Part shown: piece after piece, positions 1 to 64,000 of the stretch
How the letters are laid out: every line of letters starts with the position of its first letter
Numbering within the stretch: position 1 is the first letter of the stretch
Assembly: GCA_950295325.1 (NCBI GenBank)
Contig: OX485808.1
Coordinates: 32,697,180-32,761,179, forward strand
Direction of reading: 5' to 3'
Origin: Polytrichum commune
Lineage: Eukaryota; Streptophyta; Polytrichopsida; Polytrichales; Polytrichaceae
Length of the DNA stretch: 64,000 bases
The notes under the pieces: model-generated
What the model was told of the DNA's origin: nothing
Databases searched by the model: none
The model's input: the letters and a program-made list of their open reading frames with translations, nothing else
Position numbers and translations under genes: made by a program

Positions 1-122
1 TTCCTTGCGGTGGACCTGCCAGCATTCCCCTACATCTTGCACCAACTCCATATTCAGTGCCCACATTGGATATTGCATCTGCTATTCGCATAGTCTTGTC
101 TTGTATTGACATATGCGTGGCT

Positions 123-1508
123 ATGGTGGCCATGTACATAACATCGACGGAGGCAAGTGAGGCTCATTTTGCACATAGGAAACAGTTGAAGAGGAGGCAT
201 GAGGATGATGTTTCTATTTTGCCTCGCATTACATTGGGTCGGCATGTGCCTGAAGAGGATGCATTGGAACACCCACATGCAAAGCAAATTTGTGACCTAC
301 TTGCTTGGCACATTGGAGTTGAGGATGCAAGATGGTATGTTAAACCTAGATCAACGTGTTGGTTCGAGGAATATCTTTTTAACATCTACACCCCCGACAT
401 GTTCTACGATATCTTACGAATGAGAAGGAGGACTTTTGACAGGTTGGTGCACGACTTGCAGCCATTCATACAAGGCCAACATACCCATTGGAGACAGCCT
501 ATCGGAGTGGAGAAGAAAATGGTGGTAACACTATTCAAACTCATGCATTGCGTCTGCATATCATTGGTTGTGGACAAAGCCGCACTAGGCAAATCTGCCG
601 TGAGTGAGATACTACGACAAGTATGTTCAGCCATAAGGAACAATTTTGGGCATCTAATATCATGGCCAGTTGGCAGGAGGCTGGTGCGAATCACTGCCGC
701 ATTCCAATCAAAGCAGGGGTTGCCGAATTGTATTGGTGTCATAGACGGTTCGCATATCTACATTGCATCGCCATCAAATACCATTGTGGCGACCGATCAC
801 CGAAACCGTAACAAATCATTCTCTATTCTACTACAGGGTGTTATGGATAGCAAATGCTACTTCACCTCCATCAACACCAACCCGCCAGGATCACTACATG
901 ATAGCGCGCACTTCAAAAACACGGAGCTTTACCGCAAGGCAGAGGAGGGTGTAATGGGTGGTTTTCATGACGATCCTCTGGCTTGGGCTACGGGTCTTCC
1001 ATTCCCTCCGTACATTGTGGGGGATCGTGGATACCCACTCCTAAGTTGGTGCATCACACCATTCAAGAAGGGTCCCATGGGATTGCCTCTCTCCAAGGAA
1101 GAGGTGTGGTTCAATAGGAAACTTTCGTCCACGAGGATGGGCGTTGAAAGAGGATTTGGCATACTGAAATCCAGATTCAAAGATATTGGAACAATATCAT
1201 CGTTGAAACTCGATTTCCTGCCTACAGTGGTGCATTGTTGTTGTGTACTCCACAACATATTGCTTGCTAGCAAGGACCGAACGTTGGACCAAATTCTAAT
1301 AGATTGCCATCTGCCTCCTATGGACGACAATGACATCACGCATCGAGTCGAAGAGGAAGGTTTCCATCCTCCAAGGCCAATGGGACTTGTGAGCGAAGAA
1401 AGAACGTTACTAGAAGGCCAAATGGCGAGGGAAGATCTTTTGGATTACTTGGTTCGTATTCAGAACGCCAACCACATTGCTAACCATCTTAGGAGAGGAC
1501 CGCCATGA
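123..1508 (+). CDS. PIF/Harbinger (HARBI1-like) transposase
   Basis: DDE-type nuclease that cuts and pastes a PIF/Harbinger DNA transposon. The protein shows the DDE_Tnp_4 catalytic motifs in order: GVIDGSH near base 740, VGDRGYP near 1020 and GVERGFG near 1145, so the D-D-E triad looks intact. The helix VVHCCCVLHNILL near the end is also typical of the family. The frame has no stop back to the left edge of the window; the first in-frame ATG is at 123, so the true start or an upstream exon may lie outside. At about 460 residues it is near the usual family length. It faces the Myb/SANT ORF on the other strand and the two 3' ends overlap by about 20 bases, a normal two-gene content for PIF elements. 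No left inverted repeat is visible, as it would be outside the window. Confidence 0.9.
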   Translation: MVAMYITSTEASEAHFAHRKQLKRRHEDDVSILPRITLGRHVPEEDALEHPHAKQICDLLAWHIGVEDARWYVKPRSTCWFEEYLFNIYTPDMFYDILRMRRRTFDRLVHDLQPFIQGQHTHWRQPIGVEKKMVVTLFKLMHCVCISLVVDKAALGKSAVSEILRQVCSAIRNNFGHLISWPVGRRLVRITAAFQSKQGLPNCIGVIDGSHIYIASPSNTIVATDHRNRNKSFSILLQGVMDSKCYFTSINTNPPGSLHDSAHFKNTELYRKAEEGVMGGFHDDPLAWATGLPFPPYIVGDRGYPLLSWCITPFKKGPMGLPLSKEEVWFNRKLSSTRMGVERGFGILKSRFKDIGTISSLKLDFLPTVVHCCCVLHNILLASKDRTLDQILIDCHLPPMDDNDITHRVEEEGFHPPRPMGLVSEERTLLEGQMAREDLLDYLVRIQNANHIANHLRRGPP

Positions 1509-2627
1509 ATACAAAACTAAAACGAGGAGAGGAGGGTGGATAACAAAACCTTGTGAGAGTGCCCATAGATGTCGCCAACATAAGCAAAGCGCTACTAGTC
1601 ATGTTGCCCTGATTTGTTCTCTCCACCTCCAGCTCATAAAATTTTTGGTCCATGTTTGCAACCTGCGTCTCTTGTTTTGTAATTCTTGCCTCCCTTGTTG
1701 TGTCGAATGCCAACACATCGGTCCTCCATGTCCGATTGTCAATGTCTTGGGCCTCCGCGCGTGCAAGGTATTCGTGGTTGAAATCCTTGACAAAGTCGAC
1801 GAGGTTATTGGTGCCCGTGGATTTCCGTTTGCTGCCGGTTGACCTGGGCATGTCGTGCCTGGGTGTTGTCGCCGTAGGGGAGTCGGATGCGGCTGTCATG
1901 CTCGCCATGGGACTTCCCACCCCCACAAAAGACGAATCACGTGCCGTAGGAGCAGAGCACCGATTATGCCCTGCCACGGGGGTGGACACCCTATCGGAGT
2001 CCACAACGTCCGTTGCGCGTCCAAAAATTTGTCTTCTCCCCACAAACCCCTCCATTTCCGTATACATAGCCTCACTGAACTCCAACGACATCTTCCTGGT
2101 TTTGGACAAGTCTTTCTTCTCCTCCCTACTCATTCCCCACCAATTTCCCGAACCCGTTCCCTTATGTAGTCCTTTAATTTTTTGTAGTCCTTAATCAGAC
2201 CATCCCATTTGTTGGTGATTTGATCAGTATCCCTAACCCGGAAACCCACCGCGTTCATGCACCCCACCAAGACCAATTTCCATGCCGTGGTTCCATATAC
2301 AAACTTGGCAAGGGAAGGTTGGTTGCAATTGTGCCGCCCATCCCATTCAAGACGTTTTTGGCCGATTAGAACAAACATTTCCGCCTCTGTCCAGTTGGGC
2401 CCTCGAACCTTGTGGGGAAGTGCAGCATGTGGCTGGGACGAAATCGACAATGTCCGTCCGGTGATCGATCTGCCCTTGCCACGTACACATCCTCTTCCGC
2501 CCGCCGGCGCTAATGAAACGGGCTCTTCGTCGCCCAAAAACTCGGAGTGAAAGTCACAAGCCCTGCCTACGGGCACCTGGCTGGATGGACATTGCGAGCT
2601 CTCTCCCAAATGCACAATTTCATCCAT
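1489..2627 (-). pseudogene. Myb/SANT-like (trihelix) accessory protein of PIF/Harbinger, frameshifted
   Basis: PIF/Harbinger elements usually encode a second protein with a Myb/SANT-like domain that binds the element ends and helps the transposase into the nucleus. Here the N-terminal part (about 2627-2140) has the SANT signature: NWTEAEMFVLI, then DQITNKWDGLIKDYKKLKDY. The C-terminal part (about 2140-1489) continues with WWGMSREEKKDL and an EFSEAMYTEMEGF block, which normally follow directly in this family. The two parts lie in different frames; the shift is near 2138-2145, at the WW motif. It could be a single-base frameshift or, less likely, a very short splicing event. The first ATG in frame is at 2627, though the frame is open slightly further up. 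The tail is Ser/Thr/Arg rich and has no recognised domain. Confidence 0.75.
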
Positions 2628-2657
2628 CGTTTGACAAACAATGTTGTCCACGCACAC

Positions 2658-4350
2658 CCTAAATCAAACAACCAAAATTTTTGCCAAAGCAAAGTCACTA
2701 AGATGCACACCATAACTGAATGCATATTGCAAAGGTTTTGCCTTACTGCATAGAAAAAGAATCCCCCCACTGATGCAAACACCATGAATCCACATTGCCC
2801 TGTAGAATGGCAGATCTTGTGGGATCCCAGTGTTTTCCAAGACATAAGCACTGGACAATAAGAAAGAGCCTTCTAGTGTGCGAAAACATGTTTGGGCAAA
2901 AGCATCCATCACAGTTTGCAAATACTTTAACAGCATCGGAGCTTCAACAATATATTCAACCTTTGCAATAGAGACCTGGATCTGGCGGCCACACATGGGA
3001 TACGAAAAATTGAGGCGAACATGCAAAATAGGAGATTGGACTGCTAGTAACAGAGGGACCAATTGGGTTAGAGAAATGGACGGTTCAAATCACCGAGTTC
3101 GGGCAAATTTCAGGCCACCAATTTGGGGGCCACAAACAACACCCCGCACAAACAGCACGAACACGTGAAAACACGACCATCCAAGCAGGTGGGCTAGGAT
3201 ACACGTGGATGGGAACCACAAATCTTGCAGCAAATATTTCAATTTTGCATTTGTACATGGAGTGCGTCGGACAATGGGCAACACAGAAAACATCCAATAG
3301 TGCTAGATGCGAGTGCAGGGTTGAAACAAGACGCACAAATTACACATAAATGTTTAAACTCTGCGTTGTCGCGGAGAGGCAGAGCGTGACAATGTGAGGA
3401 CCAGTTTGAGGTATGGCCCAAGTCTGCGACTAGCAAAGTGTGAGGACTCCCAAACTTAAAATTGTTTTTTAAGGAAGCAGGGGCACATTGGTGCACAAAA
3501 CAACTGTTTACATATTGAAACCATTTTGCTTTGCTGAAGAGTCTCTAAAAATAAGTGCAGAACATAAATGCACGTGCACACGCACAATGCCAGGAATTGC
3601 ACAATTACAGGCCAAAGAGATCAGAATCCACCAAAGGGCCGTCCAGTGTCTGACACTATTTTTGGGCAAACCTGGACAGCACAGCTCGCAGGTGCGTTCA
3701 CGACGACGGAGCCTTGTCAATATGTGGAACCTGTGAGAGGGGAAAAAGAATTGGCAGTCACACACGGGGCAGTGCAGTTAGAGAAGTGAACCTAGGAAAG
3801 AGGAGACTAGATTGCCAGTTATATGTGGGACAATGGAGGTTGTGAAATGGTCGATTCAAGCAAAAGAATGTGGAGAAAACATCAACCGCCAAACTGGAAT
3901 CCGCCGAGCACACACTACACAAACAATACTGGGACCCAAACGCATGAGCATGTAACCAACACGGGTTGGGAGGACATCCCAAACAAGGATGCCAATTGTG
4001 TATTCAAACACAAACAACAAAAAGGATTTTATGGCAAAATGGTTGCAGAACTCCATGGCAGACATGATTGCATGGGAACTTGCCGACCACTTCCTAACCG
4101 GCACTGGGCAACTATAGCTGGCGGCAGTCATTCAATTCCTGGAGTCCACACATGACAGAGCTACCCCTTAAGCACCTCCTGCATACCCAATGCGAGAGCG
4201 GCGAAGTCATGGAAGACCGACTGAATGCGAAGGACACCAGACTGGAAAGGAAATGTGAGTGTCCATACCCGGAAACAATTAGCCAAGACGGATCGAGAAA
4301 CACGTGATTTATGCCGGCCGCAAGGAGCACATATCACCAATGGGCCTCCT
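2658..4350. other. AC-rich stretch, no gene recognised
   Basis: No protein of a known family is visible. The plus strand is rich in A and C and poor in T, which leaves many short open frames on both strands without meaning. It is probably internal or flanking DNA of the PIF/Harbinger element, because similar AC-skewed DNA continues beyond the nested element at 4359-5072. Confidence 0.5.
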
Positions 4351-4358
4351 GGTGTGGG

Positions 4359-5072
4359 CTCGGGGGGTGCACCTTTCATTAAAACCTAGAATCACGTGCG
4401 TTCACTGCATACTCTAAAAACCCCCTATATACAAGTTATTTTTTGTGAAATGAAGTAATGCACATACAATTGCAACAATAAATATACAAGTGACAATATG
4501 TATACACAAAAAAATCCATTCATATATAGTCATTAACATAAGTATACAAATATACTTTTGAACAATAATCAACCCCTATAATATGTATAACAAAATATCC
4601 TAGCTTTCATCAGCAAAGTCGTTGAAAAGTTTTTCATCTCCCGGATGTAACTCATAAACATTTGATTCACCAATATATGTCATTGTAGCCAATGCAATTA
4701 TTGTCTCTAAGTCTACCATCAAATGATCAGTAAGATCATATGTCCACTTGTTGTTAGCCCCTTTTTGATACCAACATAAACCAATCTCCACGTTTGATGG
4801 ACGGTCCATCAAGTCAATTGGATCCCTATACTCCACCCAACGATTACAAAACTTCCTCCGCATCCAATATGAAAACTTATGATATGTAGTATAGTAACAG
4901 TACCATACAAATACAATTATTGTATATTTTTTAAAGGCCTTCCATATATGTACGTAACTATGAATTATAACATGTATACCATATGTATACGTAATATGGC
5001 AAGGTCCAAATCAATACCCCTCCTGTGCACTCACGTATACTCGTACATGTTTAGTACAGTGCACCCCCCGAG
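4359..5072 (-). mobile_element. TIR element copy 1 (714 bp, internally deleted) with 8-bp target duplication
   Basis: The ends are perfect 14-bp inverted repeats, CTCGGGGGGTGCAC at 4359-4372 and its reverse complement at 5059-5072. The 8 bases GGTGTGGG occur immediately on both sides (4351-4358 and 5073-5080), a target site duplication. The same element, longer, lies at 42608-44008 with a different 8-bp duplication. Copy 1 lacks about 685 internal bases of copy 2; the join falls on the tetranucleotide CATC (4861-4864). Strand is given by the coding remnant. An 8-bp duplication fits hAT, P, Merlin or KDZ-like superfamilies; the ends do not let me choose. Confidence 0.9.
4600..4863 (-). pseudogene. 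Truncated C-terminal coding remnant in TIR element copy 1
   Basis: This frame encodes the last 87 residues of the protein seen in full in the copy at 42851-43390, with a handful of substitutions. It includes the block GLCWYQKG followed by NVYELHPGDE. The frame ends in the same TAG stop as copy 2. Its upstream part is missing because of the CATC deletion, so it cannot make the whole protein. Its near-identity to copy 2 points to recent movement of the family. Confidence 0.8.
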
Positions 5073-5080
5073 GGTGTGGG

Positions 5081-7250
5081 GGAAGAAGTTAAGCCAAAAT
5101 TGCTAACCACAATGCGCAAATGTGGCCAGAACACAGGAGCATTGTCAATGTGACGAACCTATGTATGGGGGCCTTCACCAAATTTTTGCCGAACTGCACA
5201 ACTATATCCAACATGCCTCAGAACGATCGACCGCAGTCACTGTTGCATCCGTACAGCAAACTGCAGCCACAACTCTTCGAGGAGCCCACAACGACGAACA
5301 ACCACCACTGTTGTCACCGCGTATGGCTGCAAACACAACGGCAATGTCAATTCAGCATGACCGATGTGGTCTTCAGTTAAACCACTATTGAGTGCCACAT
5401 AATGTGGACTCCTGCGTGCAGTGTGCCCGATTCCGGACTAGCATAGTAGTTCCGTATCGGAGCACCAGTTGCAGAGTGTACTAGTCATAGAAATCAGAAT
5501 CCAAACACCACACAGTGGCACATTGACCTCTTCCGAAGACTGCAAAGACATGTGAAAATCACAACCTGCTGTGCATATTGGTGAACACCAACACAGATGC
5601 CGATGGTGAACCAACACGAGCTGCAAAGCACAGGGTTATAAACAATACTCACGGTCTTAACTACAAGGACTGGGAACGCTTCTGGAAGACCTACAGCCCG
5701 TGGATGTCACATTGGCAGCAATGCAAGAACAACGAGCTCCCCATCTTCAATATGAAAAAACAACATATGACAAGGTTACATCTTGTTCCTGCCACATATT
5801 ACTAGATTGTCACAAACCATGGTATCGTAGGGTCCCAGCCAGGAAATTGCCAGCAATTGCCGGTGCCGTACAGATTGTCACATGAATAAGTCGAGTGTGG
5901 TAGAAAGAGTTGGGCGCAGAGGGAGGCATCCGCACCCCAGAGTACCCATCGACCCAGGACCTTCGACGACATTGAGAATGAGGCATCTGCGAAACCAAGG
6001 GCAGTTGCTCCACCTACCGCACATGCACCATTGCACAGGTCGGGCATTCTGACGAATCGGGCATTCTTCAAGAGCACCCTAGACTGCCAAACTTGGTAGG
6101 CAGTGACAGTCCGGTGCAAATAGCAAACAAACCGTCTTCGGCAAGGCTGCTATTGAAGCCACCAACAATGGCATGTAACACCCACAAACCTTTGTGAAGC
6201 CACAAAAATTGCGAGTCCAAAAATGGCCACACACAACACAGCCGCGAACGTACACAATGCATTTGTTCCCGGGAAGAACAGATGCCACCACATGCTCCAA
6301 AACCAGACGACCAACACCAAAATGCAGTTGCCAAGCATACCACAATGCATGCAGCATGCCGACCTCCGCGGCGAACATAAATCCACGAGTACCCACTCTG
6401 GCGGCGGGGAGGCCATTATTGGCGTCTCCGAGGTCACAGCCGCAGTTGGGCAACCCCTGTTCTGAATATGAAAAGAACTGCCGGAGCCCACTACCGTTTT
6501 GCTGCACACAACCGTAACAAACCGGATTAAAAAACAAGCGTCGGGATTGAGGACCACCAAGGACGCACCCTGTGGCAGCGACAGCGGATTGAAGCAACAA
6601 ATCGCCGCAACAGCCGCACCCATAACTCCACGCCCTTGTTCTCACTTTGTCATTTCTTGTTTTGTCTGTGCATGTGTGTGCAATTTGCGGGCATTCGGAG
6701 GTTCATGTAAGGCCAAAAACTCACCTCTACCTAACCTGAAGGTTGTTCTAATCGCCGAAGAAGATCGCAGTTCGCGTCGAGCAGCCGTAGGCCACCTCCA
6801 CAGACGGGTCGCCGAACCCCACACCCGCCTTGCAATGCGAGGCATCTGCAGCAAATGATGACTTTCATCATAAATTTATGGGTTTCATTCACGTCATCCA
6901 AGGCCTGAATCAGAACGTTGGAATTTCCCGCCGGTAAGCTTGTGGTACTCTGAGGGGCTTTGAAACCCTTTCCGGCAAGAAGGAGAAGGAGACAACTTCT
7001 GACAACGTCTTCCCCGCTCCGTTTTGGAAACCCCTTGTGCGGTGCCAATTAGTGGCTCCCCACCGGTGTCAGCCCCATATCCGGCATGGACACCCTGGGT
7101 GTGGCCCCTTCCTTAGAAAAGGCTAACTTTAAGAATTGTGTGAAAGAATCCGGTTACTATGAGTTATTCTGTCCAAAAGCATTGAATTGCAACAAGCTGA
7201 TGTCGAATGCTTGGGTTCCCTTATTGAGGCAAGCTAGTTAAATATGGGGA
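5081..7250. other. AC-rich stretch, no gene recognised
   Basis: From about 5100 to 6850 the plus strand is again rich in A and C. The minus strand has long open frames (for example 6645-6079) that are Cys/Val/Trp rich and match no family I know; they are explained by the scarcity of stop codons in GT-rich DNA. From 6870 to 7250 the composition returns to normal and nothing is recognised. Confidence 0.5.
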
Positions 7251-7254
7251 AGTA

Positions 7255-8079
7255 GGGCCAAGTTCCATGTGCCGATCCCGGTCCGTTTTTTAAATGGGTG
7301 AGAAACGGGTGACATCATTCAAAAAATGGGCGATGCCACCCATTTTATGGAGGGGTACTTCTATGTGGGGTGCCGGTTTATTTTGATTTGCTACTTTCTA
7401 ACTAAATTTGGTGAGTAATAAGACATGACACTTTATGAAGGTCACCGGCAATGAAGGTCATTATCATTTAACTTTTCATATTTGATTTGCACATCAATTT
7501 CCATACATTTATTGAATGAATTCCAAATTATGTGTTGTTAATATGCGTAGGTTGGTAATACTGTCATCTATGGAAATATGTAAATATTTATATATATTGT
7601 TTTTTTAGTTGAAATTGTCATTGTACATTGTTTATAAGTGATTTTATCTGTGACACCTAAATGATACCAAAATAGTCTTTTAAATATTTCATGAGTGTTT
7701 CCTTTGGTTTGTTTGCCTTACATATATATATTGTTAAGATCTAGATTCTAAAAACATCATAAAATACACGTTCCCTAAGAGAACTCCTCAAAAGAAAGGA
7801 CTTGAAGAACAAAGTGGCCTTTAGTATCTAAAGGTGTACCCTAGGTGACCAGTCGATCCGGTCACCTGAGCTTGCTAACTGGCACATGTCCTTCTTGTGA
7901 CCATTAGAACTGCTGGTCCTTTGGCACCCGTTCTTGCACAACACAAAATGTGGGACACCCATCCATGGGGGGTACCGGTCCTTGGGTGAGGGATGGGCAC
8001 ATGGCACCACCCTCTTTTCACCGGCCCACCCATTTATTTTGAAAAAAATGGACCGGGACTGGCACATGGAACTTGGCCC
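7255..8079. mobile_element. Non-autonomous TIR element, PIF/Harbinger-like (825 bp)
   Basis: The two ends are inverted copies beginning GGGCCAAGTTCCATGTGCC; about 28 of the first 30 bases match, and similarity resumes at AAATGGGTG further in. The GGGCC start resembles PIF/Harbinger and Tourist ends. I see no clean 3-bp TAA/TTA duplication (flanks are GTA and TTC), so the insertion may be old. The inside is AT-rich and has no coding capacity. Confidence 0.7.
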
Positions 8080-8866
8080 TTCGAGAGTCTCACAGTTGGG
8101 GCCCTTTGATGTGATTGTCACAAGTAGGTTCACACATAATGTCATCTAATGTCACACAAAAATTTGAATTAAAATGATTGAACATTCATCAAACTTTTCC
8201 GTTTGGACAATGCCTTCATGGGCTATTATTAAGATAAGTGGGTGTCAATTGATCAATTTAAGCCTTGCACCTACTTCTCATAGGTAAGTTGCAAACTACA
8301 CTATCAGTGCGAGATGTTTGCTAATTCCGTTTCATCTCCATAGTGATTTTCATCATAAGTTTTGAAGCTCATACGAATATCTTATTCATTGTTGAATTGA
8401 AAATTTGCATGGACATTGAATGGTCATATAAACCCCCCCCCCCCCCAATATTTTGACTATTGAATTTAGAATGAATAACAAATCTTGAACACATAGTGCA
8501 ATTTCTAAATTCAAACACATGTCTTGCTGACCATTGTCCATTCTTACATTCACACCTAACCACACATGCACTGGTAAAAAATATTTGTCCAACCAGACAA
8601 AGTAACCATGGCCCACTTACATGGTTAAAGTAACTTGTAATGAAGTTCACAACATTACTGAGTAGGGTCATGTCACTTAGTGGGATAGAGTACATAGAGA
8701 ATAATACTTGCATTGCGCTAGCATATAGTAGCTAGATAGCCAGTCCGGCATAACATGACTATGAAATTATAAGTAAGATTATTTAGAAAATGATCGACAC
8801 AATTTGCCGGAATTACTTTACCGCTTTTCTTGGAATATGCTAAACTCTCACACTACACAAACTTAT
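8080..8866. other. No gene; contains a 14-base C tract
   Basis: No coding region is recognised. A run of 14 C residues lies at 8433-8446. The rest is unremarkable AT-rich DNA. Confidence 0.5.
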
Positions 8867-9340
8867 TGTCACGTGGCATGATGTCGAACACCAAGCCACG
8901 TCTTGGTTAGTTAATTTATAGGCTATTAAATAATCTTGTTGCTTAGTTTATGGACTAAGCATTATGTTAGTACAACCTTCGGGGTAGTTACCCGGGTTGA
9001 AAGGGTTGTTTATGAGTTGCTTTTGCCTTGTGGGAACCTTGCCACTCTTTGGAAGGTTCTCACCCCCTTGCCGTAGGACCCACTTAGGGTCGGGCTTGAG
9101 GGGTCAAGGCACGGCAGCTCCCTCAGCTTGGCATTCTTGCCAAGTCGAGTCTTGTAGTTCTGTGAGAGAGAGAGCTTATGGTGTAGGGTTTGCTTCAAGC
9201 ATGACAGATTGTCATTGAATAAGCTTATGCGTTCTCTTCATCTCCTTCTACACTCTTAGATTCTCCCCATGTAGAGTGAGAGATAGCTCACCTTGTATCA
9301 AGTGAGTCTTGAGAGATGTTATGTATCTTGAGAATATGTA
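8867..9340 (+). repeat. Old LTR-like fragment related to the 334-bp repeats near 28.7 and 38.7 kb
   Basis: The core (about 9115-9290) matches the reverse complement of the 334-bp repeat at 28677-29010 and 38680-39013. Shared landmarks in the same order are CTTGGCATTCTTGCCAAGTC, a GAGAGAGCTT stretch, CTACACTCTTAGATTCTCC and GAGTGAGAGATAGCT. Upstream, TGTCACG at 8867 matches the start of the other copies on the minus strand. The match is weak outside the core, so this is a diverged fossil, probably a solo LTR; its right end is not defined. Confidence 0.5.
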
Positions 9341-11125
9341 ATGCCTTCTTCATTACTTAGTTTCTAGATATGTATCTCATTCATTGAGAGTGTGTTAATA
9401 ACACATTTGTTGTTGTTTTATTGTATCTTTTTCTAGTTATATTTTTCACACGATGTGTTATGCGTAACAATGTGTATTTGCACGACATTATGTAGTGTTA
9501 ATAATTCCATGTATTGCATTGAATAGAGGAGGGGTTCGCATTATGTTCCAAGTTGTCCTTAGTTATTGCAAGCAATATGGGTTGGCACTATGTACGAAGA
9601 ACTTGATGTATGTTCTAAATAAATTTCCGGACATCAATTTCATATAGGAGATGCACTTATTTGGAATTGTGTCCCATTGGAGAAAGTTAGTACATAAAAC
9701 AAAATATTATGTCCAAGAACAACTTTTTGATTTGAAAATTTTGTGCATAAGATATGAACAAATTTCAGCAAGCATTTCCAAGGAGTGAGAAGGCTTCAAG
9801 AAAAAATGTGGTATGAACAAACTTTTGGAACTTGATTGTGCTAAGAAAAAAACTTTCTTTAGAGTTGTGATAAACTAAGAAAATTTAGAAATCAAACATA
9901 ATACCACCTCCAGCAACTAAAAGTGCACTTTGAAGTTGTTATACAAAAGATACGAACAAATATATATATATATATATATATATAGAAAAACTATTAAGGC
10001 TTCATCTCTAAGAATACATATCCCACACGGATGTGTGGACATTGCATGGGAGAGGACTTCAGCTTATATACTAAAATGAATTCTTGACATAATGTATAAT
10101 ACGACACCTTCTTGGTCTAATGTATAATTCAACGTCAGCTTGCTTAGTATTCAACATTATGTATAAGTGGACTTCAAGAAATCATGAGATACCATATTGA
10201 CTTTGAGAATAGTAAACCCAACTAAGGTCAAGGCATCCATAGTCAACCAAGTCCAATTAACCTGCCATACCCTGGGCATACCGGGGTGGCCAGATACTTG
10301 TTTACATTTTAGTATCCATGGAAAAGGAAGATATTCTTGAGATATACTAATGCCAAACTTGTCATTTGTTTACTATAATTTCAGTCAACTTGTAGACCAT
10401 TGTGTAATATAGGCACACACCTCACAACATTATTGAACATACTCCAAGGAAGGTATGAGTAAGTACACTTGAACGCCAAGTGTCATGAGGTGACACTAAT
10501 GGTGAAGTTGTCGATGATTAGTCTAACCTAGGATATGTCTTAAAATATGGTAAGTACCACTATTATGCATGTGACACTGAATACCATAAACGGTGTATTG
10601 GCACGCTTCTAACATATATTTACTATCATGTATCACACATAGAGTTCACCCCTGAGAGGGGAAGTAGCCCTCGGGCAAAGAGACTCTCCATTCACGCTTG
10701 CCTCCCCATGATGCCGGTGTTAATATCTATCTATCTGGTAATGTAGGAGGTAGGCTTAGGGTGCGCTTTTAGGGCAGGGATGGGATTATCATTGTCTACC
10801 TTAATGACAGAAGTTGGTGGTTGCATCCTAATTAGTGAACATGAAGAAATTTGAGCCAACTCATACACTATCCTTACTTCATCATTTATCAATCAATCAT
10901 TCATTGAGATGCTTCAGTTATTCCTTTTATTTTGATTGAAAATAGGAAAACTTCAAGAGTTTTGGTTTTGAATTAGTAATTTGGGAAAATGAACCACCGA
11001 TTATTGCCATTTCTTGTTTCTAATATGCTCATGGACTTACTTGGAGATTCCAATTGTTTAAGGTTATCTATACATATTCTATTGTATTCAAGGTAAGGAA
11101 GAACATGCTCCCATTCATGACGGTA
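9341..11125. other. AT-rich DNA with a TA microsatellite, no gene
   Basis: No coding region is recognised. A pure TA repeat of 24 bases lies at 9961-9984. The rest shows no long frame and no family match. Confidence 0.55.
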
Positions 11126-11128
11126 TAA

Positions 11129-12023
11129 GGGCCGGTTTACACCATGGACCATGAAGTCGTCCCAGGGTGTTGTAAGAACTTTGATTGGTCATGAAGTGAC
11201 CATGAAGGTCGAGGTCCCCCAAAGACATATTTTCAGGCCTAATTAATACACTGACATGGTCCAACGGGTTTTGCGGTGAGAGGCAAAAGAGGTAGTATGG
11301 TAGGAAAAGGTAGGGGCCCATGGCAAAGAAATGCCCATATAATAAATTTTTAATGGAATATTTTTTGGAGCTTTATATAGAACTCTTCCCACTAGGTAAG
11401 GCTCACAAGGCACACTTTTCAACATCTATATGATGTAATCTTGAGAAGCAAGTCCGCCCTCTATGTGCCTTGATCATATCATAGCCGGCCTATGAGACAT
11501 ACCATTTCTTCCATGTGCTACCCCTTAAACCAACTCCCACATGTTTCACCAAACAATGTGGGACATCTAGAACTCAAGAATTCAAGCACACATGGTGAAG
11601 CGGGTTGCAAATAATGCTCAACACAAGGTAAATGTCACGTGTAAATTACATTGAACATGTTCAAATTTAAATCGCTCATTTTTTTTTGCAAAATATGTTG
11701 CGAGAAGATTTTGCAATCCACATCTTCAACACAATTTACAAGAAGTGAAGACAAGTGAAACCCAAGAGAAGAGAAGAGAATGGTCAAACTTGATTTTATT
11801 TTATATTTTTTATCCAAAAATGCTCTTTTTGAACATACTTTAAAAAAAATTAGCACAGTCACTGTTTGGTGCATGGTCATTCTTCTTGGTCCACATTCAG
11901 TTTACACCTAGTGAGGGGCTTTATAGTTATGATTGTTTAAGAAATCAAACCCTGAAAAATTGGACCATCAAATCGGACCATGAAAAAAGGCCATCTTCCA
12001 TGGTCCATGATGTAAACCGACCC
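11129..12023. mobile_element. Non-autonomous PIF/Harbinger (Tourist-like) element, 895 bp, TAA duplication
   Basis: The ends are imperfect inverted repeats of about 28 bp: GGGCCGGTTTACACCATGG on the left and, read from the right end inward, GGGTCGGTTTACATCATGG. The trinucleotide TAA flanks both ends (11126-11128 and 12024-12026), the target duplication typical of PIF/Harbinger. There is no transposase inside. A second copy of the left end and about 300 bp of body lies at 41749-42045, also preceded by TAA. A transposase such as the one at 123-1508 could in principle mobilise it; that is an inference. Confidence 0.85.
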
Positions 12024-12291
12024 TAAATGGAAGTACCGATGTTACTTTTTTTTATTTTTTATTCATTTCTACTGTGGCAGTCGAAATCAAGGCAGAGACC
12101 CGTTGTTTAGTTGAATATGTATATTTCCAAAAACAAATTCCAAAAATAAAACAATAATCGGTTACGTAGTTTAGTAGTCGACCGACATGCAATCAACTGC
12201 ATGCATAGCTGGTCCAGGCAGACATTGGCCATCGTCTTGAGTAGATTGCATCCCCCAAAGCATCACCAGCTCGGAGTTGCTCCGGTCTTTC

Positions 12292-12299
12292 ATATATAG
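12292..12299 (+). promoter_or_regulatory. Possible TATA box of the PLAC8 gene
   Basis: The string ATATATAG sits about 200 bases upstream of the ATG at 12497, in a stretch (12100-12490) without other features. The distance would leave a 5' leader of roughly 170 bases. This is position and composition only. Confidence 0.3.
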
Positions 12300-12496
12300 C
12301 GCATGAGTATGAGGTTCATGATCTGCCGAGGTACCTCAAGTTGATGTTAGTTTCTATCTCACGAAGGCCATTGCATTCCACTACTCGAGGGGATTAGCTT
12401 TTCTGAACACCATCTTCAATGTATGTCTAGTTTCATAAGTTTTTTGGTTTTCTCGGATTTCATCATCATTTCACTTCAGATCCGAACTACAACAAC

Positions 12497-14824
12497 ATGG
12501 AGCAACAACAGCCACTTCCTCTTCCTCTTCAACACCCAGGATCCAATAACTACCTGACGGGAGGACCGCCTGCACCACCTATTCATTTCGATGCAAACAC
12601 CAGCTTTGGTGTTCACCCCCACCATGGACAGTCGAGTAGTCCACATCAGGTTGTGTTGGGAAACCATTATAACAATTTCCCTCAGCAGCCGCGACAGTTG
12701 CCTCCTCCTCCAGACGGGCGTTGGAGCACGGGCTTGTTTGGCGCACACGGCGAGTATTGGAACTGCCTCGTGACGCATTTATTCCCTTGCATCACGTTCG
12801 GCCAAATTGCGGAGATCGTTGACGAGGGGACGACACCGTGTTGCCATGCATCTTTGTCGTGCCTTGCGGTGCATATCTGTCTTGGCTATTGTTTCACGCC
12901 GATGGTGACCTACGTCTACCGCGCCAAGATTCGACATAAGTTCAACATCCCTCCAGGCCGGTGTTGTGGCGACTTTTGCATCCATTTTTGGTGCCAATGT
13001 TTCGCCCTACGCCAGGTAATGTCAACAATCCACTACAGTTTAATTTCTTCCTCTTAGAACAGTTCTTCTCAAATCGAGTCTAGGAGATGGATCGATACGT
13101 TAGATACCAAATCTTGTGTAGATCAAGATTGTTAAAGAGGTCTACACTCTCCAACGTCATTTTTAGAACGAGTTAATGAGAAGCTCGAGATCTCTAAAGC
13201 ACATAAGTAAATGCCCTGCACCATGTCAACGTCAACAATCTACTACAATTTCTCCCCTTTAGAACAATTGTTTCTGAATCACTTCAACCTTCAGCCTCTA
13301 CGGGATTTTCGATGATTTGGTTGTTGATAAAGGGGAGCCAGTTACATGCTTGGAAAGTGCATGGCTTGACAAAGAACCACTGGTACCACCTATATCTGAA
13401 TTGTTGGAAAAGGTATGCACTTTTGAACATTGATTATGCAACTAACAAGAAGAAATTTCTCCAAAGCACGGGTCATCATCCAAACCCCCTCACCTAGGTA
13501 ATCTTTTTCACTTTTTAAAAAGTATAAATTTAGTTGTGAAAATGCTGAAACTCCAAACTTAACTCTAAAATATTGCTTCTCAAGTCATGTATTTGACTCC
13601 TATGGAAAATCCTCAAATTGGTAGAGACTTAGCCATGAATTTGGAAGCTTGCATTCTGTATGTGCTTGTTAACATGTACACTGAGAGTTTTTTTGCATGA
13701 TGACTTCAAAATCTCGTCTCCGTGTTCAAAGACGTTTTACCTTAATCTTGGCAAGTTTTGAGGATGTGGTGATGATCATTGTCTTGATGACCCGCGATTG
13801 TAAGAAGTTGTTGCACGCATCACTGACACCTTTACAGAAATCAAGAGTCACCAACTAGTCTAGGTTGAGACAAGGTTTGGAAATCAGTTGTAGACATATC
13901 CTAAAGGCCTCTATGCTTTTGTCTCATGTGAGCGGTAGCCATTAACCATGTCAATTGAATTTTGTTTGTATCTTTGTATTGGCAAAGAGTGTATGACTAA
14001 TTAGTTATAGACCATCCTTTACCTGCAAGAAGGTGATCATTACTTCAAAACTATGAATATCATTTTTGTCCCATGGGTTTTATAGATAATGAAAGCAAAT
14101 GCCACATGCATCTCGAGGTGCACTTATACATAGTTGTGGTTGCGGTTGTAGTTGAAGCCTAGTGTATATCACAATGGCATGAGATCAATCATAGCATGTG
14201 TCTAATTTATGGAGGCTGAAATTTACAAATTGCATAGAAATATGGCACCATGGGAAGAAACAAAAAAGACCTTTTCTAACCACCATAACATATAATGAAA
14301 AAAAATGTTTTGGTTTTTTTATTATTAGATGTATGTAAGGTTTTGGTTATTTGGTGGGGATAATTTTCTAGACTAGGTTCTGGTGTGATGATGGTTGGTG
14401 GATCCAAGTGTTCATAGCCATTTTCTTCATAATTGTTACATAGGGCAAGGTCTTTATAAGTTTGGGGTTCAACCCTCTACAATGCCTTAACGAATGAAAG
14501 AATTAGAAATATTGGAAAAAAAAACTACCACCATTCACTACGGAAACAATCAATGTATGTAGATGCACATTCAAGGATATTCAAGGATAAAACGGATTTG
14601 AACATTTCACCTCACCATCTTGCTTTCGTGAAGTTTGTTAGTTGAGTGGTTGTTATTGTTCTCCCACTTCACGTACATCAATTTGTTGTATGGAGTGCAT
14701 GCAGGAGTGGCGAGAATTGAAGCGTCGAGGTTTGAATCCGTCTTTGGGATGGAAAATTTCTTCCACAAATCAACCGCAGCCAGCCATGCAAGTACCTGGA
14801 TGGCCACCCCAAATGCACAGATAA
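12497..14824 (+). CDS. PLAC8-domain Cys-rich protein (FW2.2/PCR-like), two exons
   Basis: Exon 1 is 12497-13015 and exon 2 is 14705-14824; the intron (13016-14704) begins GTAATG and ends TGCAG and is in phase 0. The joined protein has 212 residues. Residues 1-75 are rich in Pro, Gln and His. The PLAC8 domain follows: WSTGLFGAHGEYWNCLVTHLFPCITFGQIAEIVD split across 76-110, then a Cys-rich hydrophobic stretch, YRAKIRHKFNIPPGRCCGDFCIHFWCQCFALRQ, and exon 2 supplies EWRELKRRGLNP, the usual end of the domain. The common CxxxxCPC core reads HLFPC here, so two cysteines differ. Plant family members are small membrane proteins linked to organ size and to cadmium or zinc export; the role here is unknown. 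It looks intact and is the only clear host gene. Its intron holds nothing recognised. Confidence 0.88.
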
Positions 14825-15270
14825 GTGAGCTCGTGTATTCCCGCTGACCATGTTTAAAAACATGGTGAGTACAGATTGATCAGAGGGTATTATTGAGCCT
14901 ACAAAAGAGGTATAGTGCAGTATTTTTCCATGAAGATTGACATAACTTGCAGTATAAATGAATGCAGAAGTCTTGATGGAATCTGCCAACTTGGGTGAAT
15001 CGCATTTGTCTTCTATTTCTTTCACGATGCATGATGCAAATGTTTATCTTGTAAATTTCAAAGCAAGAGTCTCCACATTGTTTCATAGACCTTGAACTTT
15101 CACCTATTCACCTTTTAGACAAGATCTTGAGGTTCCACCTAGTTGAATTCATGGCATACTTATCTGATGCGTTGTGCTTCTCCTAGACATAGTTGACTCT
15201 TACTCGGGTTTTGCAAGCAAGCGACCTTCAAACATTGAACTTTGGTCACTTGCATTTTGAGATGCATAAT
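14825..15270. other. Downstream of the PLAC8 gene, nothing recognised
   Basis: This stretch would hold the 3' untranslated region and terminator of the PLAC8 gene. I see no further coding region. Confidence 0.45.
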
Positions 15271-16715
15271 GTGAGAAACAAAGGGTAATTGGACACAACT
15301 GACTCTTTCTCCAAAAAGAAGGGGGTGGCGACACATCCCTCTACCTACTTTCCCACAACGTGGCGTTTGTTTGTCCTTGCAAATGACTACTTAATCTTCT
15401 CAGCAATAGAGTTATCCGTAAAGTAAAGCAGATGAAACCATGGGTTTAATCCCAAACACAAAATCACTTAAAATTTTCTACATGCTTAAATTGTCATCCA
15501 TACCCAAAGAGTGGTGTCGGAAAATAAAAAACCGGCATTTTAGCTTGTCCAACTAGGATGGGTGGGCCAAGCTAGCCTTGCATAGGCCGCTCCGGGATTT
15601 AGGATAGTTGGTTTGTGATCATGGTTACATAGATCCATTTTGAAAGTGTCCTCTGAAGAACTTTATTGGAAGAAACCATCCACACTGAACAGCAGTTTGA
15701 TTGCAGCTCGAGACATTTTGCCTTGCAATTGCCACCGGATTACTGCACGCTCACTTGCATAGACAACCACAACTGCCCCGTTTTCAGAATGTCATCACAT
15801 TGCCGCTTGTGACATCATTGTCTCAGCTTGCAATGATCAGAAAGCCACCAGATTTCTAGTAACATTCACTTGCATGGACAGAAACGGTTTACCAATATTT
15901 GAACATGGTGCAAAACAATCAACCATCAGTATCTGTATGTGCAGTGCCCGGGAAGTTTTTGGGCATAGTCGGTCAAGATCCTAGTGAATTCTCCTGAAGT
16001 CTCCAACTTCAACCGGTAATTTCTCAAACTCAATCGGTTCATCTGTAACTAACCGCCGCTTTCTCCCGGACATAGTTCCACACACATGATGAGAGGAAGC
16101 ACACAGAAACACACTTATTGCATTAGGCAAAGAAGGAGCAAGAAGTCCAAGAGGAAACAGCAATATATATACATGGAAAAATCTCTAACAACATGCTCGC
16201 AGATAGAGAAGAGGTAGACAGAGTACATAGACTACACCAGTGGCATAGTCGGTCAAGATCCTAGTGATTGATTCTAAATCCAACCGGTTACATGTTGGCA
16301 TCTTCCGCTTTTGCTTTATTCATTTGAGGTATATTCTACAGATTCCTCTTAAATGGTCGGTAATTCTCCTGAAGTCTCGAACTTCAACCGGTTATATCAC
16401 AAACTCAACCGGCTCATCTGTAACTAACTGTCAGTTCTCCCCGGACGTAGTGTCTGTGTCTGATGAGTGCGAGATTATTGGAAGTTGAGCAATTAGGGTG
16501 TCATGCAGATTTAGACTCTTCGTTGGTGAAGTTTGCCGAATGATGGTTGATTTGCAGAGCCTGTTTTTGTTGACGTTGCTAGCATGATGGCGGAGTATAT
16601 AGGTTTGTCAAGCTGAAATGCAGTAGAGCAACTTGGACAATATTAGTAGAATTTGGTTTATAATATTGAATCAGCCCTATGTTTCTTTTGCTGGCACTAC
16701 AATGATTATCCCACT
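15271..16715 (+). repeat. 1.45-kb segment, inverted copy of 47611-49060
   Basis: The whole stretch is repeated in reverse orientation about 32 kb away, with high identity and only a few small differences. The shared block runs from GTGAGAAACAAAGGG to the TGGCACTACA...ATTATCCCACT end. It contains two short related units (about 15953-16075 and 16249-16447) with CAACCGGT, CAACCGGTTA and TCATCTGTAACTAAC motifs, members of a small repeat family also at 46926 and 62835. It has no coding region. It may be a non-autonomous element or a solo LTR; the ends give no clear verdict. Confidence 0.85.
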
Positions 16716-18919
16716 CATAGTCCGCCAAGAGCCTAAGGCTAGTGTAAATGCAGCCTACAAAATTTGTGACTTAGCCTATAAAATTTTGAAAGTGTAGGAC
16801 AAAGAGCCTATGGACAATTTAAAAACATAGGATATCAACCTATGTGATAAAAAACATGTAGGAAATTTTTCCTACAAAGTTTTTAAAAGAGAGGATTTTA
16901 GTCATTCATCCTTCTTCAAATTGGGAAATTAGTTGACCTAAGTACATATCTTTAGGCTAATACTCGGGGCTCTTGGGTGGCACATAGACGGATATCAATA
17001 ATAGCCCTAACTCCCTTCCCGCCAATCTTTACAAATACCATTCATCACAACTCCTCTCTCATCAGCTCCTCTCTCTCTCTCTCTCTCTCATCATCTTGAT
17101 TCTTGTTTTCTTGAAATTTCTGTATCCCTGTATGGGCTGCCCGGAAAAAACTGGCAGAAAAATACTATATAATCATACCCCAAGGACTGGCACAACATCC
17201 TCTCAGTTTGCTTGACGTCGTGGTAGTGCCAGAATTCTTGTAGTCACACAGGGGTTGAATACTTAGTAAATACGAGAGGTAATCCGAAGTACCCCTGTAA
17301 GCCGAGAGTATTCGCTCCTGTCTGACACCTACGGCCACAGATAGACAGTCTGCTGCAAACTGATTGTACTAGCTCCTGTCTGAGACCCGCGCCTATAGAT
17401 AGACAATCTGCTGCAGTGTTGATACTAGCATACAGGTAGCCGGCTGGTTTATAGGCGAAGTGCACTATATCTTGCGGCACTGAGTTACTGCTGGAAAAAT
17501 ACTTACAAGATGAACAAAACAGGGCCAGCTACTTCTGATGAGTTCAAGGTGGCGAGAGGAAACTGGATACCAAATTCTTACATATCTCATATGACTTAAG
17601 ATTAGCACAATATGTGCTCAAGTCACTTCACTTTCTAAGTAATATTATTATGACTATGAGTTACATTGAGAATTGTAGTATTGGTGTACATTATATACCT
17701 TTGAAGGGGTAATAGCCTTGTTGACATCGATAACAAGTAAGAGGTCTTAATACACCTGTTGTACGTTCCACTAACATATCTTGTGGTATTTTGGGGAACA
17801 TGGGCACAGGTGAGGACCTCTTCTACGAGTGCTACACGCCTTACGAAGAATCCGTCTACTCATTACTATTCTTAAAGTCTATTCGCTTTAAGACTGGATT
17901 TGTTTTTGAGTATTTCTTGAGTTTACACCATTTTTTCTCATACTACATTCTCTATTGATTCTGCAACTTATGCTCTACTTGAAGCAGTTGGGATTATAAT
18001 AAATATCAAGAATATGACTACTAGTCCTACCATACCACTATATGTGGAAACATTGAATAATATTCATAATTCTTGATTTTCTACCATAAATAAAGAAACA
18101 GAGATCAGAGCACTCTGTAATTAGTCATATATTTCAGACCAAATACTATTTCCTTATTGTATATGGTTCTGATGGGTTTTTATATGAGATATGTCTATGT
18201 CTATGATTCTGATGTATATCCAAAAGTATTTCTTTGAAGTCTTAAATCTTGCTTCCTACCATAAGTACGCCTACGACCAGGTTGTGCATATTTACCTACT
18301 GGATGTAGACATCTACTCTGTGTTCAGTAAACAGAAACGGGTGTAATCATATTGATGACGTCTTACTGACCCTGCTGCTGCATATGCACAAATATTTCCC
18401 AAGCTAGTAAAACTATCTTGCTTCTGACCATGAGTGTGCTTACAGCTTGGCTGTGCATATTACTCACTGGATATTAACGGTTACCGTAACACCATAGCAG
18501 GTTCGTTCATAAATAATTCCCTAAAAAAAAAACGTAAAAAAACAGAAATTACAGGCAAAGAGAAACGATTAACTCTCAAATTATACTGTGATAAAAACGA
18601 AAAGACAGAAAATCAGGGCCACCACTATGTCTACAACCTGGCAACATGTTCCACTCCCTCAACTTCTGGTGTTGAACGCCAAGCATGTGTCGCATGAGGG
18701 TCAACTTTCGGTGTTGAACGCCGAGCCCTGTGTCCCATAAGAGCCTCTCTCGCAGACACTCTCCATCTTTCCATCTCTCACAGACACTCTCCATCTCTCC
18801 ATCTCTCGCACAACACTGTCATTGCTCTCACATCGCAGTTTTGTCTTAGATTTGGTGGAGGAGTGCAGATAGGAAGGGTGTTTGTGACATAGATAGTTGC
18901 TACCCTGTGATCTGTAGCC
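16716..18919. other. No gene; CT microsatellite and a short tandem duplication
   Basis: A CT repeat lies at about 17066-17089. At about 17308-17420 a unit of some 65 bp beginning GCTCCTGTCTGA is present twice in tandem with changes. At 18750-18815 the phrase CAGACACTCTCCATCT is repeated. The last part, before 18920, may be the 5' flank of the captured GST exon. Confidence 0.5.
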
Positions 18920-19069
18920 ATGGGGTTGACGGTAGTGGATCTGGCCGGATCTACTTGCACTGGCCGAGTGTTGGCCTCTCTGTTTGAGAAGAATGTGGAG
19001 GACTTCGAGGTTAAGTCCGTGGACTTTGCATCTGGAGAACACAAGAAGCCCAAGTACCTGAAAATGCAG
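18920..19069 (+). pseudogene. Captured first exon of a phi-class glutathione S-transferase
   Basis: Fifty codons from the ATG end at a GT donor (CAG|GTTAGT). The product has the phi-class GST N-terminal thioredoxin-like signature: STCTGRVLASLFEKNVEDFE, then SGEHKKPKYLKMQ. In a real GST the next exon would begin with PFGQVP; nothing like it follows. Instead aconitase sequence follows in the same orientation. Only the first third of the glutathione-binding domain is present, so it cannot encode an active enzyme. The intact splice donor shows it was copied from genomic DNA, not from mRNA. It is the first of a chain of host gene fragments. Confidence 0.85.
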
Positions 19070-19279
19070 GTTAGTAATGGTCTTGACTTCTATTTATGTC
19101 TCCAGAGCGTTAATATCTTGGGCCATTGTGGTATTCTTTTCTTCTTCTATATTGTGCTTGTCGATCGATTGTTGCCCACTTTTGTATCCCTTGTGAGTAA
19201 TATCTATTTTGTAGCACCTTGAAATTGACCTCATGTTTATGGCTTGTGTATTTACATGAATCTGTGGTGACCCTTGTCT

Positions 19280-19641
19280 ACGAAAGGGTATGTCGGAACT
19301 AACCCTAGCTGATCGGGCCACGGTTGCAAATATGTCTCCAGAGTTTGGTGCAACTATGGGATTCTTCCCTGTTGATAGAGTCACGCTGTAATACCTGAGG
19401 ATGACTAGTCGGGACGAGAAGAGGGTAAATATCCGCAGTGAACTCTTTCGAAGTTTGTGTAGCTTTGCGAATGTTGTGTATCATCTGGTTTAAATCTGGT
19501 ATCTGGAGCGTTTTAATAGGCCTATCTGGTTTTATTTGGTGGTTGGACAGAAGAGTAAGTTCTGATCAGATTCGTTTTGAGCAGGTTGGAGAAATTGAGG
19601 CTTATTTGCGGGCAAACAACTTGTTCATTGATCAAGATGCG
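19280..19641 (+). pseudogene. Captured aconitase fragment, two exons
   Basis: The first exon (about 19288-19424) reads [20 protein letters not shown] and [13 protein letters not shown], then a TAA stop in place of the usual Gln codon, then YLRMTSRDEKR and a GT donor. The second exon (19585-19641) reads VGEIEAYLRANNLFIDQDA between AG and GT. Both are adjacent parts of the first half of plant aconitase / IRP1, the citrate-isocitrate hydratase that carries a 4Fe-4S cluster. The stop and the degraded 5' edge (near GAAAGGGTATG) show it is not functional. A third aconitase exon lies at 20931-21049, with CHD1 exons in between. Confidence 0.85.
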
Positions 19642-19861
19642 GTAAGTTATATAAACTTTTGTATGATCCTTTGGAATCATCATTGCTGTATTGTATTCTG
19701 AGGACCCTGATTACTTTAGTTGACAGATGTTCAGTAACAAGGTAGTTGGCTAGTTAACATATGATGGGTTTAGTAGTGGTGTTGTTAGATCTCCAGATTT
19801 TGTGGTCTAGAAGCTATTAGCATGATCATCATGGTTGAGATTTCGTGGTCTTCATGCAATA

Positions 19862-20676
19862 GAAGCAGAAGCTGAAGAGGGAAGACATGCTGAGCCTTTT
19901 GTGTTGGACACAGATCCACATGCAGACCTCATATGGGATGACCAAGAAAATATTAAGTGGAAAGGCCAGTCGTATCTCCATTGTCAATGGCAGCTCCTAT
20001 CAGACCTTGCACCGGTCAGTATCAAGAAGGAATAATTTGTTATTGAGCTTGCAGCACATTTCTTTGAAGTTTTAATTGTAGTTATAAATGCTTGATGAAG
20101 GTTCACATTCATTTTAGCGATGCGATCAGCATATGTGTTAGTAGAGAGTCCACTTTGTAGTAATTTTGTGCACAAATGTGCACAGTCTACTTCTGGTTTT
20201 TGACTAGGTGGTGGTGTGTGCAGCTTAGTGGATACAAGAAAGTGATTAACTACATGAAGAAAATTGAGGATGACAGACAAGTTCGCCAGATGCTCTCACC
20301 AGAAGAGGTACAGTTCAAATATTGTTGCTCTTCTATTTGTCAACTGGAATTCCCAATTCTATTTATATTGTTCTTTCTTGGCTTAATTTGTTTGTACATC
20401 TCAGTTCTGATGATGTGACTAGTTGAGACAGATATGATAGTCTCACTATTTTAACACCGAGGTTTATTGTTTTTAGTTCCCTGGATTAGACGACCATTCA
20501 CAATTGTAGATATGTGAGTCTTAGTTGATGATTGGGAATTGGAAGTCTAATTTTTACATAGTGATTCCTGGGATAGGTGTTGTGTCCTGATGTTCTGAAC
20601 CTTACTGGATTGGCAGGCAGAGCTACATGATATCAGTAAGGAGATGGAGCTGGACCTTCTCAAACAATATCTTCAG
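19862..20676 (+). pseudogene. Captured chromodomain exons of a CHD1/CHR5-type remodeller
   Basis: Three exons with proper splice sites: about 19871-20014 (WDDQENIKWKGQSYLHCQWQ, a chromodomain core), 20224-20307 (LSGYKKVINYMKKIEDDRQV and RQMLSPEE) and 20617-20676 (AELHDISKEMELDLLKQYLQ). All join in phase 0. Together they correspond to the end of the first chromodomain and the linker to the second in CHD1-family ATP-dependent chromatin remodellers. No helicase part is present. The fragment lies inside the aconitase series, so a CHD1 piece was inserted into, or assembled with, the aconitase piece. Open frames are intact across the exons, in contrast to the aconitase exon with its stop. Confidence 0.85.
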
Positions 20677-20930
20677 GTGCTTATACCTTACTAATACTTC
20701 GCAAATTCAGTTTGAGTGAATTACAGTGCATTATACGACTGCAGTGTTCCCTGTGATGTTACTTGCATGAAAAATTTGCTTAGCCACTTATTTGCATTCG
20801 TAGGTGGACCACTGGAAATTTCACAATCACATGTCATGACCTTACCTAGTCAACATTATGGAATGCATTTATTCTTGTTTTGATGTCAGCATTATCAATA
20901 TTGACCTTGAAAATTGATCTGGTGTGGCAG

Positions 20931-21049
20931 TGGGTTGAACAAGTATCTTGATCAGCAAGGCTTCAGTTTGGTTGGATATGGTTGTACAACCTGCATTGGA
21001 AACTCAAGCGAACTCCATGAAGTTGTTTATGAGGCTATTGCAGCAAACG
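20931..21049 (+). pseudogene. Captured aconitase exon (middle region)
   Basis: Between an AG acceptor and a GT donor the frame reads [20 protein letters not shown], then [19 protein letters not shown]. This is the aconitase region with the cluster-binding cysteine motif [12 protein letters not shown], roughly 150 residues downstream of the fragment at 19280-19641. Order and strand are as in the parent gene, so both could come from one captured aconitase locus. The usual GELDE reads SELHE. Confidence 0.85.
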
Positions 21050-21806
21050 GTAGCTCCCACCGATAGTTTGCTTGGAATGGCTTATGTCATGAGTATAGGA
21101 GGGAATTGTGTCGACAAATAATGCTTGGAGGATGGAGATATAGATATAGATGTGTGTGTGTGTGTGCAGCCCTAATTGCAGACTTCGGAAGCAACAGACT
21201 TCATTTAGTTTGATGAGAACATATCCCTAACAAACATGAATCTGTGCAAGTTGCATACAATTTGTGTGGAGTAACATGTAGCATGTCATTGTGCAGAAGT
21301 AAGGATTATTGCTTGGATGAAGTGCAAACATTCCACAATGCACATTTATTGCTTGATTTGTATCTAACATGTGATGTATCTTGAAGCATGTATTGCAATG
21401 CATGAGTAGCTTCAGTATGTAGTTGTAATTGAATAAACTACCATATGTAGGCAAAGCACTTTACAAGAAAACGAGACTCACATTGGATTGTTTGTCTATA
21501 AGTATTAAACAAAATTTGACACTGTTGGAAAAATTATGTTGAGTCGAATATTTTCTTGGATTTGGTTGTTGCTGGTCTCTAGCATGTCTGATGTGCCTTG
21601 CTGATATTATGTGTACACCTGCAGAAAAGGCAAACATGTTTACAGATTTGACAACTTGTAAGTAATTGAATGTATTCACAAATAGAGGAATTTACATGGA
21701 ATTCAAGGTAATGAAGTTAGCATTTGATAACAGTGTAAATATGCTCAAACTAATAGAAAATGACATTTATACCTGCTTTCAAAAACTACTTACTTTAGTA
21801 GAGCTG
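21050..21806. other. Spacer before the pogo element, no gene
   Basis: AT-rich DNA without a recognised coding region. It may hold the 3' flank of the pogo-type element and its end repeat, which I could not identify. Confidence 0.45.
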
Positions 21807-23597
21807 TCAAGTCCTCCTCCTTGCAAGCTCTTTTATTGATAACATGCTGTTTGATTTGACCGGTTTGGACAATTCAACCACCCTTGTAAGATTTTTCACC
21901 ATCACAGTCTCTAAAGAGACTTCAACGTCGATGTCGTCATTATATTCTGTGTTACATGCCTCTGTTTCAACTTCATTGCTATTGAACAATGGTCTTACCA
22001 TGTTATCTAACATTGCTTGCTTTTGAAAGTCATTATCAAATGCTCTTAATAAACCTGTTTGTGTCCATCCTTTGCTAATCATGTCAGTCCTGCTTGAGAC
22101 ATTGATCCAAGCCTTGTAAAGCCAATGACATAAGTGAGGCTTTAACTTGCTCATTTTGAAATCCATTTTTATATCCTTCCCTCCTTTCAATTGGCTCGAA
22201 ATAGTGTCCATAGTAAACTTGTTAAATTCTTGGCGAAATGTATGCTTGAAAGGGCGTTGAATGACTACATCTGCTGGTTGATAAACACTTGTGCAGTTTG
22301 CTGGTATGTAGAGCACAAGAATATTAGGATGGTGTGTCTTCATCCAATCTCGTAATTCCTTGCTAATGTGCACACTCCAGCAGTCAATAAGCCATATCAT
22401 CTCTTGATTTGCTGGGAGTGCCATTTGTTGGATTTGTGCATCTAGGTAAGGTCGTAGGATCTTTTCAACAAACTCTTTGCATGTCTCTAGTGTAGACCAG
22501 TGATTGTAACTGTAGGAAATGTTCCATCCAGACAATTCACATTCTTTTCTACCCCCTTCAAGCTTAGGTAAAGTTTTTGTGGTGGTACCTTGGAAAATGA
22601 CTTGGAAAGGTAAGCAATGTCCGTTTGCTGCAGAAGATACAGTAACTGTAACTTGACGTTTGTCTTCTGTCCCATGTACTTTGATGTGTTTTGCTCCTTT
22701 AGTCTCCCATGTCCTTGATCCTCCTGTAGGAACTAAATGAATGCCTATTTGGTCAGAATTCACAACCAACTCCTTGGGTATGTTGTGGATTTTGACTAAG
22801 TAAGCACACCGTTGTGCCATTGTCTTGCCTTGCTCTTCGAAATCTTTTGGCAATTTACCAGCTGCAGTAGTTGCAGCTCTGTAACTCCAGTTCAGTTCAG
22901 CTTTCACAAAATGCTTTGTCCATTCATAAGATACTTTGAAGGCAGTAGAATGTGTACCCTCAAGGATATGCGGAGCTTTGTCAAGGATGATAGCCTTGAT
23001 CAATGGTTGGATACAAACCGCATAAAGAGGTTGCCCTGCCTCTCTCATCTTCTTCAAAATTGCACAAATCTCTTCTTTCAAGAGAGGGTGAGAGTCTAAA
23101 ATCGGACAATGTTGGGCGGATTTGGCAAAGTAAGTGCCAAATTCTACACATCGCTTGTATGTATCTTTCAACTCTCCATTTGGATGAAACCATTCTCTCA
23201 TGGAGCTTTTAGACAAATTGTCATACACACAAGAGAGATCTCCAGGTTTCCTATAGGCTGACCTCAAAAAATTCCATGCTCCTCCTATACTTCTATGTTG
23301 TTTCATTGCATTGAAAATAGGAGGCCATAGAATAGGAGTAAACCAATTTGTATAAGAACCTCTAACCTTCTTTGTGCCCACTGATCTCTTCATCTTCTCC
23401 ACCTTTGGCTTCAACAACACTCTCTCCGTTTGTCTTGGTCTGCCCACTGGCCGCTTGAAAATCTCTTTGATTGGCTTCGACTGCTCCCTCTCCAACCTCT
23501 GGTTCAAAGTAGAAAACTCCTTCTCAATTTCGACCCCCCTCTCCTCTCTTGTAATAGAAACAAATGCAAAATCTATTCTTTGTTGTTTAGGTGCCAT
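21807..23597 (-). CDS. Pogo/CENP-B-type (Tc1/mariner superfamily) DDE transposase
   Basis: The likely start is the ATG at 23597 (MAPKQQRIDFAF), because the 25 codons upstream in frame are hydrophobic and look like leader. The protein has about 596 residues. The N-terminal half is basic with an RPVGRPRQTER AT-hook-like stretch, followed by a CENP-B-like helical region (about 150-270). The DDE_1 catalytic core has VVNSDQIG near base 22754, WLIDCWSVH near 22384 and YQPADVVIQ near 22275, giving an intact D-D-D triad as in pogo and Jerky relatives. It would excise and insert a pogo-type element at TA. No stop or shift is visible, so it may be active or recently active. I could not define terminal repeats. 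Confidence 0.85.
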   Translation of the reverse strand: MAPKQQRIDFAFVSITREERGVEIEKEFSTLNQRLEREQSKPIKEIFKRPVGRPRQTERVLLKPKVEKMKRSVGTKKVRGSYTNWFTPILWPPIFNAMKQHRSIGGAWNFLRSAYRKPGDLSCVYDNLSKSSMREWFHPNGELKDTYKRCVEFGTYFAKSAQHCPILDSHPLLKEEICAILKKMREAGQPLYAVCIQPLIKAIILDKAPHILEGTHSTAFKVSYEWTKHFVKAELNWSYRAATTAAGKLPKDFEEQGKTMAQRCAYLVKIHNIPKELVVNSDQIGIHLVPTGGSRTWETKGAKHIKVHGTEDKRQVTVTVSSAANGHCLPFQVIFQGTTTKTLPKLEGGRKECELSGWNISYSYNHWSTLETCKEFVEKILRPYLDAQIQQMALPANQEMIWLIDCWSVHISKELRDWMKTHHPNILVLYIPANCTSVYQPADVVIQRPFKHTFRQEFNKFTMDTISSQLKGGKDIKMDFKMSKLKPHLCHWLYKAWINVSSRTDMISKGWTQTGLLRAFDNDFQKQAMLDNMVRPLFNSNEVETEACNTEYNDDIDVEVSLETVMVKNLTRVVELSKPVKSNSMLSIKELARRRT

Positions 23598-23944
23598 TGT
23601 TAAACCTTCTCTCATACACAAGCACAAGAAGATAGAAATACATACAAGAGTGGAAAGGGCTGACAAATACACTCTACAACAACTTAAGCAACATTAGGGT
23701 AATGACTTAGGTTTAAACAAGTTGGGCCGCCATAAACAGATGAAAAACACAATTAGGATGAAATTTCTGCACATCTTTCCCACCCTAAACATGAATGATT
23801 TTTAATCCAATAAATGAGAAGACGAATTTCAAAAAAATCTATTTTTGAAACGCGAACCTTATTTTTTCAAAAAAATTAAATATTCATGCGGCAGGTGGCG
23901 AACCTGCTATGGTTTCCGCGGAGACTAGGAGGCGTGAGGGTAAG

Positions 23945-23970
23945 GCCATGAGCTATGCGTAGCTCATGGC
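23945..23970. repeat. Perfect 11-bp hairpin
   Basis: GCCATGAGCTA and its reverse complement are separated by the four bases TGCG. It lies 70 bases from a perfect palindrome. Confidence 0.8.
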
Positions 23971-24040
23971 GTGGTGATTCTAGAATGCTCAAGACAACCT
24001 CAAGCGGAGGTGTGAGCTAGGAGTTATGGCCATTTGAGTG

Positions 24041-24064
24041 GGGCGCTGTCCCGGGACAGCGCCC
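24041..24064. repeat. Perfect 24-bp palindrome
   Basis: GGGCGCTGTCCC is followed at once by its reverse complement. It is GC-rich in otherwise mixed DNA. A chance origin is unlikely; it may be a structural site of the surrounding element. Confidence 0.85.
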
Positions 24065-24370
24065 TGGTATAGCAGTGCCTGGGAGTGATTCCCGGGACTG
24101 CCAAGGTTCAAACAGGCATAACTTCCTCAAGACTTGCCCGAATGGGACATGTGAGGAGTCCATCGGTATCTACGTGAATCGTAGATGAAGATGGAGTGGT
24201 TGGTTGTTATGATCAAACATCATACAAGGAAATTATGATGGTCTGAAGCTGGTGGGGGGGTTCTAGGCCCAACAGCTAAAGGAAAATGTCCACTTGACCC
24301 CAACTCTTGGTAGAGAGACAAGAGGTTGGTTGACGGTGGGGTAGGGGCCCTGTGATACCAATTTTTGGGC

Positions 24371-26640
24371 AGAATGTGTAATTTTTAGTCTTGAAGGGTA
24401 GACGAAAGACAAATTTCACTCAAGACTGTTGAGATAGTGAGGAATTAGGCGATTAGTTACTTAGAAAGGGAAACATGCAAGTAAGATAGAAATTTCCTCG
24501 CTACCCGTAGTACAGAAGATATCAGAAGTCATGTAATGAACATGTGACAATTAGTGATGCACTCTTGGTATCCCAGTTCTTAACAGATGTGACTCTTAGG
24601 AAGGGTAAATAGAGGAAGGAAGAAGACAAAAGAGAGTGAATCCAATTTTCTGAATATCCTCTCGTGAAGAGAGTGAATGTTTCCAACTTACTTTGAACTC
24701 TTGTAATTATCAATACATGGGTGTGAAACCCATTGTTTTCTTGTGAATCCTACTTGGAAATATAACAAGTTGTTTTTGAAGTCTACATCTCTTGTCAAGT
24801 GTATTCTTGTGTGTGTGGAAGTGGCGAGTCTTGTTAATTAATCTGAAATCAATGTGGGAGTGTGAAACTCCTGTGTGAAGGATTGTGAGAATTGTGTCAG
24901 TGTTAAAGTCAGTTTGAGCCAAGAATCTCTTGGACAATATCTTAAGGTTTCAACTACGGAGGAGTAATTCCTCAGTGATTATGAGTGTCCGGGTGTGAAA
25001 CCCAAGAATTTTATTGTGATACCTATCTGAACACCATCCCGACTATCATATTTCCCCTCACACTTAAATTTCCATGTCTGAGAATATTGTATACTCGAAA
25101 GTTGCGAAGTGCATTACTATGCGTGTGAGGAAGGGTGAATTTGGTCTCTCATGCATTTTCTTCCCTGAGTGTGAGACTCTTGTGCAAGGGACGTGTCTGA
25201 TTCACTCACATTAAGTCTAACCAAACAACTTCTAACACCTAGAGAAGGCGTCAGTAGATTCACTCAGGATAAGAACGTATACATTGAGAGTGTGAAACTT
25301 TCAATTAATTGAGGTGGAAACGTCAATATCATGAATCACATATGTCCACCCGGTTTACATTTAATTCTTTAAATGTCTTTTGAAGTATGGAAGTGTCTAA
25401 AGTTAGATAGGAGACTATGTTCTTTGAATACACTTATACTCGTTATTCTCCTATCGAATTATCCTCTTCTCTAGACTACTTCCTCGACACAGTTTTCTGT
25501 ATGGAAGTAGAATATTTCGTTGACTTCCGTGGTTGCCCTGTAAAGAGCACCAGACAAATAATCCTAGTTAGAAGTTCAAGTTGAACTCGAAAGCTATCAG
25601 TGTGAATTCCCGTAAGAAGAAGTGAGTTACCTTCTTCGGGAGTCTGCGAAATCTGCTCGGTGTGAGATCGCTGCAGATTAGGAAGAAATCCCTCTTGAAG
25701 GGGACTTGAGAAGGTGAACCTTCTACGAGGGATCAGCTATAATAATCGAAACAGGAAGATTAAAGATGAAGATTTTCGAGAATAAAGAGGAAACTGAAAC
25801 CTGGTGATGAAAAGGTTTCTCTAAGGACTGAAGCCCTTGACTTCCACGATCAAGATCGCGAGCACGGGGGAGAAATAAGATTGGTTCCTTTTGTTTGGTA
25901 GAATGGTGTACACAGATGAACGACGTGATTCTGTCAATTTAGATTTGCTTATGAAACTGATGGAGTAATCTCAACTCTGAGGAAACATCTGGATGCTGAT
26001 GGGAAGTAACCTCAGAATTAGGCAATGGAGAAAGCGTAAATTAAATCCCAATTACCAGGAGAGATGCAAATTCAGTACCCGGAGTGAAGAAAGGAGCAGT
26101 CGACGCGCGAGGAAGAGAATCTGCGTAGCTGTGAAGGGAAGCAGGGAGGAGTTATCCCATATCGATGGGGGTAGCTAACAAAGGCAGGTATAAAACCTAT
26201 CTCTCTACAGTGGCTAATGTAACTAGACGTTTCTCTGATACTCCAAGATGATTACTGGTTACTAGTTACTGGGCACTGTTACTAGACGTTTCTCTGGATA
26301 CTTGTGACTAGACGCTTACTTGGAATTGGGTACTAGACGTTTACTTGTGACTTGGCACTAGACTGTTACTGTTCTGACCCGGTCCGCTTCAGACGCTTCC
26401 CTCTTCGTTCCCGGTTCGTGGTTCTGTCACTTGTAACTAGACTTTTATTAAAAATTCCCTAAGTCCTAATTTTTACAAGTATAGAAACGTGTTAAATAGT
26501 ATCATTGTTTGAGTAATGAATAAATTTATTTGTGATAAGTGTGTGACAAGTAAGGTCACATGAGAATGGATTAATTGTGATAATTAAGTGTCAAACTCAT
26601 TCCATCACCCTTTTGAACTATCAATCGACCTTATCGTGAC
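24371..26640 (-). mobile_element. Probable long LTR (about 2.27 kb) of an LTR retrotransposon fossil
   Basis: Read on the minus strand the segment starts TGTCACGATAAGG and ends near TCTGCCCA. Five bases later comes TGGTATCACAGGGCC (about 24362-24348), close to the usual primer-binding site for initiator methionine tRNA. TG...CA ends and a tRNA site are what a 5' LTR should show. The body has no coding region and repeats the phrase GTGTGAAAC several times. No second LTR or pol genes were found; the inside seems replaced by the pogo-type transposon. It is a fossil remnant; limits are approximate. Confidence 0.45.
26215..26450. repeat. Short irregular tandem repeat with ACTAGACG core
   Basis: The motif ACTAGACG, mostly followed by TTTCTCT or CTTACTT, recurs about five or six times at uneven spacing of 20-60 bases. 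It lies inside the probable LTR, near its 5' part on the minus strand, where enhancer-like repeats are common. Confidence 0.6.
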
Positions 26641-28570
26641 AAACTAAAGATACATCTGACACTCATTTAGTCTTCCCTGGGTGTTTTTTGAGCTGGAACC
26701 CTGGATGGAAAAACTAACTACAGGCCCCGCGTAAAGTCCTAGAGGCTTATATGGGTGAGGTGGTGTGGCCTTACCCACCCGAGGCCGAACGGCACGGCCT
26801 CCATGGGCTTTGGCCCAATGTGAGGCCATAGTTGCTTAGTATGGTTCGGGTTGTTGTAGTGTTGCTCCGGCAATGCGATGATCAACATAGGATTGGACTT
26901 CCATGGATGGAAGCCCACATTTGGGAATTGGTTACCGATTAAGGGGTGAGTCCCGAAAGTAAAGTAGGAAGGTTGGTTCCCCTCCTATGAACTATATGGT
27001 CCGGGGTGGGAGGAGCTAACCATTAGCATGGCGGAATGCGAAGGGTTAGTGCTCGTAACCTTTGCTAGAATTGAAAATTGGCAAGATTGTCAAAGGGGGC
27101 TAGCAAGGGTTGCGACAATCTAGCTCGGGTGCGGAATGAGGCACCGCCTCCTCTTGTGATTTTGGAACCTTAAAGTACATAGAATGTGATTTAGAATAGG
27201 CAACAATGTCGAGATGGGAAATCAATAGCAGTGACATGCAGAATAACCAAATTGCCGCCACAGTATTGACATTTTGGGTCGCAGCGGCTTTGACCGCATA
27301 CATAGAAATGGTTTTGAATGTGTAGATCGTTGCATGGAGGAATGCAATACATCTTGAAAGACAAACAAGGATATACCTTAACTAGAATTGTATTTTGGAA
27401 CATAATGGGAGTTTTGGCGTTAACATCAATGGCACCGAAGCTTTGAAACTAAAGTTCTGTAGACATTGGAAATGGAGATCGCAATGTTGCACAAAAATGC
27501 GAGTTCTCAGGTCAATGTCATGCTGGTCATTAGAACAAGGCAAATGTCATTTTCATTGCCATAGTAAACCACACGGCAAATCCACATGTAGGGGTGAACG
27601 CCAGAAGCATGTGCACCTATCTATGGAGATCCCGAATTGCCAAGCCAGCTGCCGCCAACCTCTCCCTCACGACATCAAAAGGGTTGTGCAATGCAGCGAG
27701 GGGCACGCGCCGTGGCAAACTGTCGAAGCCAACATCATTGTCCCAAAGCATGCACAAAAGAGAGCGCCCCAATTCATGGGACTCCAACTCTCGCTCTGAG
27801 TCGAAGCGGAGCATGAGAGCCCGAAGATTGCTGCAATCCTCTTCCAACTCCCACTTGCAGTACATCTCCACAAGAGGAAGAAGCTACATGCATGTGGTCC
27901 GGATCACATGATGGGAGGGAAGAGGGAAATGAACATGTCGTTGCCATACAAGCCGCGGTACACATCGGAGGGCATCAAAAACCATCCATAACATCCAAGC
28001 AATGAAGCAGACGTTGCCAAAAACAACAACAAACATATGCAAAAACCCAAATACTGGAGCCAATCCACGAACCTAGTTTGGATTCACGGAATTCGGCCTC
28101 ATGTTGTAACGAGTGTGAATAGTAAGCGTAATAAAACAACTTGTACCCTTCCCAATAATCCTGCACCCTACAAACATACACCTGGAAGTCAATGTGCCAC
28201 ACACTCAAATATGAGAACACCACGAATCACTCTCAAAGTATCCATACCAACGAGCGTGCGTTTGCAGATACGGAAATGACAAACCAGCACATGGCATGCT
28301 AGCTAGCCCTGGAAGGTCCCCCAATCAACCAAGGCTTACCATTGCAGCTCTCGCACCCAACCCCTCGTGGGCAGCAGCTATGTTTTGCACCCTCCCCACA
28401 CAAACACATACCAGAAGCATGCAAGATTTGAGAGTATAGTTTGCCAACTCCAAGCACATAGCTTGTGGTATTTTGTTGACAACAAACGGACACCCCATAT
28501 GCCATGGAAACTGGGGCAGAAGCGAATCCCATTGCCAATGGGTACGGAAAATTTGCAACCACAGACGGAG
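26641..28570. other. No recognised gene; AC-rich from 27.4 kb
   Basis: 26641-27400 is mixed DNA without a family match. From 27400 to 28570 the plus strand is AC-rich as at 3-6.8 kb and 39-41.6 kb. A minus-strand frame at 27871-27617 (RFDSERELESHELGRSLL and on) has more normal codon content than its neighbours but matches nothing I know. Confidence 0.45.
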
Positions 28571-28676
28571 TGTCGTGTAAATAGCGATCGTGTGTCACTG
28601 CAGCTCGAGTACCAACCACCACTAACAAACAAAACTAAAACATAGCAAAGTCACACATAAACAACACACCTCGACA
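28571..28676 (-). repeat. 106-bp direct repeat, left copy (LTR-like ends)
   Basis: This unit begins TGTCG and ends CGACA, and is repeated at 29012-29117 with one mismatch seen. The short inverted ends and the poly-purine tract next to the right copy (on the minus strand) make it look like an LTR or part of one. Between the two copies lies the 334-bp repeat. Confidence 0.8.
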
Positions 28677-29010
28677 GAGAAGGAAAAGAATAGAACACTC
28701 ACAATAGCTCTAAATCTCTTCAAATGCACACAAATTAGTCAAGCTATCTCTCACTCCACCAAGGGAGAATCCAAGAGTGTAAGTAGGGGAAGAAGAACTC
28801 AAGATTTATTGCAAAATCATGCAATCTACACCTCACACAAACTCTCTCCACACACTAACTCACAAGACTTGACTTGGCAAGAATGCCAAGCCAAGGAGGA
28901 GGCTCCTCACTTAGGAGCCTTCCTCTCCACATCTAGATTCATCCATCCAAAACTAGATGGATGAAACCCAACGGATAAGGTGCGGCCTTCGACGCCGCAT
29001 ACCGTGACAG
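28677..29010 (-). repeat. 334-bp repeat R1, left copy
   Basis: Nearly identical to 38680-39013 in the same orientation. On the minus strand it begins TGTCACGGTATGCGG. The copy at 38.7 kb lies on the far side of the Ty3/gypsy element, so R1 may be, or contain, its LTR; however the 106-bp repeats sit between R1 and the internal region here. A diverged relative lies at 8867-9340. Confidence 0.85.
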
Positions 29011-29011
29011 C

Positions 29012-29117
29012 TGTCGTGTAAATAGCGATCATGTGTCACTGCAGCTCGAGTACCAACCACCACTAACAAACAAAACTAAAACATAGCAAAGTCACACATA
29101 AACAACACACCTCGACA
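29012..29117 (-). repeat. 106-bp direct repeat, right copy, adjacent to polypurine tract
   Basis: Second copy of the unit at 28571-28676. On the minus strand it starts TGTCGAGG directly after a G-rich polypurine tract (29118-29130), the position expected for the start of a 3' LTR. Confidence 0.75.
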
Positions 29118-29429
29118 TGCCCCCCCCTCAGCTGACTATGGAGTCCCGCCAAGCAGCTAGGACCAATGCCAATCTAAAGGGCATGGATCATGAAAGATTG
29201 CTCCGCAACTAACTAGTGTGGTAAACGTTATTCCAAGGAACTGTAGGCTGGGTGCAAGGTGAGCCCCATCCTTAATCGCCTCTGATGTTTGGCCATCAGA
29301 TCCCACCGCCTCATGTTGATTGCGTCTCTAAGCCATAACTCTTCATTTTCCATTTGGACAGACACAAGATGATGAAAACCACACAGGATCATTGAGTACA
29401 ATTGGTGGAAGCACCAAGTACCGAAGATC

Positions 29430-29580
29430 CTCGACAGCGAGGACAACTCCACTGTCCAGATGGTAGAGAAGTCAAGGGTGGCCGCAAGCATGCCATGTGC
29501 CAACCGCGTTGACACTGATCACACAAGAGCATAGTAGCCGCTCCCTTCTTCTCTCCACACACAAAACATGGAAGACCCTC
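29430..29580 (-). other. PHD finger at the integrase C-terminus
   Basis: CFVC, eleven residues, CDQC, QRGW, H-x2-C, fourteen residues, CPRC: a full Cys4-His-Cys3 PHD finger with the usual Trp after the fourth Cys block and QW before the last pair. PHD fingers bind histone H3 tails. Many plant Ty3/gypsy integrases end in a chromodomain that guides insertion; here a PHD finger occupies that place. The targeting role is inferred. Confidence 0.9.
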
Positions 29581-30049
29581 TGGTACGACGGCCAGTTCAG
29601 GATGAACTGTACCCTCAATAGGTAGATGACATTGGGTACAGTTTTTGGAATGCTCGCGACATTCCCTGCCATCCTTGCCTTCCAACAACAACAAACCACT
29701 TGACAACACCTCCTTCACCCGAAGGATAGTGCGCCCCGCCCTGACATCCAATGTCGTAGGCGCCTCACGTTGAAGATAAACATAATCCCCTTGCCGAAAT
29801 CTCTGCAACTGAGGCCGGTAAGCACCACTACGAATGCGTGCATAACGCAATGTGTCACGGTGCTGAGCAATGGACAAATTCTCCATGGCCATAGGCATGG
29901 CCCTCTGGAAGAATTGAGCCCGCTCCTGCAAACACTCTGCCCAAAGGTCTGGGTCATCCAAGTTCACAACAGGAGCTAGTTTTTCCCGAATAGAACTCGG
30001 GAGTATAGGCTCACGTCCATACAATAATTGATACGGGTTGTAGGATGCC

Positions 30050-30680
30050 AAAGAGGCCTGCCTACTAAATCGATAGCCCATAGCAATCCATGGCAACATA
30101 AGGTCCCAATCCCGGTGGCTTCCCCGAAGTAATCCATACTTCCTCAAGCCACGCTTGGTTGTCTGAACAACCCGTTCAGCCAAGCCATCTGCCTCCGGAT
30201 GATCCCGAGAGGTGGTGCGGTGATCTATGAGAGCCTTAGTGCACAACTCCTCAAAAGCACCAAGGAACTCCTTCCCTTGGTCCGTCAACACCTCAGCTGG
30301 TGCTCCAAAACGTGCTAACACACGATCCAAAAAGGCGGCCGCGGCCAACTCTGCAGAGTTCTGGGGTAGAGCAACAAGCTCAATCCACTTGCTAAAATGC
30401 TCCACCATCACCAAAACGTATTTTGCTCCACGTGGTGTAACCACCAACGGCCCTGCAAAGTCTAGCGACCAACGGTAGCCTAATCCCATGATAGGTAAGG
30501 GCTGTAACTGAGGTGATAAGGTGTTAAAGCTAGACCTGACCCGGTCACAAACTTCACACCTCCCGACATATGCAGCCACCTTCTGATACATGCCAGTCCA
30601 CCAATATTGGCCACGCAACATCGAATGTGTCATGCGTATGCCAAAATGGCCAAGTTCCTCGTGCACTTGTCGCACCAAGG
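30050..30680 (-). other. Integrase domain of the element
   Basis: The zinc-binding HHCC region reads HEELGHFGIRMTH then CEVCDRVRS (about 30665-30540). The core shows DFAGPLVV near 30465, LTDQGKEFLGAF near 30275 and the E of LAERVVQTTKRG near 30170, a complete D-D-E set. Coordinates are rounded. Confidence 0.9.
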
Positions 30681-31159
30681 AGGCCCTCTGATCCGGCCTA
30701 GGAACAATACGCCTTGTCCCATCCGGCCACAATTGGAATAACAAACCGTTTTCCCAACGGAACCTTGTTATTCGATGTCCAATCCTATCCCTTTCCATTG
30801 CCGAAATAGACAAAGGAAAGGTACCCTGTTGAAGCTTATGCAATACGGGAAGATCCTCCCATATATCCGCAATAGCTTGAGGCCGATCAGTCTCATCATC
30901 CGAGCCCTGTATCGGAATCTCAACAGATGCACCAGCAAATAAAGTGAGGTAGGCAGCCGCGTGCCAACCTGGAACCGCCTCTCGATCACAATCTCCATGC
31001 CACCTGGCCCCGGTCAAGTCCTCATCCGAAGGACTTGGATTGCGTGAGAGTCCATCTGCATCCATGTTGGTAATCCCAGCACGGTGTACCACCTCAAAGT
31101 CATACTCCTGGAGCAACAAAGCCCACCTGGCAAGCTTGCCAATAAGCTTATCCGACTCC

Positions 31160-31400
31160 ATGAGCCACCGTAACGGCTGATGGTCAGTCACCAAAGTAAA
31201 GTGCTGACCATAAAGATACGGCCGAAAATGGGCAATAGCCCATACCGCCGCCAATGCTTCTCCCTCATAGGACGAATAATTGGCCTCCGCCGTGTTGTTG
31301 CTTCGCGACGCGTAAGCAACAACATACTCCCGGCCAACGTCATCTTTCTGAGTAAGAACTGCTCCCAAACCCAATGAACTACAATCTGTATGCAACTGGA
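31160..31400 (-). other. RNase H domain of the element
   Basis: DCSSLGLGAVLTQKDD, YASRSNNTAEANYSSYEGEA and LVTDHQPLRWL are the conserved RNase H strands with the acidic residues D, E and D. It follows the reverse transcriptase directly. Confidence 0.85.
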
Positions 31401-31499
31401 AAGATTTGGAGACATCTGGACGTCGAAGCACTGGAGCCGTACCCAGTTTCTGCTTCAATGTCTCAAACGCCTATTGTTGCTCACGACCCCAAGTCCACG

Positions 31500-32420
31500 G
31501 TTGGTCCTTGCTCGTGAGAATGATGAGAGGCTTGGCGATCAAGCTAAAGTTCTTGACGAATCGCCGATAGTAATTCGCCAAGCCCAAGAAAGCACGAAGT
31601 CTCGGCACATCAACCGGTGCCGGAATCTTCTGCAAAGCGTCCACCTTAGCTTGCTGTACCCCAAGACCTCCTGGAACAATCATATGCCCCAGATATGCCA
31701 ACCGGTCATGGAAAAACTTGCACTTGCCGTGGTGCAAGCGCAGTCCCCACCGCTGCAACCGTTCAAAAACGGCTTGCAAATGCCTCACATGCTCCTGTGA
31801 AGTTGTGCTGAAGATGATCACATCGTCTATGTAACACCGAGCAAAGGGCAAGCCAAAGAGAACCTGATCCATCACCCGTTGAAACTCAGTGGGTGCATTC
31901 TTCAGGCCAAATGGAAGAAACTTCCAATGATAAAGTTGATCTTTCCCATCTTGATCAACTCCCCAAAATGCGGTCTTCACCCGATCTCCCGTAAGTAATG
32001 GAAGTTGGTGATATCCGGATCTCAAGTCCAAGGTGCTAAAGACCCGAGAAAATCCGATGGCATCGAACAACTCCTCCGGGATCGGCATGGGATACCGATC
32101 CGACTTGGTCTTCCGATTAACTGGACGGTAATCCCCACACATCCGCTTCTCCGTCCAATTGCCAAAGATATCCTTCTTCGATGGCATAACCGTAACACAA
32201 GCATACTCCCCGTTGGAAAGTTCGATTAGCCCTGCTGCCAAGAGCTCTCGGCAATGAGCCTGAACGCCAATCCGCTCGGAAACACTGAGCCTGTAAGGTC
32301 TCCAAAAAATGGGATGGTCGTCCTCCAACTGAATGTGGATGGGTTTTCCTTTATAACCTTCAAGATCCTGAAGGCTAAAAGCAAAACATCTACGGTACAA
32401 GCGAATAAATGCCCATACCT
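31500..32420 (-). other. Reverse transcriptase domain of the element
   Basis: Typical Ty3/gypsy RT: YRLSVSERIGVQAHCRELL, CGDYRPVNRKTKSDRYPMPI, FSTLDLRSGYHQLPL, FGLKNAPTEFQRVMD and the catalytic box YIDDVIIFS near 31825. Coordinates are rounded. Confidence 0.9.
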
Positions 32421-32859
32421 TCCGTGCCTTAGCACCAGTGAGACGAGGGCCTAATTCAAGTGGCCAATCATCAAACTCTGTGGTCTCCCTTTCCACTAGA
32501 AGAGAGCCACCTGATGCTGGCACGGACTCTAATTGCTAATGAGAGGAGGGGGTATTAACTATGCCCCCAGTCTCGGTGCTTACACTAGAGTCTGACATTT
32601 CTTCATCACCACCAATATGTGATGATGAAGCCACCACCGGAGGCGAAGAAACCGAAGCGGTGTAAACATGTTGAGCTCGAAGCTCCTCCATCATATGCTG
32701 CTCGAATTGAAAAATTCGTTCGACTTCTCCAACCATGGCATGAATTCCCTCCTCCATGGGTGTGGACCGCTCTGCCCCCTGACCAGAGTCCTCTGCCCCC
32801 AGAGACAACCACTGGTCACCATGATGCCTTTGCAATGAAAGGCATAAAGCAACAGTCCA

Positions 32860-33810
32860 CACCATGGTATGAAGATCCATAGCTTGGCCCAACACGAAGC
32901 GTCGTTGGCCCTCAGAAAGGCCGGGAGCTGTAATGGTGCCAGTGCGGAATCCCATGGCACGCTCCCGTTCGTCAGCCAATGGTTTGGTGTGGGTTTTGGT
33001 GTGAACATCCCACACCATACCCGGCCCCCTATCGCGGAAAGCGAATGACTGTGGAAACGTCATAAATGTGGGAAATGCCCACCGTGGTGCCCCCATTTTG
33101 TTGACCAATTCCAACGGGGGTAAATCATCTCGAACAACCGGCAAAGAAGTCTGGTTTGGATCCAAGATGTCATCCACCTTTTGATCCAAAGGTGGAGGCA
33201 CTGCAGAAAATGCTGCAGCTAAAATAGATGACGGTGCGAGGTTGGTCCAAATCCACCGAGGCCGGTGGGCATAAGAACCAATGCTCGCGGCATCCACAAA
33301 AATGGGATTTCCAAGGTGTTGACGAACATAATAATCGCCTTTCAACACCTTGTCCCGAGAGTCTCCCAACAATGGTACATTCTCGAAGATATACCCTGGC
33401 GGGGTATGTTGGTGGGAAAACCACCACTGCATGAGGCGGATGAGGTCCCAAAATAAATTAGACCTGGGATGCTCTAGACCTCGGCCGGCTCCAGCACGTG
33501 AATGGCCCTGGCATGGCCATCCCGCAATCACCATATCCACCGGACCTAAGTGTCGTAAATCGGCCTCACTGATGAGTGTGACATCACGAGGGAGACGTGA
33601 AAAACACCCACGAATGGCAGTTGGAGGTAACTGCTGGAGGTACAATACCATCAATTGGTGAAGATGGTGACGAGCCACATGGGTGGACACTTGAGAGTTG
33701 TCCACATAGACATACCGTCTAACCGTGAGGCCAACCTCCAATACGGCCGCTAAGCCTGTGCCGATGCCCCCAAACAGTTCCACCAAAGTAATTCCCGCGT
33801 CTAGCGGCTG
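32860..33810 (-). CDS. C5-cytosine DNA methyltransferase domain inside the retrotransposon
   Basis: Transfers a methyl group from S-adenosylmethionine to cytosine in DNA. Motif I is VELFGGIGTGLAAVLEVG near 33780 (cofactor site). Motif IV with the catalytic cysteine is AGWPCQGHSRAG near 33512. Motif VI is YIFENVPLLG near 33380. Motif VIII is HRPRWIWTN near 33250. Motifs IX-X are LADERERAMGF near 32960 and RRFVLGQAMDL near 32900. The order is canonical, not the permuted order of plant DRM enzymes, and the PCQ form is as in Dnmt1/CMT and bacterial enzymes. It is fused in frame after the protease, upstream of the reverse transcriptase. It could methylate the element's own or related copies. No targeting domain other than the PHD finger of the same element is seen. 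Confidence 0.9.
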
Positions 33811-34199
33811 CCATAAAATGGGATGTGCCAATGCCGAGAGGACACCCGGTATAACCGGTGTTCTAGGAATGAGAGAGTGAACAATATCTTCGCACCTCCG
33901 AAATAACTCGGCGGAATCACGCCAAGGACGAAGGGGATCCTTGGGATGGCGCACCAATGCATTCTTAGGTGTCATATCCCGTTGATCGTCTGTACTCCCC
34001 ATGAATGCCAATGACTCCTCCAACAATGCGGAACCATAAGGCAATGTGTCCACCATAGCACCACATCCAAAAACCATAGATAATGGTGCTATGGTTGCGG
34101 CCGCCGCGAAAGCAACGGGAATAAGTTCCCTGCGGCCATCCCCAGCCGACCAACCTGGTCGGATCCACGCCTCCTCAGTCCAGTTGTCCAAACCAAAAC

Positions 34200-34560
34200 C
34201 AAGAGGGTAAAGTGCTTGCTGACCAACTAAAATGTCATAGTTGGTCGCATCCGTCACCGCACACCTAAGAAGAAGAGGTGCGGGTGAATCTTCAGGCTTC
34301 ACTCGGAAGCTAAGCTGTAATGGCTCGCAAGTATAACCCATGGCCCGCTCCACGTGAGCAATGGATGTGACAATGGTGAATGGACAGGGAGCCAAATCCT
34401 CGGCCGTCAACCTCAACTCTTGGGCAAGCCTCTTGCCGATCATAACTGGTTGTGCCCCTGAATCCATCATCACACAACGGGGAGCAACCCGAGTAGCGTT
34501 GCTCCCAGTGCGACTGACCACCAAAATTCCGGTATCATTCACCATACGCACAACGCCGGG
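34200..34560 (-). other. Aspartic protease domain of the element
   Basis: The active-site motif MDSGAQPVMIG (DSG type) lies near 34460, with ILVGQQALYPLGF near 34220 as the usual C-terminal ILG-like strand. It would cleave the polyprotein. Coordinates are rounded. Confidence 0.75.
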
Positions 34561-35329
34561 TCGAATGCCGCGGCGTTCGCGGACATGTCTAGCAGCGACA
34601 TTAGACAGATAGGCTGCACCCGCGGATACTGGGTAGTCATAAGACGTGGTCGGTGCCTTGTCATCTGAGGCATGTGTGTCAAAAGACGCAATGGTCTCTG
34701 CCGCAAGTCTCGCTCGCCGTTTGGCCACATCCTCAAGATCTTCAGAAGCAGGGATGTCCGTAGTGGCTTGAGCCACGGTCAGAGAAGGTAAGGATGCCTT
34801 CCCTTCCAAAATCCTACCTACTAAGTGAAAAACCTTAGCAGGTTGAAACTCTGGCGATGACCACTCCATGGCCGTGAACAAAGGTGTGTACAACACCTTG
34901 GATGCCAACGTGTGCGCCACATCGGTCGTTGAATGTGAAACCTCATCGTTCGGATGACGACCACTGACAGATTGGACGGCATCGGCCAATCCAAAAGATA
35001 ATGGTAGTCGTGCCTGACCAATTTGGTCCGCGCGCGCATTGTCCCGAGCTCGCGAGCTTGCCACATATTCATTTGTGGTCGAAGGTATGGATTGTGACAT
35101 GGCTTGAGCACGTGTCACGGCCGCGGAACTCACCACCTCGCCCGAGGCTCCGAACATATAGTAATCCGGAGTGGAAGAACTAGCCTGAGCTCCGGAGGAA
35201 GACGGTGAGGCCAAAATTTGGCCGGATGACGCCAAACTTTTAAACCTCTCCTCCATGGCTCCAATCTTTGCCTCCAACGTCTTCTCCCGGTCGGAAGAAG
35301 GACGTTTCTCAAGATGGAGAGCGAAGCAG

Positions 35330-35530
35330 TTCTCCACCACGTGATTGTTCCGCCCACAATGAGAACACTTCAACTGTTTGGGTAACTGATTACCCGTCCC
35401 CTTCGTCGAGCCCTTAGCGGGAACAAATGGTTTCCGCTTCGGAGTAGTGACGGTCTGGGCTTGCCTATGCTTCGAAGGACAATCCTTCTTAGCATGGCCC
35501 GCCTGTCCACAAGACCAACAATGCAAGATC
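35330..35530 (-). other. Two CCHC zinc knuckles (nucleocapsid)
   Basis: CWSCGQAGHAKKDC near 35500 and CSHCGRNNHVVENC near 35355 are two C-x2-C-x4-H-x4-C knuckles, the RNA-binding part of Gag. They lie about 35-40 residues apart, joined by a basic linker. Confidence 0.9.
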
Positions 35531-35549
35531 TTGTCCACCTCTGCCTCCG

Positions 35550-36600
35550 CCAACCCCGCAGCCGCAACCGGAACCTTCCGGGATTTGCTAGAATCCACTA
35601 GCATGGACACCAAGTCAGTGGCGTCGTGCTGATACAAGGCACGATCACACTGCTCAACAATGGCGAAAGCTTCCGCAAGTGTCGCTCGGCCATCATGATC
35701 CATGATGATCCTGGGTAAAGCTAAGTCAATGAGGCGTTTGCCAATCTTTGACAAAAACACCTTTACCAACTGGCTCTCGGCGAAAATACCTCCAGATTCC
35801 CTGACAAACCTCGCCAACCTCGTGTACATGGTACGAGGTGTGTCATCTTTCTCCCGTCGAAAGTCCTGGATACTCTGCATTTGATCGCGGCGGAAGCCTC
35901 CATATTCCTCCTCCAAATGGAGTTGGAATTCATGTAGAGGATCAAAACCCGGCGGAGCTCCTAAAGAAGCTAATGCCGCCTGGGTAGCCTGGGCATAACG
36001 TGACAGTGGAAGAATGGGGCTCGAGATACTCGCCGCTGCGGGAGCTTGGCCCTGAGCCGTGGGATTGATAGGAAAAGCTCCCTCCACATCCACCTCATAT
36101 ACTCCCTCCTGTACCTCCAGAACGGCCATCAAACTGGAAGCTGCGCCTTCCTTCGATGCGGATACTAACTCAACCCGAGTTTCCCAGTATCGCTCAACCT
36201 GGCGCAACTCCATCCAATGAGCCTCCGTCCACTGCTCATAAGTATGGAGAGCCTCATGCTCCAAATGTTGGAGAAGAAGCTCGAACGCATACCAATCGTT
36301 GAAATTGGTATTCCGTTGACGTTTCTCCCTCATCCATGTCCTGAACCGGATTTTCCAATCTTGCAAGGAAATGGTCCCTGCTCGACTAGAAAATCGGTCT
36401 CGAATGCCGCCTCTTGACTCCTCCTCCATCTCGTCGAAGGATCCAACCCAATGGACGTAAGACCGAGTGGCAGTCCCCCACGCTGAAGTAGGCTCAAAAG
36501 CCTCGTCGGGTGCTACCACCGGTTCACTGTCCAAAAGGTCTGAGGATCGACCTTGTGATGATGCTGGAGACGGCGAACGATAATGTTGGCTCCGCGTTGT
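35550..36600 (-). CDS. Gag region of the Ty3/gypsy element
   Basis: Capsid-like region with the retrotransposon Gag signature: EFQLHLEEEYGGFRRD, YTRLARFVRESGGIF, then VKVFLSKIGKRLIDLALPRI. The N-terminal part is Ser/Pro/Glu rich with DWKIRFRTWMREKRQR. It would build the virus-like particle in the cytoplasm. Coordinates are rounded. Confidence 0.8.
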
Positions 36601-36617
36601 AACCATAAACCCGCAAT

Positions 36618-36637
36618 GGGTTCGGTCACTGGAGCCA
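36618..36637 (-). other. Candidate primer-binding site of the Ty3/gypsy element
   Basis: TGGCTCCAGTGACCGAACCC on the minus strand is complementary to a sequence ending GGGTTCGGTCAC...GCCA, which looks like a tRNA T-arm and CCA end. It lies only about 12 bases before the Gag ATG, which is short. The tRNA identity is not determined. Confidence 0.35.
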
Positions 36638-36640
36638 ACA

Positions 36641-38157
36641 ATCTAAACTAATGTGGTATAAAAGTGAAGGGTAAAAGACAACATGCACCTGCAAACACCA
36701 CCAAACTTATGGTCTGCTGGTCATCAACCCAGCCTCACCATAAGGAAAACAAGCACCATCCACTTGGTGCACACACAAGGGTCTCGTCGGTCATTAATCC
36801 GACCTCACCCCCACAATACCCTATCACAATCTAGAACAAACAAATTGGGGCAATGTTGGAAGACTCCAACACAACAAGCCCACCACAGGGGGAAGGTACC
36901 ACAACAAAATGCAAGGAACAATGCAATAACAGCAATGGATTCTCTTCCCCAAAACAACACTAAAACAAAAAAATGAAAAACGACTGCGACCAACCGGCAC
37001 CCGCCTGCGGTTGGTGGTCAAAATGGAGAGTCCCTGTTGCTTAAGAAAAGAAAATACACATCTCTCATTTTCCCACCACTACCTAAGAATCTCTCCTCAC
37101 ACCAATGCCGGGAATATGTGTTGATAAACACAATTCGACCCTAATAATAATTTATTTTAGGCCGAACGGAATTCCCCATGCCACCCAATTCCCAATGACA
37201 ATCTCTCGGCAATCCCTATAAGAAATCCCGAATACCTTAATATGTAATAAGAGGTTTAGGGTTCATCTTATATTCTTGATTAATGAAAACAAGAAATTAA
37301 CCTCTTAGAGAGAAAAGAAAAGATTAGAAGTTGAAGAGAGTGAGAATAAAGTGAGAAGGAAGAGAAATATTAAAAAATAAAAAAATAAAAAAATAAAAAA
37401 TCCGGTTTTAAATTAATTAAAACAAAAACAAAAACAAACATATAACCGGTTGGACTTACAAACACACGGGTCTCAACCGCTTAAGTCCAACAAGCTCCCC
37501 GATCAATCCGATATCCCTGCTGCCAGGAAGGCAGCCAAAACTCACGGGTAGGTCACTTAGTGCATTTTAAAAACGACGTGCAGCATAATATAGAGAGGAT
37601 TAAAATCATTTGAAATAAAAATTATAAAGGAATTCCAAATAATGAAGGGACCATTAAATGTAGACAATCCCATTATAAGTAAGTTAGATGGACATAAAAT
37701 GTGGGCCATTATTTTTTGTAAAATTAATATAGGGGCTGAAGATAAGGATCCTAGAAGGTATGTTTAGTATGTTTGCTATGGTCTCTTATGTGTTTTCTTC
37801 ATAACTTTATTTGCAATGATATTACTGTTTGCACCATTCTTTGTTTCCATGGTTTCCCTTAACACTCGTCAATGCGTTAGGAAATAGATTAGCTTTTATT
37901 GCTTAAAAGGAATATAGAGTACAAAAAATTGCAGTGACTTGGACAATATAAGTAATGGAAGGGTGCAAAAAAATGGGTCATTTTTGAAATTTAAGTAATT
38001 ATAGGGAGGCTTTAATTTAGCCCTTGAAGGTAAATAGCCCCAAAACAAAAAACCCCCAGCCGCACGTGGTGCACAAAAATGCCTTAGAGTGATCTACCCG
38101 TGCCAGAACTTCAACCGGTGATGCCTAAAAATCTCCCTGCTCGTCTGCTGTCACCAA
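36641..38157. other. Region upstream of the retrotransposon genes, no gene
   Basis: If the primer-binding site is right, the 5' LTR should begin here, but I find no match to the 3' side. A low-complexity AAAAAAT/TAAAA stretch lies at about 37369-37402. Short pieces with CCGGTTGGACTT (37445-37500) and CTTCAACCGGTGATGCC (38108-38125) belong to the small repeat family described at 46926 and 62835. Confidence 0.45.
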
Positions 38158-38380
38158 GCCGAGGTAGCGCAGCTGGTTGGCACCCTGTGCCACTGTTGCA
38201 GAAGTCTCCGGTTCGAACCCGGGCTCGGCCGGGTAGCGGGATAGCGAGGCGGGCAGCGCGGCGGGTATGGAGGCTGGCCAGCAAGGATTGCTAGCCACCG
38301 AGCAGAGGCGGCCAGGAGCTCCGGCTCCCAGAGCCGGCTCTTGGCTTCTTCTAAATTTTATTTTTTAAATTTTATTTTGA
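38158..38380 (+). mobile_element. tRNA-derived SINE
   Basis: The first 72 bases fold roughly as a tRNA: GCCGAG pairs with CTCGGC at the ends. Box A (TAGCGCAGCTGG, 38165-38176) and box B (GGTTCGAACCC, 38210-38220) of the RNA polymerase III promoter are perfect matches to the consensus. The anticodon loop lacks the usual T33 and the D stem is weak, so it is not a good tRNA gene. A GC-rich body follows to about 38345 and ends in a T/A-rich tail (AAATTTTATTTTTTAAATTT). This is the build of a SINE. No target duplication was found. Confidence 0.7.
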
Positions 38381-38679
38381 ATGAATGGATTGTTTCCGAA
38401 TACAAACAAGAATAGTTCCTCACAACTCAATGCTGTGAATTCAAGCTTGCAGGCAATCAATTGACATAAAATTCCATGGAGAATTCAACATCTTATCACC
38501 ACAATTCACCTTCAAGTGACCTTCACAAGCAAGCATTCTTCATGTTGCTTCACAAATTCGCGGTGTTCTCGCTCCGGAACTTCACAACCTCGTTACTCCT
38601 TGTCTTCACGCCCTCCCTTGCGCATTACATCTCAAAAATGAAGAAGAAAACATCAAAGATGAAGCATTTCTTGCCAAGT
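38381..38679. other. Spacer between SINE and repeat R1, no gene
   Basis: No coding family is seen. On the minus strand this directly continues repeat R1 and may be the rest of a longer LTR of which only R1 is shared with the left copy. Confidence 0.35.
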
Positions 38680-39013
38680 GAGAAGGAAGAGAATAGAACA
38701 CTCACAATAGCTCTAAATCTCTTCAAATGCACACAAATTAGTCAAGCTATCTCTCACTCCACCAAGGGAGAATCCAAGAGTGTAAGTAGGGGAAGAAGAA
38801 CTCAAGATTTATTGCAAAATCATGTAATCTACACCTCACACAAGCTCTCTCCACACACTAACTCACAAGACTTGACTTGGCAAGAATGCCAAGCCAAGGA
38901 GGAGGCTCCTCACTTAGGAGCCTTCCTCTCCACATCTAGATTCATCCATCCAAAACTAGATGGATGAAACCCAACGGATAAGGTGCGGCCTTCGACGCCG
39001 CATACCGTGACAG
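38680..39013 (-). repeat. 334-bp repeat R1, right copy
   Basis: Nearly identical and co-oriented with 28677-29010. It starts TGTCACGGTATGCGG on the minus strand and lacks the 106-bp units that flank the left copy. It lies beyond the 5' side of the Ty3/gypsy element. Confidence 0.85.
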
Positions 39014-41745
39014 GAGTCACAAAACGAGGTTAGGCGCATGAACTGCAACAATGTTTGTTCTGTCTGCATTGTGCCACATCCATGAGCAAAAACTAAATGT
39101 ATGTTTGATTCCACGTAGGCCCAGAGAAATGGCCGAAATGCCACGCACACAGAAGGTGAACGCTTTGCGTGAAGGTGGGGGGGAGGGAAAGTGGAGGCAA
39201 AGAAAGCCTTATGGTAGAAGAATGACACTGGCATGATTTCTCCTACGCCTCGCTGCCGACGGGACAGACATGCGGAAATATAGACCACTGTGAAGAGGTG
39301 GCACGAGGATATGAAGAATGTGCCCAAACAAATACCACATGGGGATGACATGAGGATTTGAAATCATGTGGTCGATACTTGCAGAATGCCTCCACAGGGC
39401 ACCACACCCCATCTATTAGACGCAGGATTGACATCCGCAGAGGTGGCATATTATGCATTCTACCGACTCTCAATGCAGGAAAACCTAAAGCAAACTTTTT
39501 GTTTCGGTGTCCCCTCCACAACTGTGGGAGAGAGGCATGACACCATTGTAGTTCGAGTAGCATGCACACCAAAGTGTTCATTTCAAATGTAAGCATCATG
39601 CTGGGCTTAACCAATACAGTCAAGGAAAACAAGATTTTTTCACACCATGCGGTGGTACACGTAGTGGGGGTGGCAGCAAAGAGCAGAACCAAGATGCAAT
39701 GCAAGAACAAGGAATCACATATGAATAAGAAATGCGAACAAACGACAATACAAATTTCCTGCGCGGGATTCAATCCGTGAAAGTATTTTATAAATGCAGA
39801 ATGAGTCATTCCAGATGGCTTGCAGCAATTGCACACTGCACAGAGCAAAGATCCCTGCCTGAACATGTGCACGATTGCAACTGCCATAGTACTTGAAGAC
39901 AATAAGAGTGTGCACAACATTGCACACAACACCGGCAACATGCCGCGATTGAGAGCCATGGGAGGGGCAATCCAGGAGCCTTTCCTTTGCCTATTCGAAT
40001 TGAACCCATTTGCAGTGCTGCAAGAATGTGTTCTTGTCACAACAGGTTGAGAAGCCGGGCCGGGAACGGAGGGCAGAGCTACAATTAATTCCGGCCCAAA
40101 ATGTTGGGCAGACCCTGCCATACAGACCGCCTGCAGTGCACAAGATACAGCAGAAGCACGATTCGTAGGCGAATGCGGCAGAGCGAAGCCCATAAACCAC
40201 CGCAGACATTGGATGACATCCACATGCAGCGCGGAAGAAATGCAAAGCGGAGCTGGAGTCCCACCGATATTGACAGCAAATAAAAACTGCAAACGCACAA
40301 AAATAACCCAACATTGCTCCACACAGACGAAGCCGCCATCCCAAAAGCGGAGGCCAGAGGGAAAACATCGGGTGAACATTCGGTGCAGAGACGTTTCCGA
40401 AGCCAATGTCTCCACCAGCCTGTTGCCGAGTCCACAATTGCAGTGCATGTTCAGTTCTTCTAGTTGCCGAGAGAAACACCACGATATGTTGAAAACCCCC
40501 GTGAGGTCGCCGGCGCGGCCTTGGCGAAACATTCCCATAGCCCTCGCGTGGACAATCACGGGAATGTCTCTGGAAAATCAAATCTGCTGCGTTTTGATGT
40601 CGTTTTGTGGAGCTTTCCTGTGCTCGTTGGCGCCAGTTGCCGCCGAGGCGTTTGAAGCACCGCCATGTGGACCTACAGCAGGAGGTTTCGATCCTCTCTG
40701 GCTTCAAAGAGAGCCAATTCTATTGTCTTCGGCAGCAGGCACCGCCATGGTGGCCGGGCCTACATGCATGGAAAATGAAGATTGTACAAACAAAAACGTT
40801 GTTTCAACTACCGGCCGTGGAGGATGGAGGAGGGAAAGGGACAGAATGAGATACTGTGTTGTGGCGCAGGAACTAGAGAGGAGAGGATATCCTAGGGGTT
40901 GCCCGGGATGGCATTGGCATGCGAGAGCAACGACAGATTGCAGCATGTCGCGCCCCCCGGCATAAATGCGACAAGTTGTGCCTGGTCCCCCGGAATCGGA
41001 ACGGAACCCCAATTGCTTGTCCCTCAGTCGAAGGGATGCGCGGTCGAGTGTGCTGGCCAGCCATTGCTTCCACGGAGCAATGGAGCTAGGAAGTCGCAGC
41101 CTACAACCGGTCTTGGGCAGCAATTTGCCAGAGCACCACAAATTGCCCCACTGACAGCAAGTAGAATGCTCCCACACGCATATACAAACGCTCACACCCG
41201 AACACAAAATCGTGCACCCACAGACCCAGGCGAAAAGAAGAACCACAAACTACTCACCCGAACTGCAACTCCCGAAGTTGACGGTCAATTGCAGTCGCAA
41301 TCGCTTCCTCCATGTCATTTTGCACGGATGTGGGAGCGTGTGAGGTCCGAAATCGCCGCAGCGTGCGAGACCAGAAACCACTGGCGCGTGCAAGGCGTGA
41401 AGCCGTGGGAGGCGACAAGCCAACGGAGCGTGCGGAGCGATGGATGGGGATGGATGAATGTCCGGGGTGCTCCAGTGCATATCCACCCGGTGCGGCCCCC
41501 CGTCATGGACCCGGCCCATGGACTAGGATAGCACCCTACCTGGCCTGGAGCTTCCGGGCCGGAAGCTTCCGAGCATAGTCCCAGCCCAGCACCACATGGT
41601 GCGGCCAGGCCCTAAGAAGAAGAAGAAGTTGCCTGGCACATGCTCACGAACTATGTACCTCTGATATTATTATTTACGGGCAGAAACTCAGTTCACTTCA
41701 CATTCGCCAACAAAATCAAACACTGGAGATTCATAATCACGTCAC
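39014..41745. other. AC-rich block, no gene recognised; GC-rich hairpin near its end
   Basis: The plus strand is rich in A and C and poor in T, which yields long open frames on both strands (for example 40559-39243 minus and 40213-40965 plus). Their products are Cys/Val/Leu rich or Arg/Thr rich and match no family. A hairpin with the 7-bp stem GCTTCCG and loop GGC lies at about 41549-41565 in a GC-rich stretch. The block resembles 2.7-6.8 kb and 27.4-28.6 kb. Confidence 0.45.
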
Positions 41746-41748
41746 TAA

Positions 41749-42045
41749 GGGCTGGTTTCCATCATGGACCATGAAGTTGTTCCAGGGCGTTGTAAGATCG
41801 TCGATTGGCTGTTGAACTCGTCCCGGGACCACTTTGGTTTAACCTAGGAAAAAAATGGCATAATGACCATGGAGGTCAAGGTCCCCAAAAGACATATTTT
41901 AAGGCCTATATAATCTAGTGACATGGTCCAACGGGTTTTGGAATGAGAGAGGCAATAGAGGTGGTGTGGTAGGAAAAGGCAGGGGCCCGTGGCAGAGAAA
42001 TACCATTATAATATGTTTTTAATGAAAATGTTTTGGGGCTGTAGA
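41749..42045 (+). repeat. Partial copy of the PIF/Harbinger-like element at 11129-12023
   Basis: Starts GGGCTGGTTTCCATCATGGA after a TAA (41746-41748) and shares landmarks GGACCATGAAG, AAGACATATTTT, GACATGGTCCAACGGGTTTT and GGTAGGAAAAGG with the element at 11129. It carries an extra piece near 41815-41865. Similarity stops near 42045 and no right end is found. Confidence 0.8.
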
Positions 42046-42607
42046 TGAAATGGCAGCTCTCCTTTATTTCAAAAAACGTTACATTTCAAAAAAAACTAGT
42101 ATAACGTTATAATTCAAACAACCAGTATTAAAGGTCGTTATTTTCAAAGAAACAAAAACAAAAACAAAAACAAATAAGGATAAAATGGAGAGATTTTGAG
42201 GTGTATTACCTAATTGCTATTCGAGGTAATATGGACAAGGAACTTACAAACACAACAAACAAACAAACAAACAAACAAGGTCAATTTCTTTTAACATACA
42301 TGAATTTTTAAAAACACGAGTAATTTTTTTTACAAAAGGTAAGGTTGCATAAGGTACGTAGAATGCAAATATATGAAGTAGTATGTGGTTATATGTAGCA
42401 CAAATTTTGAATTTGCATCGATTCGGTTCAAAATTCTTCTGTCTCCTTCATCTAAGCACAACTTTATTTTCATCTATTTCAACCTTACCTACTAGCATTG
42501 TTATCATGCATCTTAAATTTTTGTAAGTTTTTTTTACACTGTAATTATGTTTTTAATCTTCTGCAAGTGTTAACACTTGGATCAAATTGCGTATTTGATT
42601 ACTAGCT
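42046..42607. other. No gene; CAAA and CAAAAA simple repeats
   Basis: A CAAAAA repeat lies at about 42151-42172 and a CAAA repeat at about 42253-42279. The rest is AT-rich and unrecognised. Confidence 0.55.
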
Positions 42608-44008
42608 CTCGGGGGGTGCACCTTTCATTAAAACCTAGAATCACGTGCGTTCACTGCATACTCTAAAAACCCCCTATATACAAGTTATTTTTTGTGAAAT
42701 GAAGTAATACACATACAATTGTAACAATAAATATACAAGTGACAATATGTATACACAAAAAAACATCCATTCATATATAGTCATTAACATAAGTATACAA
42801 ATATACTTTTGAACAATAATCAACCCCTATAATATGTATAACAAAATATCCTAGCTTTCATCAGCAAAGTCGTTGAAAACTTTTTCATCTCCCGGATGTA
42901 ACTCATAAACATTTGATTCACCAATATATGTCATTGTAGCCAATGCAAGTATTGTCTCTAAGTCTACCATCAAATGATCAGTAAGATCATATGTCCACTT
43001 GTTGTTAGCCCCTTTTTGATACCAACATAAGCCAATCTCCACGTTTGATGGACGGTCCATCAAGTCAATTGGATCCCTATACTCCACCCAACGATTACCA
43101 AACTTCCTCCGCATCTTATAAACTCTCCCAACAAACCAAACCTTAACTCGAGTAGATTTTTTTGGCCTACCTCGTTTTTTCACAGTTTTAGCTTCAGGTG
43201 TGTTCAAAAAACACACACCACAGTCACAACCAAGCTTTAACAAAGTGTCATGGTTTCCAACACTCAAGAGTTTAGGCTTCATATACAATATGCCAGCTCT
43301 AATTCGAGTCAACCGATCTTTAGACAAAGAATGATTGCCATTTAATTGACTAACAAGGGTACTTTTAAAAATTCTAGACTCCCCTACCATTACATAAGCC
43401 ACATCTGACTTTGCATTTGATAGAGAGGGAATTTCAGAACGAGGCCATGACAATGTCAGGACTTTCGGTGATTCCCACGGCAGCACGCAGTAACCGCAGG
43501 GACGTTGAGAAGCGCTGGAAGCCCCCCCGTGAAAGAAGGAAAAGTGAAGCAGTTGTCGGCAAAAGAAGCAGGCTATGTGAGAAGAGAAAACAAAAACCTT
43601 CAGCACCCGACAAGAAGAGAAAACAAAAACCTAGGGATGGGAGGGGAAAAGGGTCTTTGTTACTTTGAGCTGAATGTATCATTTCAAAACCCTAATACTG
43701 CCTCTTTCCCCGATATTACCTTGACACCTTGTACATGGTTCATACTACCCTATAAGGTTGCTAACGAAAATCGTTAATCCTAGTTTATCCTAATTTCATC
43801 CAATATGAAAACTTATGATATGTAGTATAATAACAATACCATACAAGTACAATTATTGTATACTTTTTAAAGGCCTTCCATATATGTACATAACTATAAA
43901 TTATAACATGTATACCATATATATACGTAATACAGCAAGGTCCAAATCAATACCCCTCCTGTGCACTCACGTATACTCGTACATGTTTAGTACAGTGCAC
44001 CCCCCGAG
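42608..44008 (-). mobile_element. TIR element copy 2 (1401 bp) with 8-bp target duplication
   Basis: Ends are the same perfect 14-bp inverted repeats as in copy 1 (42608-42621 and 43995-44008). The target duplication is TACTAGCT (42600-42607 and 44009-44016), different from copy 1, which proves two separate insertions. It contains one coding region on the minus strand. Compared with copy 1 it has about 685 extra bases (from about 43112 to 43796), bounded by CATC on each side. It has no complete transposase core and is probably itself a deletion derivative. Confidence 0.92.
42851..43390 (-). CDS. Protein of TIR element copy 2; C-terminal part of a transposase-like protein
   Basis: The first in-frame ATG is at 43390, giving 179 residues; the frame is open up to about 43606, so an upstream exon may exist or have been deleted. 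Visible parts: LGCDCGVCFL (Cys cluster), an AT-hook-like KKRGRPKKS, then GLCWYQKG, TYDLTDHL and NVYELHPGDE. The last three blocks line up with GLYYQK, TYVLLRKS and PVYKL in the final 100 residues of the 906-residue protein at 49797-53695. This suggests a leftover C-terminal domain of a related transposase. Function unknown. Confidence 0.6.
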   Translation of the reverse strand: MVGESRIFKSTLVSQLNGNHSLSKDRLTRIRAGILYMKPKLLSVGNHDTLLKLGCDCGVCFLNTPEAKTVKKRGRPKKSTRVKVWFVGRVYKMRRKFGNRWVEYRDPIDLMDRPSNVEIGLCWYQKGANNKWTYDLTDHLMVDLETILALATMTYIGESNVYELHPGDEKVFNDFADES

Positions 44009-44016
44009 TACTAGCT

Positions 44017-45166
44017 ATAATCAAAGGTTTTATTCGTTCTTGGTTGTCTTGTTATAAATAAATAAATATATATATATAAATACATTATCAAAAAATACAT
44101 GACTGACATGAATGACATGGAAGCAAAGCAAGTGTACATAACCAAATTTCAGCAAGTGTCACAAAATTATTACAAAAACATGTTATTCCATCTACACCTA
44201 TATCATGTTAAATAACTATATTTACAACATCAACAATTATTGGATCACAAGATATTAATAGAAAAAAATTGAAGAAAATATTTAAAGTCCATTAGAACAA
44301 GTTGTTGGTAATTCTAAAACTCTTCTTATATTATTCCAAAATCTATAAATTTGTTGAAGAGCATAAAGAGAACCTTTTCTATTCTCCAAGATAAATTATA
44401 GTTATGATTTTACTATAAGTCTCACTATCGATGTTTGTATCTGATATACCAAATTTATTTCATATTTTTTGCGGTATACATTTTTGGCTAATAAATCATG
44501 CATCATTGTGGATTCACGAGGAAAATCATTTGTATTATCAATTTCTCTCAGTAAAATAAATTTGTTTCTCTATCATTTACCTCTTTTACAATTGGAGCAT
44601 CTTCCATAACTAGATTTTTTTCACTTCAACAATTTCAATTCTTTCTTCACACAATTTACTATTATATCATATTTTTCCTTTATTAATTCTTTTAGCTACT
44701 TTAATTTTTGCTTAAACAATCCATTCATTTCCAATCTCTTCTTTGTTTACAATGAATTAAATGTACAATACTATGAAAATTAATACAATATATAGTATAT
44801 TTCTTTATGATATTTTGGATTGTTTTATTATCAACCTTCATCTACCTTTCAAAATACAAAATGTCATTTTCACACACATTATGGTTGAAGATTGGATAAA
44901 ATTATAATTTGTCTTCTTCTCATATAATATAATACTTCCACTTTAAATGAACAATACATCCAAGGCCTCACCAAATATGCGGTGTTTCTTATAAGTTCAT
45001 ATGGTTAGAATTTCCCTTAACACAATATTCATTAAAATGAGAGTTTTCCAGTGAATTGAGAGTACATAGGTAAACTATTAATCCAAGAATGAAATGAAAA
45101 CCACTGGAAAGTTGTAGAGTACCAGTAAAAATATAACATTTGATTTTCCGCCATAAATTCCGCCAT
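44017..45166. other. AT-rich DNA, no gene
   Basis: Strongly AT-rich, with no recognised coding region. A short TA-rich stretch lies at about 44058-44078. Near 45020-45110 partial inverted phrases (GAGAGTTTTCCAGTG and CCACTGGAAAG) hint at a decayed MITE. Confidence 0.5.
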
Positions 45167-45485
45167 AGTTTCCACTAAAATGAGAGTATGTTAAGCTGGA
45201 AAATCGACTCATTTAGGTCGACTCAACCTAAATTGACAACATATTGTCCTCATTTAGGTCAACTCAACTTAAATTGACTAACATATTGTCCTCATTTAGG
45301 TCGACTCAACCTAAATTGACTAACATAATTGTCCTCATTTAGGTCGACTCAACCTAAATTGACAATATAATGTCCTCATTTAGGTCGACTCAACCTAAAT
45401 TGACAAAATATTGTCCTCATTTAGGTCGACTCAACCTAAATGAGTCGATTTCCCAACTTAACATACTCTCATTTTAATGGAAACT
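45167..45485. mobile_element. MITE with internal hairpin-forming minisatellite (319 bp)
   Basis: The ends are inverted repeats of about 29 bp beginning AGTTTCCACTAAAATGAGAG, with one or two mismatches. Inside are about six tandem units of 41-43 bp with the core GTCCTCATTTAGGTCGACTC. Each unit holds ATTTAGGT and ACCTAAAT around GTCGACTCA, so each can form a small hairpin. The outermost cores extend into ATCGACTCATTTAGG and its complement. Confidence 0.85.
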
Positions 45486-46550
45486 ACATGTCTGAAGTAT
45501 AATCTAGTATTTATCAACCTAACATGACTTTTAGGTGTCCAAATGGCCAATATTATTTTGAGAGGATCCCACTCTCTCAAAATATTGAATATCGTGTTCC
45601 TTGTATACATGCATTTCAAATCTTTGTAACCTAAAAAACAACTCGATCGTCAAGACTTCTTGCCCCTCTGAATTTAGAATCACAAAACATACAATATAGT
45701 TTGACAATTCCTTGTAAAATTATTGAATGGAAAGACTTCCTACAAATATAGTCTTCTTTGTCATACCAAAGTTAAAAAAGAATAAATGACATGTTTATTG
45801 CCCCTATAATGTAACATATACAATGCATTTGCTCAAACCTTGAAGTTAAAATCCTAAACTGCGATTCACCTAGAGTTTTTATTTTATTTTATTTTTTAAA
45901 AAATGGTTACAAATGTTCCCTAACAACTCTACAAAATCCCCTTAAGTTACTCTTATAAATTCCATACAAGTCGTTTATGTTTTATAGTCCATCACTGCTA
46001 CCTAACTGATGCAATGACATTGCTAATATCTTTCGCACCGGCACAATAACCCTAAAATGAGTATCATCTTTCTTCAAATACGGGCCCAACTTGTCACACA
46101 AAAATCTAATGTAATGTATTTCACTTTGGGCTCAAATCTAATGTAATGTATCTCATTCATTTTGGGCTCAAAATTGTGCATGTACCTCCACAATCTGAAA
46201 TTTCTCTATCTTCCAACGGAGTTTGGTTTTTGATTCTTTATAAGTTGTGCTCCATGTGTATCTAATTATTTAGCTTGAACTACCAACGGACATCCCAATC
46301 AATTTTTAAACCTCACATATGCTTCCTATGCCTATTTATATCTAAAGATTATGCATAATTGACACATGTCCTCTTTAGATTGTCATTCATTGATTTGGAT
46401 GAGTCTCATCATCTTGTAAGATACTTGGATAGTTGCTAGAAACTCGCGATGGATGGCCTGGACATTGAAGCTCAACATGTTCATACCCGCACCACTTATC
46501 CTCAAATTCGTCTATGCTCGATAGTGTAAATTATTGGACCCAAAAAACAC
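45486..46550. other. AT-rich DNA, no gene
   Basis: No coding family recognised. The phrase AATCTAATGTAATGTAT followed by TTTGGGCTCAAA occurs twice (about 46107-46175), a short tandem duplication. Confidence 0.5.
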
Positions 46551-46766
46551 CACTTTTTTCTTTGATTAGTGTGGGTTACCATTTGAAAGTATGCATTGCT
46601 ATAACATTTAATTGAGAGTTTAATTTTTCACCCAAATAACACAAGTGGTTAGTATGCACACCAAAGAATATGATATTACTTGTTAGTTAAAGATGATATT
46701 GTCAGTAAAATGTTAGAGCAATGCGTAACTCCAAATGGTAACCCACACTAACTAGACAAAAAAGTG
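46551..46766. mobile_element. MITE (216 bp) with about 35-bp inverted ends
   Basis: Left end CACTTTTTTCTTTGATTAGT and continuing GTGGGTTACCATTTG; the right end is its reverse complement with about four differences. No coding capacity. The inner part of the ends (TTAGTGTG-GTTAC) is shared with the MITE at 47419-47633, so both belong to one wider family. Confidence 0.8.
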
Positions 46767-46925
46767 AAGTTGGCAAGGTCGACATTCATAAGTTAGCTTA
46801 GCTAAAGTTGGGTACTGAAGCATGTGGAATATGCCTCACTCGGGGAGGACCAAGCTTGTGCCTGAAAATCCTTCATAACCCTTAATATATCAAATTTTAA
46901 ATAGTCAATGTTATATCTCACCAAT

Positions 46926-47150
46926 GAATGGGGAGAACCGGCTGCTAGTTATAATTACAAATGAATTGGTTAAGTTTGAGTTATGAACCGGTTAAAGTTC
47001 AAGACTTAATGAGAAGTTATCGGTCATTTTAAAGAATTTAGAGAATCTACCTCAAATTGATAAAGAAAAACTAGAAGATGTCAACATGTAATCGGTTGGA
47101 CTTGGAAAGATTAGGACTTTGATCAGTTATGTCCAAAAATCTCCCCGGAC
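46926..47150 (-). repeat. Small interspersed repeat, GGGGAGA-ended family
   Basis: Begins GGGGAGAACCGGCTG and ends AAAATCTCCCCGGAC, short inverted ends. Shared inner motifs are GAACCGGTTAAAGTTC, GATGTCAACATGTAA and CGGTTGGACTT. Relatives lie at 62835-63048 and inside the inverted segment (47885-48090 and 48257-48387; on the other copy 15953-16075 and 16249-16447). No coding capacity. Confidence 0.7.
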
Positions 47151-47418
47151 ACACCCCACTCAACTAAACCCTAGGCAAAGTGAGCCCTTGGATGGGATGA
47201 TAGACTCCATCCATAGCTCACAATGGAACTCACTCGCTACTCCCAATATTAGAGCTTAATGGTAGATCCCAATTTCATGATGAACCCACTTCACTCATGT
47301 GAAGCTAATTGGCGCCACCTCATTCCCACAAAGAGTGGAGGTGATATCTTACAAAGGAAAATATCCACTTTTTTTAAACATGGACTTGTATATTCATCTC
47401 ACTTCACCATAGCAAAGT

Positions 47419-47633
47419 GGCTACTACATTCATTGATTATCCTTATTAGTGTGTGTTACTATTCGGAAATACTCAGTGCTATAACTATTCAATAAGAATG
47501 TAATATTTTATCAAGCAAAATCATTTATGTTTCATAATGTTTGAACAACCTATTGAACTCCTGAGTAAGACATTATTGCATTGTGTAACTCCGGATAGTA
47601 ACACGCACTAAGTGGGATAATGAGTGTAGTGCC
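47419..47633. mobile_element. MITE (about 215 bp) at the edge of the inverted segment
   Basis: Left end TGGCTACTACATTCATTGAT and right end, inverted, TGGCACTACACTCATTATCC; similarity runs about 45 bases into the element through GTGTTACTATTCGGA. Its right end overlaps the start of the segment shared with 15271-16715, and the other copy keeps the same TGGCACTACA end at 16692. Confidence 0.75.
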
Positions 47634-49060
47634 AGCAAAAAAAACATAGGGCTGATTCAATATTATAAACCAAATTCTACTAATATTGTCCAAGGTGCTC
47701 TACTGCATTTCAGCTTGACAAACCTATATACTCCGCCATCGATCATGCTAGCAACGTCAACAAAAACAGGCTCTGCAAATCAACCATCATTCGGCAAACT
47801 TCACCAACGAAGAGTCTAAATCTGCATGACACCCTAATTGCTCAACTTCCAATAATCTCGCACTCATCAGACACAGACACTACGTCCGGGGAGAACTGAC
47901 AGTTAGTTACAGATGAGCCGGTTGAGTTTGTGATATAACCGGTTGAAGTTCGAGACTTCAGGAGAATTACCGACCATTTAAGAAGAATCTGTAGAATATA
48001 CCTCAAATGAATAAAGCAAAAGCGGAAGATGTCAACATGCAACCGGTTGGATTTAGAATCAATCACTAGGATCTTGACCGACTATGCCACTGGTGTAGTC
48101 TATGTACTCTGTCTACCACTTCTCTATCTGCGCGCATGTTGTTAGAGATTTTTCCTTGTATATATATTGCTGTTTCCTCTTGGACTTCTTGCTCCTTCTT
48201 TGCCTAATGCAATAAGTGTGTTTCTGTGTGCTTCCTCTCATCATGTGTTTGGATCTATGTCCGGGAAAAAGCGGCGGTTAGTTACAGATGAACCGATTGA
48301 GTTTGAGAAATAACCGGTTGAAGTTGGAGACTTCAGGAGAATTCACTAGGATCTTGACCGACTATGCCCAAAAACTTCCCGGGCACTGCACAGACAGATA
48401 CTGATGGTTGATTGTTTTGCACCATGTTCAAATATTGGTAAACCGTTTCTGTCCATGCAAGTGAATGCTACTAGAAATCTGGTGGCTTTCTGATTGCAAG
48501 CTGAGACAATGATGTCACAAGCGGCAATCTGATGACATTCTGAAAACGGGGCAGTTGTGGTTGTCTATGCAAGTGAGCGTGCAGTAATCCGGTGGCAATT
48601 GCAAGGCAAAATGTCTCGAGCTGCAATCAAACTGCTGTTCAGTGTGGATCGATGGTTTCTTCCAATAAAGTTCTTCAGAGGACACTTTCAAAATGGATCT
48701 ATGTAACCATGATCACAAACCAACTATCCTAAATCCCGGAGCGGCCTATGCAAGGCTAGCTTGGCCCACCCATCCTAGTTGGACAAGCTAAAATGCCGGT
48801 TTTAAATTTTCCGACACCACTCTTTGGGTATGGATGACAATTTAAACATGTAGAAAATTTTAAGTGATTTTGTGTTTGGGATTAAACCCATGGTTTCATC
48901 TGCTTTACTTTACGGATAACTCTATTGCTGAGAAGATTAAGTAGTCATTTGCAAGGACAAACAAACGCCACGTTGTGGGAAAGTAGGTAGAGGGATGTGT
49001 CGCCACCCCCTTCTTTTTGGAGAAAGAGTCAGTTGTGTCCAATTACCCTTTGTTTCTCAC
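47611..49060 (-). repeat. 1.45-kb segment, inverted copy of 15271-16715
   Basis: Reverse complement of the first segment with high identity throughout. The flanks beyond TTTGTTTCTCAC on one side and the MITE end on the other differ, so the limits are well set. No coding region is seen inside. Confidence 0.85.
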
Positions 49061-49796
49061 AGGGTGGATGCATGGTTGAGTGGACCAGTTTTCTGGTCAC
49101 AGCTCAGTTTTCAGCATACCACCGTGTCTTGCAAGCTAAGTTCCGTGCAATCCAAATAAGCTATGGTTCTGAAAATTTGGGCTCACAATCCTAACTTCAA
49201 TACTTAGTTAACCCCTTTATTTTTTGGTTGGAATCATTGTTTAAGTTAGTGTCATGGAGTTTTAAAATTAGGGTATGGACTGTCACAAGCAGAACCTCAT
49301 TTGGGATTTAGGTGTTCAGCGTAAAAACAACTATTATTTCTTGTAAGAGTGACTTTGTATGTGATGCGCTGCATTGTAAGGTCCATTGTGCTTTTTTTAA
49401 TTTTTTCATTCTCCATATTAGTATACTACTTATGGACTTCTAAGTACATTGAAACCAGTCAAATTTTTGGAAGTCCATACCATGTGGATAACTATTCATT
49501 TTTGGCTTTTTTTGGGTGGGAACCTACTAATGTACCAATTGTACATGTGGGCTTGCCTTCAGATTTTGATCCACGGTTGTTTCACAACGTCCTTTACTTT
49601 AGGGTTCCCTCTCCCTTAGACTGTAGCACATCAAAAGTAGATGATATTAGTTTGGTCGAAATGGATGAATGTCTCAACATGGACGAGGTTCGCATGCAAC
49701 AGTGGGGTTCCTCGGCAATCCAGCAAACGTCTCTTTTCTTCCGCCACTCACCTGTTTGCCGACCCCCGCCTCTGGTGTGAACAACTCTAGCTGCAG
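49061..49796 (+). other. Upstream region, possible first exon of the transposase-like gene
   Basis: A frame at about 49364-49686 encodes a hydrophobic start and then LVEMDECLNMDE. It could end at the donor GAG|GTTCGC and join in phase 0 to the ATG at 49797, just after CTGCAG. The implied intron is 110 bases. This is only a splice-site fit; no family match supports it. Confidence 0.3.
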
Positions 49797-52700
49797 ATGG
49801 GGAGAGTTAGGGCACGCGAAAGGAGGGCCGGCATTCGTCGCGATGGTCCTGCAGGAAGAGCTGAGCGTGGAGAACACAATGAGGGGGATGTAGACGATGT
49901 TGCGAGGGAGCGACATCGTGAGCGCACAAGAGATCGGCAACGTGAATCACGGCGTAGAAGAAGAGAGGCTGCGAATCCAGGAGCGCGCATCGCCAATGGC
50001 TCCCTGCCTGCCGCCGACCTAGCAGGCGATGACGGTGTGAATCGAAGATTGGTGCGGCGCGATGTTGGGGAGATTTTGGCTTGCGTGGAGAGAAGTTTGG
50101 GAAGACAAAGGCGATCACATCTGCACAAGCGAGCTGTCATGCGAACAATTTGGGAGAGCCCCCTGATAAGGGACCTTTTGCCACCGGAGGCCCAACCGGT
50201 TCCTGCCGAAGTCCACGCACGCGAGGGGATTGTTTCCAGCTTGTGTCAATCATTGTCGGAGGTCAAGACTTCACGAACGAGGGCACAACTTGTTACCAAG
50301 CACGCAATCCTAACAGCCGCCATCACAAATGGTAGCCAGGGCTCTGCTCGTCGAACAGCTCGCTTATTGGGTGTTCACCATCGGAATGTAACAATGGCTG
50401 CCAGCAGGAGAGCCACCATGCTTAGTAATGCGCAGATCCAGTGGACTCTATCTATCTGGAAAACAAGGAGCGATGCCACAAGTGATTTTGTGAAAGACAT
50501 TGTCGGCAATTGGTGGGCTTCACAGACACGGCCTTCACCTAACCGTAAAGAAGTGGTGAGAAAGTGGGTAGCTCCCAAAACCTACGTTCAACACCATGCT
50601 CAATACCTGTTGGAGTCACTGGTGAGTACTCTTCTTCCGTTGATTTTATGGTATTTGTTGTATGTAGTCGTTGCGATCGATTATAACATTGAAATGCGCT
50701 TTGATGAAAATCTCCTCTTTTTTCATCTCTCCAACCAGCTGCAACAACTGCGACTTCGTGTTTGTCGAGCCCTCTGCTTGTTCAGGGGTATGCGCCCAAT
50801 CCGTTCCACAGTAATCAAAGTTATCAACCGGGCTTATCTAAAACTCAGTGGTAGTTAAGGGGATGAATTCAAGAAAATGAAGTCGTTATCGAAACCATCG
50901 TGACCTGACGGCAGATACTACTTCTACTCGTTAATCACCAAGAGCTCAAAACTTAACCTAGAATTGGAAGAGAAAGTGATCGAATTGAGGTTGGCAGATA
51001 GAAGCTTACATAATTGTAGCCAGTTCGACCTCGTATATGGCAGCCGCAGCTGAGGCATAATTCAAGCCTTGCAGGATGATCGGCCCTCGCGATTTTGGAT
51101 TCAGGTATGAAGGGGGATAGGGCATCCCCCTTTTTTGAATTGCGTGCACATAACCATGAACAATTGTCCGATTGATTGAACTAAGATTAATTGAAGTGTC
51201 TAATTCGGTTGCTAATCTTAATTGCACACCTCTATTTCAAGTGGTGTGTGGGCCGGTTTGGCTCCAAGAACAGATGAGCACAAGAATCTTCACTTTGACC
51301 CAGACTAAAATACTCATATGAGCTCCAAAGATTATGAGGGTTGTGGCTATGACCTTCATTTGGAATCGCTAACCATCGCATCCTAGTCATTTTTTTAATA
51401 TCCTAGGAGAAGTGTGCTACTCGGAAAAAGTGAGTAGTTAAGACCCATCAACCTTCAGCAGGTTTTTCCAGCAGAAGAGAGTTTTTTTCTGTAAAGATTT
51501 AATTAATGAGTATGTCTGCGACCGTGCGGCCGTTGCAGAACCTTCCGGTTGGGTTTAGGCATGGTATGAAATGATGTGTATTCTTTCTCCAACGTTTTAG
51601 TGGTGTGTGATAACGTCATATATTTAAATTGCATTTAATTGATAGATCCACAAGCAAATGCTTTTTTGGAGATTAAAACCTTCACAAACACTTACTTTTC
51701 TATTTGCCGAGTGAGGGGATTCTTATCCCATAAAACTTAGTCTTATTCTCGGGAGGTCTGAGGCATCGGCCTGTTACTGATTTTGTTTAGTGTTTGCAGA
51801 TGGCATTCTACATGCGGTTTAGGGAGGCTCATCCACATGTTGTTGTTGGTAAGCGGATCTTTGATTCACTGCAACCATATTGGGTGAAAAAACTAGAGGA
51901 CAAAAATGTTTGTTGCTGTATCTACCATGTTGAAATGGAAGAGTTACTTTCTGCATTTAATCAGCTGCGATCTAAATCTGGGATACATAGCAAAGGTGAA
52001 TGCGCATGCCACTGTGAGGTTTGTTTAAGTGAATCAAATGTGGACCACTGTGTTGCTGGAGTGTTCATTTATCCAGGACTGACAGCCATATCAGAGGCAG
52101 TGTTGTGCCCTAAGCTTCCTAACGCGGTGTGGCATTCAAAGGATTGTCTGTTTGGTGATTGTTTGAGCTGCGGCATTGACATTCTCCCATTATGTCCTAC
52201 TGAAGAGGACGGTCTCTCTCCAAGTACTGTGCAATGGAAACATTACGAGATGCAGTCAATACTCACAAAGAAGGGTCAAGAGAGGAAGAAATTGCAGCTT
52301 CTTTACAAAGAGACAACATCACGTGAGCTAATCGACTACCTCAAACCAAAGCTGCAATTCTTTGTGCGCCATACTTTTGTGGCCAGGTGGGAAGACGACC
52401 AATTCAGGACATGCTTAAGGACAGCCCCTTCAGACACAATGGTGTCTGTGATTGACTATGCTGAGAACTACTCCTTTGAGGTACAGAATGAAGTCCAATC
52501 TATGCATTGGCATAGCTACCAGATGACCATTCTTGTGCATATCACATATGTAAGAAATCCTAACCCAGATGTAGACGATGAGAGCACTAGGAATATCACA
52601 ACCTACCACTTCTACATTTCTGATGATATGAAACATGATAGCTATTTCGTGCAACACTGCCTTTTGATGCATTGGGAGAGTGTTGTTCAAGGAGGTTTTA

Positions 52701-53695
52701 GGCCCAAGCATCATTGGATTTGGTCTGATGGTTGTGCAAGTCAATTCAAAAGCCGTGTGCCGTGGTACTTTGTATCTCGGTATCCGGAGATTACGGGTGG
52801 TTGTTCGTGCACTTGGTCTTTTTTTGGAACAGGTCATGGGAAAGGTCCACATGATGGAGCCGGTGCTGTCCTCAAGCGCTACATCAGAACAGCCCAGTTG
52901 GACATCAACGGACCGAAGCTACAATGTGCTGAGCATGTTGTGGGGTTCTTGCGGAAAGAGCTCAGTGACCGCCCCAACACGGTTTACGGCGATAGGAGGC
53001 CCGTAAACAGAAATTTTTGGCACGTCTTGCAAGGTGATGTGGATAGGGAACATGAATATGACTGTGAGCCAATACCTGGATGCAGGGATTTTCATTTTGT
53101 CCGTTCTATTGGCAGCATGGAGGTCGGCAAGTTGCTAAAGCGTGGTTTGGCATGTTTTTGTTTCTCTTGTATTCAAGGGAACTGGGAGGGCTGTGAAAAC
53201 CGGGCTTGGGCCGGTGATTGGATGCTGGAGGTGCTAGTTCCCTTTAATTCTGCGTATGTCCGAAATGTCCAGCTGCAGGAGTTCAATGCCGATGATTGGC
53301 ATGATGTCGGGGTTAATGGAAATTACTTTGCGTCCATATTGGAATTGGGAGACAATTTTGCGGTTGCTGCCTCTCCTGATAACGAAGAGAATGTTGACTT
53401 CTATGTTCTGGTATGCACTAGAAAAGCTTATACTTGCAAGACTGCTTTCGTTTGCAAGTGGGGTGAGGAATTCATACCAGGGGACTCATTGATTGAGGGG
53501 TTGTACTACCAGAAATATGGTTTGGGGGTTGATACATACGTCCTTTTGAGGAAGTCTCAGAAAGCCCACATACTAGCGGAGCATGTTTGTGCTGTGAAAT
53601 TTCCTATGTTGCTCGGCGATCATCGGGTCTCTGGGAATGACCCGGTCTACAAGCTGCAGAGAAAAGTAGAGGAGGCCATCCTAGAGCAGGCTTAG
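49797..53695 (+). CDS. DDE/RNase H-like transposase-type protein, two exons, 906 residues
   Basis: Exon 1 is 49797-50621 and exon 2 is 51800-53695; the intron starts GTGAGT, ends TTTGCAG and is in phase 0. The start may lie further upstream. Residues 1-70 are Arg-rich. Residues 170-275 look like a helix-turn-helix region (ARLLGVHHRNVTMAASRR, RPSPNRKEVVRKWVAPKTYV). Exon 2 continues with MAFYMRFREAHPHVVVGKRI, a Cys/His cluster (CACHCEVC), then YISDDMKHDSYF, WSDGCASQFKSR near 52730 and GTGHGKGPHDGAGAVLKR near 52850. The last three match a large uncharacterised family in animals, algae and mosses with the signature SDG...HGKG..DG, which I take as an RNase H-fold transposase core. No stop or shift is visible. 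I could not find terminal inverted repeats, so a domesticated host gene is possible. Confidence 0.7.
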
Positions 53696-54227
53696 AATCA
53701 TAAGTGTACCATTTCATTCTTAGCTCAAAATTTCATAAATTTTGCCAAGTTTCAGATGTCCCCGCTTGCATTCTCTGCTTTCAACTGCACTCTAACCTGG
53801 TTTTGATGAGCCTCTCTGATGGTATGATTTTGATGATGAGTAGCTGAGAAACAAGACTAGCCAAGTGCATAAACGCTGCATACCATCTGCTCATTTCTGT
53901 GGTGATTTTTTGATTTTAATTCAACTACAAAGGAGCACTACTTTGAGGTACTATGGAGATGCATATCATCTCCATCTTGGGATCACAAACAGTAATAGTT
54001 ATTTGGACCATAACGAAAAAGATATTGTGGAGTGTTGTGGTTGTGGAATAACACATCCACATGCTCACAGATAGGTACTCAACCCATTTGGAGAGTTGAT
54101 CCTACGGTGGACCCTATGTTTCGCTGTCTTCAAATCATTCTCTTTGGTCTTCTATTGTACCTGCACTTCCTTAAGAGAGCTTTTGCTTTCAAGCATTGTA
54201 CACCAAACATTGTGCCTTTCTTTGTAG
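53696..54227. other. Spacer, 3' flank of the transposase-like gene
   Basis: No coding family recognised. Directly beyond it the aspartyl-tRNA synthetase fragments begin at an AG acceptor. Confidence 0.45.
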
Positions 54228-55032
54228 GTTCTGCATGTGCTTGAGACAGTATTTCTTGCTATTTTCGACAGTATAACTGAGAAATGTGTGAAGCAGTTGA
54301 AGGCCATTAATGATCAGTATCCATTTGGCATATTTTAATTGTCTTCAAGTTTGATCTACACCATGCTCTATGAATATTTGGCATTGTAGGAAGGTGCTTC
54401 CTAATCTATTATGACCATGAAGAAGTGGCTAACTCAGTGTGGTCTAAACTGATTGCAGTACCTGCGAAAGACTTTGAGGCTCACTTTTGAGGAATATGAT
54501 TTCAGGCTTGGGTTGTGAGTTGCGAACCTTACCAGTTTATCTCTCCTAGTACTTCAATTTAATGACTGACACAATCCGGATACAGGAAGCAGGCGTCAAG
54601 GTGGATCCCATGGCAGATTTCAATACTGAAACAAAGAAAACACTTGGCAAGATTGTGAAAGAGAAGTAAGATGCTCAAACTACCATGTGTCGTTGTAAAA
54701 CCACATCCTTTATGTTCAAACTTTCTCATATGAATGTAGTTGGGTACAAAGCAATTGCAAGCTTCCCTCAGTTGTATTTAATTGGTACATTGTATTGCAA
54801 GTGGATAGTCCTTGATAAGTATGAGAGTTTCGAGGCGATATCCATTTCTACCTCCTGAGTTCCTAAATTTATATTGCTCATCCTCGCTCATAGAACAAAG
54901 TTGCTTGTCACCACAGGTATCAAACTGATTTCTATGTACTACACGGGTATCCTTCAGCTGTCAGACCATTTTACACAATGCCCTGTTTTGATGATAAAAG
55001 ATACAGCAACTCCTTTGATGTTTTCATTCGAG
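54228..55032 (+). pseudogene. Aspartyl-tRNA synthetase (cytosolic) fragment, four exons
   Basis: Exon pieces: 54228-54328 (VLHVLETVFLAIFDSITEKC, VKQLKAINDQYPF), about 54459-54493 (YLRKTLRLTFEE), 54585-54665 (EAGVKVDPMADFNTETKKTL, GKIVKEK) and 54917-55032 ([39 protein letters not shown]). They follow the order of eukaryotic cytosolic AspRS between motifs 1-2 and the active-site region. The first two exons have lost their normal donors and GIQMLK is missing between exons 2 and 3. Earlier and later parts of the enzyme are absent: upstream is the transposase-like gene, downstream the reverse transcriptase. It is either a captured fragment or the ruin of a host gene broken by insertions. Confidence 0.85.
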
Positions 55033-55176
55033 GTGAGACTCATGCTTATTTGTGTTTATGGTTCTTTAAAACAATCTTACTTCATTGGCATATCATGAAG
55101 CTATATAGCACGTGACAAGAACACGGATAGAACCGGGATAGTACACGTAAACTACTGTAGTAGAGCACTTGAATGG

Positions 55177-57066
55177 GTGAATATGAAGCAATTATTCTCC
55201 GAAGTGTTCACTCATTTTTCAGTACCTCATTTTATACCTCTGTTGCTTAACATTATGTTCGCATGGAATTTTTTACCTAATGTCTCCAGATTTTGCTACA
55301 AACCTGCTCTAGTGTTCAAAGATTTCAATGTGAGTTATCTCATGAATGATTCACATGAGTGTATTTGTAACAGTTCCAAGAGACTGATACAATTTCTAGA
55401 CCCGGATACTATGAATGAAAACAACAATGATCCAAGGGCACATGTGCGCACTATGGATACAAAAATAATCCACCACCATGGATTAAGGGAAGCAATAACC
55501 TTAGGGTTAAATCATATACCACTAAGAAATACTAACGTACGTGAGGCGGTCCAAGTGGTAGTGGATACTTTTGGACAGGTTTGTCAACTTTTGAAAGCGG
55601 ACGAATACCTTAACGTGGAACTTGCATCTATGATGGTTCGTACGATGTCAAGAGACAAGTTATTATCAACCATGAAGGAAAATCTATTTGGTTTCAGGTA
55701 TTCCAAACCATACCTTTTTTCTGACAAGGCAGTGGATAATGAATTGTCTTGGCTATTGAAGCATGTATTCATATCGGGACTAGATAAAGCGTCTAGTAAT
55801 GCATGTTTCATATGTATATGTCACATAAGACACCAAGCATTACTTAGACTCAATAGTCTTGACTTTGAACCATGTAAGCATAATAACTTATGGGACTCCA
55901 TAGAGAATGTTACGGACAAGATTAAGAAGGAATTGAAATCCATCTTACCGGAACTACCCATATATGAGGAAGAACTTCCCTATATTATGGCAATATACAA
56001 ATTCCACAAAAAGAAATATAGATGGATTTCCAATGCGTTTGGAACAATCTATGTAAATATTGCCACACTCCTTACCATTTCAACTATGGCATTACTTGAA
56101 GAGGTCAAGGAATGGGCAAATACCACGGTTAAAGGATATACTAACTTCCTTGGTATAGATACATCAATCTATTGGATCATTGATTCAATTACAGATTTCA
56201 CCCTGAATATTCCTGATATGATCAACAACATATATGTTGCTGATATAACCAGATGCTTTGAGTCTATCCCAATTTCGGGTAAAGATACACTTTATGATGT
56301 TATGGAGTTTATAACTCACATTGGTATAACCAATATGAGACGAAAACATCCTAGATCGGAACAATTCCTTTGGGTCAAAACTAATGACAAAGGAATTACT
56401 ACTAAAGCGGTATGGGCATCTACATGCCCTAGACATGGTGAATGGTTCCCAATACCAATCACTAAGTTCTTGCAAATCCATAAATGGTTGACTACAAACT
56501 GTTATGTACGACTGGGTGACCAAGTATGAAAACAAGTACTTGGCATACCTATGGGATTTTCATGCTCACCACTTTGGTGCAACTTATATCTCTTATCATA
56601 CGAGATAAGATTCATCCAAAGATTGGCAAGACTTGGACAAATTGAACTCATGTCCAAATTCAAGTATGCGTTTCGGTATATTGATGATTTATGTTGGCTT
56701 AATGTAGGGGAGGCTAACCTATTCCTCAATCCTACACAACCCAGACACATGGATAATCCGTTTTGGATTTACCCATTGGATATTATTGAAATCAAAACCG
56801 AGGTCTCTCAGTTTTCCGAAAACCATCCACAGTCTGGCATCAAGGCACATTTCATGAATGTCCTCATTACCGTTACAAATGAGAATTCTGGTATGTTCAC
56901 CATGCAGAAGTTCGATAAACGACGTGAACTACCCTTTAGATACTCGCAGTTTATAAAATTCAAATCGAACAGACCAGTTAAGCAGACTTACAATGTGGTA
57001 ATTTCCCAAACGGTACCCATACTGTACCTGTCAAACAACCCTGGCGTAGCTATGCAAGAGATATAG
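55177..57066 (+). mobile_element. Reverse transcriptase of an unclassified non-LTR or Penelope-like retroelement
   Basis: The frame encodes a large RT: KYRWISNAFGTIYVNIATLL, VADITRCFESIPISGKD (motif A with the catalytic D), GIPMGFSCSPLWCNLYLLSYE split in two parts (motif B), FRYIDDLCWLN (motif C) and KFDKRRELPFRYSQFIKF. I know this lineage from algae, mosses and oomycetes as abundant uncharacterised RTs; its GIPMG and YIDD motifs recall Penelope-like and some non-LTR enzymes. No RNase H, integrase or LTR is seen. The region looks interrupted about once and then decays after 57066, so it is a recent but probably dead copy. An endonuclease is not visible, though upstream parts may be missing. 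Confidence 0.75.
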
Positions 57067-58837
57067 GCTCTGTTCAATGTACTCTCAGCTAATGGCTTTC
57101 GCAGTACTAAACTACAACAAATCGTGATAAAGTTCCTGACTAGCAACCATTTTCCTGCCTTGAGGTTTGATAAGGACCATCTTCTGCAACTGCTGCAAGG
57201 TATGTAACTACCTCTACTATTTACAGTATTTCATAAAGGGAGTATTCACAGTTGTATACTACAAATTGACATATACAATTCTCACGAGAGTTAGGGAGAA
57301 AATAAATAGGGGGACTGGTTTGCATACCGTGAGTGGATGCATAACCAGCATCCATTCCTAAATAATACGAGATATGACCTACCAGGGGTATGGTGGAGGG
57401 TCTCTCTCTCTCTCTCCCTTTCTAGTTCTTGATTTAAACCAAGTGTTAGCTCTAGGACCATGAACCCTCATTTTATACACCTTGCAAATACTTCATTTTT
57501 TGTTATAAATATAATAATAAAAAAGAAGGACGATGAGTCATGAAATATATCTTATATACACATGGAAAGCAAATGTAATTACCATGTGAATTAAGTTTTC
57601 ATGAGTATGGATGAATGGAACAAAGTAACCAGGGCTAAGGACGTGAAGCACGTTTTTAACCCATGGTGAACTTAGGGTTGGCAGAACTTACCACGGGTAA
57701 GATCTTCAATATAAACCCTCAAACCCTAAAGGAGGCTCTTTTTTACCATTCACACAAGAGCTTGGTGCGGTAACTTAGCACACACTTACTGGGATACTAG
57801 ATACGTGTGTTAAGGAGAGGATACTAGAGCTATTCACCAAGCGGAGTATTCTACTTGTGGTGATACACTCATGGCTAAGGAACAGGTTTGAACACCCATT
57901 TGACATTGTGTAATGAGTGTTACCATTTGAAGTACTATTATGCATTTGATGTAAGTTTTATGTGTGCGACATGGATAACAACTGGGTTCTGCTGCTATTT
58001 ACCTCGTGTACGTAACTAATCCTCAATTATTTGTTGGTTGGTTGCATGGGCACAGGTGAGGCAGACCCTTCACACTCTCAATACAATGATGTATTGTGAC
58101 TATGACATATTATGCATTTCTTTTGGCTAAGACTACTAGGCATATACCCTGGTATGTATTCCATATGTATAGTAGGTAGGTTACTTATATGTTGGAGCAA
58201 GGCATGAGGATAGGTGATTAAATCTACCAAGGTATGGAATAGTCAGCCACAGTTTGTTATCAGTACATATGAACAATATATGAATACTGAAACCCTAAGT
58301 ATAATACAAATACTTATGAGGCACAGTATGACATGAAATAGCATGTTTATGTTGATTACATACAATTAGACATGGATACAAACACTATGCATTGTGCATT
58401 GTTAGCATTAAGGTACTGTATAGGAAAGGTATGGTTTGAAAGACTGAGTGGTAAGAGGGTTCCCACCCACCCACCCTTGCAAAGCAGTGAGGAAGATGTT
58501 GAAGGATTAAGCCTCTGAAAAGAGGAAGTTCAAGCTTTGCATAAAGCATTGAAAAGTCAGCTCTCTCTTATTCTCTCTAATTAGTTCCACTTCAGTGTCC
58601 AAGGGTGAAGAGTACTCTCTCATTCATGCCAAGCTCCAGTGGACTACCATTCCTCTTCTCCCCCTAATTAGTTCCCTGAGGACTAGATTTTTCAGTCCTC
58701 AATCGTCACAGCCACTAACCGAATTGATGAACAGTTATTGTTTGAAGAAGAACCTGACTGAGTGATGACTTGCATTTCTACATGAAATGTGCACTGAAAT
58801 GTGCAGCTCACAAAGTAAATCAACAAAACATCTCTCC
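57067..58837. other. No gene recognised
   Basis: The first 100 bases still resemble the tail of the reverse transcriptase frame. A CT repeat lies at about 57401-57417. The rest is AT-rich DNA with no family match. Confidence 0.5.
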
Positions 58838-59085
58838 CAAGCAGGTCATCTTCAAAATTGCCCAACATTGACAGGCAGTATTTCATTATCAAAATGGCCC
58901 AACATCATAGGCAATGTATCATTGTCAAAATTGCCCAACATCATAGGCAGTAAGTCATTATCAAAATTGCCCAACATCATAGGCAGTAAGTCGTTATCAA
59001 AATTGCTATACATCAAGGAAGCAAGTCATTCATGCATTTGCCCAACATATATCAAGGCAGCAGGTCATTCTCAAGGCATCTCGAA
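58838..59085 (+). repeat. 36-bp minisatellite, about five to six units
   Basis: The unit is close to GCCCAACATCATAGGCAGTA plus AGTCATTATCAAAATT. It is 36 bases, so it keeps one reading frame; in that frame it reads LPNIIGSKSLSK. The last units diverge. It lies just beyond the 3' end of the minus-strand RING gene. Confidence 0.85.
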
Positions 59086-59147
59086 CTCCGTAAAACGGCC
59101 CAACATCCTAGGCTAGATGATGTGTACAGGATGACCCCCCCAAACAA

Positions 59148-62100
59148 CTACTGCCGTCCCTTTTGTGCAGCAGCTCTAGTCACCCTAGGAACTATTTTCC
59201 GGTTAGGTGGGTGTCCCCGCTTGCCTTTTTTTGATGCAGAGCTCCTGCCAACAGGTGGGTCCGCGTTGCCCTTGCGGTCATTCTCCAGCTCATGGCCGGA
59301 TTTTGATGCTACAGGATCCTTTCCTCTAGGAACACCAAGGGAGATTGGCGGGGTGTCCCCAAGGTCTCCGTCGGAGTCTCTCCCTACCCCCCCATCCGAG
59401 TCAGAAGAGTCATCACCAGTGTCATCCTCAAAATCGGTGATTGACTGCCGTGAACCCCCCGCGACCCTGTTCCGTTTCTGCGTGGCATCCTCCTCCAACG
59501 AGGTCACCCGTACTACCCGCTCATTTGGGTACACTTTCAGATGGCCCTTCTTCCTTTTGAGCCGCCCAATTACCTCTCCATTTGGAGTCGCGACGGCATC
59601 TGCCCTTCCACAACGAAGCGGATTATTTCTTGATTTTGTGCGTCTCTCCTGAACTTGCAGCTCGTCCGACGTTGCATCGGCCTCCATGTCGGGAACACTG
59701 CGATTTGGCTCCAGCTCTTGAAACTGCGCAGATGTATATGGATTCTCCTCTGCAGTACAAGGAGGATGTGCTAGCTGCGAAGGTGGCAGTGGCACCTCTA
59801 GTGGTGCCTTAGGCACTGCCGCATCGTCTTGGGTAGGCATCCTAAATACTGTGTCCTGAAAGCTCCCAACGGAAGGGCTGACAGTACAAGAAGGTGCTGC
59901 TTTGCGAACCTTGTCCACACCAGAAATGGTCCGCGAAGTCTGTCCAAGATCTGGCACCAAAACTTATAGCTATTAGGCGATCACGGCACTAAACATTAAG
60001 GGCAGATGAGGGTGTGAATCATTAAACATCCAGGATGTGCAAGGCTACTGACAGTCTTAATACATCAGTCACTACCAGTGAAAAAATTAGCACACACCAA
60101 TAGTCCTCCTACCAAGTCACTACAAGACCATAACTATCCACAGCACGGCATTAAACACCATGTCTTCCCAGGACAGTCAATAAAATCACATAACAATCCA
60201 ATCAAATTCACATAAAACTCATATTCTCCATTCCAACTCCACAACTTCCATATCAATAATGAAAAGACATTGACTTTGCATACCACCCTAACCATGTCCC
60301 ACATTCGTTATATCATCCACTAGAAACTTCAAGTGAACATGCCGAGTCTTCCAAGGCAGTCACTACAGTTCCACATTGGAGTCGGGAAAGTCACGTGCCA
60401 TGCACATTGTCCTAAGCCAATGACAATAATTACATGGAACCCTTCAGAAAGTCACTTACCATCAACAATGTCCAGACGCACTCACTATAATCTCCATTAT
60501 CTCTCACAAGTCCCCCGATAAAACAATTTATACTCCAGAATGTCCCCACGCGGTCCGGGGAGTCCCCACACTCAACTAAAATCCACTCTGGAAACCACTT
60601 CCCATCCAGGATGACCCCACACTCTCAATGGAATCTGCACGTTCTCAATAAATACCCCTCAGAAAACCCTAAACCATCCCCGTTATCCCCACGCCCCCAC
60701 AGGAAATCGGCCAGACTCCTAAATTCTCCCGACTAAACCCCTTCCTACCCACTTTGCCATCAGGAAGACAAAGGAATTACCACATTCTCCACAAAGAATC
60801 AGACCACGTACCTAATTTCCCCCCACAATCACTGGAATTTGTAAAATCGCCTAAGAGAAGCACCTAAGAGCCGCATTGTCCAATTGTACCAACCTGGACT
60901 CCTACAGTGTCTTGACATATACCATAAAGAGCAGAGACTCCCAACGTACCCAGTAAAGTTCACTTAATAACCATATTACAAAACAACAAACACTAGGAGA
61001 AGGTGATTGAACTTACTGGTGAGTGGTGCCCTCTCCCATGCAGGTGCGACAAGGACGCCATCTTTACCTAATTGAGGCTTTGCAACCCCCGCAGAAACCC
61101 ACCAGTCATCGTGCACGTCTTGACCACAATTGATTTCAACGCATTTTGGGGATGTAGAGAAGTGGGTGACCGCACACCAGGAGTGGTATGCGTGACGGCA
61201 AGAAACAAGGCAACAATCCCACACAGGTTCAAAGCCACACAAACAAAACGGGCAGACTCCAATCTCAACAACATGAATGTCTATATTGGCAGAATTATAA
61301 TCAAGGTAAATCGACGGCGAAGGGGAAGGATTTGTTCCTGGACGCTCATAACATGCCTTCATGCCACGGAGCTGCGACTGATAGGCACCTCGGTGCCGCA
61401 TCCACAACTCCTGCCTCCTCTTTGCATACGCCCAGGCTTCATCAGCCAGGGTCATGTTGAGCCTCTCAACGGCAGCGGATTGCCAGTCGCCGAAGGTATC
61501 GCGGCAGACCTGCACAAGATTTTTTTGCGCATCCACTTTGCGCTGCATTTCTGCCAATTCACTTGCAAGGGGATCTTCATCTAGAGAGTCTGCCGCAGGC
61601 TCTTCGAGTTGAATGACCAGTTGGACCTCATCGCGCGACGCCCTCATGTTGTTGTACTCTGCCTCAAGGTCAACTAGTTTTGTTTCAGCATCCTCGATCA
61701 ACTTGCGGCCATATTCCTCCTGCGAGGACACCTTGTGGAAGGTCATCCGGGCCTCATCTTTCGCCACCCACAATCGCTGGACATAGTCGTCCAGCCCCTG
61801 CGACTCGCGCTCGAGAGCGTTAAGGCACTCCTGCCATTCCCCAATGGCCATAGAGACCTTCTCGTGAGCCACCGCGCGGAAGGGGCTCAATCGCGACAAT
61901 GAGCTTCCACCCGCTCCTGTTGGGTCGCGGGGCAGATCCGGGGCGCAATTACCCTTTCCTGGCAGCCATTCTCTTGATGACTCTTTCTCCGCCTTCAACT
62001 GACCAACTTTTCCCAGACGCAACTCCTCTTCTTCTGCTCGAATTTTCTTCAACTGGTCACGGCAGGTCCACTCCGCAAACAAGGCCCAGTTGGTCTCCCT

Positions 62101-62350
62101 CTTCTTCACGATCTCATACGCCCAACCCTTAGCTTCTGAGACATTGACCATGCGCGTGTTGGGGACCACCGTCTTCTGGTGGCAGATCATCCACATGCTC
62201 TCCACGCGCATGACAAAGTCCTCCTTGCAGTGGGAGTACTTGTAGCCATTCCCATTCATACGCGGCCCAAACAGACTCTCTACATCAGCTTCCTCCAGGT
62301 GTTGACCTATTTTGATCTGCTTCGGGGTGATGCCATGGTTGTGGAGCTTG
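59148..62350 (-). CDS. Coiled-coil RING-like protein, two exons, 5' part missing
   Basis: Exon 1 runs from 62350 to 61017 and exon 2 from 59962 to 59148; the donor A|GTAAGTT and acceptor AATAGCTATAAG fit and the phases join. The frame stays open above the first ATG (62259) with LHNHGITPKQIKIGQHLEEA, so the real start is further up. Parts in order: KGWAYEIVKKRETNWALFAE, a long Glu/Lys-rich coiled coil (about residues 75-300 of exon 1), then a RING-like zinc motif CPFC...CCLVSCRHAYHSWC and CVEINCG near 61250-61120. Exon 2 is disordered with acidic Asp/Ser runs and basic RLKRKKGHLK and KKGKRGHPPNRK stretches that may be nuclear signals. A RING would suggest a ubiquitin ligase; that is inference. 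The family is unknown to me; a transposon accessory gene is possible. Confidence 0.65.
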
Positions 62351-62480
62351 CACTAGTAGAAAACATGGTAAAAAAAAACCGTAGTCGTTTTTCTATTGCG
62401 GTTCTTTTGACCACAATTTTGCTAGTTTTTTTGGGTCGGTTATAATTACCAATATTGGGTCGCTGTCATTCGAGATTTTA
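62351..62480 (+). mobile_element. CACTA (EnSpm) element terminus
   Basis: CACTAGTAGAAAAC is a typical plant CACTA terminal sequence, followed by subterminal repeats with GTAGTCG, GCGGTTC and GTCGG. It sits exactly where the open frame of the RING gene ends. The opposite terminus is not found before 64000, so the element either continues beyond the window or is truncated. Read on the minus strand its end (TTTTCTACTAG) can also act as a splice acceptor. Confidence 0.65.
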
Positions 62481-62834
62481 ACTGTTTGGACATTCATCGA
62501 TCATATCTCTTTATTCTATATGCATGTGCGTGCAATTAATTTTTTGAAACTTTGTGTCTTCATATTGTCTACGTACGTAATAAGTCGGGTAGTTTTTTGC
62601 AAAACTACGCTTTAATAAATATGTTTGACAAGGGTCTGGGGTATGCATGGAGCAAAATTATTGGATACCTATCAGCAAGTGTTTGGTGGCTTTTGCAATG
62701 AATAAGCATTAATTTTATACTAGCTTGTCACTTAATTATATCCATGTCACACACTACATTCCAGCACATGTAAATATGAAATTTGTCCGTATTTTAGCTA
62801 GTACGTGCACGGTGTCAGACCAATATTATTAATG

Positions 62835-63048
62835 ATCGGGAAGAACCAGCAGTTGGTTACGGATGGATTGGAGATAGTTCGAGAAATAACTGGTCGGAGT
62901 TGAGGCCTGCAGGAAAATTACCTGCCACGGAGGAGGAATTTACTGAATATACCCCATTATAATAAAGGGAAGCTGGTTTTTGCTTACCCATACGCGGTCA
63001 GTCTTGCAAACAGCAGGATGGCAACCGATTATGCCCAAAAATCTCCTC
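62835..63048 (-). repeat. Small interspersed repeat, same family as 46926-47150
   Basis: Begins CGGGAAGAACCAGCAGTTGG and ends ATGCCCAAAAATCTCC. Shared motifs: GTTACGGATGGATTGG, TAACTGGTCGGAGTTG and GCAACCGATTATGCCC. Confidence 0.65.
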
Positions 63049-63298
63049 CATCGCTATTCTGCAATTGCATTGCGTGTTTAACTACCAACACGCATATCCT
63101 ATAATTGGAGGTCGTGTGTGCCCTATATTGACTGTCACTCACCCAGAAAGGCAACCACAAATTGGGTTCATCGTCAATTTGACTGACCCCCCTCCCCCCA
63201 ACCCACTGACAATGGATGCCCACTACCTGTTGGAAACGAGTGCAACTTCTACTCAAAATACAGTTGCAGCCAACTTCCAGTGCCACCCGAAAACGAGT

Positions 63299-63335
63299 GT
63301 CACTCAATTTCCACTGCCACTGGAAATTGAGTGAC
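63299..63335. repeat. Perfect 15-bp hairpin
   Basis: GTCACTCAATTTCCA, a 7-base loop CTGCCAC, then the exact reverse complement. Nearby, 63240-63300 contains diverged parts of the same phrase (CGAGTGCAACTTC, CAACTTCCAGTGCCACC). Confidence 0.9.
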
Positions 63336-64000
63336 GCGTGATTTGGGATGACATCTGCAATCCTGTATGGCTCAAGCAGACAATGGTCAAAGACAATTTC
63401 GGCTCTACTCACAACTTACACCTGAAAATGAAGTGCTTTCGTATTCTAATCACAGAGTATAAATAGGACAGTTCATTGAGTAAGGAAATGCAAGGGTCAC
63501 TCAATGCAAGGGACGCTCAAACCAAGGCAAATGTGTATACAACGGTTGCAAATGGAACTACATTCCAATCACGATGTTCGTGCACAAAGTTACATCCATG
63601 TATTTTTATCACGCGTCTAAGTCTTCAGACGAACTTCACATCATACATTTCAGCGATATGATGACTCTGAACAACGTGGCAAAGCTGTGCTTGTTTTCAG
63701 AGTTCAAAGTTGCTACAATAAACCTAGCATTCACTGTCAGCAATACTGTCTGGCGAGGTCAATAATGCTTCTAAACATGCAGCACTCATAGTGTTAATGC
63801 AACAACATGCAAACCCCAATATGTTTAAATCTTTCTTCTCTAGAAATTGAACTATTTGAATATGTAATGTTCCAACAGCTACCGCATTTCAATTGAATCC
63901 AATGCCGCATTTTGAAGATTGGGGTCATAACGCAGTGGCTCTTCCATGTCCAAACTATGCTGCTTCAGAACCGCTGTCACTGTCCATAGAATTCCAGGTT
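63336..64000. other. Right edge of the window, no gene recognised
   Basis: No coding family is seen. The short phrase AAGGGTCACTCAATGCAAGGGACGCTC shows a local near-duplication (GCAAGGGTCACTC / GCAAGGGACGCTC) near 63490-63515. Confidence 0.45.

Follow-up and report, generated by a model that had tools for sequence, protein, structure and literature searches.

A Ty3/gypsy-type retrotransposon with split direct repeats that encodes a DNMT3-like methyltransferase and a PHD finger

The window, the whole stretch of 64,000 nucleotides analysed, contains an element that, judged by its sequence, is a retrotransposon of Ty3/gypsy type whose direct repeats are split; it is of the same kind as KnitGypsy-Dnmt3 from Klebsormidium nitens (de Mendoza et al. 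2018, PMC5890265). A single minus-strand frame from 36606 to 29389, 2,405 codons long with no frameshift and two in-frame TAGs, encodes in this order a Gag region with CCHC knuckles, a protease, a methyltransferase, Ty3-type RT, RNase H and integrase, and a C-terminal PHD finger. The pairing of methyltransferase and PHD finger, and the signs of a Gag-level methyltransferase, are unusual despite the close algal precedent. Our best joint reading, which we rate as evenly balanced, is that of a young element of the KnitGypsy-Dnmt3 kind in which a Gag-level methyltransferase would methylate the cDNA and the PHD finger would tether the integrase. All readings come from one copy, with domains called by Pfam and PDB sequence matches (Table 1).

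The ends of the element are split direct repeats in the arrangement A (333 bp)-coding-B (106 bp)-A-B. Over 439 bp the repeat copies differ at 4 sites, each of them a transition (~99% identity), and the element is therefore probably young. It is flanked by GGAG, a match expected by chance for a 4-mer with a probability of 0.0046 at fixed ends. A short target-site duplication, as in Ty3/gypsy elements (Metaviridae), is thus present as 4 bp, and in place of two identical LTRs round an internal region there is the A-coding-B-A-B layout. The earlier note had placed the element at 29118-36640, a range that takes in the coding part but lacks the terminal repeats as well as most of the leader. Neither the true ends nor the two in-frame TAGs were mentioned there. 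The leader has no frame longer than 102 aa on either strand. Ordinary LTRs with a primer site near 36640 were considered and rejected: 36640–37500 shares no repeat with 28–29 kb, the sole match between them being 21 nt at 95% and outside the element, and the TGG stretch, inspected by eye without a tRNA set, does not look like the usual 3' end of a tRNA. We also rejected the B1-A2-B2 block (about 106-334-106) as a separate small LTR element, because the sequences flanking the block differ (CGGAG vs TGCCC), whereas those flanking the complete element form the target duplication.

Table 1. Features of the element, with positions in the window.
Feature	Position	Strand	Evidence or remark
Whole element, A1-leader-ORF-B1-A2-B2	28571..39012	-	Repeat arrangement and flanking GGAG duplication
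Target-site duplication GGAG, left	28567..28570	.	Identical to 39013-39016
Target-site duplication GGAG, right	39013..39016	.	Identical to 28567-28570
Terminal repeat A1, 333 bp	38680..39012	-	Starts TGTCACGG; 99% identical to A2, 3 differences, all transitions
Leader	36607..38679	-	Possible nested insertion 37367-38675
ORF1 (1,356 aa): Gag region, protease, methyltransferase	32536..36606	-	
Two CCHC knuckles, Gag region of ORF1	35479-35520, 35326-35367	-	
Protease DSG	34450-34467	-	
DNMT3-like C5 methyltransferase region	32758..33849	-	Pfam; DNMT3A match; motifs LFGGIGTG 33754-33777, PCQGHS 33499-33516, FENV 33376-33387, AHRPRW 33253-33270, LGQAMDL 32872-32892
TAG-CAA-TTA, leaky stop context at ORF1/pol border	32530..32538 (TAG 32536-32538)	-	
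Stable hairpin, 9 nt after first TAG	32421..32526	-	-51.1 kcal/mol, z -4.8, 0/300 shuffles
RT region, terminating at second TAG (31471-31473)	31471..32535	-	YIDD 31822-31833; RVT_1 4.5e-30; Ty3-G Gag-Pol 9.2e-49
RNase H, H2C2, integrase core and C-terminal domain	29602..31470	-	D,D(34)E
PHD finger, complete, at C-terminus of integrase	29434..29568	-	Pfam E=5.5e-11; PDB PHD matches
Polypurine-tract-like GAGGGGGGGGCA, immediately before B1	29118..29129	-	Sequence
Repeat B1, 106 bp, TGTCG...CGACA	29012..29117	-	1 difference from B2
Palindrome GACAGCTGTC at B1/A2 junction	29006..29015	.	Ends CA-GC-TG
Internal repeat copy A2	28677..29009	-	AATAAA at position 200 of A
Terminal repeat B2	28571..28676	-	Gapless contact with A2

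The earlier note's assignment to Ty3/gypsy is borne out by RT, RNase H, H2C2 and integrase. The Ty3-G Gag-Pol polyprotein (7q5b) matches both the RT part and the RNase H-integrase part (E=9.1e-42 for the latter), and the Metaviridae order PR-RT-RNase H-integrase is found with a Ty3-type RT; the protease is called from its DSG motif and from a Pfam match below threshold (0.0056). In the integrase, the triad D2049, D2109 and E2144 is present, its last two members separated by 34 residues. The usual D-E spacing is 35, and in the alignments the Ty3 and PFV integrases each have one extra residue between the second D and E. The DIRS traits, a tyrosine recombinase and the lack of a target duplication, are not those of this element: Pfam detected no tyrosine recombinase family match in the three ORFs, and there are an rve/H2C2 integrase and a 4-bp duplication.

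All five methyltransferase motifs named in the earlier note (FGGIGTG, PCQ, ENV, HRPRW and QAMDL) lie in ORF1. The Pfam DNA_methylase match (E=1.1e-11 to 1.4e-12) spans only positions 48-120 of the 324 in the PF00145 profile. The closest solved structures are those of DNMT3A (best E=6e-12, alignment covering motifs I to VIII), and DNMT3A/B/C occupy ranks 1-29 of the 49 matched PDB sequences. QAMDL, which we take by eye to be motif X, lies beyond both the Pfam match and the DNMT3A alignment. The motifs run linearly, I-IV-VI-VIII; this order and the best similarity, among solved structures only, are those of the DNMT3 family, whereas in DRM enzymes motifs VI-X precede I-V. The catalytic motifs are retained despite the distance from known DNMT3s, which would argue for long selection. 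The fold beyond motif VIII is without confirmation, because AlphaFold prediction from the single sequence gave no usable fold (mean pLDDT 32.9). A prokaryotic or phage origin was rejected, by an argument made without a tree: the phage matches listed (8 of 597 records) align to part of the query at 22.8–30.1% identity, the best E among them being 9e-10, and the plasmid matches listed (8 of 307) have a best E of 2e-5. The rows are ranked by coverage times identity, so that unlisted records may have better E-values, and E-values are not comparable across databases. Scans of viral contigs with the methyltransferase, the C-terminal part of pol, the RT and two DNA patterns returned no relatives, and a scan of a genome-contig collection returned none either.

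The PHD finger is complete, as had been claimed for it. Its cage position lacks the tryptophan typical of H3K4me3 readers (CDQCQRGWH). The structures matched form a mixed set that includes CHD4, PHF12, KDM5/Lid, ATXR5, UHRF1 and AIRE, and also KMT2C/D, DPF3 and KAT6A. The PHD fingers of the first six bind unmodified H3. From the sequence, our best guess is that this PHD finger recognises histone H3 unmethylated at K4. Pfam searches of ORF1 and the RNase H-integrase-PHD part, extended to E=10, yielded no chromodomain. PHD tethering is workable by design, according to a review, as in a fusion of the ING2 PHD finger to the LEDGF integrase-binding domain (PMC8149907). The portions available of PMC9915684, PMC10799480, PMC8149907, PMC6875170, PMC7472088, PMC5408684 and PMC3747384 describe no LTR element with a PHD finger, and the text displayed in literature search results describes no such LTR retrotransposon. 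In the repeat-rich Zygnema strain SAG 698-1a, PHD proteins are reported to be at least 9-fold more numerous (PMC9915684).

The first TAG lies between methyltransferase and RT in the TMV-type context UAG-CAA-UUA, and according to PMC2754532 TMV readthrough requires CAR YYA. CARYYA is rare here: within the frame it comes after 7 of 2,404 codons, and on both strands of the window after 5 of 1,586 TAGs, the first TAG included. The hairpin window that follows is equalled or exceeded in stability by only 1 of 474 frame windows; the frame has other strong hairpins (among 148 windows scanned, 2 have z <= -4.8), and widening the window at the first TAG gives z -3.55. Rfam gave no match at the gathering score. 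From its context and hairpin, the first TAG is probably a leaky stop, and because of both the methyltransferase would probably be made with Gag and not at the low level of Pol. The second TAG, in the link between RT and RNase H, is followed by GCGTTT, without a leaky context, and its hairpin window ranks 297 of 474 (z -1.9). This copy is therefore probably broken there and hence defective. It is unlikely, though compatible with the other readings, that both TAGs are mere mutations that disabled a single long gag-pol frame, the leaky context being coincidental: each TAG is one C-to-T step from CAG, and transitions, which make up all the repeat differences, are expected where cytosines are methylated, but the hexanucleotide and hairpin at the first TAG, and the contrast with the second, speak against it. 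A host code with TAG as glutamine was rejected, since the frame has 112 CAA/CAG codons vs 2 TAG and no TAA; in the eight other ORFs checked for stop usage, TAG ends two and TAA two, which also argues against it.

The puzzle posed by such elements is that a retrotransposon carries the enzyme type that normally marks retrotransposons for silencing; the role of retrotransposon-borne DNMTs remains unclear according to the 2018 authors (PMC5890265). A Gag-level methyltransferase would move the answer towards cDNA methylation in the particle. Under our best reading, UAG-CAA-UUA would stop most ribosomes and yield a Gag-protease-methyltransferase product, so that particles would receive roughly as much methyltransferase as Gag, while a minority of readthrough would supply RT-RNase H-integrase-PHD. 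The enzyme would methylate new cDNA within the particle. The PHD finger, a putative H3 reader, may tether the integration complex to silent chromatin with unmethylated H3K4, taking the role of the chromodomain of chromoviruses, which adjoins INT (PMC5348765). Split repeats with a DDE integrase are a clear replication puzzle of their own. In a fuller and more doubtful version, which we put forward tentatively, the DNMT3-like enzyme reaches capsid level through the TMV-type leaky stop and methylates cDNA before integration, the PHD-tipped integrase is steered to chromatin in which H3K4 is unmethylated, so that a new copy would already resemble silent host DNA on arrival, and the DDE integrase integrates a circle cut at the B/A palindrome GACAGCTGTC; this route would account for the combination of A-coding-B-A-B ends and a 4-bp target duplication. 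Several points stand against the best reading: the copy is decayed (second TAG) and its integrase D-E spacing one residue short, the PHD matches are mixed, the frame has other strong hairpins, the K. nitens retrotransposon DNMT gave no methylation in yeast, which its authors call inconclusive, and the same authors derived cDNA methylation from a DNMT on the Pol and not the Gag side (PMC5890265).

Other roles for the two domains were weighed against this reading. The methyltransferase might act after integration, as the earlier note proposed: a nuclear enzyme would methylate or re-methylate new copies or competing elements, and these would be tolerated. DNMT3 enzymes are de novo methylases, which suits this account, as does the CHH and CHG methylation reported on silent elements, KnitGypsy-Dnmt3 copies among them (PMC5890265). 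We consider it improbable, as the enzyme shares its frame with Gag and protease and precedes the probable leaky stop, which points to the particle, and the host methylates retrotransposon copies anyway. It is quite unlikely that catalysis by the methyltransferase has been lost or altered and that the protein now serves as a nucleic-acid-binding part of Gag or as an RNA modifier; the short PF00145 match and the K. nitens retrotransposon enzyme, which gave no methylation in yeast in a result the authors call inconclusive (PMC5890265), would fit, but the protein retains intact forms of motif I, PCQ, ENV, HRPRW and QAMDL. Very unlikely, finally, are chance passengers decaying in a broken copy. The second TAG and the short D-E spacing agree with decay; against it, the long frame has no frameshift or further stop, both domains are complete, the repeats have hardly diverged, and in the DNMT3-bearing gypsy element of K. 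nitens, with the same kind of repeats, the DNMT has Ka/Ks <0.2 (PMC5890265). The two domains do occur in one gypsy polyprotein, as had been claimed; the joint system that would aim at a chromatin state and then methylate the copy is a hypothesis. The methyltransferase and the PHD finger are probably in different mature proteins, not in one reader-writer enzyme, because they flank the probable leaky stop and the polyprotein also encodes a protease.

Among known systems, KnitGypsy-Dnmt3 shares with the element the Ty3/gypsy domain set, a polyprotein with a DNMT3-type methyltransferase and a DIRS-like repeat layout (Fig. 4c legend of PMC5890265). The Klebsormidium precedent had been named rightly, and the common kind of repeat layout makes it closer. 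In KnitGypsy-Dnmt3 the DNMT lies in the Pol ORF, whereas here it is in ORF1 before the probable leaky stop, and a PHD finger, present here, has no mention in the main text of that report, from which its figures and supplement may differ (PMC5890265). SymbioDIRS-Dnmt3, which is CG-active in yeast, and SymbioLINE-Dnmt, both of dinoflagellates, are likewise retrotransposon-borne cytosine methyltransferases, but in DIRS tyrosine-recombinase or LINE elements, as against a Ty3 integrase here (PMC5890265). DIRS/PAT elements have A-coding-B-A-B split direct repeats, like the element, but here the integrase is a DDE enzyme of Ty3 type and there is a target duplication of 4 bp. In chromoviruses, which are Ty3/gypsy elements, a chromodomain is fused to the integrase C-terminus. 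The element too has a chromatin reader at that place, in its case a PHD finger. CR1-like LINEs with a PHD domain were reportedly described by Kapitonov and Jurka in 2003; they resemble the element in having a PHD domain in a retrotransposon protein, but are non-LTR, and the title of that report names no methyltransferase. Animal DNMT3A/B combine a DNMT3-type catalytic region and a PHD-like H3 reader, the ADD domain, within one gene product; the element has both, but its two domains flank a stop in a protease-containing polyprotein.

The element has a single open frame of 2,405 codons that is free of frameshifts, carries two in-frame TAG codons and ends in TGA. Pfam matched DNA_methylase, RVT_1, RT_RNaseH, Integrase_H2C2, rve and PHD within it, and Ty3 was the nearest solved structure for both RT and integrase. 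These matches bear out the earlier note, which had described a Ty3/gypsy element encoding a DNA methyltransferase and a full PHD finger. The D, D, E triad of the integrase is retained; 34 residues separate the second D from the E, one fewer than in the Ty3 and PFV integrases. The protease is recognised from a DSG motif and a sub-threshold Pfam match (E=0.0056). One CCHC knuckle scored 20.2 bits, slightly below the Pfam cut-off of 20.8, and we noticed a second CCHC motif in the Gag region by eye. Since Pfam recognised no capsid family in the first 367 residues, the label Gag follows from position and knuckles. Domains, repeats and stops were read from one copy.

Features of the element and its surroundings (window positions)
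Feature	Position	Strand	Detail
Element	28571-39012	-	
Open frame	36606-29389	-	
ORF1	32536-36606	-	Gag region, protease, methyltransferase
First TAG	32536-32538	-	between methyltransferase and RT
Second TAG	31471-31473	-	separates RT from RNase H
Leader	36607-38679	-	
Repeat A (A1, A2)	38680–39013, 28677–29010		BLAST, 99.1%
Repeat B (B1, B2)	29012–29117, 28571–28676		BLAST, 99.1%
18-nt exact direct repeat	37349-37366, 38676-38693		encloses ~1.3 kb of leader
tRNA-Ser-like sequence	38157-38231	+	ARAGORN
Relative of part of repeat A	9126-9288	opposite	75% identical
DDE_Tnp_4 transposase and protein with Myb/SANT-like match slightly under cut-off	57-1508, 2130-2657	+, -	
Long ORF, DDE_1 transposase	21807-23672	-	
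Inverted repeat pair	15270-16715, 47611-49061		1.45 kb, 97.9% identical
Other direct repeats	4359-5072, 42608-44008		in two pieces

A PDB search with the methyltransferase matched 49 sequences up to E=1. DNMT3A was top (6e-12) and rows 1-29 were all DNMT3A, B or C, followed by 4onj (7.6e-7), 3g7u (8.5e-6), HaeIII (2.9e-4), DRM2 (7.5e-4) and HhaI (1.7e-3). DRM2 is so named in its PDB title; 4onj, titled only 'DNA methyltransferase', we take to be a plant DRM, and 3g7u, titled 'Cytosine-specific methyltransferase', is presumably bacterial. Since DRM enzymes are permuted, they score only in part against this domain. The aligned span (frame residues 939–1125) runs from motif I to VIII in linear order, and LGQAMDL (residues 1239–1245) was identified by eye as motif X. 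By sequence similarity and motif order, the domain is DNMT3-like.

The first TAG is followed by CAATTA. CAR YYA is reported to be essential for TMV readthrough, CAA UYA is common to TMV and BNYVV, and 32% was measured for the TMV sequence in plants (PMC2754532). CARYYA follows 7 of the frame's 2,404 codons, and 5 of the window's 1,586 TAGs, this one among them. A long predicted hairpin starts 9 nt past the stop; its 110-nt window (-51.1 kcal/mol, z=-4.8) was equalled in 0/300 shuffles, 1/474 frame windows was as stable or more so, and a wider window gave z=-3.55 (0/200 shuffles). As an equal or lower z occurred in 2/148 windows scanned, the hairpin should not be over-read. Judged from its context, the first TAG is probably a leaky stop of the TMV type. 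The second TAG is probably a disabling change, because GCGTTT follows it, its window ranks 297/474 (z -1.9, 11/300 shuffles as stable) and it falls between RT and RNase H.

If the first TAG is leaky, Gag, protease and methyltransferase would be translated together and the methyltransferase would enter the particle with the shell, whereas the minor product would comprise RT, integrase and PHD. De Mendoza et al. (2018) thought cDNA methylation upon reverse transcription likely for SymbioDIRS, arguing from a Pol-side DNMT (PMC5890265). A Gag-side methyltransferase would outnumber a Pol-side one in the same particle.

The PHD finger, at the integrase end, is a complete Cys4-His-Cys3 domain (residues 2347–2391). 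It matched 113 solved PHDs up to E=0.01, the best 60 including CHD4, PHF12, KMT2C/D, DPF3, Lid/KDM5, ATXR5, KAT6A, UHRF1 and AIRE. PHDs that read H3K4me3 have tryptophan two places before the histidine; glycine stands there in the element, and we infer a candidate reader of unmodified H3. A PHD can be used as a tether: a review describes a fusion in which the PHD of ING2 is joined to the integrase-binding domain of LEDGF (PMC8149907). PHD and methyltransferase need not act jointly.

BLAST of the window against itself delimited the repeats; the last base of each A match falls in the duplication or junction, hence A is 333 bp. The copies differ at 3/333 positions in A and 1/106 in B, transitions in every case, and these few differences indicate that the insertion is probably recent. 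The CpG ratio of 0.74 in the element, versus 0.50 (18000-28570) and 0.61 (39013-60000) in the flanks, is what one would expect if the element had inserted recently into a methylated genome. GGAG flanks both outer ends, which read TGTCACGG at 39012 and CGACA at 28571. The coding-strand order is A1–leader–ORF–polypurine tract–B1–A2–B2; B1 meets A2 at CA-GC-TG within the palindrome GACAGCTGTC, and the A2-B2 border is seamless. No tRNA-complementary primer site was recognised by eye after A1. If the polypurine tract precedes B and a primer site follows A, reverse transcription of the usual kind would yield [BA]-internal-[BA], which, circularised and cut at one B-A border, would give exactly A-internal-B-A-B. 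Such an origin of the ends, with a DDE integrase, is a model only.

In the leader, the 18-nt repeat pair may mark a nested insertion, and the tRNA-Ser-like sequence is perhaps a SINE head. GC content is 43.3%, and a PLAC8-family gene fragment lies near the element. The similarity to repeat A at 9126-9288 suggests that a related element may lie there. We take the DDE_Tnp_4 and Myb/SANT-like pair to be PIF/Harbinger-type, and the DDE_1 ORF presumably is pogo/CENP-B-like.

An earlier case of PHD in retrotransposons, the CR1 LINEs, is known from a paper's title; the literature searched (without most subscription journals, Repbase and supplements) yielded no description of an LTR element with a PHD finger. 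In Zygnema strain SAG 698-1a the PHD family is described as at least 9-fold larger, in a genome of 73.3% repeats (PMC9915684), from which we infer that PHD-bearing transposons may be commoner in streptophyte algae than the literature says. For the methyltransferase, the Klebsormidium precedent named in the earlier note holds: the Klebsormidium nitens gypsy-Dnmt3 retrotransposon, by the Fig. 4c legend, has repeats of DIRS-element structure, given as A-coding-B-A-B (PMC5890265). K. nitens already provides a gypsy element that combines a DNMT and split repeats, and the element here has a repeat layout of the same kind.
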